Origin: a bacterium
GTDB lineage: Bacteria > Actinomycetota > Acidimicrobiia > Spongiisociales > JAENVV01
Length of the DNA stretch: 37,656 nucleotides
Reading direction: 5' to 3'
NCBI GenBank assembly: GCA_024641305.1
Contig: JAHEDI010000032.1
Span: forward strand, 1-37,656
Positions 1 to 37,656 of the stretch are shown piece by piece. Position 1 is the first letter of the stretch. Every line of letters starts with the position of its first letter. Position numbers and translations under genes: made by a program. The notes under the pieces are model-generated. The model saw nothing but the letters and a program-made list of their open reading frames with translations. It was not told the DNA's origin and made no database searches.

Positions 1-81
1 TGTTACAACAAGACCGAGGGCGATGCCTCGGCGTGCGACGATTGGTCCGCGCTTGGGCGCTCGCCGGTGAATACCTTTCAT
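1..81 (-). CDS. 5' end of an unknown exported or membrane protein (partial)
   Basis: Only the first 27 codons are in the window; the gene runs off the left edge. The start ATG (79-81) is preceded by a GGGAGG ribosome site (complement of 87-92) with a 5-nt spacer, which makes this a real start. The visible peptide begins MKGIHRRAPKRGPIVARRG and then turns hydrophobic (IALGLVVT), as in an n-region plus the beginning of a signal peptide or membrane anchor. The product cannot be named. It lies just downstream of the LuxR-type gene on the same strand, with a predicted promoter and palindrome in between, so it may be a target of that regulator. Confidence 0.6.
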   Translation of the reverse strand, partial: MKGIHRRAPKRGPIVARRGIALGLVVT

Positions 82-184
82 GTCAACCTCCCAGTTGCCC
101 TTCTCCGTCCCAATTGAGGTGCGGCGACTCCGAGTGGGAAGTCCCTATGAGCATCCCACTAACCACTAATCGTGGTGTTCGGGA

Positions 185-213
185 GTTATATCAAGGACCC
201 GAATCCGTGTCTC
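185..213 (-). promoter_or_regulatory. Predicted sigma-70-type promoter for the left-edge gene
   Basis: On the minus strand a -10 like TATAAC (complement of 185-190) follows a -35 like GAGACA (complement of 208-213) with a 17-bp spacer. The inferred start of transcription is near 178-179, giving an untranslated leader of about 97 nt before the ATG at 81. Read by eye only. Confidence 0.4.
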
Positions 214-230
214 TACCCCCAAGGGGGTAG
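213..230. promoter_or_regulatory. 18-bp operator-like palindrome CTACCCCC-AA-GGGGGTAG
   Basis: A perfect inverted repeat (8-bp arms, 2-bp centre) abuts the predicted -35 of the left-edge gene. Its centre falls about 43 bp upstream of the inferred transcription start, where LuxR-family activators classically bind. The adjacent gene encodes a LuxR-type protein. C/G-tract palindromes of this kind also resemble operators of CsoR/FrmR-type metal or formaldehyde sensors, so the binding protein is uncertain. Confidence 0.5.
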
Positions 231-258
231 CCGTATCGTCATTCGGGGTGATTCAGTT

Positions 259-825
259 TCACTCAGTGTGGGCAGCCACAAGCATGAGTTCGCGCCGGTT
301 ACCAAGCCCCGTCTTGCGCAGGATGTTCTTCACGTGGGTGCGAGCTGTCGATGGCGCAATAAACAACGCTTCACCGAGTTCGGCATCGGTAAGCAGCCCT
401 GAGCCGATCGCGTCGAGTACCTCTCGTTCCCGTTCCGTCAGTTCACCAAGGGCGACGTCTTCCGGGACAACCCGATCGGTCAACACGGTAACCATACGGT
501 CGGCTCGGCCCAACGGACCCCAAACTCGCGTAATCGCCTTCAGGGCCGCCACACCCATAACGAGGGCGGCGAGCGACTGCATCAGCTGCCATTCGGACAA
601 CATGAAGTCCGATACCCGGTTCTCAATCCAACCGGCCCGGGTGGCCTGGAGCATCATCCGCTGGGCAGCACCCATGACGAAGGCAGAAGCCGCGGCAGCC
701 GCCACCCAGCCAAGAGACTGCATCCGTGGAGACATCTCGACACGCGTGCGTTTCACAGCAGTGACGGCCAGGACGCCGAATAGCAGCAGGTTCAATCCGC
801 TGACTACAAACAATATCTCTGGCAC
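259..825 (-). CDS. Membrane-anchored LuxR-type HTH regulator
   Basis: A 188-aa protein with an N-terminal half of about three hydrophobic helices (roughly residues 4-24, 38-57 and 81-98) and a C-terminal LuxR/FixJ-type HTH (roughly 128-185). The HTH carries the typical LTEREREVL start and a recognition region around STARTHVKNILRKTG. There is no receiver domain, so any input is sensed through the membrane part or a partner. The start is GTG, with a GGAG site about 6 nt upstream. It ends 178 bp before the left-edge gene and lies 117 bp downstream of the hydratase gene on the same strand. It may regulate the left-edge gene through the palindrome at 213-230; this is inference. Confidence 0.8.
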   Translation of the reverse strand: MPEILFVVSGLNLLLFGVLAVTAVKRTRVEMSPRMQSLGWVAAAAASAFVMGAAQRMMLQATRAGWIENRVSDFMLSEWQLMQSLAALVMGVAALKAITRVWGPLGRADRMVTVLTDRVVPEDVALGELTEREREVLDAIGSGLLTDAELGEALFIAPSTARTHVKNILRKTGLGNRRELMLVAAHTE

Positions 826-942
826 GCCGACTCCGAACGCTCGAATAGATGTTGAGGACGGCCCTCGGGCCGGACCTCAGCACCTTCCAGGTATCGGCAG
901 AAACATGCCGAGAGGTAAGGAAAACGGGCAGAAGCGGCCTGG

Positions 943-1647
943 CTAGACGATCCGGATGGAGATCGGATCGAGCGGGTCGAGAGCGAAGGTGTACTCGGTT
1001 CCCGCCACCGCCGGGATCGGAGGGATGACGGAACCCGTAATGATCACGTCACCGGCACTGAGCAGAAGACCTTTGGCCGCCAGCGTATCGGCAACCGTGC
1101 GGACCACCGTCGGGTAGCGGCCGGTGATCGCTTCGAGATCGTCCGTTGCGCCTACCTCGTCGCCGTCAACCAGGATCCGAGCATGCAAGCCCGAGATATC
1201 GAGTCCCGCCCGCGACATGTCCGGTTGACCGAAGACAACTGCGGTATGAAAGATGTTTCCAGCCACAATGCCTTCAACCTCGTCGGGACCAATCGGCCGG
1301 TTGATGTTGGCAACCTCAATGGACGGTCCGATGGCTGCAATGGCCGCCGCCGCCTCCTGATCCGAAGCACCCGGCCCGAGGTCGTGAGCCAGGTACACGG
1401 CTACCTCGAACTCGACTACCCCCCGTTGATACCCGTCACTGTCGACCGTTTCCCCCGATCCGTACACGGTGGCATCCGTCAGGAAGCCGAGCAAGGGGGC
1501 GGTTATCGCCATGAGCTCCAACGAAGCCGGGGCACCGAAACCCACCTTCCAGCCAACACTCCTGGCTCCATTGGCGAGCATCTCGCGGCGTTTGGGAATC
1601 TGCCGTTCCAGCCCGGCCGAGACCCGGGGATCCTCCCACGGGTTCAC
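943..1647 (-). CDS. 2-keto-4-pentenoate hydratase / FAH-family enzyme
   Basis: A 234-aa member of the fumarylacetoacetate-hydrolase fold, MhpD-like by length and layout. Visible features are a GWKVGFG segment (K34), a metal-binding E79-x-E81 pair and E111 in a PSIEVAN context, matching the three acidic Mg/Mn ligands of the family. Relatives add water to 2-hydroxydienoates in meta-cleavage pathways or act on 2-keto-3-deoxy acids. It starts at GTG (1647) in a 4-bp GTGA overlap with the cupin gene, so the two are translationally coupled. It is probably a late step of the pathway encoded by the enolase-superfamily and dehydrogenase genes upstream. The substrate is unknown. Confidence 0.82.
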   Translation of the reverse strand: MNPWEDPRVSAGLERQIPKRREMLANGARSVGWKVGFGAPASLELMAITAPLLGFLTDATVYGSGETVDSDGYQRGVVEFEVAVYLAHDLGPGASDQEAAAAIAAIGPSIEVANINRPIGPDEVEGIVAGNIFHTAVVFGQPDMSRAGLDISGLHARILVDGDEVGATDDLEAITGRYPTVVRTVADTLAAKGLLLSAGDVIITGSVIPPIPAVAGTEYTFALDPLDPISIRIV

Positions 1648-2051
1648 GAATGCATCGCTTCGTCGGCTTCATAACCGGAATCCTCAAGCGAACCGCAACC
1701 GCTCCAACCCCACACGAGAACAACATCCTCGGTTCCGGTGTTGTCAAAGCCATGCATCTTTCCGCGCGGCGTCCAGATCACGTCACCTTTTCTGGCCGGA
1801 GTCGTTCCGTCATCCGCGTAAATCCGACCGCTTCCGGAGAGCACAATGAAGAACTCGTCGGCGTTGCGGTGAAGATGCCGATCGTGGCGTGCGCCGGGCG
1901 GCAAAACGGTCCAGCCGAGGAGGAAGTCATCGGTTCCCACCTTGGCTTTGTCTATGAGGAACTGGACCTGCATATCGATCCAGCCTTCGTCCTCCCGAAG
2001 GCCACCGACGAGCGGAACGTCGGCCAGGTTGGTTTGGAATCGCTCGGTCAT
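1644..2051 (-). CDS. Small cupin-domain protein
   Basis: A 135-aa single-domain cupin. Both cupin motifs are complete: H59-x-H61 and E66 in motif 1, and a GDVIWTPRGKMHGFDN motif 2 with H100. It should therefore bind a metal and could be an isomerase, epimerase or dioxygenase of small acids. The start ATG overlaps the stop of the upstream dehydrogenase gene (ATGA), and its own stop overlaps the hydratase start. The three genes therefore form a tightly coupled unit. The family is too broad to name a reaction; a role in handling an unstable keto-acid or lactone intermediate is a guess from context. Confidence 0.8.
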   Translation of the reverse strand: MTERFQTNLADVPLVGGLREDEGWIDMQVQFLIDKAKVGTDDFLLGWTVLPPGARHDRHLHRNADEFFIVLSGSGRIYADDGTTPARKGDVIWTPRGKMHGFDNTGTEDVVLVWGWSGCGSLEDSGYEADEAMHS

Positions 2052-2923
2052 CGTCCCCCCGACAGCATGTGATACACATCGAACACGGTGACGAAGTCCC
2101 GATGGTCGATACCAAGACCCCGGCAGGCGTTCAGCAGTTCGTTGGCCACCGCTCCCAGCGGCGCGGCCGAACCCTGCCGCCGGGCAACTTCCAAGGCCAG
2201 CACCATGTCTTTCTGTTGCAAGGTCACGTCGGCAAGCGGTTTGTCCGGCATTTCAAGGATGAACGGACCGCGATATCCCATGACGGGTGAAGCGACGACG
2301 CTCTTCAGCATCGCGTCGACGGCCACAGCCCTATCCACCCCACCTTTCTCAGCCAGGGACACCGATTCGCAGAACACGACCATCTCCACGATGAGCGTGA
2401 GGTTGATGGCCACCTTCATCTGGACGGCGGTCCCGGAAGCTCCGATGTAGCTGACCTTCGATCCGATGTCGTAGAGCACCGGCTCGACCCGTTCATACGC
2501 CGCCCAGTCTCCACCAACCATCGTGGATGCCGAGCCTGCCGCAATCGTTATCGGACTACCCGAGACGGGAGCATCGAGCATGGTCAGTCCTCGCTCGGCA
2601 AACAGGGCGGCTGTCTCCCTGCTGACTTGCGGGTCAATCGTGCTCATATCGAGGTAGACCCCGCCCCGCGGCAACCCTGAGATGATCCCGTCGTCCCCAA
2701 GTGCAACGGCCGAAACGGCTTTGGCGTCAGTCACCATCGAGAACACAAACTCTGAAGCGGCCGCCACTTGTCGAGGAGTGTCCGCCCAGGACATACCGAG
2801 GGCGATCAACTCGTCGGCCTTCGCCTTGGTCCGGTTCCAGCCTGTCACGTCATGCCCGGCCTCGATGAGGCGCGGAATAATCACATGCCCCATATCGCCA
2901 AGCCCGATCCAACCCAATTTCAT
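2048..2923 (-). CDS. 3-hydroxyisobutyrate dehydrogenase-family oxidoreductase
   Basis: A 291-aa beta-hydroxyacid dehydrogenase, NAD(P)-dependent. It has an N-terminal Rossmann motif GWIGLGDMG, a substrate-binding DAPVSGS loop near residue 118, and a catalytic lysine K170 with N174 in QMKVAINL. Family members oxidise 3-hydroxyisobutyrate or reduce tartronate semialdehyde to glycerate. I start at the internal ATG (2923) because the Rossmann strand begins there. An upstream in-frame ATG at 2968 would add 15 residues without family character and would sit inside a stem-loop. It is the first gene of the cupin/hydratase unit. Tartronate semialdehyde reduction would fit an HpcH/HpaI aldolase pathway, but this is inference. 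Confidence 0.82.
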   Translation of the reverse strand: MKLGWIGLGDMGHVIIPRLIEAGHDVTGWNRTKAKADELIALGMSWADTPRQVAAASEFVFSMVTDAKAVSAVALGDDGIISGLPRGGVYLDMSTIDPQVSRETAALFAERGLTMLDAPVSGSPITIAAGSASTMVGGDWAAYERVEPVLYDIGSKVSYIGASGTAVQMKVAINLTLIVEMVVFCESVSLAEKGGVDRAVAVDAMLKSVVASPVMGYRGPFILEMPDKPLADVTLQQKDMVLALEVARRQGSAAPLGAVANELLNACRGLGIDHRDFVTVFDVYHMLSGGR

Positions 2924-2959
2924 TTCCTGTTGCCCCGTCCGTTCGATTCGTAACCCAAA

Positions 2960-2983
2960 CCTAACCATCCATGCCGGGTTAGG
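2960..2983 (-). other. Stem-loop between two catabolic genes
   Basis: CCTAACC (2960-2966) and GGTTAGG (2977-2983) form a 7-bp stem with a 10-nt loop, between the stop of the mandelate-racemase-type gene and the start of the dehydrogenase gene. Only a short T run follows on the transcribed strand, so attenuation or RNA processing is as likely as termination. Confidence 0.35.
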
Positions 2984-3039
2984 CGGCGATAGGCGACCAA
3001 AAGTCCTCGATCGTTCCGCTCCATGACGAATCTTCCCCG

Positions 3040-4125
3040 CTACACCCGGTATCGGGCGATTGTTTCGGCAGCGATCTCGACCCCATGGCCGGGTACATCG
3101 ATCATCCGTGTTGCGCCACCAACCGGCGAAAAGTCGCGGGTAAAGACATCAGCTGGGATGAGTTCTGCAAATTCGACCAGCACTCCGGCCGGAGAGGCCC
3201 CCACCGCCGACACCGACAACTCATGCCATAGATGACTGGTCACGGCCAGGTTGTGAGCATCTGCCAGGTCGGCAATCTTGCGGAACTCCGTGAACCCGCC
3301 ACACCGAACCACGTCCGGCTGCAAATAGGCGGCTCCCCGCTGCTCGCAGATTTCCCGAAACCCCCACCGGAATGAAACATTTTCACCGGTTGCGATCGGG
3401 ACCGGGCTCGCTTCGGCAACCGCCCTCAAATCCGACGCGCAGTCGGCGAGTACTGGCTCCTCCAGCCAGGCCACCCCATAGCCATCCAGCATATAGGCGG
3501 CTTCGATTGCTTCGTGCACCCGGAACCGTTGGTTGGCATCTGCATAGAGGGTGAAGTCGTCGCCAAGTTCCCTCCGCAGGAGGGCAGTTCGTTCCTCATC
3601 CCGAGCCGTTCCAATTTTGTACTTGTATTGGTTGATTCCCCGACTGGCAAACGCCTGAGCTTCAGAGACGAGTTCATCGTCGGTCAGCGACAACCACCCA
3701 CCACTGCCGTAGACCGGCACCTCCGTTCGGGCTCCGCCCAGCAAGGTGTGAACCGGAAGGCCAGCTGTCTTGCCGACGATATCCCAGACAGCCACATCGA
3801 TGGCGGACAACGCCCACGCTCCGAGGCCAGCGCGAACACGTGGTTTATTCGGGCTCCACATACGTTCCCAGAGGGCCTCGACGGCCAATGCATCTTGTCC
3901 GATGGCCAACGGCGCCAGTTCATCTTCCAAGTAGGCAGCCAATGCCCGGCTGGGCGATCCGCCCAGACCGAGATTGAACCCGAATCCGTCCGGGCCATCT
4001 ACGGTTCTAACCGTGACGGCCACTCCAGTTGCATGGGAATACACACCGAGCGAACTGGCGATCGGTTTCGTCAGCGGTATGGCGATCGGGGTCGCTTCGA
4101 CGGATTGGATCGTGCTTTGTGCCAT
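3040..4125 (-). CDS. Enolase superfamily, mandelate racemase subgroup (probable sugar-acid dehydratase)
   Basis: A 361-aa protein with the N-terminal capping domain and C-terminal barrel of the enolase superfamily. The full mandelate-racemase set is visible: K168-x-K170, metal ligands D196, E222 and E248, the D271/H298 dyad, and E318. All sit within one to four residues of the positions in Pseudomonas mandelate racemase (K164, K166, D195, E221, E247, D270, H297, E317). Such enzymes abstract the alpha proton of a carboxylate. Most of those near sugar dehydrogenases dehydrate aldonic acids to 2-keto-3-deoxy acids. The gene is divergent from the Bug-like gene, 53 bp away. Whether this one is a dehydratase or a racemase cannot be read from sequence. 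Confidence 0.87.
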   Translation of the reverse strand: MAQSTIQSVEATPIAIPLTKPIASSLGVYSHATGVAVTVRTVDGPDGFGFNLGLGGSPSRALAAYLEDELAPLAIGQDALAVEALWERMWSPNKPRVRAGLGAWALSAIDVAVWDIVGKTAGLPVHTLLGGARTEVPVYGSGGWLSLTDDELVSEAQAFASRGINQYKYKIGTARDEERTALLRRELGDDFTLYADANQRFRVHEAIEAAYMLDGYGVAWLEEPVLADCASDLRAVAEASPVPIATGENVSFRWGFREICEQRGAAYLQPDVVRCGGFTEFRKIADLADAHNLAVTSHLWHELSVSAVGASPAGVLVEFAELIPADVFTRDFSPVGGATRMIDVPGHGVEIAAETIARYRV

Positions 4126-4178
4126 TCTGGAGCCTCGGATCGTGAGAACGCCAATCTACGCGACCCGGGCTGGAGCGG

Positions 4179-5108
4179 ATGGCCTATCGTCAAGTCATGG
4201 GAAAAGTCTGGCAACCATCCGCACCGGTCGAGATCGTGGCAGGCACCCCGCCGGGCGGTGGACAGGATCGGGCCGCTCGAGCACTGGCGGACGCTCTCGA
4301 ACCTCTACTTCCTTTCGGCGCCACCGTGTCGAACATCTCTGGACGGGGAGGCGGGAACGCCTGGGACAGCCTGGTTTCTCGACAGGGCAACGCCCATCTT
4401 TTGTCTATCAGTTCGCCAACCCTCATTACCAACCTGCTGCTCGGCCTCGCTGATATCGACCACCGCGACCTCCCGGCGATCGGGAACCTGTATACCGAAT
4501 ACATCCTCTTCGCAGTTCCCGCCGAATCGCCCATCACATCGGCGGCAACACTTGGCGCAGCCCTAGTTTCACAGCACCCGCCAACCACTGCCTTGGCGAC
4601 CGAGCGCGGCAACGTCAACCACATCGCCCTCGGTCGAGTGACCATGGCAGGTGGCGGAAACCCGGACACGACACCCATCCGGGTCTTCGAGTCGGCCCGC
4701 CACGCCGTGGCCGACATGCTGGACGGAAATGCCGGGGTGGTCGCCGTGTCCGCTCCCAGCGTGGTCCCGGAACTTGAGGCGGGAAAGCTGAGGGCGATCG
4801 CCGTATCGGCCCCGGCTCGCCTGGCTGCCCCGTTCGGGGACGTGCCGACCTGGATCGAGGAAGGGGTTGACGCTGTCATCGGTACCTGGCGCGGCGTGGT
4901 GGCGGCTCCCGGACTCACCCCGGACCAGATCGCCTTCTGGGACTCCACCGTCGCCAGTGCGCTAACTGGCGACCGGTGGGCGGCATCACTGCGCCAACAC
5001 GGATGGCAATCGACGGCCCTGAACGCAGCGGCTACCGGAGCGTTCCTCGCCGAGGAGCGACATATGATGTCTGCGGCGTTGGCCAGTCTCGGTCTCATCG
5101 CCAAGTAG
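4179..5108 (+). CDS. Bug/TctC-like solute-binding domain protein without signal peptide
   Basis: A 309-aa protein of the Bug (TctC) fold. It opens with the family signature PVEIVAGTPPGGGQDRAARAL and includes the region that follows phosphate- and carboxylate-binding loops in carboxylic-acid binding proteins. Normal members carry a signal peptide of about 25 residues before this signature. Here only 16 residues precede it, none hydrophobic, and an in-frame TGA at 4143 rules out an upstream extension. A second possible start is the ATG at 4197. No TctA or TctB membrane gene lies in the window. It may act in the cytoplasm as a ligand-binding or enzymatic protein for an organic acid of this pathway, which is inference. 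Confidence 0.78.
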   Translation: MAYRQVMGKVWQPSAPVEIVAGTPPGGGQDRAARALADALEPLLPFGATVSNISGRGGGNAWDSLVSRQGNAHLLSISSPTLITNLLLGLADIDHRDLPAIGNLYTEYILFAVPAESPITSAATLGAALVSQHPPTTALATERGNVNHIALGRVTMAGGGNPDTTPIRVFESARHAVADMLDGNAGVVAVSAPSVVPELEAGKLRAIAVSAPARLAAPFGDVPTWIEEGVDAVIGTWRGVVAAPGLTPDQIAFWDSTVASALTGDRWAASLRQHGWQSTALNAAATGAFLAEERHMMSAALASLGLIAK

Positions 5109-5120
5109 CGGCCAGAGAGA

Positions 5121-6077
5121 TCAGGGAGCCAGCACCCGTACGGGCGAGCCGGCCAGCCAGGCAGCAATGTCCTCGACCGCTTCCCTGAAGAAGATTTCGT
5201 AGGTTTCGCGGGTGACGTATCCGATGTGTGGTGTCAGGATCAGTCTGGGCTCAGATCGGAAAGGATGGTCGACTGGCAGCGGTTCATGTTCAAACACGTC
5301 AATCGCCGCTCCGGCGATCTCGCCTGCTCGCAGGGCGTCCAACAGCGCGACCTCATCGACGATCGGGCCACGGGACGTGTTGACAAGGTAGGCGTCGGGT
5401 TTCATCGTCGCCAGTTCATCGGAACCGATGAGACCGATGGTCCGGTTGGACAAGCGCAGATGGATGGAGACAAAATCTGCTTCCCCCAGTAGCTGGGTTT
5501 TTGAGACAGCCCGCGCCCCAACCGCTTCGGCCCGTTCCTCGGTGAGGTTCTCGCTCCAGGCGACGACGTTCATACCGAACGCCCGTCCGAACCCGGCCAT
5601 TTGACCTCCAAGACGCCCGAGCCCGAAAAGTCCGAGCGTGGCACCCCGAACATCCCGACCGAGTCCCACTTGCCACCCACCCGATGCAACCGAAACAGAC
5701 TCGGTAACAAGGCGCCTGGCCAGGGCCAGGACCAGGCCGAAGGCCAGTTCGGCGGTGGCGTGCCCCGGCGAGGCGGTTCCACAGACCGTGACGCCGCCTG
5801 CGTTGGCGGCCGAGATGTCGATCGCGGCGTTCTTCATTCCAGATGTAATGAGGAGCTGCAGTTGCGGAAGGCGCGCCAACAGATCGGCCTGAAAAGGCGT
5901 ACGCTCGCGCATCGCCACGACAACGTCATAGCCGGCCAGCCTCTCCACCAACCGGTCCGCGTCTGAAATATGGTCGGTATAGAAGTCGACTTCGGCAGCT
6001 ACCGAGCCCCAGTCGGCCAGGCTGGCCGCCACCTGTTGATAGTCATCAAGAACCGCCACACGAACCATGTCCGCCAC
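5121..6077 (-). CDS. D-2-hydroxyacid dehydrogenase, NAD-binding
   Basis: A 318-aa member of the D-isomer 2-hydroxyacid dehydrogenase family. The NAD-binding motif GLGRLG is at 152-157, and the catalytic triad is complete: R236 (NTSRGPIV), E265 (VFEHEPL) and H284 (LTPHIGY). It interconverts a 2-ketoacid and a 2-hydroxyacid, for example glyoxylate or hydroxypyruvate reduction. The start is GTG at 6077, chosen because a GGAGGGAG ribosome site lies 8 nt upstream; an ATG three codons later is possible. It is convergent with the Bug-like gene (12 bp between stops) and lies 141 bp downstream of the aldo/keto reductase gene. Confidence 0.86.
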   Translation of the reverse strand: MADMVRVAVLDDYQQVAASLADWGSVAAEVDFYTDHISDADRLVERLAGYDVVVAMRERTPFQADLLARLPQLQLLITSGMKNAAIDISAANAGGVTVCGTASPGHATAELAFGLVLALARRLVTESVSVASGGWQVGLGRDVRGATLGLFGLGRLGGQMAGFGRAFGMNVVAWSENLTEERAEAVGARAVSKTQLLGEADFVSIHLRLSNRTIGLIGSDELATMKPDAYLVNTSRGPIVDEVALLDALRAGEIAGAAIDVFEHEPLPVDHPFRSEPRLILTPHIGYVTRETYEIFFREAVEDIAAWLAGSPVRVLAP

Positions 6078-6218
6078 GCTAGCGACTCCCTCCAGACCAC
6101 GTCCCGTTAAGGGCCATCAAGCGGTGGACTGGAAGATATCGCTTGGAGTCGCCGAACATGTCCACGGATGCCCGATTCACGACAACTCGCCTCTCGGTCG
6201 CGAGCAACCCAATAGATC

Positions 6219-7151
6219 TCAATCAACCGCTCCAACCAAGACCCCATCCAACTCCGCGAGGTCGGTCGCCGATGGAACCCATTCGGCGGCGAGAGCATTG
6301 CTCATGACTTGCTCGGGCTTGGTTGCCCCGGCGGTCACCGAAGGTACCGCCTCGTGAGATAACAACCAGCCGAGCGCCACCTGAACCAGGCTGACGTTGC
6401 GTTCGAGCGCATACCCAGTCAGGCGGTCGACCAGATCAAAGTTTTCGTCAGTGAGAAACCGCTGATACCGGTCCATAGCCAGTCGACCCTCAAGGACGGT
6501 CCCGCGTTGGGTCTTCCCGGTCAGGAGCCCGCTCGCCAAAGGGTAAAACGGTAGCAAAGCCACCCCACGCGCCCCACACAGATCGGCCAGCCCATCGGTC
6601 TCGGGGTCTCGGTGAACCATGCTGTATTCCACCTGGTTGGAAACAAACGCGGCCAAACCCAGGTCATCTGAAACCTTCAAGGCCTCGGTGAGTTGGGCCG
6701 TGCTCAGATTCGAACAGCCGATCTGCCGAACCTTGCCTTCCTGTACGAGTCCGTTCATCGCGTCCAGGGTGTCCTCTATCGGTGTCTCAGGGTCCGGGTA
6801 ATGCAGTTGGAAGAGATCGATGTAGTCGGTTCCAAGCTCCGACAGACTCCGTTCGAGCGATTCACGAACATAGGCCGGACGGGCCCCACCGCTACCTTCT
6901 ATTCCGGGAACAGGCATACCGAACTTCGTTCCAATAATCGCCTCTGATCGACGGCTGCCGAGTGCGGCGCCAAGGAACGACTCCGACTGGCCGCCGCCAT
7001 AGTTACTCGCCGTATCGAAGAAGTTCATGCCGGCATCAAGGGCAGCATTCACGACGACCGTCGATCCGGCTACGTCGAGCGCCCGACCGAAGTTGTTGCA
7101 CCCGAGTCCGATCACTGAAACTTCGAGGTTCCCAAGGTTGGCGGTTCTCAT
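6219..7151 (-). CDS. Aldo/keto reductase
   Basis: A 310-aa NADPH-dependent reductase of the AKR superfamily. The catalytic tetrad is present: D46 (FFDTAS), Y51, K76 (GTKFG) and H117 (FQLHYPD). The C-terminal segment has the usual SVTAGATKPEQV phosphate-binding region. It resembles the YajO/L-fucose-dehydrogenase-like oxidoreductases that reduce or oxidise sugars and small aldehydes. An AGAGGAGA site lies upstream of the ATG with a rather long spacer of about 12 nt. The gene lies 54 bp downstream of the DMT transporter gene on the same strand, so it could be the distal gene of the operon that starts at the amidohydrolase (12541). Confidence 0.85.
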   Translation of the reverse strand: MRTANLGNLEVSVIGLGCNNFGRALDVAGSTVVVNAALDAGMNFFDTASNYGGGQSESFLGAALGSRRSEAIIGTKFGMPVPGIEGSGGARPAYVRESLERSLSELGTDYIDLFQLHYPDPETPIEDTLDAMNGLVQEGKVRQIGCSNLSTAQLTEALKVSDDLGLAAFVSNQVEYSMVHRDPETDGLADLCGARGVALLPFYPLASGLLTGKTQRGTVLEGRLAMDRYQRFLTDENFDLVDRLTGYALERNVSLVQVALGWLLSHEAVPSVTAGATKPEQVMSNALAAEWVPSATDLAELDGVLVGAVD

Positions 7152-7205
7152 CGTTGTTCACTCTCCTCTTGTCGATTCGTTGATTCCACATAGCGCCTGG
7201 TCGCG

Positions 7206-8183
7206 TCAGATCACCTCGGCCAGGTCAGGGCGACGATTCGCACCACCGCGATCTGACACAAGATTGATTGCGACCCCGGCCAGCACCAAACCCAGCCCGA
7301 TAGCCAGTCCGACGGTGACCTGTTCGCCAAGGAAGATCGCCGATGAGACGACTCCGACCACCGGAACCGCCATGAGCGTGAGATTGGTGGACACGGCGGC
7401 CAGATTCCGCAGCACGACTACCAGCGCCACGAAAGACACCCCCGAGGCCAGGACCGATTGATAGGCCACCACCCCTACAAGCTGGGCGGTCCATTCGAAG
7501 ACGGGAAGACCATCAATGAGCAATGCAAGGGTTGTCAGAACGACAGCCGCACCGGCCAGCTGCCAGGGAAGGGCTTCGATCGGAGTAATCGTCCACCGAT
7601 GCGCCCGAATATGGACTGCGGTCGCCGCATCCGTGATGGCAGCCAGTATCAGGAGCCCGTGACCAAGCGCTACTCCCGGTTGGTTCCAAGACACACCCCA
7701 AGGTTCGAACAAGACAATCACACCGGCGATGCCGATCCCGAGTCCCAACCAACGCTGGCGACTCATCCGTTCGCCAAGGAAGATCACAGCCAGAGGGACC
7801 GTCCACAAAGAGATCGTCCACACCACGACAGCCGATCGTCCGGCCGGGACGAGTTGGAGAGCGGTGAAGACCAGGAAGAATACGGCCGCCAGGCGGAAAA
7901 CGGCCAGCGATACGATGACCGGCAGGTCCCTCGCTGGCGGTACTCGCATGCTTCGGGTGGCCAGCCCGATGCCGATCACCATCACTGCCGCTCCGAGCAC
8001 CCGGAACGCCCCCATCCACAGCGGGGTAAGGGTCCGAAGCCCGACGGCCATGATCGGCCAGTTGAGGCCGAGGATCAGAATGCCCAAAACAAGCAGGAGG
8101 TATATCGCCCGGCGAGTAAGCCTGCGATCCACCGCCGAACTCTCCCCGGGCTCCCAAATCAAATCCCGCGCGAACGGGATCAT
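7206..8183 (-). CDS. DMT-superfamily (EamA) transporter
   Basis: A 325-aa integral membrane protein with about ten hydrophobic helices in two repeated EamA halves, preceded by a short cytoplasmic N-terminus. EamA proteins usually export metabolites such as amino acids or small acids across the cytoplasmic membrane. The start ATG overlaps the stop of the MFS gene (ATGA), so both transporters are made from one message together with the FMN enzyme. The substrate is unknown. Export of a toxic or surplus intermediate of the linked pathway is a reasonable guess. Confidence 0.82.
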   Translation of the reverse strand: MIPFARDLIWEPGESSAVDRRLTRRAIYLLLVLGILILGLNWPIMAVGLRTLTPLWMGAFRVLGAAVMVIGIGLATRSMRVPPARDLPVIVSLAVFRLAAVFFLVFTALQLVPAGRSAVVVWTISLWTVPLAVIFLGERMSRQRWLGLGIGIAGVIVLFEPWGVSWNQPGVALGHGLLILAAITDAATAVHIRAHRWTITPIEALPWQLAGAAVVLTTLALLIDGLPVFEWTAQLVGVVAYQSVLASGVSFVALVVVLRNLAAVSTNLTLMAVPVVGVVSSAIFLGEQVTVGLAIGLGLVLAGVAINLVSDRGGANRRPDLAEVI

Positions 8184-9460
8184 GTCTGCGCCTGCACATG
8201 TGGGTCAGGTTGGCCGGGATCGTAAATGTAGTTCCGGAACCCGGGCGACCACCGGGCCAGAGCCACCGCGCCCAGAACGCAGGCGATTCCCCCCGAAATC
8301 ACCGAGATACGCACCGAGGTGAGTTCGGCGACCGCCCCGGCCTCGAGGTCGCCAAGCCGGGGGCCACCCCCGGCCGCAGCAACGTGGATCGACGACAGCC
8401 GACCCCGCAGATGGTCTGGAACGGACAGTTGGATTATGGCCTGGCGCAGAATCGCCGACACGACGTCTGCCCAACCGGCAAACGCCAACATCGCCAGTGC
8501 AAACATCACCGAGGTCGTAAACCCAAACGCGGTCATCGCCACGCCCCAGGCGATCACGGACATGATGACGGCCCGGCCCTGAAGTCGAACAGTCGCCACC
8601 CATCCTGAGGTGAGGGCACCCACCAGCGCCCCGACTCCCGGGGCGGCATAGAGCAGTCCAACCGTAACGGCGTCGCCCCCCAGAACCGCCGTACCGAAGG
8701 CAGGAAACAGTGCGGTTGGCATACCAAAGACCATGGCATTGAGGTCAATGAGCATGGCTGCCTGGATGAGTCGGCGCGATTTGAGGAAGGCCAACCCTTC
8801 CGCGATCGAGGACCAACCCATCTTGCGGCCACCACCCTCGGTCGGAACGTTGGGCGTCCGCCACATCAGGCTTGCTCCGACCATAAACATGGCAATGGCA
8901 ACCGCATAGGTCGGTCCGAGACCGGCGCCGGCTATGAGCAAACCACCGACAGCCGGGATGGCCGCTTTGGCCGTGTTGCTGAGCGTCTGGTTCATCGCCA
9001 GGGCAGATGGCAACAGCTTCCTGCCAACCAATCCGGGAAGAAGGGCCTGCCGGGAAGGGTGGTCGATCGCCGACACCCCGGCATTGATGCCGACCAGGAC
9101 GAACAGAGGCCAGACAGCCGGGTTCGCCGCCACCGAGTTCCAGAACAGACCGGCGGCGGTTGCGGCGAGCGTGACCTGAGCGATCACGAGTAACCGCTTC
9201 CGATCGAACGCATCGGCCAGAGCCCCACCGACCAACGAAACCGCCAGAAGAGGAATCAACTGGGCCAGGCCAAGCAAACCAACTTGAAGTGTGGAACCCG
9301 TGAGTGCGTACACCTGGACGGGAACTGCGACGACGAGGAGTTGCCTCCCAGCCTGGACGAAAAACATGCCGGCAAACAGCCATCGATAGCCGGGCACCTC
9401 CCGAAGGGGGGTGACGTCGACGACTGCGAGCCGCCCTAACCTTTGAAGACGCTTCCTCAC
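8180..9460 (-). CDS. MFS exporter (EntS/MFS_3-like)
   Basis: A 426-aa major facilitator with twelve predicted helices and the typical loop 2-3 motif GGALADAFDRKRLLV. It resembles MFS_3-type exporters such as EntS. I choose the GTG start at 9460 because it overlaps the stop of the FMN dehydrogenase gene as GTGA, the coupling used throughout this operon. The longer in-frame start at 9499 would lie inside the preceding gene. It sits between an FMN dehydrogenase and a second exporter. It is probably an efflux protein, but the substrate is unknown. Confidence 0.82.
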   Translation of the reverse strand: MRKRLQRLGRLAVVDVTPLREVPGYRWLFAGMFFVQAGRQLLVVAVPVQVYALTGSTLQVGLLGLAQLIPLLAVSLVGGALADAFDRKRLLVIAQVTLAATAAGLFWNSVAANPAVWPLFVLVGINAGVSAIDHPSRQALLPGLVGRKLLPSALAMNQTLSNTAKAAIPAVGGLLIAGAGLGPTYAVAIAMFMVGASLMWRTPNVPTEGGGRKMGWSSIAEGLAFLKSRRLIQAAMLIDLNAMVFGMPTALFPAFGTAVLGGDAVTVGLLYAAPGVGALVGALTSGWVATVRLQGRAVIMSVIAWGVAMTAFGFTTSVMFALAMLAFAGWADVVSAILRQAIIQLSVPDHLRGRLSSIHVAAAGGGPRLGDLEAGAVAELTSVRISVISGGIACVLGAVALARWSPGFRNYIYDPGQPDPHVQAQT

Positions 9461-10527
9461 AGAAAGGCCGGCCCCGAAGGGGGAACCGGAATCGACCACC
9501 GGACTCGATCAGGAGTGATGTCGGCAATCTCCCGACACCCGATGTTTGCCATAGTGATGCTGATCTCGGTTTTGAGAAGGTCGAGCACCCGAACCAGGCC
9601 GTCAGTCCCGCCAACGGCCAGGCCCCAACATTGAAGCCGGCCAATGCCGACCGCCTTGGCACCTAGCGCCAACGCTTTGCAGACGTCGGCACCACTCGTA
9701 AACCCGCTATCAACCGCGACGTCAACCGACCCACCGACCGCCGCGACAATCTCACCCAATACCTCGATGGTGCTCATGCCGTGGTCGATCACTCGACCGC
9801 CGTGGTTGGAGACATAAACGGCCGCCACCCCGCACTCGACCGCGGCCACAGCGTCTTCGACGGTCATGACCCCCTTCACGATTACCGGCAGCTCGGAGTT
9901 CTCGACGAGCCAGCGCAGGTCTTCCCAGGTGAACCTCGCCCGGTACCTGGGGTCAGATCCGTGCTGCTGGAGGTTGGGTGGGCTGGGAGAGCTCCAACCA
10001 AAAACCTGTTCGATGCTTCGGTCCCGACGGGACAATATCGGAGTGTCAACGGTGACGCAGATGGCGGCAAACCCGGCCTGCTTTACCCGAACCGCAACTT
10101 CGTGCATCCAGTCGCGGTCCCCGAACACGTACATCTGGAAGATGTGATGGCCGGGATGGGTGGCCGCAACGTCCTCCCATGGCGAAGTGGTCAGCTCCGA
10201 GCAGATGATGGCCGTCGAAACCTGAGTGGCGGCGGCCGCAGCAGCCAGGGCATCGCCGGTGTCGTAGATCCCCAACGCTCCGACTGGGGCGAGCATGACC
10301 GGAAACGCCAGCGGAATCCCCACAAACGAGCTGGCGGTATCGACGTCTTCGACATTGCGCATGTGCCGCGGTACTAGCGCGAGACTATTAAGGCCAATGC
10401 TGTTCCGCGCGACCGTCACCCCGTCGCCCGCACCGGCGGCTCCCCAGGCGAAGGCGCTGGGGTCCACGATCTCTCGGGCCCTGGCAATCACCTGACGGAT
10501 AGTTTTGAGATCGGCAAGATCTGTCAT
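9457..10527 (-). CDS. FMN-dependent alpha-hydroxyacid dehydrogenase
   Basis: A 356-aa TIM-barrel flavoenzyme of the glycolate oxidase / L-lactate dehydrogenase family. Catalytic residues are present: Y133 (QMYVF), the R167-R168 pair, K218 (IVKGV), H242 and R245 in SNHGGR. It oxidises L-2-hydroxyacids to ketoacids. One usual substrate residue is changed: the position matching glycolate-oxidase Y24 is W28 (SAFAWGAAGAGD), as judged by aligning the following G-A-x-D. The start at 10527 is chosen for its ATGA overlap with the Gfo/Idh gene; a longer frame to 10629 lacks family character. It resembles MftD of mycofactocin clusters, but no other mycofactocin gene is here. Confidence 0.85.
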   Translation of the reverse strand: MTDLADLKTIRQVIARAREIVDPSAFAWGAAGAGDGVTVARNSIGLNSLALVPRHMRNVEDVDTASSFVGIPLAFPVMLAPVGALGIYDTGDALAAAAAATQVSTAIICSELTTSPWEDVAATHPGHHIFQMYVFGDRDWMHEVAVRVKQAGFAAICVTVDTPILSRRDRSIEQVFGWSSPSPPNLQQHGSDPRYRARFTWEDLRWLVENSELPVIVKGVMTVEDAVAAVECGVAAVYVSNHGGRVIDHGMSTIEVLGEIVAAVGGSVDVAVDSGFTSGADVCKALALGAKAVGIGRLQCWGLAVGGTDGLVRVLDLLKTEISITMANIGCREIADITPDRVRWSIPVPPSGPAFL

Positions 10528-11549
10528 GCCGTACCCGATGAATGGAGATAGTCGACCTCGACGAGTCGGCGTTCGTTCACCGACCGCTTGATGGCGTCGC
10601 ACAGTTGTGCGCTTCGCAAACCGTCCCATCCCGAGGCATTGGGTTCCTCATCGTTCAAGACCGCCGCGGTGAACGCCGCCACCGACAGGCGGTGGGCGTC
10701 GGGGGCAGGGTAATGAGTCCGCTGCTCCCCCGACCGGGTCAGAACCGTCAGGTCGCCGTCGATTCGCGACCGGGTGAACCCGCTTCCGATCATGCGACCG
10801 GTCGATCCGAAGATGCGCAGTTCGTTGACCGGATTGGCAACACTCTCGTTGAAATTACAGTAGGCGAGCGTTCCGGTGTCGAACCGGATCAGGACCAGCC
10901 CGAGTGACTCAACGACGCCGGCGGTCGCCGACCGGTCGAACATTGCCATCACTTCAACCGGCTCAGCCTGCAGGATGACCCTGAGAAAGTCGAGTCCATG
11001 AACACCAACGTTGTGTATCGATCCGAGGCCGGCCATGCCAGGGTCCGTACGCCAGTTGTCCCACGTACGAGCACCTGAGCTCACTTCGAGCTCGACGACC
11101 TGGACGGTGCCGATCGTGCCTTCGCCAATCAATGTCCTGACATCACCGACCCACTTGAGGTGCCGATTATGAAAGTTCACGCCAAGTTTGACGCCGGCCT
11201 CCTGGCAGGCTTCGACTGCCCGAATCGCCTCCGGCACGTTGATCGCCAATGGCTTGTCGCACAGAACGTGCTTCCCAGCGAGGGCGGCTGCTACGACCTG
11301 GTCGGCATGCAACCCGTTGGGAGTAGCGATGAAAACCGCGTCGACTTCAGGGTTGGCGAGCATCTCGTCGTAGTTCGTGTAGGCGTAGCGAGCACCAAAT
11401 GTGGTCGCGAAATCCGTAGCCCTGGCTTGATCGCGACTTACCGCTGCCACCAACTCACAGGACGGTTCGGCAATCATGGCTGGGGCAATCGTGCCTTTGA
11501 CGATGTCACCGATACCGATGATTCCCCATCCGAGGCTCACATCGCTCAT
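10524..11549 (-). CDS. Gfo/Idh/MocA family oxidoreductase (copy 1)
   Basis: A 341-aa NAD(P)-dependent dehydrogenase. The N-terminal Rossmann domain starts with GIIGIGDI. A CDKP motif holds the catalytic lysine (K99; more often EKP). In the C-terminal domain, H184 in HNVGVHGLD marks the active site. Relatives oxidise inositols, glucose-fructose type sugars or sugar derivatives. Start and stop each overlap a neighbour by 4 bp (amidohydrolase upstream, FMN enzyme downstream). It is therefore part of one coupled operon of amidohydrolase, dehydrogenase, FMN oxidase and two exporters. This copy is clearly more distant from copies 2 and 3 than those are from each other. Confidence 0.85.
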   Translation of the reverse strand: MSDVSLGWGIIGIGDIVKGTIAPAMIAEPSCELVAAVSRDQARATDFATTFGARYAYTNYDEMLANPEVDAVFIATPNGLHADQVVAAALAGKHVLCDKPLAINVPEAIRAVEACQEAGVKLGVNFHNRHLKWVGDVRTLIGEGTIGTVQVVELEVSSGARTWDNWRTDPGMAGLGSIHNVGVHGLDFLRVILQAEPVEVMAMFDRSATAGVVESLGLVLIRFDTGTLAYCNFNESVANPVNELRIFGSTGRMIGSGFTRSRIDGDLTVLTRSGEQRTHYPAPDAHRLSVAAFTAAVLNDEEPNASGWDGLRSAQLCDAIKRSVNERRLVEVDYLHSSGTA

Positions 11550-12541
11550 CCCGAGAAACCAAGCAGGCGGGCAGGATTCTCGGACAGGATCGCCTCTTTC
11601 TCGTCATGCTCAAGCTCAGGTAGTCCTCGCACCCAATTCACACAATCCGCCAGCACCATCGGGGCTGGATAATCGGTGCCGAGCACCACTCGCTCGATAC
11701 CGACCGCATCGATGAGAAAGCGAAGCACCGAACCGCTGTATGTGCAGCAGTCGTAGTAGAAGCGGCTGAGGTATTCGCTCGGAGCCAGCTGCTGGGAGAA
11801 CCCATCGTTGCCTTTGAAAACGGGCGTCATTCCCTCGCCAGCCTCAAGCGCCCCGGCTACCTTGTCCATGCGGGCCACCCCGTACGCCGTATACCCACCC
11901 CCATGGGCCAGCAGCGGTTTCAAATCAGGAAACCGATCGAGAACTCCACCGAACACGAGCGTGGCGTACACCAGCGCCCGTTCCGTAAGGTTCCCGACCG
12001 CATTGGGGAGCTTGTACCGACTGTTCCGCTTGGCAATGATGGTGTCCTGGCTCTGATGGAAAAACACAATCGCTCCCAACTCCTCGGCAGCGGCGAAAAA
12101 GGGAAGGAAGTCCGGATCGTCGTAGGTGCGGCCTGCAACGTGGTCGCTGATGACCACTCCCTTCATGCCCAACTCGAGCATGACCCGTTCCATTTCGGCG
12201 ATGGCACTTGGCGGGTCCTGCATCGGGACGATTCCCATGCCGGCAAAGCGGGTCGGATGTTGTTCGACCATCTCGGCAATCTCGTTATTACATTCGCGGT
12301 TGATGAGCCTGGTCTTCGATAGCTCGTTGGCGTACTGGTAGAACCCAACGGTGGGCGTCACAAGCTGCATGTCGACGCCCAGCGCATCCATTTCAGCCAG
12401 TCGGTCCGGAAGCGAAATATCAAACTTGCCGAATCCGAGTTCACCGGGATGCTCGTCGAGGCCGTACCACTCTCCACGGGTCCGAATGGCTTGCTTGTAC
12501 CGTTCGGGTGTCACGTGGGCATGCGTATCGATCACCGGCAT
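11546..12541 (-). CDS. Amidohydrolase-2 (COG2159, ACMSD-like), copy 1
   Basis: A 331-aa metal-dependent TIM-barrel hydrolase or decarboxylase. Metal and catalytic residues are intact: H7-x-H9 (DTHAHV), H162 (FFHQS), H213 (LAHGGGY) and D290 (LGTDYP). The COG2159 family includes ACMSD, gamma-resorcylate decarboxylase, 5-carboxyvanillate decarboxylase and oxalomesaconate hydratase, so the reaction may be decarboxylation, hydration or lactone hydrolysis. It is the promoter-proximal gene of the exporter operon and is divergent from the HpcH/HpaI aldolase gene. An ACGGAG site precedes the ATG. It is one of three paralogues in the window; copies 2 and 3 resemble each other more closely. Confidence 0.84.
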   Translation of the reverse strand: MPVIDTHAHVTPERYKQAIRTRGEWYGLDEHPGELGFGKFDISLPDRLAEMDALGVDMQLVTPTVGFYQYANELSKTRLINRECNNEIAEMVEQHPTRFAGMGIVPMQDPPSAIAEMERVMLELGMKGVVISDHVAGRTYDDPDFLPFFAAAEELGAIVFFHQSQDTIIAKRNSRYKLPNAVGNLTERALVYATLVFGGVLDRFPDLKPLLAHGGGYTAYGVARMDKVAGALEAGEGMTPVFKGNDGFSQQLAPSEYLSRFYYDCCTYSGSVLRFLIDAVGIERVVLGTDYPAPMVLADCVNWVRGLPELEHDEKEAILSENPARLLGFSG

Positions 12542-12651
12542 TCGACTGGCTCCGTTCCATCAGGGATCCCCACCCGGGATGTACGATGCATTCTATATTG
12601 TTTACCAACGGCCCTCCCCAGTCGTAGGGCTTCTCTCAAGGAGACCATCAC

Positions 12652-13425
12652 ATGGCCCTACCCTTCAAACAGCGCCTTCAGGCGGGTGACCAGTTGGTCG
12701 TGTTCGCCATCGGACGAATGCACAATCCCAACATCGTCCAATACCTCGGGATGACCGGGGACTTCGACGGTTTCTGGATCGACGTTGAGCACGCCGGCTT
12801 CACCGTCAACGAGATCGAAGCCGCGGTGGCTGCCGGACGGGCCCACGGCCTGGAGAGTTTCGTACGGGTTCCCCCCACCGACTACGCCACCGTGACCCGG
12901 TGTTTCGAAAGCGGAGCGATGGGAGTGATGGCCGCCCAAATCACTTCAGCAACCCAGACAGAGGAGTTCGTTCGGTGGTCGAAGTTCGCTCCACGCGGCC
13001 GGAGGGGACTCAACCCGATGGGCTACGACGGACGCTACGGAACCATCCCCATGTCCAAATTCACCGAACGCGCCAATGCAGAGACGATGGTGGCGGTGCA
13101 AATTGAAACCGCTCAGGCGGTCGATGAAGTCGAGGCCATTGCGGCAGTCGACGGTGTCGACATGTTGTTTGTCGGACCATCCGACCTCAGCCAAGCCCTC
13201 GGAGTCATTGGCGACTTCATGCATGAGCGGTGCCTGTCCGCCGTGGACGAAATCGCCGCAGCGTGTCGTACCCACGGCAAACAGTGGGGAGCGGTCACGC
13301 CGACTCCTGAGTATGCCTCGCTGCTCATCGAGAAAGGCTGCACGCTCATTTCGCCGACCAATGATGTGAAGCTGATCACGTCAGGACTTGCCGCCACCAA
13401 GGAGCGCTTCTCAAACCTCTGGTAG
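12652..13425 (+). CDS. HpcH/HpaI-family 2-keto acid aldolase
   Basis: A 257-aa class II pyruvate aldolase. Key residues match HpaI closely: H47 (DVEHAGF), R72 (VRVP), E152 (QIETAQA) and D178 (VGPSDL). Members cleave 4-hydroxy-2-ketoacids or 2-keto-3-deoxy sugar acids to pyruvate and an aldehyde. An AAGGAGA site lies 7 nt before the ATG. It is transcribed alone, divergent from the amidohydrolase gene, with a shared 110-bp promoter region. It could cleave the product of one of the enolase-superfamily dehydratases and hand tartronate semialdehyde, glycolaldehyde or similar to the 3-hydroxyisobutyrate-type dehydrogenase. This flow is inference. Confidence 0.87.
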   Translation: MALPFKQRLQAGDQLVVFAIGRMHNPNIVQYLGMTGDFDGFWIDVEHAGFTVNEIEAAVAAGRAHGLESFVRVPPTDYATVTRCFESGAMGVMAAQITSATQTEEFVRWSKFAPRGRRGLNPMGYDGRYGTIPMSKFTERANAETMVAVQIETAQAVDEVEAIAAVDGVDMLFVGPSDLSQALGVIGDFMHERCLSAVDEIAAACRTHGKQWGAVTPTPEYASLLIEKGCTLISPTNDVKLITSGLAATKERFSNLW

Positions 13426-13466
13426 GTCCTCTGGGTTGGTCGAACCCGGACGTGGACGGGGCGGAC

Positions 13467-14582
13467 TCAATCGAGGGGCAGACGAATCGTGAGACCGGTA
13501 GCAGCGGCCCGCTCGATTGCCAGAGTTGCCTCCAACGTCGCCCTGGCTTCTTGGGGGGTCGCCAGTTGGCAGGCTTTGCCGGTGGCCAGGTGGTCGAGCC
13601 AGGCACGCGTCTCTGCTGCCAGAGGCCCGATGAACTCGCCAAGCGCCCAATCTCCGGGAGTACCGCTCGACAGAAACACCGCGTTGACGTTGTGGTCCGG
13701 CAGGTAGACATGTGGCACGCCATGATCGCTGTACATCACCTGATCGGTGTGGTCGTCGTCGAGCAACATGACACCATCGGTACCGATCAACTCCACGCGC
13801 GCCGAGTGGCCGAGGGCGGGGTACTTCTCAGGTAGCGAGTAGCACACACCAAGGTTGATGGCGGCACCGTCGTCATACCGCAACATCGCCCACGTCAGAT
13901 CATCGGTCTGATACCCGGCGGCTTCCAACACTCCGCGCTGGCCGACGGCACTGACCTCGACCAGTCGCCGCCCTTCGAAAAACCAGTTCATGAGGTCGAC
14001 GTAGTAGGTCAAGGCATCCACGACCGGGGTGGCACCGGGATTCCGGCCGAGCATCGCCAGCGCTTGCGAACGCGAGTTGTACACCCTGGCGACTCCCCCA
14101 AGCAGGGTTCCCATCCGACCGGTCACGATCTGTTCTTTGGCGACGTGGTACCGGCGCCTGAATCGCCGGCTGTAGCCGACCCGCAGCTCGGCATCGCTCG
14201 CCGCAGCAGCAGCCACAATCCGGTCGGCATCGGCCAGGGTCAGCGCGATAGGTTTCTCCACCAGGACCGACTTGCCGAGGCTCAGAGCGAGCAGAACGGC
14301 CTCGACATGCTCTCCCTCGCTCGTAGCCACAACCACCGCGGTGACATCGGGATGACCGATCGCTTCGGCAATATTGCCGGTCGAGAAGTCGGCGCCGACC
14401 AATTCTGACAACCGACCGGCGGCAATCGCGTCACGATCGGAAACGGCGAGAAAGCCAACAGCCGGATGTTCCGACGCAAGTCGGGCCCGCAACGACCCGA
14501 TCCGGCCCGATCCGACGATCGCCAGGCCAACCTGCCTGCGCACGTGCGCCGACTTCTGCTGCGTATCGATTGGACCCGTCAT
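13467..14582 (-). CDS. Gfo/Idh/MocA family oxidoreductase (copy 2)
   Basis: A 371-aa NAD(P)-dependent dehydrogenase with Rossmann motif GSGRIG, an EKP motif (VLVEKPIAL) and a C-terminal alpha/beta domain. It resembles inositol 2-dehydrogenase-type proteins, but the substrate cannot be named. Of two adjacent ATG codons (14585 and 14582) the second has better spacing (6 nt) from the GAGGGG site; a longer frame to 14627 adds unrelated residues. It is clearly homologous over its whole length to copy 3 (24989-26074): long shared stretches include PVVD, LGVCYMLP-like and LLDDDHxDQ segments. It is convergent with the aldolase gene and divergent from an MFS transporter gene. Confidence 0.85.
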   Translation of the reverse strand: MTGPIDTQQKSAHVRRQVGLAIVGSGRIGSLRARLASEHPAVGFLAVSDRDAIAAGRLSELVGADFSTGNIAEAIGHPDVTAVVVATSEGEHVEAVLLALSLGKSVLVEKPIALTLADADRIVAAAAASDAELRVGYSRRFRRRYHVAKEQIVTGRMGTLLGGVARVYNSRSQALAMLGRNPGATPVVDALTYYVDLMNWFFEGRRLVEVSAVGQRGVLEAAGYQTDDLTWAMLRYDDGAAINLGVCYSLPEKYPALGHSARVELIGTDGVMLLDDDHTDQVMYSDHGVPHVYLPDHNVNAVFLSSGTPGDWALGEFIGPLAAETRAWLDHLATGKACQLATPQEARATLEATLAIERAAATGLTIRLPLD

Positions 14583-14614
14583 CATTATCCCCTCTTGTCC
14601 GCAGCCTGCCGACC

Positions 14615-14637
14615 ACCGGTATTTCATGAATACCGGT
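14615..14637. promoter_or_regulatory. 23-bp palindrome in the divergent Gfo/MFS promoter region
   Basis: ACCGGTATT (14615-14623) and AATACCGGT (14629-14637) form perfect 9-bp arms around a 5-bp centre. It lies 33 bp upstream of the Gfo/Idh start and 13 bp upstream of the first MFS start. It is probably an operator for both genes. Possible promoter elements overlap it: CTGACA on the minus strand and CATAAT at 14645-14650 on the plus strand. Confidence 0.55.
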
Positions 14638-14649
14638 CGATATTACATA

Positions 14650-15852
14650 ATGTCAGATATGGAATCTGCCCGGCGAGGATTTGGTTCGCCGATCCCCTGG
14701 ATGGTGGCCCTCAACGTGATCGGTGTGAACCTGATCGCGCCAGTGCTCCCCGCCTATGCCAGCCATTTCGGAGTCGGATTTGCCGCCGCTTCGACCTTGG
14801 TTACTGTCTTTGCCCTCGCTCGTATGAGTCTTCGTCTGACCGCCGGTTCATGGGCCGATCGCTACGGGTCTCGAATCGTTTGCATCGGCGGCGGAGCCGT
14901 CCAAACAGTCGGCGCGCTGCTAGCGGTCTTCGCCCCGAGCCTGAGCCTTCTCCTGGCAGCGCGAGCCATCCAGGGAATGGGATCAGCCCTTTTCGGAACC
15001 TCGATCAATCGATACCTACTGGTCGTCACCGGCAAGGCGGAGCTTGGTAGAGCTACCGCTGGCTTCCAGGGCGGGATCCTCCTGGGAAGCACCATCGGCC
15101 CGCTCGTCGGTGGCATAGTCGCTGAACGGTTCGGAATATTCGCTCCGTTCTATGTGCAGGCCACCATCGCCGCGCTGCTCGCCATTGTGAGCAGTCAGTA
15201 CATTCGCGATGGCGCCCTCCCGGCGAGAACAGATGCAGCTACGCCAGCGCAAACTCGATCCTTCCGATCCGTGCTTCAGATCCGTGGGTTCAAGGTGATC
15301 ATGTTCCTTGGTTTCGGCCTGTTTTTCTTACGGGCTGGTGCGATCAGTGTCCTCATCCCCGCCTTCGCTGACGTGGTACTCGACTTGTCTCCAGCCATGA
15401 TCGGATTCCTAATCTCCCTCGGGTCGATCACCTCGCTCATTGCCATGCCTATCGCCGGTCAGGTCGCTGACCGGTTCGGGCGAATCCCGGTGGCACTGGC
15501 CGGGGCGTTTAGTACCGCAGCAACGGTAACCCTGTTCGGCCTGGCCGACAGTGCCATAGGCATGATGGTCATCTCGGCTCTGCTGGGCTTGGGGATCGGG
15601 TTGGCAGCGGTTGCGCTCCCGACCATGATCGGTGATATCGCTCCGTCCGGAACCGAAGGACGAGCCAGCGCCGTATATCGCATGGCCAATGATCTCGGTT
15701 GGGTGGTCGGACCGGTGACCCTAGGACTACTGGCGGACAGTGCTCGGTACGGCCTGGCCTTTGCAGTAGCCGGACTACCTCTGGCGATGGGCGGAGCCAT
15801 TCTCATGCGATGGCGTCAGGCGAACGGGGACGCCGGTTTGGGGTCACGCTAG
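14650..15852 (+). CDS. MFS transporter
   Basis: A 400-aa major facilitator with twelve predicted helices, a SWADRYGSRIV loop 2-3 motif and a matching GQVADRFGRIPV loop in the second half. It resembles YfcJ/multidrug or sugar-acid MFS permeases. Start choice is uncertain: ATG 14650 (MSDMES) or ATG 14659. No ribosome site precedes either. A CATAAT at 14645-14650 would place the transcript start near 14657, so leaderless translation from 14659 is possible. The gene is divergent from Gfo/Idh copy 2 across the 23-bp palindrome and is probably co-regulated with it. It may import the substrate of that dehydrogenase. Confidence 0.82.
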   Translation: MSDMESARRGFGSPIPWMVALNVIGVNLIAPVLPAYASHFGVGFAAASTLVTVFALARMSLRLTAGSWADRYGSRIVCIGGGAVQTVGALLAVFAPSLSLLLAARAIQGMGSALFGTSINRYLLVVTGKAELGRATAGFQGGILLGSTIGPLVGGIVAERFGIFAPFYVQATIAALLAIVSSQYIRDGALPARTDAATPAQTRSFRSVLQIRGFKVIMFLGFGLFFLRAGAISVLIPAFADVVLDLSPAMIGFLISLGSITSLIAMPIAGQVADRFGRIPVALAGAFSTAATVTLFGLADSAIGMMVISALLGLGIGLAAVALPTMIGDIAPSGTEGRASAVYRMANDLGWVVGPVTLGLLADSARYGLAFAVAGLPLAMGGAILMRWRQANGDAGLGSR

Positions 15853-15859
15853 GACCTCG

Positions 15860-16804
15860 TCAGGCGCCGCCCAGATCGTCCCGGATGCCGTCTCGCCTTG
15901 CGACCCGAGCCGCCACGATACGCCTAGTCTCGTCTACCCGGTCAGCCGGAACCAGCTCCAAAATGCGACCCTCATCATCAGCAATCCTGATGAGATCATC
16001 GAACGCCGCAGGCATGACGTACGGGTGTCCGAAGAACGCGGTCGTCTGAAAGATCACCTCAAGCAGCTCACGAGGTCCAGCACCCACGCGCATCGCCGCC
16101 CGCATATGCCGCCTGGACTGATGGGTTTCCCCGACTGCCAGGGTCGCACCAACAACACACAGGAGACGGGTCCGGTCGTCGACAACGCCCCGCGTATACA
16201 TGCCGTCATACACCGCGTCGAGCCAGATTTGGAGGAAGTCAGGATCTAGCGCATCGAGGGTATCCAACATGTTGAGGTGATGGCTCGGGCGAAGCCGAAG
16301 GCCCGTGGATATGCCGTGCCAGCCGTACCGTTCCAGCAGGTCGTTGAGCCGGGGATCAGCCGCATCATCCGCCGACCAGGTTGGGCGCTCGTCGGCGAGT
16401 CGTCTTTCCCGTTCAGCGGCCGGTTCCGACCGGCGCTCCTCTACCTCCGGGGTCGACTCAATCACCGTTTCGTAAATCTGGCACGCTTCCGCCACAACCC
16501 ACGGTCCGGTGTACACATACGCTTGAAGAATGACCTCCCTGAGCTCCTCGGGTGGCACCCCAGCTCTTTGGGCCGCTGCCAGGTTCTCCTTGAGTTGCCC
16601 AAACCGTTGCGTCACCGTGTACTGCATGGTGAGGATCAGGAATCGGGTCCGGACGTCTAGTTGGGTTCGCGCCAACAATCTCGACACATGTTTGGACCAG
16701 ACGACCGCAAAATCGGGATCAATGCGGCCGAAGAGCCGACTCAGTCGTTCACCAGCCTCCGGAAGAAACATCTCAACCGGCGTTTCGTTCGGTGACGAGT
16801 CCAC
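15860..16804 (-). CDS. Tandem carboxymuconolactone decarboxylase-like protein
   Basis: A 314-aa protein with two CMD-like helical domains, roughly residues 25-120 and 180-280, joined by an acidic and arginine-rich linker. Each repeat shows the CMD pattern of an R-x-L helix followed by AL/AM-x-x-GA-x-x-EL-x-E-x-I-x-Q. The AhpD-type CxxC is absent from both, so it is not a peroxidase. The first repeat lacks the usual His (LKENL), and the second keeps one (RRHMRAA). The start is GTG, 6 bp after the stop of amidohydrolase copy 2. It is the last gene of the five-gene amidohydrolase/CMD block. It may be a lactone or beta-ketoacid decarboxylase or a non-catalytic partner. Confidence 0.72.
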   Translation of the reverse strand: MDSSPNETPVEMFLPEAGERLSRLFGRIDPDFAVVWSKHVSRLLARTQLDVRTRFLILTMQYTVTQRFGQLKENLAAAQRAGVPPEELREVILQAYVYTGPWVVAEACQIYETVIESTPEVEERRSEPAAERERRLADERPTWSADDAADPRLNDLLERYGWHGISTGLRLRPSHHLNMLDTLDALDPDFLQIWLDAVYDGMYTRGVVDDRTRLLCVVGATLAVGETHQSRRHMRAAMRVGAGPRELLEVIFQTTAFFGHPYVMPAAFDDLIRIADDEGRILELVPADRVDETRRIVAARVARRDGIRDDLGGA

Positions 16805-16810
16805 GTCGAC

Positions 16811-17806
16811 TCAGAGGTCCAGTAAATCCGCGGCGTTGCCGCCCAGCACAGCGATTCGCTCATCGTCGGACAAGTCACTGCCTTCGATCCAGCTAACCGG
16901 ATCGACCTGACCCATGTCAGCAGGGAAGTCTGTGCCAAGCATTACTCGATCTACCCCCACGACATCAACGAGACGACGGAGGTTTTCGTAGCTGTGCACC
17001 AGCGAGTCGTACCAGAGCCTACTGAGGTATTCGGATGGGAACAGGGCCGCGTGCTGGCGCGCTTCGGCGCGGACCTCGTAGGCATGATCGAACCGGGCCA
17101 CTGCCCAGCAGGCATATCCGCCGCCATGCGCAAACAATGTCTTGAGATCGGGCAGCCGGTCGAAGACCCCGCCGAAGATCATAGATCCAATGGCGATGGT
17201 GGTTTCGGTGGGGTTGGCGATCGCGTTGTGCAGGTGGTAGCGAGGGAGATGTGTTTCGAGCCGACGGTCAGACGGATGAAAGAAAACCAGCGCTCCCAAT
17301 TCTTGAGCAGCCTCAAGAACCGGAAACAGATGGGGCTCATCCCAGTTGGCCTCGTCAACGTGGGTTCCTACCGAGACCCCGACCATGCCGGGGATCTGCA
17401 TGACCCGTTCCATCTCCTCGATGGCTCGATTCGGGTCCTGCATCGGTAACGCCCCGTAGCCGGCAAACCGATCCGGCCATTGCGTGATGAAACCGGCGAT
17501 CTCGTCGTTAATCGAACGGGAGGCGGCGGCACCATCGTCGGAGCCGAGGTAATAGCGAAAGAAGATCGGGTTGAGCGATAGAATCTGCATGTCGACGCCC
17601 CCCTCGTCCATCCGTTCGATTCGTCGTTCCATCGACTCGTAGTGGGCCTTGCCCCCCATGACCTCCCGACGGTCACCGGTGACGATGATCGGCCGTCCGA
17701 GATCGTCATTTTCGATTTCCGATCCGAACCAGCCAGAGCCCGTTTCAGCTGCGGCAATCGCCGATCGTGGCAACAAATGGGCATGGACGTCGATAACTTT
17801 GGTCAT
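16811..17806 (-). CDS. Amidohydrolase-2 (COG2159, ACMSD-like), copy 2
   Basis: A 331-aa metal-dependent hydrolase or decarboxylase. Ligands are complete: H8-x-H10 (DVHAHL), H177 (FFHPS), H227 (FAHGGGY) and D293 (LGTDFPADMG). It is closer to copy 3 than to copy 1: both share GTDFP/GSDYPADMG-DPV and the L-x-SLVH block. The start ATG overlaps the stop of the upstream CMD gene (ATGA). It lies in the middle of the amidohydrolase/CMD block, so its product likely acts in one pathway with those proteins. Possible reactions are decarboxylation or ring-lactone hydrolysis. The sequence does not choose between them. Confidence 0.84.
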   Translation of the reverse strand: MTKVIDVHAHLLPRSAIAAAETGSGWFGSEIENDDLGRPIIVTGDRREVMGGKAHYESMERRIERMDEGGVDMQILSLNPIFFRYYLGSDDGAAASRSINDEIAGFITQWPDRFAGYGALPMQDPNRAIEEMERVMQIPGMVGVSVGTHVDEANWDEPHLFPVLEAAQELGALVFFHPSDRRLETHLPRYHLHNAIANPTETTIAIGSMIFGGVFDRLPDLKTLFAHGGGYACWAVARFDHAYEVRAEARQHAALFPSEYLSRLWYDSLVHSYENLRRLVDVVGVDRVMLGTDFPADMGQVDPVSWIEGSDLSDDERIAVLGGNAADLLDL

Positions 17807-18201
17807 TGGTTAGCAACCTCGGGTCGCCAGCCTTCCGTTTCAAGCTCTGCCAGAGCCTCGAGCATGCAGGTGACCCCGTAGGTGAGTACCCGGGCGCCCG
17901 CCGGATTCACCGCCACCATGAGAGCCTCTGCAATCTCTTCTGGATCGGCTCCGAGCTGAAGGGCTTTCTTGATATGGGCGGTCAAATGCGGCTGGTTGTG
18001 GGGGTTCGAGCCCAGTACTGCCAGCGCAACGATATGGAACAGCTCGTGGCCCTTCTCGTCGAACCGCCGTGGCCGGCGCCGGATAATGTCGTCGAGATGC
18101 AGCATCGTCTCGGTGTAATCGGGAAACCGTTCGGCTATCCAGGCGTGAGCCGGGTATTGCTTGCCGCGCCGCTCGGCAAATTCCTCGGCAAGCTGGCTCA
18201 T
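17803..18201 (-). CDS. Carboxymuconolactone decarboxylase-like protein (small, A)
   Basis: A 132-aa single CMD-like domain. The core helix pair is visible around residues 70-110 (HLTAHIKKALQLGADPEEIAEAL). It has no CxxC, so peroxidase activity is unlikely. CMD proteins usually form trimers or hexamers of such domains. It overlaps both neighbours by 4 bp (amidohydrolase copy 2 downstream, CMD B upstream). It is a paralogue of the next gene, and the pair may assemble as a hetero-oligomer. A role in decarboxylating a 3-oxo acid or lactone made by the amidohydrolases is inference. Confidence 0.75.
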   Translation of the reverse strand: MSQLAEEFAERRGKQYPAHAWIAERFPDYTETMLHLDDIIRRRPRRFDEKGHELFHIVALAVLGSNPHNQPHLTAHIKKALQLGADPEEIAEALMVAVNPAGARVLTYGVTCMLEALAELETEGWRPEVANQ

Positions 18202-18641
18202 GTCTTGTCCTCCATATACGTGCGCCGTTCGTGCTCGGGGCGATCAGAGATTCGATGTCCGACATCGGGTGGCTCGTACTCTCCTCGTTCCTTGAGTACG
18301 TCAACCACGCAGCGCAAGCCGTGGATAAGCGTGCGCGACCCGGACGGGGTCCATGCCACGAGAATGGCATCGATGAGCTCAGTGCGGTTGGCTCCCGCAT
18401 CAAGCGCCTTGTGCATGTGATTCTTGGCAACGGTGTCTTCGCCCAAAACAGACGCGGTGGCTGCATAGACGAGCTCTCGATACTTGGCAGGAAGCCCGTT
18501 CGGTCGATCCGTGTTGACCTGGGTCCAGGTAGCGTCAAAAGACCGGAGAAAATCGGGGGCTTCTTCGGCCAGAAGTACTTGCCACTCGAACAGGTAGCCC
18601 CGCTTGGCGTACATCTCATCGAGCAATTCCTGATCTGGCAT
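18198..18641 (-). CDS. Carboxymuconolactone decarboxylase-like protein (small, B)
   Basis: A 147-aa single CMD-like domain, paralogous to the next gene. The helix pair reads NHMHKALDAGANRTELIDAILVAW, with no CxxC. An AGGAG site lies 6 nt before the ATG. The gene follows amidohydrolase copy 3 by 20 bp and overlaps CMD A by 4 bp. The order amidohydrolase, CMD, CMD, amidohydrolase, double CMD is regular enough to suggest that the amidohydrolases and CMD proteins act on one set of intermediates. The substrate is unknown. Confidence 0.75.
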   Translation of the reverse strand: MPDQELLDEMYAKRGYLFEWQVLLAEEAPDFLRSFDATWTQVNTDRPNGLPAKYRELVYAATASVLGEDTVAKNHMHKALDAGANRTELIDAILVAWTPSGSRTLIHGLRCVVDVLKERGEYEPPDVGHRISDRPEHERRTYMEDKT

Positions 18642-18661
18642 GCAGACTCCTTGGGTGCGGT

Positions 18662-19657
18662 TCAGCCCAGCAGTCCGCTGAGATTCCTGGAAAGTATCTT
18701 CAGACGCTGTTCGTCGTCGAGCCGGGGATGAGAGCGGATGAACTCGACCGGATCGGGTTCTCCCATGTCGGCCGGGTAGTCACTGCCAAGCACGATCTGG
18801 TCGATGCCGGCCAGATCGATGATCTGGTCAAGCGTGCGATGACCATGCACCAGCGAGTCAAAGAACAGACCTTTCAGGTAGTCGGAAGGCATTCGGGCAA
18901 TGCCTTGCGCCTCGGCGCGGGCCAAATATCCATGGTCCATGCGAGCAATGCCAAGACAGCCGTAGCCACCCCCGTGGGCAAAGCAGAGCTTGAGGTCGGT
19001 CAACCGGTCGAGCACCCCCCCGAAGATGAGACTGGCGAGTGCCACCGTGGTCTCCAGCGGATTCCCGACGAGGTTTTTGAGGTGGTAGTTCGGGAGGAAC
19101 GAATTGGCTCTGCCCCGGGCCGGATGAACGAACACCAGAGTGTTGAGATCCTGGGCCGCCTCAAGCACGGGAAAGAGTTCGGGGGCGTCCCAATCGAGTC
19201 CATCGATGTTGGTACCGACGAGGACCCCGGCGAAGCCCAGATCGCGTACACACCGTTCAAGTTCCTTGACCGAGGCGGCCGGGTCCTGAAGCGGCAGAAA
19301 GCCCATGCCTCTGAATCGGGCCGGGTAGCTGCTGACAATTTCTGCGATGTCATCATTGGTCTCGGTGGCCAACGACCGGCCATCGGCCGGATCCGTGTTG
19401 TACCAATGCATGGACGGGCTGAGCGAAAGCAAATGCACATCCACCCCAATGGCGTCCATCGATGCCACCCGTTCGGCCGGGGTCTGAAGCGGAGTTGGCC
19501 ACGGGAGCGCGAACGGTTTTCCACCGACCGAACTCGTTACCTTGCCGTTCGAGTCGCGTCCAAAATCGATTCCGTAACGCAAGCCACCGCGCTGGGCTGC
19601 TTCGGCAAGTCGGGGAGGCACGATATGCGTGTGGACATCGATGACGTCATCGCTCAT
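18662..19657 (-). CDS. Amidohydrolase-2 (COG2159, ACMSD-like), copy 3
   Basis: A 331-aa metal-dependent hydrolase or decarboxylase with intact H9-x-H11 (DVHTHI), H178 (FVHPA), H228 (FAHGGGY) and D293 (LGSDYPADMG). The start at 19657 is chosen because the family begins right there (DDVIDVHTH) and a GAGAGG site precedes it; a frame reaching 19741 adds unrelated residues. It is the first gene of the amidohydrolase/CMD block, so the promoter should lie between 19658 and 19791, shared with the divergent UspA gene. Among the three copies it is closest to copy 2. Confidence 0.84.
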   Translation of the reverse strand: MSDDVIDVHTHIVPPRLAEAAQRGGLRYGIDFGRDSNGKVTSSVGGKPFALPWPTPLQTPAERVASMDAIGVDVHLLSLSPSMHWYNTDPADGRSLATETNDDIAEIVSSYPARFRGMGFLPLQDPAASVKELERCVRDLGFAGVLVGTNIDGLDWDAPELFPVLEAAQDLNTLVFVHPARGRANSFLPNYHLKNLVGNPLETTVALASLIFGGVLDRLTDLKLCFAHGGGYGCLGIARMDHGYLARAEAQGIARMPSDYLKGLFFDSLVHGHRTLDQIIDLAGIDQIVLGSDYPADMGEPDPVEFIRSHPRLDDEQRLKILSRNLSGLLG

Positions 19658-19791
19658 CTTTGGATTTCCTCTCTTTGGCCACGTCCCTGCGTAAACGCCG
19701 GGTTCCGAATTCTTCGACAATGACCGGCTCCTGGTCTGCAAGTCGAGTTTGCGTCGTCCATACTTAGTCGTATGTCAATCAACGGAGTGAA

Positions 19792-20289
19792 ATGACTCGA
19801 ATAGTGGTCGGGGTCGACGGCTCGCCCAACTCGCGCCGGGCGCTGCGCCGGGCAGTGGAAGAAGCCGAGTTGCGAGGTGGGTCGGTCGATGCGATCTACG
19901 TCTACCCACCAGCTCAGCGGAGCTGGTCCGATGACTTGATCGGGTTGGCGGTGGGGGCGGCTTCGGCCATCGGCAGCGTTACCGACGACGGCCCAGCCCA
20001 CCATCCTCCCAGTAGGGAACAAGAGGCTCATGACCAGGCCCAATCCCAGCTTGAACAATTCGTTGCTGAGGCCCTCGGCGAGGCACCGGCCCAGGAGCCG
20101 CGCTTGATGGCGATCACCGCCGGTCATCCCGCCGAGGCCCTCATCGAACAGTCGAGAACGGCCGATATGCTCGTGATTGGTACAAGAGGCCGCGGGGGCT
20201 TTGGTGGAATGCTCCTCGGCTCGGTGGCTCACCAATGTATTCAGCGAAGCCATTGCCCGGTCCTCATCTTGCCACCGGAGAAAACCTGA
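19792..20289 (+). CDS. Universal stress protein (UspA family)
   Basis: A 165-aa single Usp domain. It starts with MTRIVVGVDGSPNSRRAL and ends with the ATP-binding motif GTRGRGGFGGMLLGSVA followed by CPVLIL, so it is an ATP-binding type. There is an insertion rich in Ser, Asp and Gln around residues 55-85. A CGGAG site precedes the ATG. It is a stand-alone gene divergent from the amidohydrolase block and convergent with the ABC permease gene (9 bp between stops). It is a general stress or nucleotide-sensing protein, and no link to the pathway is evident. Confidence 0.85.
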   Translation: MTRIVVGVDGSPNSRRALRRAVEEAELRGGSVDAIYVYPPAQRSWSDDLIGLAVGAASAIGSVTDDGPAHHPPSREQEAHDQAQSQLEQFVAEALGEAPAQEPRLMAITAGHPAEALIEQSRTADMLVIGTRGRGGFGGMLLGSVAHQCIQRSHCPVLILPPEKT

Positions 20290-20298
20290 CCGCAGCAC

Positions 20299-21195
20299 CT
20301 ATTTGGACGATCCTGCCGTAAGTCCCGACACGACATATCTCTCGAGCCGGGTGTATACGAGGATAAACGGCAATACCGTGATGACGGCGAAGGCCGCCTC
20401 GGCAGGGAAGTTCGAAATCCCTTCGCTCTGTCCCATTTTGAACAACGCGAATGGCAGAGTTCTGGTGGTGGGATTGGTTGTGAGCACCAACACGAGGGTG
20501 AACTCGTTCCAGGCCTCCCGGAACGCCAGCACGGCAATGGTGATAAGCGCCGGAGCGGCTAACGGCATAACGATGAACCGCAGGCGATCCCATAGGTTGG
20601 CACCATCGACATCGGCGGCTTCCTCGATCTCGCGCGGGATCTGTTGGAAGAACCCGACCATGAGCCAGACCGCCAGAGGGACCAGTGTTCCGGCATAGAC
20701 AATGATCAAGGTAATCCGCTTGTCCAGCATGTTGGTCGCCACCGCCAACCGGTAGATCGGAACCAGGATGCCGATACTCGGGACCAGCCGGGGTAGCAGC
20801 GTGAAGAGCAGCAAGAGGTGTCGGCCGCGAAACTTGAACCTGGCGAATGCGTAGGCGGCCGGAAGCCCGATAACGATCGTCAAAAGTGCCGTCCCGAACC
20901 CAACCACCACGCTGTTTACGAACGCATTCAGGAAGTTCGGATCCGTGAAGACCTCTTTGTAGGCATGGAGTGTGGGCTGTTGAGGAACCAGCCCGAGGTT
21001 GGCAAACGTCTCGATCTTGGTCTTGATCGAAACGGACAGGGTCACCAGGAAGGGAATGAACGTCCAAACCGCCAGCATGAACAACGGCAACCCGACCAGT
21101 AATCGATGCCCGAACTTGGCGAGTTCCGTTCGCGGTTTGCCGGCCATGTGGCCGCGGCTACCTACTTTGGTTGCGTCAATCAAGTGCTCAGCCAT
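20299..21195 (-). CDS. ABC sugar transporter permease (MalG-type)
   Basis: A 298-aa membrane protein with six predicted helices and the cytoplasmic EAA loop EEAADVDGANLWDRLRFIVMP, the docking site for the ATPase. It is the second permease of a CUT1-type carbohydrate importer. It overlaps the upstream permease by one base (TGATG), so the two are co-translated. No ATPase gene follows; the operon ends here against the UspA gene. A shared MsmK-like ATPase encoded elsewhere must energise it if the system works. Confidence 0.87.
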   Translation of the reverse strand: MAEHLIDATKVGSRGHMAGKPRTELAKFGHRLLVGLPLFMLAVWTFIPFLVTLSVSIKTKIETFANLGLVPQQPTLHAYKEVFTDPNFLNAFVNSVVVGFGTALLTIVIGLPAAYAFARFKFRGRHLLLLFTLLPRLVPSIGILVPIYRLAVATNMLDKRITLIIVYAGTLVPLAVWLMVGFFQQIPREIEEAADVDGANLWDRLRFIVMPLAAPALITIAVLAFREAWNEFTLVLVLTTNPTTRTLPFALFKMGQSEGISNFPAEAAFAVITVLPFILVYTRLERYVVSGLTAGSSK

Positions 21196-22133
21196 CAGGC
21201 CTCGATCTCGTAGCGGCGGGCAACCCTCACGTAACCCAACGTGAGCACGGCGTTCAGGATCAGGATGAAGGTAGCGATGGCCAATGCCTCATTGAATTTC
21301 AATGCCCGGAAGGCGACGTTGTACATCTCCATCGCCAAGGTGGTCGTCGACCCAATCGGGCCACCACCGGTTAGAGCGAGCACAACCCCGAGACCGGTGA
21401 GGGTCGAGTAACTGAGCCAAACAGTCGAGATGACAAGCTGCGGGGCGAGCAAGGGAATTGTGAGGTATCGAGCCCGTTGCCAGGCCGAGGCACCATCGAC
21501 CAGGGCGGCGTCGAGGTAGGACGTGTCGATCGTCATCAAACCGCCCAAGAGAAGCAGGATCGTCAATGGGATGTCGGTCCAAACCTGCGTGAAGATCACC
21601 ACGGTCATCGCCCAGGTTGTCGAGGAAAGCCAGGCGGGTCCGTCGATGCCGACCGTTCCAAGAACACTGTTGATCAAGCCGAGATCAGAGTTGAACAAGA
21701 GTCGAAACATGACGGCGGCAGCCACATTCGAGATCAGATACGGTGCCAGGGTCGCCGCCCGCATCCATCGAAGGCGCCCAATGGAACGGTAGAGGGCAAA
21801 TGAAAACAGCAATCCGAGGGCGGTGCCAACGACAAGACAGCCACCGACGAAGAATCCGGTCCGGTACAAAGCGCTCCAAAAATCAGGGTCGCCGAACATG
21901 TCGGAATAGTTGAGACCACCGACGAATTCCTCGGGGAGACCCAGTTCAGGAGCTCGGTACAGACTCTGCCAGATTCCGTAAAGCACCGGAAACGCCAGAA
22001 CCGCGCTGACGGCGAATATGGCCGGGAACGAAAAGAGATATGGAGTAGCCCGGCCTTGGCCGATCTGGGCGCCGTTCCGTTCGCGAGCCTTTGACTGCTC
22101 CGGACGCTTTTTTTGTTCCTGTGTGGCGGTCAT
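21195..22133 (-). CDS. ABC sugar transporter permease (MalF-type)
   Basis: A 312-aa membrane protein with six helices and an EAA-type loop LDAALVDGASAWQRARYLTIP. It pairs with the MalG-type permease to form the CUT1 transmembrane channel. The N-terminal 30 residues are basic and cytoplasmic. It lies 134 bp downstream of the binding-protein gene, and that gap holds a strong inverted repeat. The substrate is likely a mono- or oligosaccharide or sugar derivative, inferred only from family and context. Confidence 0.87.
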   Translation of the reverse strand: MTATQEQKKRPEQSKARERNGAQIGQGRATPYLFSFPAIFAVSAVLAFPVLYGIWQSLYRAPELGLPEEFVGGLNYSDMFGDPDFWSALYRTGFFVGGCLVVGTALGLLFSFALYRSIGRLRWMRAATLAPYLISNVAAAVMFRLLFNSDLGLINSVLGTVGIDGPAWLSSTTWAMTVVIFTQVWTDIPLTILLLLGGLMTIDTSYLDAALVDGASAWQRARYLTIPLLAPQLVISTVWLSYSTLTGLGVVLALTGGGPIGSTTTLAMEMYNVAFRALKFNEALAIATFILILNAVLTLGYVRVARRYEIEA

Positions 22134-22199
22134 CTACCCGTCCCGGCGTTTCCGTTCGCTTGGCCCGACGCCACGCCGAAGGCGCTCGCCGGTTCGATA

Positions 22200-22245
22200 G
22201 CCCGGGCACGCCGCGTCCATTGAGGTGGAAACGGCCTGCCCGGGC
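22200..22245 (-). other. Intercistronic stem-loop between binding-protein and permease genes
   Basis: GCCCGGGCA (22200-22208) and TGCCCGGGC (22237-22245) are perfect 9-bp arms. The 28-nt interior has further weak pairing (GCCG with CGGC). It sits where malE-malF type operons often carry a stem-loop that lowers permease expression relative to the binding protein. There is no T run, so it is not a simple intrinsic terminator. Confidence 0.5.
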
Positions 22246-22267
22246 ATCGGGTCATTCGTTGAATTGC

Positions 22268-23572
22268 TTACAGGTCGTCAAGTAGTGGCTGGTACTGGTC
22301 GGCTAACTCTTGAGCCGTCTTGTCGGTTCCCACGACGATCTCACCGAACAGCTGCTCGAGGACGAGCTCTACCTCGCCACCGTTGAGACCGGACGGCACC
22401 GAGTCGCTCCCCGAGTAGGCGGCTCTCAGGCCCTCGTTGAAGAAGGGCCAGATGTCATCCAACCGTGGATCGGCGAGTGCAACGCTGTTGCGCATCGGTA
22501 CCGAACCGCCGGCGGCTGCATCCACGAGTTGATCCACTGTCCCGACCCATTCAATGGCCTGCATCGCTTCGTGCGGATACGGGGTCGAAGAGGTAATTGC
22601 CCAGGAGCGGGCATTCGAGATCTGGTTACCGCTACCTGAGGTTGGCGATGGAATGACGTTCCATTCGGTGCCGAGATTGAACCCTTCCAGTTCGTTGAAC
22701 TCACCAGCGACGGTGAACCCGTCGAGAATGAACGCTGCACGCTGGCCGGCAAAGGCGCCACGAGCCTCGTCTTCACCCCAGGAGATCGCCTGTGGTGGCA
22801 ACAAGCCCTCATCGGATGCCTGCAGCCACCAGTTCAAAACGTACAGACCACCTTCGGACTGCAGGTCCGGTACGGCACCGTCAAAGGGTGCGCCGGCCGC
22901 GCTAAAGAGGGTCTTCAGCGTGGTGATGCCGGTGCCCGGCTTTGCCTGAACGGTCAACGGAATGATGTCAGGGTCCGATGCCTTCACGGCTCGCATCGCG
23001 TCAAGGAAGCCATCGAGTGTTGTGATACTCGCACAGTCGACTGAGGCTGCCTCACACGCTGCGAGGTTGTAATAGATGACATCGAAGTTGGCCGTCAACG
23101 ACACCCCGTAGATCCCGTCGCCGAACATATTCTCTTCCCAGGCGATGGGGAGAATCTGGTTGTAGGCATCAGGATCTTCTTGCTCCCACAGATTCTTCTG
23201 CTCCGTCATGTCAAGCAGCAGCCCAGCGTTCTGGTAGGCCTCAATGAGGAACGTGTCGTCCTGGATGACATCCGGGAGTCGCTGTCCGGCGTCTTGCATA
23301 CGCTGGAGCTGCTGCAAAATATCATCGTTCGATTCCGTCTGCACGGTCACTTTGATGTTCGGATGCTCTGCCATAAACCCGGCCCACAAATCCGGTGGTC
23401 GGTAATAATCGCGGGAAGCCCAAATGAGCAGATCGATTTGCTCGTCGCCTCCGCTGGTACCTCCGGTTGCCGTCGTTGTATCGGACGATGACCCGCCGCA
23501 GGCGGCGACCACCATCGATAGGACTGCGAACAACGCCACAATCCGTGTCCATTTTCCAGTAGAACGAGTCAT
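22268..23572 (-). CDS. ABC sugar-binding lipoprotein (family 1)
   Basis: A 434-aa extracellular solute-binding protein. A signal peptide ends in the lipobox VVAAC with lipidated Cys25, followed by a Ser/Thr/Gly-rich tether. The mature part has the two-lobed layout of CUT1 binding proteins and is rich in Trp and acidic residues. It is the first gene of the importer operon. The AAAGGGAA ribosome site is about 12 nt from the ATG. A leader of at least 230 nt separates it from the operator-like site at 23801-23819. The ligand cannot be assigned; neighbouring sugar dehydrogenases suggest a sugar or polyol. Confidence 0.88.
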   Translation of the reverse strand: MTRSTGKWTRIVALFAVLSMVVAACGGSSSDTTTATGGTSGGDEQIDLLIWASRDYYRPPDLWAGFMAEHPNIKVTVQTESNDDILQQLQRMQDAGQRLPDVIQDDTFLIEAYQNAGLLLDMTEQKNLWEQEDPDAYNQILPIAWEENMFGDGIYGVSLTANFDVIYYNLAACEAASVDCASITTLDGFLDAMRAVKASDPDIIPLTVQAKPGTGITTLKTLFSAAGAPFDGAVPDLQSEGGLYVLNWWLQASDEGLLPPQAISWGEDEARGAFAGQRAAFILDGFTVAGEFNELEGFNLGTEWNVIPSPTSGSGNQISNARSWAITSSTPYPHEAMQAIEWVGTVDQLVDAAAGGSVPMRNSVALADPRLDDIWPFFNEGLRAAYSGSDSVPSGLNGGEVELVLEQLFGEIVVGTDKTAQELADQYQPLLDDL

Positions 23573-23722
23573 TCGCTCAGTTTCCCTTTCATCAGCGTCC
23601 GTCAGGGTCTGCCGGACTCCGGATCTTGCTTACGTCGCGTACCTATCTCGCCGACGTCTGAACTCTCGATTGCGTTGAAACGTACTCCGACAACAAGCCA
23701 GAGAGTGGAATGGGTGGCACTT

Positions 23723-23743
23723 TTATCGTGGTTCGACAACCAC
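23723..23743 (-). other. Possible six-codon leader ORF (uORF) in the importer leader
   Basis: A GTG-started frame reads MVVEPR and stops at TAA. A strong GGAGGAGA site (complement of 23751-23758) lies 7 nt upstream. Its first two codons are part of a 6-bp hairpin (arms GTGGTT and AACCAC, 23728-23743, loop of 4). It ends 150 bp before the binding-protein ATG. It could be a leader peptide or chance; nothing proves translation. Confidence 0.25.
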
Positions 23744-23800
23744 CCCGTTCTCTCCTCCGGTCTGCCGCGTTGCGAGACCCAAACCATCGAGGCCCCGAAT

Positions 23801-23819
23801 ATCGTGCATCATATACGAT
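23801..23819. promoter_or_regulatory. Operator-like 19-bp palindrome, site B (importer promoter)
   Basis: ATCGTGCATCATATACGAT has arms ATCGT and ACGAT. It matches site A (27275-27293) at 17 of 19 positions, and the two differences are a compensating pair (A to G in one arm, T to C in the other). It overlaps a TATGAT-like -10 on the minus strand, consistent with a repressor site for the sugar importer operon. Confidence 0.6.
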
Positions 23820-23864
23820 GCGAATCGGGGAGGGGCTGGAAATACGGATAGTTGTCCACGCTCC

Positions 23865-23890
23865 CTCAGAGCGTTTGGCAGCCCTCTGAG
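23865..23890 (-). terminator. Hairpin after the ketopantoate-reductase-like gene
   Basis: CTCAGAG (23865-23871) and CTCTGAG (23884-23890) form a 7-bp stem with a 12-nt loop. It lies 59 bp after the upstream gene's stop and ahead of the importer promoter. It could end the upstream transcript. No T tract follows, so the assignment is weak. Confidence 0.3.
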
Positions 23891-23948
23891 CCCCGAGCAC
23901 CGGGGGACGCCCTACTCCACATGCGTCGCTCACGAGAGGCGCACCTGA

Positions 23949-24983
23949 TCAATCTTCGCTCATCAACATCTTGAGCCGGTCGAGATTGTCGGGACTCATC
24001 TCGAGTTGCCCACGGTCAATCTGGCCGTAGATCTCGAAGACCGCCGAGTTGGCGGGGGTTCGAACGCCAACCTCAGCACCCTTCTTGACGATGAGACCCG
24101 TGATGAACTCATATTCGCTGCGTCGCCCCTTTCGCTGATCTTGCACGACGGCGGTTACGGCATCTTCGCCAACATGGGCATTGAGCGTGTCCATTGCCTT
24201 GAGGAGAACCTCGTCGGTTCCGCCACTGAACTCTTCAGCGCTCAGACCAAACACGGGTTCAAGTCGATACCCGAGGGCTTTTCCGACCGCAACGGACTCC
24301 TTTCCCAAACTCACCGAAATCTCTCGCATACCCGGCAATCGGGCAGCTTCCGCGTTGCGCAGTCCGAACAATCCAAACGGACCCATGACCATGGTGTTGG
24401 CGACCAGCTTGGTCCACTTTGAGCCATAAATGTTCGTCGACACTTCGGTTCTGGCAACCGCCGACAGAAGGTCGGCCAGCCTCTCAGCCCGAGCGGTAAT
24501 GGAGCCGTCCAGTTCCCCAACGGTTAGCCAGGTACCCGAACGAGAGGTGTTGCGGGTCACGATGCCTGGTTCATAGATGTCGCCCGACAACTCGATGGCA
24601 CATCCGATTGTCCGACCACGTCCAACGATCTCAGCATGCGCATCGTCGTTCATCGAGTTCTGAATGCCGACCAGTACGCCGTCTTTCGCAAGATACGGTT
24701 CAATAAGTTGCACGGCCCATTTGGTGTCGTACGACTTCACGCAAATAATGGCCAGATCAAACAGCGGTTTGATGGAAGCCAAATCACAAATGTGATTGGC
24801 ATTGACAGAAACATGCAGGTCAAGGTCTGGCATGTTGATACGGAGCCCGTCCGACCGCATCTTCTCAACATGCTCAGGCCACTGGTCAATTATGGTGACA
24901 TCGTGGCCGGCGTCGGTGAGGTCGGCGGCAACACTCGAACCGATCGCGCCTGTTCCGACCACACCAATCTTTGTGAAAGCCAT
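23949..24983 (-). CDS. Ketopantoate reductase-family (ApbA/PanE-like) dehydrogenase
   Basis: A 344-aa NADPH-dependent 2-keto acid reductase fold. It has a Rossmann motif GTGAIG, an N109 in the QNSMN loop and a catalytic lysine K192 in SKWTKLVAN. The C-terminal domain carries the acidic residue in GRRSEYEFITG. It begins 5 bp after the Gfo/Idh copy 3 stop, on the same strand. It probably works in the same pathway and need not be a true pantothenate enzyme. Many PanE-like proteins in catabolic clusters reduce other branched or sugar-derived ketoacids. Confidence 0.83.
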   Translation of the reverse strand: MAFTKIGVVGTGAIGSSVAADLTDAGHDVTIIDQWPEHVEKMRSDGLRINMPDLDLHVSVNANHICDLASIKPLFDLAIICVKSYDTKWAVQLIEPYLAKDGVLVGIQNSMNDDAHAEIVGRGRTIGCAIELSGDIYEPGIVTRNTSRSGTWLTVGELDGSITARAERLADLLSAVARTEVSTNIYGSKWTKLVANTMVMGPFGLFGLRNAEAARLPGMREISVSLGKESVAVGKALGYRLEPVFGLSAEEFSGGTDEVLLKAMDTLNAHVGEDAVTAVVQDQRKGRRSEYEFITGLIVKKGAEVGVRTPANSAVFEIYGQIDRGQLEMSPDNLDRLKMLMSED

Positions 24984-24988
24984 CCCGA

Positions 24989-26074
24989 TTAGCCCTGGTC
25001 GATCGGAACGGATTTACCCGTGGCCAGGGACTGCTCGATGGCCGACGTCACGGCAACCACCCGGCGAGCCTCCTGGACCGTGGTGAGATGACAATCGGAT
25101 CCACTCGCCAGATAATCGATCCACGACCTGGTTTCGTTGGCCAATCGACCGAACATGGTGTCGCCGACCCATTCACCTGTGGTCCGACTACCGAGGAACG
25201 CGAAGTTGAGCTCCTGGTTGGTTGCATACGAGTTTCGATAGCCGCGTTCTGAAAACAACATCTGATCGCGATGGTCGTCATCAATCAGCAGGGCCCCTTC
25301 GGTGCCGAAGACCTCGAAACGAATACTCTGTCCGGTCGTTGGAAACCCCATCGGCAACATATAACAAACCCCGATATCGACCACTGTTCCGTTGCTGAAA
25401 CGGATCATCGCCCAGGCCACGTCATCGACGTCAAATCCGTGTTCCCGAAAGACGGTGCCGTGGCCGCGGGCCACTACTTCGACCGGTACCTGCGGGGCGA
25501 GGTACCAGCACGCCACATCCACCAGATATGTGGCGATGTCGACGACCGGGGTGGCGTCTGCCGAACGGTTCAGAATGGCGAGACCCTGGGCGCGGGAGCT
25601 GTAAACCCGACCGGTAAGGCCGACCACCTCGCCAATCATCCCGGAGGCGACGTTGTCCCAGCCAACTGAATACTTCTGCAGGTATCGCATCGAGTAACCG
25701 ACCCGAACATCTACATCGGCTGCTTCTGCCGCAGCGACGATCTGATCGGCATCGTCAAGTGTCAGGGCGAGCGGCTTCTCGATGAGCACCGGTTTTCCAG
25801 AAGCAATTGCTGCCAGAGCGGGTCCGGTGTGATGGGGCTCCGACGTAGAGATGACGATGGCGTCAACTCGCTCGTCTGAAGCCAGCTCCTCGACCGTCTC
25901 TGCTACCAGATCGGCATCAAGATCCTCTCCGACGCCAACGGCTCTGCCGTGATCGGCATCCATCAAAGCCAGAAAATCAACCGATGGGTGCTGAGCGGCC
26001 AGCCGGGCTCGTTGGAGTCCGATCTTTCCGGTACCAACAACACCAATTCCAATATCGCGTCTATTCCGGGCCAC
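24989..26074 (-). CDS. Gfo/Idh/MocA family oxidoreductase (copy 3)
   Basis: A 361-aa NAD(P)-dependent dehydrogenase with Rossmann motif GTGKIG, an EKP motif (VLIEKPLAL) and a C-terminal domain with conserved PVVDIATY and IDDDHRDQ segments. It is homologous along its length to copy 2, so the two are likely paralogues on related substrates. It starts at GTG (26074), with a GGGGAGG site 5 nt upstream. It lies 18 bp downstream of the MLE-type enolase-superfamily gene and 5 bp before the PanE-like gene. The three genes form one transcription unit under the site A promoter. Confidence 0.85.
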   Translation of the reverse strand: MARNRRDIGIGVVGTGKIGLQRARLAAQHPSVDFLALMDADHGRAVGVGEDLDADLVAETVEELASDERVDAIVISTSEPHHTGPALAAIASGKPVLIEKPLALTLDDADQIVAAAEAADVDVRVGYSMRYLQKYSVGWDNVASGMIGEVVGLTGRVYSSRAQGLAILNRSADATPVVDIATYLVDVACWYLAPQVPVEVVARGHGTVFREHGFDVDDVAWAMIRFSNGTVVDIGVCYMLPMGFPTTGQSIRFEVFGTEGALLIDDDHRDQMLFSERGYRNSYATNQELNFAFLGSRTTGEWVGDTMFGRLANETRSWIDYLASGSDCHLTTVQEARRVVAVTSAIEQSLATGKSVPIDQG

Positions 26075-26092
26075 GAGCCCTCCCCTTCTCCG

Positions 26093-27202
26093 TCACGCCG
26101 AGACCTGCTCGCTCCACTTCACGTATCGCTTTACGACGGCCTCATCAACCTCTACACCCAGGCCGGCGCCCTCGGGGACCCGCAATTCCCCGTTCGCCAA
26201 CCCGACAGGGTTGAACACCAGATCATCAACCAGCTTGTGATTGCTCAGACCGATCCCCCCACTCATCTCTGGCAGCGCAGTGCCGATGTGAAGCATGGCC
26301 GATCCCCCGATGCTCGACGTCGCCGACTTACCAGCAACGTTTACGCCCAGTCGCAACAATCGTGCCAGATAGGCCGCAGACATGAACCCCGTGATCCCAC
26401 CCATCTTGATGGTCTTCATGCTCACGCCGGCCACCCCAACTTCCGCGTGGGCGATCAGGTCGGCAGGTTCATTAAACGACTCGTCGGTGTAGATAGGTAC
26501 CGGACTGCGTTCGGCGACCGACCTCAACCGGCTCAAACTCCCCGGGGCAATCGGCTGCTCACAAAATGCCAGGTCGACGTCAGCAACAGCTTCGAGGAAC
26601 CGTAACGCCTCGGCTGGCGACCAGGCGCCGTTGGCGTCGATGGCAAACGGAACATCGGGACCGATCGCCGCCCGAATCTCTCGGAGTGCAGCTTGTTCAA
26701 AGGCTGGATCGGCGACTGACACTTTCGCTTTGAATGCCTGGACCCCTCGTTGTCTCCACTCGCCGGCTTTCTGGGCATCGTTGGGGTCGGCGTTCACTCC
26801 AAGTGAGGCAGGAAGCGTGTCCCTGGCCCTCCCTCCAATGAGTTGAAAGGCCGGCACACCAAGGTGTTTGCCGGCGATGTCGTAAATTGCCATGTCGATG
26901 GCGCAAACCGCGCTCTGATTGTTGGCCAGGGCAGCTGAGATCCGGGTATGGATTGCCGATACCGACTGCGGATCTTGCCCAATGACCAGATCGGCCAGAT
27001 AGGCGATCGAAGCCGCAATCCGGGCGCCTGTATCACCGGTTAGGAGGGGCGCAGAGGCTGCTTCTCCCCATCCCACCAGGCCCGTGTCGGTTTCGATTCT
27101 GACGAGTGCATTATCGGCATCGTGCTGGACACGGCCCGCCTTGCGAAACGGAGACGTCATCGGAATGGTGACGTGCATAGCCTCCACTTTGGTGATCTTC
27201 AA
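26093..27202 (-). CDS. Enolase superfamily, muconate-lactonizing subgroup
   Basis: A 369-aa member of the enolase superfamily with the MLE-type active site. It has K158-x-K160, metal ligands D189, E215 (CEQP) and D240 (YTDES), and K263 on the opposite face. The D/H dyad of mandelate racemases is absent, so it is mechanistically distinct from the 3040-4125 enzyme. Such proteins are cycloisomerases, dipeptide epimerases, o-succinylbenzoate synthases or racemases. The start is TTG at 27202, chosen because a GAGGAG site lies 7 nt upstream and the frame starts with the family's KITKVEA. It is divergent from Gfo/Idh copy 4. Confidence 0.84.
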   Translation of the reverse strand: MKITKVEAMHVTIPMTSPFRKAGRVQHDADNALVRIETDTGLVGWGEAASAPLLTGDTGARIAASIAYLADLVIGQDPQSVSAIHTRISAALANNQSAVCAIDMAIYDIAGKHLGVPAFQLIGGRARDTLPASLGVNADPNDAQKAGEWRQRGVQAFKAKVSVADPAFEQAALREIRAAIGPDVPFAIDANGAWSPAEALRFLEAVADVDLAFCEQPIAPGSLSRLRSVAERSPVPIYTDESFNEPADLIAHAEVGVAGVSMKTIKMGGITGFMSAAYLARLLRLGVNVAGKSATSSIGGSAMLHIGTALPEMSGGIGLSNHKLVDDLVFNPVGLANGELRVPEGAGLGVEVDEAVVKRYVKWSEQVSA

Positions 27203-27274
27203 AAGTCATCTCCTCGTACCCGGGGTGTACCCGCATCGGGACCCGGTCGGCTTCGGCACACGCCAGGCGGCGCC

Positions 27275-27293
27275 ATCATATATGATGCATGAT
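27275..27293. promoter_or_regulatory. Operator-like 19-bp palindrome, site A (divergent promoter)
   Basis: On the minus strand it reads ATCATGCATCATATATGAT, with arms ATCAT and ATGAT. It also contains the perfect 14-bp palindrome CATCATATATGATG. It lies 82 bp upstream of the TTG start of the enolase-superfamily gene and 168 bp upstream of Gfo/Idh copy 4. TATGAT-like -10 hexamers on both strands overlap it, as expected for an operator serving two divergent promoters. Confidence 0.6.
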
Positions 27294-27451
27294 ACGAGGC
27301 GGACGGCCGGCGTGTCGCAACAACACGCTCAAATCTGATCAGACAGACAGAACGGGATCAGCCAGATCGCCTCCCGTTGCCCGAATGTGGCAGGCGGAAG
27401 CGCCAGGTGGACGATCGGAGCGATCCCCACCCACCTACCGAATGGAGCATG

Positions 27452-28447
27452 ATGGAATCGTTGAGAGTGGCCTCAGTTGGACTCGGTTGGTGGGGCGCCA
27501 TGCTCGCCGAAAAGGCGACCAAGGCTGGTATCAGTCTTGTCGGTTGTTATGCCAGAACGCCGGAGAGCCGGGACGAATTCGCCGCCGCCCATGGAGGCCG
27601 ACCCGCCGCAACACTCGATGAACTTCTCTCGGACCCCGATGTCGAAGCGGTCATGATCGCGACTCCTCACTCCACTCATGCCGACCTGGTTGCAGAAGTA
27701 GCCGCCGCCGGCAAGCACGTGTTTGTGGACAAACCATTCACGCTGACGGTCGCCGAGGCCAAACGAGCGATCCGCGCCGCCGAGCAGGCGGGGGTCGTGC
27801 TTCAGGTTGGGCACAATCGACGTCGCCAACCGGCCACCCGAAGACTGAAGGAGATGGTGGATGCGGGGACACTCGGCATGATCCATTACGCCGAAGCCAA
27901 CCTCTCATACCCCAAGGGGCTCACTCCTCGGAGCGGGTGGCGGGGCGATCCGGCAGAGAGTCCGGCTGGAGGCATGGCCGGGCTGGGAGTCCACATGGCT
28001 GACAATCTCATCTATTTGCTCGGGCGTCCCGCCAGGGTGGCCGCCTTCAGCAAGCAGATCATCGCCGTTCGTCACCTCGACGATGTCACTACCGCCAATA
28101 TCGAATTCGAGGGCGGACCGTTGGCGTTTCTTGGATCGGCCATGGTCATCCCCGACATTGCCCGCACCGCGGTATGGGGCACCGAAGCTGCTGCCTGGAA
28201 CGAGAACGACGGCGAAGAATTCTATTTTCAGCCGGTCGGCGAGAAAGTGCGAACGCGCCAACCCGTGGCAACGCTTGATACCGTCGCAGACGAACTCGAA
28301 GAATTCGCCCGCAACATTCGCACGGGCAGCCGACCAGAGACGGGTGGTCCAGAGGCACTTGAAGTCGTCGCCCTGTTCGAAGGCATCGTCGAAAGCGCCG
28401 CCACCGGACGGGTGGTGGATCTCGACGAAGTCCGCTCCAGGAGCTAG
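27452..28447 (+). CDS. Gfo/Idh/MocA family oxidoreductase (copy 4)
   Basis: A 331-aa NAD(P)-dependent dehydrogenase. Visible are Rossmann motif GLGWWG, a DKP motif (VFVDKPFTL), R/N-rich HNRRRQ after the first domain and GGMAGLGVHMADNL in the second. The start is the second of two adjacent ATGs (27452), because a GGAG site is 4 nt away; the first would be too close. It is divergent from the enolase-superfamily gene, with the 19-bp operator between them. It is more distant from copies 2 and 3. The substrate is unknown and may be an oxidised sugar or cyclic polyol. Confidence 0.84.
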   Translation: MESLRVASVGLGWWGAMLAEKATKAGISLVGCYARTPESRDEFAAAHGGRPAATLDELLSDPDVEAVMIATPHSTHADLVAEVAAAGKHVFVDKPFTLTVAEAKRAIRAAEQAGVVLQVGHNRRRQPATRRLKEMVDAGTLGMIHYAEANLSYPKGLTPRSGWRGDPAESPAGGMAGLGVHMADNLIYLLGRPARVAAFSKQIIAVRHLDDVTTANIEFEGGPLAFLGSAMVIPDIARTAVWGTEAAAWNENDGEEFYFQPVGEKVRTRQPVATLDTVADELEEFARNIRTGSRPETGGPEALEVVALFEGIVESAATGRVVDLDEVRSRS

Positions 28448-28503
28448 CGAAGTGCGGCAGCGGCTTTTCGGGATGGTTACCCGGGTTGGATGATCCGGAC
28501 CGA

Positions 28504-28728
28504 CTAGGCGGCGGTTGCCTGAACTGACGCCAGGACAGTAACCGGGATGGATTCGGCTCCGCCACGGTTGCGCAAAATGATCATCCAGTCGTCGTGAGCA
28601 ACTTCGATTCCGAGGTACTCACCCGTTGCGGTACGACCCGATTGGGTAGTCGCTTCGTAAATGCCACCTACCCGTAGGTGGTTGATGTCGATGGTCGCAG
28701 CGATCTGCGTCCCTTGATGTGCCTGCAT
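28504..28728 (-). CDS. Small unknown protein, 74 aa
   Basis: No family is recognised. I start at the internal ATG (28728) because an AAGGAG ribosome site lies 6 nt upstream. The protein is rich in beta-branched residues, with a central segment GGIYEATTQSGRTATGEYLGIEVAHDDWMIIL-like that looks like a small beta-barrel (SH3-like or Sm-like) fold. That is a visual impression only. It has no signal peptide or membrane helix. It is convergent with Gfo/Idh copy 4 and isolated on its right by a 451-bp gene-free gap. Confidence 0.65.
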   Translation of the reverse strand: MQAHQGTQIAATIDINHLRVGGIYEATTQSGRTATGEYLGIEVAHDDWMIILRNRGGAESIPVTVLASVQATAA

Positions 28729-29179
28729 GGCACTCCTTTCGTGGGCCCGATTGAGGCCCCTTGCGTTCAAATTGTTGTTGAGGCCGACGGATGATCAACT
28801 GGTGACCAACCCGTCGAATGGTGGTAATCCGATGCGCGATCGTTTCCAGGCCAGATCCCGTCGAGGGAGGCGGAACTTCGCCCTGGACGGATGCCACGTT
28901 TTCGCGCAGCAACCTGGCTGAACCGGAGGAACGACCTTGAGTATGAGGTCGAAGCTGCGAGACCGAAATCAATCGAGCCAGACAATTCTATCACGTTATG
29001 GGCTCAAAACCGGTATTCGCCCGGCCCAGGATGGCCGAATCCCTCAGAGCGAATCTGATTGGTCAGGCCGGATCGGGAACCTCTTCGGGCCAGGCTTCAC
29101 ACAAGCTTGATGCGCGGGCGTGGGTGCCCTTCATGTAGCTCTGGTCAACTAGGGCCAAGTCAACGAAAAGGGACACACC
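28729..29179. other. 451-bp gap without a recognisable gene
   Basis: The stretch separates the 74-aa gene from the SHOCT gene. It contains the ribosome site of the former (28733-28740, minus strand) and an AAAAGGGA site for the latter near 29166-29173. It presumably holds two divergent promoters. No convincing coding frame, tRNA or strong terminator was seen; short GC-rich inverted repeats are weak. Confidence 0.5.
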
Positions 29180-29395
29180 ATGATGTACGGTTACGGACAA
29201 TTCGGATTCCTGTGGATGATGCTCTTCTGGGTCGGCGTCGTACTACTCGCCATCTGGGCGATCAATGGCCGCAACGACTCCCAGGGCAAGGCCAAAGCCG
29301 ACAATCGGGCCCTGGCGATCCTCGAGGAGCGATTCGCTCGTGGAGAAATCGATGGCGACGAGCTTCAGACCCGTCGGCAACAGTTGGGCGGCTAA
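29180..29395 (+). CDS. SHOCT-domain membrane protein
   Basis: A 71-aa protein with one transmembrane helix (roughly residues 9-28) followed by a short polar linker and a C-terminal SHOCT domain (roughly 43-70, LAILEERFARGEIDGDEL). SHOCT domains are short oligomerisation or adaptor segments at protein termini. The ATG follows an AAAAGGGA site. The gene is 3 bp from the next ORF, so they are one operon. Its neighbours (cupredoxin, RR, HK) suggest a role in envelope metal handling. The N-terminus is Met- and Tyr-rich (MMYGYG). Confidence 0.8.
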   Translation: MMYGYGQFGFLWMMLFWVGVVLLAIWAINGRNDSQGKAKADNRALAILEERFARGEIDGDELQTRRQQLGG

Positions 29396-29398
29396 CTC

Positions 29399-29923
29399 AT
29401 GCGGAGACCAACATTGCTCATCGCCGGCCTGCTACTCATTGGCACCGCGATCATTGGCCCGGCTGTGCAGGGCTCGCAGAGCCAATCATTGCTCCCCTGG
29501 TCCCAGCACATGAATGGCTTCGGCCAGACGGACGGCTACCACCCCATGAACGGCCTGGACCAGACGGACGGCTACCACCACATGAACGGGTTCGGTCATA
29601 TGAGGTCGGCCGCCAACTCAGGAGTCACCAGCTCAGAACTTGAAGGCGCCCGCGAAATTATGGTATCCGCCACAGAATTCGGTTTCTCACCAACTGAGAT
29701 AACTGCGACTGCCGGAGAGTCAATCAATCTTGTGTTCGTAAACGATGGACGGGTCAGCCACGACTTTTCGATCCCCGACTTGAACGTCCGGGTGGTCGCC
29801 GGTCCGGGTAAACAGGCCACAGTCGGAATCGTTCTTGAGGCGGCCGGCTCGTATCAAATCTTCTGCTCGTTCCCGGGTCACGCCAGCGCAGGAATGATCG
29901 GCACCCTGACTGTCGAGGGATAA
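29399..29923 (+). CDS. Cupredoxin-domain protein with His/Met-rich tandem repeat
   Basis: A 174-aa exported protein. An N-terminal hydrophobic signal or anchor (residues 6-23) is followed by a repeat region (38-68) with unit MNGFGQTDGYHP, and a C-terminal cupredoxin (about 85-174). The type-1 copper set is complete: H121 (SHDF), C156 (FCSFPGH), H161 and M166. It should bind copper and transfer electrons, or act as a copper store or chaperone at the membrane surface. The repeat adds His and Met, typical copper ligands. The gene is 3 bp after the SHOCT gene and 44 bp before the response-regulator gene. Confidence 0.87.
   Translation: MRRPTLLIAGLLLIGTAIIGPAVQGSQSQSLLPWSQHMNGFGQTDGYHPMNGLDQTDGYHHMNGFGHMRSAANSGVTSSELEGAREIMVSATEFGFSPTEITATAGESINLVFVNDGRVSHDFSIPDLNVRVVAGPGKQATVGIVLEAAGSYQIFCSFPGHASAGMIGTLTVEG
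29510..29602 (+). repeat. In-frame 36-bp tandem repeat in the cupredoxin gene
   Basis: Two full units (29510-29545 and 29546-29581) and a partial third (29582-29602) encode 12-residue repeats starting MNGFG or MNGLD, with His and Met at fixed places. The units share most bases, pointing to a recent duplication. Copy number may vary between strains. Confidence 0.85.
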
Positions 29924-29967
29924 CCACGGGATACCTGGCCGAAGATTGATGAATCCACCGGTCTACC

Positions 29968-30672
29968 ATGAACGGCATGAACCAATACCGGATTCTCCTC
30001 GTCGATGACGAACCAGACCTTCGACAAATGGTCCGTCGTTACTTGCAGGCCGAGGGATTCGACGTAGCTGACGTCGCCGACGGCGAAAGCGCTCTCGCAC
30101 AACTCAGAAAGACGACCCCCGACCTCATTTTGCTTGACATCGGCATGCCTGACATGGACGGATTTACCGTCCTGCAAGAGGTACGCAAGACCTCCGAAGT
30201 TCCCGTAATCATGCTGACGGCACGCTCCGAAGAGATCGATCGGGTGATGGGACTCACGATGGGGGCGGACGACTACCTTACAAAACCGTTCAGCCCCCGC
30301 GAACTCGTCGCTCGCATTCGAGCTGTCCTCCGACGGGGACGCATCGACCGTTCGAACGTTAATGAACGGTTCGAATTTCAGGGACTAATCCTGGATCCCA
30401 CCCGCCGTCAAGTTCTCGTTGATTCGGACGAGGTTGACTTGAGTGCACTCGAGTTCGACCTGCTCACGGCGCTTGCTTCAGCTCCCGGGCGGGTCTTCAC
30501 CCGGGCACAGTTATTGGAAAGGGTGTGGGGCTGGGATTACTTCGGTGACGAACGCGTCGTGGACGTACACATCGGCAATCTGCGCAAAGCTATCAGGGAC
30601 GACGCCACCGACCCCCGGTTTATCGGAACAGTTCGCGGGGTCGGCTACAAATTCGTCTCCAAAAACACATGA
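29968..30672 (+). CDS. OmpR/PhoB-type response regulator
   Basis: A 234-aa two-component regulator. The receiver domain is complete: D14/D15/E16 acidic pocket, phosphoacceptor D57 (LLLDIGMPDM), T84 and K106 (LTKPF). A winged-helix DNA-binding domain follows (roughly 135-232) and ends GTVRGVGYKF. The start could be 29968 or the ATG at 29977; neither has a good ribosome site. Its stop overlaps the kinase start (ATGA). Being directly downstream of the cupredoxin gene, it probably controls that gene in response to a metal or redox signal, which is inference. Confidence 0.88.
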   Translation: MNGMNQYRILLVDDEPDLRQMVRRYLQAEGFDVADVADGESALAQLRKTTPDLILLDIGMPDMDGFTVLQEVRKTSEVPVIMLTARSEEIDRVMGLTMGADDYLTKPFSPRELVARIRAVLRRGRIDRSNVNERFEFQGLILDPTRRQVLVDSDEVDLSALEFDLLTALASAPGRVFTRAQLLERVWGWDYFGDERVVDVHIGNLRKAIRDDATDPRFIGTVRGVGYKFVSKNT

Positions 30673-31778
30673 AACGATTGACCGGAACGCTTCGAGCACG
30701 GCTGCTGCTGTCTCACCTGACGGTGGTCATCATCGGCGTTATGGTTCTGGTGCTCGCCGGCCGACGACTTGGCCCCGTCTTCGTCGACAACCACCTGCGG
30801 TCAATGACCGGAATGATGGGAATGGGCTCCGGCGATGTCATGCAGTTGGAGGACGGAATCACCGCCGCATTCAATCGTGCCTTGCTATGGGCGGCCGCCA
30901 TCAGCGGCGTAACCGCCCTGGGAGCCGCCACACTGGCAGCCCGCGGCATGCTCAGACCACTTGAGGAGGTCCGGCGGGTCGCCCGCCGCCTGGCCGGAGG
31001 CTCATACGCCGAACGGGTCCCAATCCCCAAAGAAGCAGAATTGGCGGCGCTGGCCACAGATGTGAATTCGCTTGCTCAGGCGTTGGAGGAGACCGAGCAG
31101 CGGCGACTTCGTCTCATCTCGGAAGTTTCCCATGAGCTACGGACTCCCATCGCCACGCTCACTGGCTACTTGGAGGGGCTCCTCGATGGTGTCTTCGAAG
31201 CGGACCCCGAAACGCTGGCGGCGGGCGTGCGCGAGGCACGCCGGATGGAGCGCCTCGCTTCTGACCTAAGCACACTATCGCGGGCCGAGGAAGGCCAGAT
31301 GGAACTCCATCTTGAACAGATCGACCTCGCTGGATTGGCCGCTGAAGTCGCCGCCCGGCTCCGACCGCAGTTCGACGATCAAGACGTGGCGCTCTCTGTA
31401 ACGTCGGGCGGCCCCTTACCGGTGACCGCCGACCGCGACCGGATCGGCCAGGTCCTCACCAACCTCGTCGGAAATGCCTTGTCATACACACCGGCCAGTG
31501 GTCGTGTACTAATCAGGGCCGATCGACATGAGAACCTTGCCCGGGTAACAGTCTCCGATTCCGGGCGGGGTTTATCCGCTGACCAGACCTCGATGGTGTT
31601 CGAACGGTTCTACCGGGCCGACCGATCCTTGCCAGGTGGCACCGGGATCGGACTAACGATTGCGTTGAGTTTGGCTCGACTGCACGGAGGGGACTTAACC
31701 GTTTCGTCCCCCGGCCAAAACGAAGGTTCAACGTTCGTTCTGACCCTGCCGCTGAGCAGCACGACTCGACCATCGTGA
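30669..31778 (+). CDS. Histidine kinase with Met-rich sensor loop
   Basis: A 369-aa membrane sensor kinase. Order: helix 1 (about 13-33), a short extracytoplasmic loop (34-70), helix 2 (about 71-92), HAMP (92-145), HisKA with H155 (SEVSHELRTP), and HATPase with N269, a DSGRGL box and GTGIGL. The loop contains SMTGMMGMGSGDVM, unusually rich in Met, a soft ligand for copper(I). The domain order resembles CusS/BaeS-type sensors. It is translationally coupled to the response regulator (4-bp overlap) and lies beside the cupredoxin gene. The signal is probably copper or another thiophilic metal. Confidence 0.88.
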   Translation: MKRLTGTLRARLLLSHLTVVIIGVMVLVLAGRRLGPVFVDNHLRSMTGMMGMGSGDVMQLEDGITAAFNRALLWAAAISGVTALGAATLAARGMLRPLEEVRRVARRLAGGSYAERVPIPKEAELAALATDVNSLAQALEETEQRRLRLISEVSHELRTPIATLTGYLEGLLDGVFEADPETLAAGVREARRMERLASDLSTLSRAEEGQMELHLEQIDLAGLAAEVAARLRPQFDDQDVALSVTSGGPLPVTADRDRIGQVLTNLVGNALSYTPASGRVLIRADRHENLARVTVSDSGRGLSADQTSMVFERFYRADRSLPGGTGIGLTIALSLARLHGGDLTVSSPGQNEGSTFVLTLPLSSTTRPS

Positions 31779-31832
31779 ACGGTTCCGTCCACGATTCGAA
31801 CGAGGCCCAATCGCCTTAGTAACGTAGGCGTA

Positions 31833-31858
31833 GGTCCGACGATCGGGAACATCGGACC
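31833..31858 (+). promoter_or_regulatory. Stem-loop just before the VIT-family start
   Basis: GGTCCGA (31833-31839) and TCGGACC (31852-31858) are perfect 7-bp arms with a 12-nt loop, ending 1 nt before the ATG at 31860. A smaller hairpin (CGCCT and AGGCG, 31812-31830) precedes it. The only GGGA that could serve as a ribosome site is in the loop. It may control translation, terminate the kinase transcript, or show that the real start is at 31914. Confidence 0.35.
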
Positions 31859-31859
31859 G

Positions 31860-32582
31860 ATGGCTGAAAGAAGGTCGTTCAACTTGCCCATCGTCAAGCA
31901 TCCGGAAACCCACATGACCCATCGGATCGGGTGGCTGCGGGCGGCCGTACTCGGGGCCAACGACGGAATAGTCTCGACGGCCAGCCTGGTAATTGGCGTC
32001 ACCGCGGCACATGGAACGAAAAGCGCAGTTCTGATAGCCGGCATGGCTGGTCTCGTGGCCGGTGCGATGTCAATGGCCGCCGGAGAATACGTCTCAGTGA
32101 GTTCCCAGGCTGACACGGAATCCGCCGACCTGGCCAAAGAGGCCAAGGAACTGGCAGACGATCCCGAAGGCGAACTTATCGAACTAGCCGGGATCTACCG
32201 CTCCCGCGGGCTTGAGGCCGATCTCGCCAGAGAGGTTGCCAGCCAGCTCATGGCCCAAGACGCGCTCGGGGCCCACGCACGCGATGAGCTCGGCATCTCC
32301 GAAATAATGACGGCCCGCCCAATCCAGGCGGCGCTGGCGTCCGCGGCGACATTCACCGCAGGAGCTGCCCTTCCCCTGGCAACGGCAGCATTATCCCCGG
32401 ACGCTGCCCGAGTGTGGGTTGTGGCGGTGATGTCGCTCTTCTTTCTCGCCTTGCTCGGAAGCGTCGGCGCCCGAGCCGGAGGTGCTCCGCTAGGAAGGGC
32501 CACGGGTCGGGTCACCTTCTGGGGTGCCTTAGCCATGGCCGTCACTGCCTTAATCGGCGCTGCCTTCGGGACAATTGTTTAG
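31860..32582 (+). CDS. VIT/CCC1-family metal transporter
   Basis: A 240-aa membrane protein of the vacuolar iron transporter (VIT1/CCC1) family. The helix 1 signature GWLRAAVLGANDGIVSTASL is followed by the MAAGEYVSVSSQAD stretch, and four to five helices are predicted overall. The cytoplasmic middle region (roughly 85-150) is rich in acidic residues, as in family members that move iron or manganese. The start is 31860 or possibly 31914; the stem-loop before 31860 makes this uncertain. It follows the kinase gene by 81 bp and may be read through from it. Its link to the copper-type module is not shown. Confidence 0.85.
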   Translation: MAERRSFNLPIVKHPETHMTHRIGWLRAAVLGANDGIVSTASLVIGVTAAHGTKSAVLIAGMAGLVAGAMSMAAGEYVSVSSQADTESADLAKEAKELADDPEGELIELAGIYRSRGLEADLAREVASQLMAQDALGAHARDELGISEIMTARPIQAALASAATFTAGAALPLATAALSPDAARVWVVAVMSLFFLALLGSVGARAGGAPLGRATGRVTFWGALAMAVTALIGAAFGTIV

Positions 32583-32636
32583 ACGCAAACCCACGGATCG
32601 AGCGGTCTGGTCGCATTCATAATTAGGCTCCCGCCC

Positions 32637-33953
32637 ATGCAAGAAAGTGCTGAGGCCGCTACTAACCGAACGAAAATCGGGGTCGCGGGTGCAGCAGCCA
32701 TCGGCATCGGTGGAATGGTGGGCGGCGGTATCTTCGCGGTTCTCGGCGTTGCCGCCACGAAAGCTGGCGGCGCTACGCCCATCGCTTTCATCGTGGGAGG
32801 AATCGTGGCGGCGCTCACCGCCACCAGCTACAGCCGACTATCGGTGGCTTACCCGAGCGCGGGCGGAACCGTGGCGTTCGTCGATCGCATTTTCGGCATA
32901 GGTGAGCTCACCGGGAGCCTGAATGTCGCTCTGTGGGTCGGATATGTCGCCACCACCGCGCTGTACGCCTCGGCTTTCGGCAACTATACGGCGACGCTTT
33001 TCCCGGGCGGCGCCAGCGGATCACCGTTCCTGGTGACGGCGCTCGTCGTAACTGGCATCGCCGGCCCGTGGGCAATCAATCTGTTGAATGCAGCCCTCAT
33101 TGCGAGAACAGAAAGCTGGATCGTTGCCTTCAAACTCATCATCCTGGCGATCGTCATCGGTGCCGGGGTCCCCGCCGTCAATACAGCCAAACTCGACCCG
33201 GGAGCTTGGAAACCGCCTTCCGCCATCATTGGTGCCGGGATGCTGATCTTTGTCGCCTACGAGGGGTTCGAACTGATCGCCAACGCGTCGACTGAAGTCC
33301 ACAATCCTCGACGGACTCTGCCCAGAGCCTTTGGAGCGGCGACCGGAGTTGTCATATGCCTGTACGTCCTCGTCGCTGGGGTCGTGGTCGGGTCGCTATC
33401 GGCGGCCGAAATCTTACGATCAGCGGAGTTCTCCCTAGCCCAGGCGGCTTCGGTAAGCCTCGGCTCCGTCGGTTTCAAGCTGGTGGCGGTGTCAGCCATG
33501 CTGGCAACTCTTTCGGCCATCAATGCCACTCTGTATGGTGCCGCCCGGCTCAGTTTCACGCTGGCAACCGAGGGCGAGCTTCCACCCCGGTTCGAGCAGC
33601 TCAAGTGGACGCAGCCGGTTGGACTTCACATCACCGCCGGGACTGGACTGGCCATGGCCGTCCTGCTGCCCCTCGCGAGCATTTCAGCAGTGGCGAGCGC
33701 CATCTTCCTCCTCGTGTTTGCTGTCGTAAATGCCGCGGCCTTTCGCGCCGCTGCTGACATTGGAGCAAATCGGCTGCTGGCGGCAACAGGAGCGTTGGCC
33801 TGCGCCGGGTCACTGGGTGTCCTATTGCTCCAGACCGGTAAAAACGACCCGGCCGCAATAGCCACATTGGCAATCTTGCTCCTGGCCGCTCTCGGTTCAG
33901 AACATCTGACGTTGAAGCATCTCCGAACTCATAGGGCTTCCGGTAAGCACTAG
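32637..33953 (+). CDS. APC-family amino acid or polyamine permease
   Basis: A 438-aa integral membrane protein with about twelve helices. Helix 1 carries the family motif GIGGMVGGGIFAVLG, and a long hydrophilic loop around YEGFELIANASTEVHNP lies before the second half. It resembles amino acid/polyamine/organocation permeases such as the cationic amino acid or ethanolamine types. The ribosome site is weak, and the 54-bp spacer holds a CATAAT at 32618-32623 that could be a -10. It is convergent with the zwf-like gene. The stops overlap in a CTAG (33950-33953), so no transcription terminator fits between them. Confidence 0.84.
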   Translation: MQESAEAATNRTKIGVAGAAAIGIGGMVGGGIFAVLGVAATKAGGATPIAFIVGGIVAALTATSYSRLSVAYPSAGGTVAFVDRIFGIGELTGSLNVALWVGYVATTALYASAFGNYTATLFPGGASGSPFLVTALVVTGIAGPWAINLLNAALIARTESWIVAFKLIILAIVIGAGVPAVNTAKLDPGAWKPPSAIIGAGMLIFVAYEGFELIANASTEVHNPRRTLPRAFGAATGVVICLYVLVAGVVVGSLSAAEILRSAEFSLAQAASVSLGSVGFKLVAVSAMLATLSAINATLYGAARLSFTLATEGELPPRFEQLKWTQPVGLHITAGTGLAMAVLLPLASISAVASAIFLLVFAVVNAAAFRAAADIGANRLLAATGALACAGSLGVLLLQTGKNDPAAIATLAILLLAALGSEHLTLKHLRTHRASGKH

Positions 33954-35371
33954 TAGGTCGCCGAAGGTTCGGGGTCGTACCAGGGTCCGTGGCGGCCGAT
34001 GAGGCGATCAACGCTTTCGACCGGGCCCCAGGTCCCGATCGGATAGCGCTCAGCCGGGGCATGGTCACGAGTAACACCGTCGACAATCTCCCAGGCCGAC
34101 TCAACACCGGCCACGGATGTGAACAAAGTTTGGTCCCCGGCCAGCGCGTCTCCGAAGAGCCGTTCATAGGCGGTGAGTTCGGGGCCGGCTTCACTGTGGA
34201 GCAACAATTCGCCCATCTCCCCTACGAACTCGGGTCCCGGTTCCTTGGTGCGGAGGCCCAAAGCAAGCTGACCGTCGGGGGTGACCCGGATACGCACGTA
34301 GTCGGATCCACCGGTTGGGACATGATCGCCAGGGAAGATCTTGGCCGGCGGCTTCCGTAGTCGGATGCGGGCCTCGGTGGCACGCACCGGGAGATTCTTT
34401 CCGGCCCGGACGAACCAGGGGACGCCCCCCCAGCGCCAGTTGTCGATCTCGAAACGAAGAGCCGCAAACGTTTCGACGTCCGAGTCGGCGGCCACTCCTG
34501 CTTCTGATCGGTAGCCATCAAACTGGCCACGCACAAGGTCACCCGACGCCAGCGGATCGATAGCCCGGAGAACCTTGTCGGCCTCGGCACGAACCGATCC
34601 AGCCTCGATATCGACCGGGGGTTCCATCGCCAACAAGGTCACAATCTGGAGCACATGGTTCTGAACCACATCACGCAGTGCCCCGACACCTTCATAGAAC
34701 TTCCCGCGACCGGCAATGCCAAAGTCCTCGGCCATCGTGATCTGCACACTGTCGATCATGTCGCGATTCCAAAAGGGCTCCAACATCGAGTTGGCAAAAC
34801 GGGCATACATGATGCCAAGAACCGACTCCTTGCCGAGGTAGTGATCGATCCGAAAGACCCGCTCTTCAGGAAACACCGTATGGACAACCCGACTCAACTC
34901 TTGAGCCGAATCAAGGTCTCTCCCGAACGGCTTCTCCACGATCACCCGCCCTTCGTCGGCCAACCCGGCTCGGCCCAAAGCGGTAATCACTGTCTGGAAC
35001 AAGCCAGGCGGAATGGCAAGGTAATGAGCCGGCCTGATCGCCTTCGAGGCGTCCAGCAGCTTGCCGACTTGCACAAACGTCGCGTCATCACCGTAATCCC
35101 CGTCGACGTAGGCCAGCCGGGCAGCCAACCGGTCGAAGGCCGCCGCGTCCCGATCGTCATGCAGCCCACCACCGAATTGCTCAACAGACTCCCTCCCACG
35201 TTGTACGAGGTCGTCGTGCGTCCACTGCGACGAAGCCACACCGACAATGGGTATCTCGAGCATCCCCCGACGTTCCATTCGAAATAGCGCAGGGAAGGTC
35301 ATCTTCAGGCCGAGGTCGCCGGTGCATCCGAACCAAACCAGCGCGTCGGATTTTGTTTGTTTTCCTGTCAT
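33950..35371 (-). CDS. zwf: Glucose-6-phosphate dehydrogenase
   Basis: A 473-aa enzyme of the oxidative pentose phosphate pathway, making 6-phosphogluconolactone and NADPH. Signatures are the dinucleotide loop GCTGDLGLK, EKPFG (E146-K147-P148) and the active-site RIDHYLGKE (174-182) with the family's K181. The start at 35371 is chosen because it overlaps the GH15 stop as ATGA; a longer frame to 35671 lies inside the GH15 gene and has no family character. The length fits Zwf. It is coupled to a glucan hydrolase and is the distal gene of that operon. Confidence 0.9.
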   Translation of the reverse strand: MTGKQTKSDALVWFGCTGDLGLKMTFPALFRMERRGMLEIPIVGVASSQWTHDDLVQRGRESVEQFGGGLHDDRDAAAFDRLAARLAYVDGDYGDDATFVQVGKLLDASKAIRPAHYLAIPPGLFQTVITALGRAGLADEGRVIVEKPFGRDLDSAQELSRVVHTVFPEERVFRIDHYLGKESVLGIMYARFANSMLEPFWNRDMIDSVQITMAEDFGIAGRGKFYEGVGALRDVVQNHVLQIVTLLAMEPPVDIEAGSVRAEADKVLRAIDPLASGDLVRGQFDGYRSEAGVAADSDVETFAALRFEIDNWRWGGVPWFVRAGKNLPVRATEARIRLRKPPAKIFPGDHVPTGGSDYVRIRVTPDGQLALGLRTKEPGPEFVGEMGELLLHSEAGPELTAYERLFGDALAGDQTLFTSVAGVESAWEIVDGVTRDHAPAERYPIGTWGPVESVDRLIGRHGPWYDPEPSATY

Positions 35372-37656
35372 GACTGCCTCACGATCATGGTGCGGTCGAC
35401 TCCGGCCGCTCCCTCGGTTACTTCGACGCGGTAGTTCTCGCCGGCCCATGAACCATCGACATAGTGAAACGTGAACACCACGCTCGACCCCACCGCCAGA
35501 GCTGCGGTATCGAGATCGGCAAAGTGGATCCCTAGCGTTGTGTCCGCCGTGGGCGTCTCGTTGGTCGTTGCCCATGCATCGGTGGTCCAGACAACCGAGG
35601 CCGGCCGATGAGTGTGTAGGCGGAGAGTTGCTCCGCTCGCGAATGCCCGGCACCGGAGATTGGAGCTCCAAATCGTCCGCTCCGGGCGGTTGGCTCCAGC
35701 CACGTATCGCTCGTAGGCCTGAGGAGGCCGATCAAAGATCTGACCATCCATCAGTGAGCGCCGAAGCTTTATGTACTCGGCGTGTGCCCAGACCAGGGGT
35801 CGTGCCGACCCGGTGGCGCATCCCGGGAACAAGTCCTTGTCGGCCAGTACAGCACCATCCCAGACCTGCTCCGGCAGCAGTCGGACCGAACCTGCCGACG
35901 CCCGAAAGACGTCGGCAAGTCGCCCTGCTTCTGCGACGTTGCCGGCGGCCAGTTCATAATGGGCACGTTCGCCCACCAGGAGGGGCCACGGTCGTCCAAC
36001 CCCAGTGCCATCGAATGGTTCGCCATTGTCATGTTCGCCGTACCCATCGCCGTTGTACCGATACCAGAAGGGGCCTTCAGGTAGTTCGACCTTGAGGAGA
36101 TGGTCGATGACCTTGACCGTGTTCAGGATGCGTGGGTCGTCGGCCGTCCGGAGGCCGAAACGAACGAGAGCCAGAGCGTCGGGGCTGACGATCTCTTCGG
36201 CCTTGGCTTGTGATGATCCTGGTAGCCGGTTCTTGATCTGCACCCACCGATCGACCGGCAAGACTGATTCACCCGAGTCAGGTGGAGCGATCCGAACGTA
36301 ATACCCGTCGACGCCGGCATCGGCGGCAATCTGGGTGCCGGTTACGTACGTCCATCGTTCGATGGCCGCGTTCCACACGTCGGCCGTCTCCCGCAGGAAG
36401 CTTCCCACAGAAGGCTCGCCTGCTCGATCTGCATGGTCGGCCGCCACGACGAGAGCTGCCACCTCCACCGCCAAGGTAAACGGCGAGTACCCGCCGTCTT
36501 CCTCCCAGCGATCCTGGCCGGTCGCCGGGCCATTGCGGATGACAAATCCGGCCGCCGATCGCATCATTGGCCAGTAGTCGGCGGCAGTGAGCGGACATCC
36601 GTGGCGGATCGCAGCGTCGGCCGCCAGAATCGGGAACGCCGTTTCGTCCATCTGGATGCCACCCCAGTAAGGGGTCCCATCGAGCCACATGTTCTGGGGC
36701 CACAATCCTTCTGCTTCTTGGGTCGTTCGGAGGTACTCGATCACCCTCGTAGCGTCAGCCAATGCCCCCGCCGCCAGCAGCCCTCCCATGCTTTCGGCCA
36801 GATCGCGCGGCCACACCAGGTGGTACCCGCCCAGGTCATCGTCACCTTTGGCAAATCCCCAGGGAATCGACAACGAGGCAATGATGCCGCCAGGAAAAGA
36901 CTGCGATTCGTGCACCCTGACCACCGTCGCCGACTCTGCGGCAAATTCATCGTGTAGGTCAAGAAGCGAAGACGACCACGCTTGCCATCCTTCCACGTAT
37001 TGGCGCTCGGCGTGGTCGAACCCGGCAAGGAGCGAAGCCCGGGCTTCGTGAGCCGCCTCGGCCCAACCGGCCCCGAACCCGATGGCCATCGTAAACTCGG
37101 TGGCGGCCAATAGGTCGAGTTCGGCAGCCATCGCCACATTGCCATCCTTGGCCATGGTGTATTCCCACGTCAGGCGCCCATGATCGTGAACGTCCTGCCA
37201 TCCGTCCGACACGCCAACAAACCCGACCGAACGAGACAGAAACGGAACATCACAGGCCAACGCCAGGCTGACCCCGGAGCCTTCGGCGAACAGCATCGGC
37301 ATGCCTTTGTACTCACCCAGCCAGGCCGTGTTGCCAGCGCCTCGATTGACGAGATGGGGAGCCAAAAGCACGGTCAAGTGAAGCCCCGAGAGGAGGCCGT
37401 CAGGGGCCGTAATGCTCACATGCTGGAGTAGGGCATCTCGCTGCGAGTCGGTGATAACTCGCTTTTCGATTACATACCCATGTGGAAATGTGCTCGACAC
37501 TACAAACCCGGGAACCCGCGGGGCGATATGGAGCATCTCGGTTTCGGCGACCCGCTTCTCTTCCCATACATCACCGCCGTCGGTCGACAGGATCAGGCCA
37601 AAATCACGTGTGCATGCGTGGTCAACCCGCGGGTAATAGATCTCGTTGACTATTCC
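35368..37656 (-). CDS. GH15 glucoamylase-like glycoside hydrolase (5' partial)
   Basis: The gene runs off the right edge, and 762 residues are visible. The N-terminal GIVNEIYYPRVDHACTRD shows the supersandwich domain of bacterial glucoamylase/glucodextranase. The catalytic domain has WPRDLAESMGGLL, a general acid in RWEEDGGYSPF (visible E385) and a base in LPEQVWDG (visible E596), corresponding to E179 and E400 of fungal glucoamylase. A further beta domain follows after about residue 640. It releases glucose from alpha-glucans, and no signal peptide is visible in this part. It shares a 4-bp overlap with zwf, so glucose release and NADPH production are made together. Confidence 0.88.
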   Translation of the reverse strand, partial: GIVNEIYYPRVDHACTRDFGLILSTDGGDVWEEKRVAETEMLHIAPRVPGFVVSSTFPHGYVIEKRVITDSQRDALLQHVSITAPDGLLSGLHLTVLLAPHLVNRGAGNTAWLGEYKGMPMLFAEGSGVSLALACDVPFLSRSVGFVGVSDGWQDVHDHGRLTWEYTMAKDGNVAMAAELDLLAATEFTMAIGFGAGWAEAAHEARASLLAGFDHAERQYVEGWQAWSSSLLDLHDEFAAESATVVRVHESQSFPGGIIASLSIPWGFAKGDDDLGGYHLVWPRDLAESMGGLLAAGALADATRVIEYLRTTQEAEGLWPQNMWLDGTPYWGGIQMDETAFPILAADAAIRHGCPLTAADYWPMMRSAAGFVIRNGPATGQDRWEEDGGYSPFTLAVEVAALVVAADHADRAGEPSVGSFLRETADVWNAAIERWTYVTGTQIAADAGVDGYYVRIAPPDSGESVLPVDRWVQIKNRLPGSSQAKAEEIVSPDALALVRFGLRTADDPRILNTVKVIDHLLKVELPEGPFWYRYNGDGYGEHDNGEPFDGTGVGRPWPLLVGERAHYELAAGNVAEAGRLADVFRASAGSVRLLPEQVWDGAVLADKDLFPGCATGSARPLVWAHAEYIKLRRSLMDGQIFDRPPQAYERYVAGANRPERTIWSSNLRCRAFASGATLRLHTHRPASVVWTTDAWATTNETPTADTTLGIHFADLDTAALAVGSSVVFTFHYVDGSWAGENYRVEVTEGAAGVDRTMIVRQS

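Follow-up and report, generated by a model that had tools for sequence, protein, structure and literature searches.

A conserved block of ACMSD-like amidohydrolase and CMD-family genes in an uncultured actinobacterium, and its candidate role in catabolism

Five genes on the minus strand of a 37,656-nucleotide stretch of DNA from an uncultured actinobacterium (the window) form a genuine gene block, running from position 19657 to 15860, and the pairings within it recur in other bacteria, marine ones included. All five open reading frames are present. In order of transcription, they are amhA (18662-19657; ATG start, 331 amino acids), encoding an ACMSD-like Amidohydro_2 protein; cmd1 (18198-18641; 147 amino acids) and cmd2 (17803-18201; 132 amino acids), each encoding a small protein of the carboxymuconolactone decarboxylase (CMD) family; amhB (16811-17806; 331 amino acids), encoding a second ACMSD-like Amidohydro_2 protein; and dCMD (15860-16804; GTG start, 314 amino acids), the product of which contains two CMD domains. 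cmd2 is overlapped by 4 bp on both sides, by cmd1 at 18198-18201 and by amhB at 17803-17806, while gaps of 20 bp and 6 bp separate amhA from cmd1 and amhB from dCMD, respectively. Open reading frames, coordinates and Pfam matches therefore bear out the first-pass annotation, which had described five same-direction genes with 4-bp overlaps or short gaps. When the window was compared with L022, a distant Acidimicrobiia contig, the difference rate across all five genes was 0.50-0.61 at codon position 3 and 0.07-0.26 at positions 1 and 2; because differences concentrate at third positions, the five genes are real coding sequence.

The same gene order was sought in other genomes and was found. L022 carries all five genes together, with identities of 74, 80, 87, 78 and 69% for amhA, cmd1, cmd2, amhB and dCMD, respectively, and three sugar-type ABC importer genes directly precede the block there in the same direction. 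Conserved order is also seen in L044 and L095 (91-97%), and parts of the block occur in other Acidimicrobiia: amhA-cmd1-cmd2 in L023, cmd2-amhB-dCMD in L093, and amhB-dCMD in L092 and L025. In marine Alphaproteobacteria of the Rhodobiaceae/OCS116, amhA (50–53% identity) adjoins cmd2 (67–71%) in an amhA-cmd2-gfo3 arrangement, with TauD, MmgE/PrpD, MLE and gfo4 genes close by in most (amhA-cmd2-gfo3-TauD in Rhodobiaceae locus L035). A second type of marine Rhodobiaceae locus (L146/L147) reads amhB'-gfo-PcaC-like CMD-ApbA-2-hydroxyacid dehydrogenase, and one genome, G675, carries both types. The repeating pairs proposed at first pass are thus seen well beyond the window, since cmd2 accompanies amhA in two phyla and dCMD adjoins amhB in 7/7 Acidimicrobiia genomes, and further amidohydrolase-CMD neighbourhoods (see below) add to them. 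Orthologues of the marine TauD (57%) and MmgE/PrpD (70%) genes are located on another contig of the genome studied here, C27. Co-occurrence of cmd2 with TauD was 14/14 versus 0/28 genomes, and with MmgE/PrpD 13/14 versus 0/28, in a set of genomes that are not phylogenetically independent, many of them chosen by their amhA match and most of them draft metagenome assemblies.

The Amidohydro_2 Pfam matches of amhA and amhB are strong (E = 2.7e-37 and 8e-44). The two proteins are 45% identical to each other, and amhA forms a clade of its own, supported at 99/95, that excludes amhB. For both, the closest solved relative by sequence is ACMSD, the CO2-releasing 2-amino-3-carboxymuconate-6-semialdehyde decarboxylase (human 4igm/4ofc/2wm1, Pseudomonas 2hbv; E = 4e-68 for amhA, 1e-63 for amhB), and a fold search with amhA likewise returned ACMSD as the best match (TM 0.87, 39% identity), followed by other decarboxylases; sequence and fold searches thus agree with the earlier placement on the ACMSD/5-carboxyvanillate decarboxylase side of COG2159. 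The next-best solved relatives, by sequence and by fold, are the 5-carboxyvanillate, gamma-resorcylate and isoorotate decarboxylases of COG2159, which carry out metal-dependent non-oxidative decarboxylation but are only ~21-25% identical to amhA and lie in other neighbourhoods; we know of no CMD or Gfo partners for them. A Gfo/Idh/MocA dehydrogenase is also combined with a COG2159 enzyme in protocatechuate 4,5-cleavage, where LigC (Gfo/Idh/MocA) and the hydratase LigJ are found and the COG2159 enzyme acts on the ring-cleavage product. However, LigJ, a 4-oxalomesaconate hydratase, matches amhA and amhB weakly (E = 1e-8 to 1e-14), and, unlike in the LigC/LigJ system, there is no ring-cleavage dioxygenase among the annotated genes of the window.

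Alignment to human ACMSD shows that H6, H8, H174, H224 and D291, the five metal/catalytic residues that both enzymes had been said to keep, are indeed retained in amhA, amhB and every orthologue covering them, as is Arg235/239, which in ACMSD comes from the neighbouring subunit. Catalysis by ACMSD depends on Arg47 (human) or Arg51 (Pseudomonas) (PDB 4ifk title; R47A mutant 4ign), but this column, where the local alignment is gappy, contains no Arg in amhA (LPWP), amhB (MGG) or their orthologues. Moreover, Trp191/194 is replaced by Asn in both proteins, and both have, unlike ACMSD, an invariant Arg183 in the loop that follows the third ligand. Since Arg47/51 is missing from both, neither is ACMSD (EC 4.1.1.45), and with Trp191/194 absent as well their reaction could differ. 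The annotated genes of the window include none for kynurenine or 3-hydroxyanthranilate. Among plasmid records, amhA matched distant amidohydrolases only. The longest TTG-started open reading frame of amhA extends to 19741.

CMD-family proteins have several different activities. Those of the block score 35.0, 44.6 and 57.6 bits against PF02627, for which the cut-off is 23, with Pfam E-values of 1.4e-11 for cmd1, 1.5e-08 for cmd2 and 1.3e-15 for dCMD (two stretches), and the predicted model of cmd2 (pLDDT 75) matches 1vke and 2af7 with a probability of 1.00 at a modest TM of 0.48. As noted at first pass, CxxC is absent from every CMD domain of the block; although the CMD fold is common to AhpD-type proteins of the peroxidase cycle, an AhpD-like peroxidase or antioxidant role was rejected because this redox motif is missing. 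Identity with PcaC, the 4-carboxymuconolactone decarboxylase of the same fold family, was rejected on curated scores: dCMD reaches 56.2 bits on TIGR02425, far under the curated cut-off of 155.7, and neither cmd1 nor cmd2 matches any NCBIfam model, TIGR02425 included. No protocatechuate genes are found among the annotated genes of the window. cmd2 carries an invariant HELFH(x11)H(x3)H(x3)H. In plasmid records, neither cmd1 nor cmd2 has a match, and dCMD has one good relative, in Sinorhizobium (~42%), which adjoins cyclase, BKACE and FAA hydrolase genes.

Several genes on either side of the block are linked to it elsewhere; the importer and the Gfo/Idh/MocA, ApbA and MLE genes among them, like the TauD and MmgE/PrpD genes on C27 that track cmd2, were not part of the first-pass reading. 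Upstream on the minus strand lie two sugar-type ABC permease genes (20299-21195, whose orthologue in L022 immediately precedes amhA, and 21195-22133) and the gene for a sugar-type solute-binding protein (22268-23572), whose best solved relatives, 4qrz, 6q5g and 6h0h, are sugar-binding proteins. These are followed, still on the minus strand, by an ApbA/PanE-type dehydrogenase gene (23949-24983), which is near the block also in L024, L025 and L092 and has a distant relative in L146/L147; by gfo3 (24989-26074), a Gfo/Idh/MocA dehydrogenase gene, whose orthologue (49-50%) adjoins amhA-cmd2 in the marine loci and has TauD as a neighbour both in these loci and in L135; and by mle2 (26093-27202), an enolase of the muconate-lactonizing-enzyme subgroup in which the KxK motif, the D/E/D ligands and the Lys at strand 6 can all be read from the alignment. 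The Gfo/Idh/MocA gene gfo4 (27377-28447, plus strand) also has an orthologue in the marine loci (37-41%). On the other side of the block are an MFS transporter gene (14374-15852, plus strand; the listed start lies upstream of the true one), which is block-linked in L022, L044 and L093, and gfo2 (13467-14627, minus strand), a 45% identical paralogue of gfo3 linked to the block in L022. The third amidohydrolase gene reported nearby is amhC (11546-12541, minus strand), an Amidohydro_2 gene 4.3 kb from amhB and 3.3 kb from the block edge that overlaps gfo1 (10524-11549); it was rejected as a block member, not being in the conserved block of other genomes.

On balance, the evidence tips somewhat towards the block lying at the heart of a previously undescribed catabolic pathway in which an ABC-imported organic substrate would undergo sequential amidohydrolase and CMD steps without a fixed complex. 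Gene order, conservation, co-occurrence, fold and residues are observed; what follows on the reactions, on the sequence of steps and on the class of substrate is our inference. The sugar-type importer would bring in an organic substrate, and enzymes encoded in the same island, of the Gfo/Idh/MocA, ApbA and MLE types, would oxidise and rearrange it. amhA and amhB, as metal-dependent enzymes of the ACMSD/carboxyvanillate decarboxylase side of COG2159, would each take a different carboxylated intermediate and decarboxylate it non-oxidatively, hydration being the less likely alternative. A CMD step would come after each, cmd1/cmd2 next to amhA and dCMD next to amhB possibly carrying out cofactor-free decarboxylation or isomerisation, with the enzymes acting in sequence. 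The cmd2 branch may also need the TauD-type 2-oxoglutarate dioxygenase and the MmgE/PrpD enzyme, encoded on C27 here and beside amhA-cmd2 in the marine relatives. We found no paper on this gene combination in the open literature (PMC), which is weak evidence because many papers lie outside that set. More tentatively, and on the unlikely side, cmd2 could represent a new subfamily of CMD proteins with a chemistry of its own, in which the invariant HELFH(x11)H(x3)H(x3)H may bind a metal. Together with the Arg-less ACMSD-like enzyme, TauD and MmgE/PrpD, it would then make up a new pathway for breaking down a common compound, found in Acidimicrobiia as well as in marine Rhodobiaceae/OCS116. If the pathway reading is right, amhA, cmd2, TauD, MmgE/PrpD and gfo3 form a marker set that flags a catabolic pathway; that both Acidimicrobiia and small-genome marine Alphaproteobacteria have kept it would point to a widespread organic substrate; the annotations 'amidohydrolase' and 'carboxymuconolactone decarboxylase' mask a recurrent functional partnership; and small testable enzymes are at hand, the reactions of which would fix the pathway.

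Alternatively, two independent pathways, amhA with cmd1/cmd2 (plus TauD, MmgE/PrpD and gfo3) and amhB with dCMD (plus ApbA), may have been fused by chance in Acidimicrobiia, which we consider unlikely. The two sets do lie at separate loci in marine Rhodobiaceae (L035 versus L146/L147), and G667, the genome of L025, is without cmd1, cmd2, TauD and MmgE/PrpD but keeps amhA, amhB, dCMD and the importer, so that the halves may be separate pathways. However, several lineages of Acidimicrobiia have the two halves joined, and the presence of both marine loci in G675 would also be expected for two stages of one pathway.

Less likely still is a non-phosphorylative sugar pathway, in which an imported sugar would be converted to its lactone by Gfo/Idh/MocA dehydrogenases, the lactones hydrolysed by amhA/amhB, the aldonate dehydrated by MR/MLE enzymes and the product cleaved by HpcH-type aldolase or FAA-hydrolase proteins, the CMDs being accessory. 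The sugar-type importer would fit, as would several other products of the island: four Gfo dehydrogenases, an HpcH aldolase, an FAA hydrolase and mle1, an MR-subgroup enolase with an Asp/His pair. The solved proteins most similar to gfo3, which are 1,5-anhydrofructose reductase and inositol dehydrogenases, would fit as well. Yet none of the solved relatives at E<=1e-3 (45 for amhA, 48 for amhB) is a COG3618-type lactonase, mle2, which is the enolase in the conserved set, belongs to the MLE and not the MR subgroup, and HpcH, FAA and mle1 are outside the conserved linkage of other genomes. Cyclitols, anhydro-sugars and C-glycosides were also considered as substrates and found without support; for C-glycosides there was a weak DgpA match to gfo3.

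The first-pass annotation had suggested a multi-step or multi-subunit decarboxylation system. Of this, the conserved unit with recurring pairs stands and decarboxylation is putative, but an obligate multi-subunit decarboxylase, with each amidohydrolase stably bound to its CMD partner, is very unlikely. Although the 4-bp overlaps suggest translational coupling and both pairs stay adjacent, amhB-dCMD in all seven Acidimicrobiia genomes and amhA-cmd2 across two phyla, amhA occurs without any cmd2 in G667, G668, G669 and G671, cmd2 and amhA are on different contigs in G678, and the Sinorhizobium dCMD relative is without a listed amidohydrolase. ACMSD, too, works without a partner protein.

A chance cluster of unrelated genes, to be considered had the order been conserved nowhere and given how frequent both families are here (the genome has 11 Amidohydro_2 and 9 CMD genes), is refuted already by gene order conserved across lineages and further opposed by phyletic co-occurrence. 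Similar neighbourhoods are found elsewhere: amhF-CMD-amhE on C27, where the genome studied here has another such island, and in L133; amhB'-gfo-CMD at the second marine locus (L146/L147); and two further amidohydrolase-CMD loci in G678. Four of the nine CMD genes immediately adjoin an Amidohydro_2 gene, and in 200,000 random placements, assuming a genome total of 3,300 genes, 3 reached three adjacencies and 0 reached four, so that, with these neighbourhoods, the amidohydrolase-CMD pairing is not due to chance.

The five genes that the first-pass annotation had described as an amidohydrolase/CMD block were all recovered on the minus strand of the window: amhA (18662-19657) and amhB (16811-17806), which match Pfam Amidohydro_2, cmd1 (18198-18641) and cmd2 (17803-18201), which match Pfam CMD, and dCMD (15860-16804), in which two stretches match Pfam CMD. 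Neighbouring genes overlap by 4 bp at two junctions and are separated by 20 and 6 bp at the other two. The metal ligands HxH, His, His and Asp are kept in amhA and amhB and no CxxC occurs in any CMD domain of the block, both as first annotated. The source genome (G000; 3.42 Mb, 93 contigs) contains 11 Amidohydro_2 genes and 9 CMD genes, 4 of which adjoin an Amidohydro_2 gene, a count reached by none of 200,000 random placements (3,300 genes assumed). Elsewhere in this genome, two CMD-family genes (C20:5433-5678, L015, and C12:32345-32566, L016) contain an in-frame TGA positioned as CxxU (CDY*G and CNY*G); judging from sequence, they may encode AhpD-like selenoproteins.

Human ACMSD (2-amino-3-carboxymuconate-6-semialdehyde decarboxylase) is the best solved-structure match of both amhA (E = 4e-68) and amhB (E = 1e-63). 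The predicted amhA model (pLDDT 89, pTM 0.90) matches ACMSD with a TM-score of 0.87, with isoorotate, carboxyvanillate and resorcylate decarboxylases ranking after it. However, Arg47/51 of ACMSD, described as essential in the PDB 4ifk title and replaced in the 4ign mutant, and Trp191/194 are missing from amhA and amhB. Both instead have an invariant Arg (Arg183 in amhA) in the loop that follows the third ligand. The two are thus ACMSD-like enzymes, with a substrate that is probably a different one. The core of cmd2 is histidine-rich and unusually constrained, and its predicted model is CMD-like; that it binds metal is only a guess. In the enolase mle2 the residues are those typical of the muconate-lactonizing subgroup, whereas mle1 (3040-4125) carries the Asp/His pair seen in mandelate-racemase subgroup members.

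When 84,980 species genomes were scanned with amhA, 50 loci were obtained, the window's near relatives among these hits being Acidimicrobiia metagenome assemblies. L022 contains the whole block in the same order (74, 80, 87, 78 and 69% identity), and there the importer genes abcS-abcB-abcC lead directly into amhA with no gene between; the nearest relatives of the importer binding protein are sugar-binding proteins. Two loci of the same genus (L044 and L095) retain the block at 91-97% identity. One further genome has amhA-cmd1-cmd2 (L023) and amhB-dCMD (L092), that of L024 has cmd2-amhB-dCMD (L093), and L025/L094 have amhA, amhB and dCMD without cmd1 or cmd2. Codon-position differences indicate strong protein-level constraint.

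In marine Rhodobiaceae/OCS116 assemblies, cmd2 (67-71%) directly follows amhA (50-53%), with gfo3 (49-50%), a Gfo/Idh/MocA dehydrogenase gene, on the facing strand. In the representative locus, L035, gfo3 overlaps a TauD dioxygenase gene, and MmgE/PrpD, MLE, gfo4 and HIBADH lie farther along. An amhA clade (support 99/95) spans Acidimicrobiia and Alphaproteobacteria and leaves amhB outside; long branches are flagged elsewhere in the tree, and within the clade only for L042 (0.38) and L025 (0.33). Five alphaproteobacterial loci (L047, L049, L053, L058 and L063) carry a tandem pair of ACMSD-like amidohydrolase genes, and the block CMD proteins have no match there.

Orthologues of the marine TauD and MmgE/PrpD (57% and 70%, respectively) are located on another contig of the source genome, C27, and complete the marine cluster. 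This second island (about 27400-39700; L017 1434-13723) reads CaiB-amhF-CMD-amhE-PPIase, facing gfo-mle, then MmgE/PrpD-TauD-amhD, IclR and gfo; the CMD gene is flanked by two of its three ACMSD-like amidohydrolases. L133 repeats amhF-CMD-amhE at 59-78% identity, and in L135 TauD adjoins gfo3, which links C27 functionally to C7, the contig of which the window is positions 1-37656. Two marine genomes (G670 and G675) have a second locus (L146 8695-15228 and L147 3458-9893) with relatives of amhB (40-44%) and gfo3 (37-41%), a PcaC-like CMD, ApbA and a 2-hydroxyacid dehydrogenase, together with a TauD-type dioxygenase, BKACE and an LLM-type protein assigned by eye from N-termini, while a Bauldia assembly (G678) has two more contigs with a CMD gene within about 3 kb of an amidohydrolase. 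As far as gene neighbourhoods go, then, the suspected repeated pairing, also seen on C27 and in L133, is real. In G678, the Bauldia assembly, cmd2 is convergent with an AMP-binding acyl-CoA-synthetase-like gene, apart from amhA (L091 6749-8929), and the TauD orthologue (C47:23448-24453; L137 9437-10661) is split across two reading frames, either through misassembly or because the gene is broken.

Across 42 genomes, which are not independent (though Acidimicrobiia, Rhodobiaceae and the Bauldia assembly, at least, are separate lineages) and which beyond the window's relatives were chosen via an amhA match, TauD was found in 14/14 genomes with cmd2 versus 0/28 without, and MmgE/PrpD (at least 66%) in 13/14 versus 0/28. 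Among amhA-bearing genomes only, TauD was present in 14/14 with cmd2 versus 0/4 without (Fisher 3e-4). cmd2 is rare: with the source genome included, it occurs in 5 of the 395 genomes from the class and in 1 of the 296 from the phylum.

What the data show directly is which genes are present, how they are ordered and conserved, which of them co-occur, and the folds and key residues of their products. From this we infer, as the most likely course, a pathway in which a substrate would be taken up through the ABC system, oxidised by Gfo/Idh/MocA and ApbA-type dehydrogenases, hydroxylated by TauD and rearranged by MLE and MmgE/PrpD enzymes; amhA and amhB would remove carboxyl groups, and the CMD proteins would catalyse further decarboxylation or double-bond shifts. 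A serious rival is that two separate pathways were fused in Acidimicrobiia, consistent with the halves being kept apart in marine genomes and with the retention of one half in L025. A sugar-lactone pathway is likewise a serious rival. A fixed amidohydrolase/CMD complex, and with it the multi-subunit alternative suggested earlier, is disfavoured because the member genes are found without one another. The most fitting label for the block is an undescribed variant of a well-known type, the catabolic gene cluster: its enzyme families are all already known, and no description of the combination was found in an open literature library, although one may already have been published elsewhere.

Elsewhere in the window, the gene at 29399-29923, which adjoins a two-component system at 29968-31778, encodes a cupredoxin-like protein in which a Met/His/Asp-rich stretch (HMNGFGQTDGYHPMNG...) is repeated.
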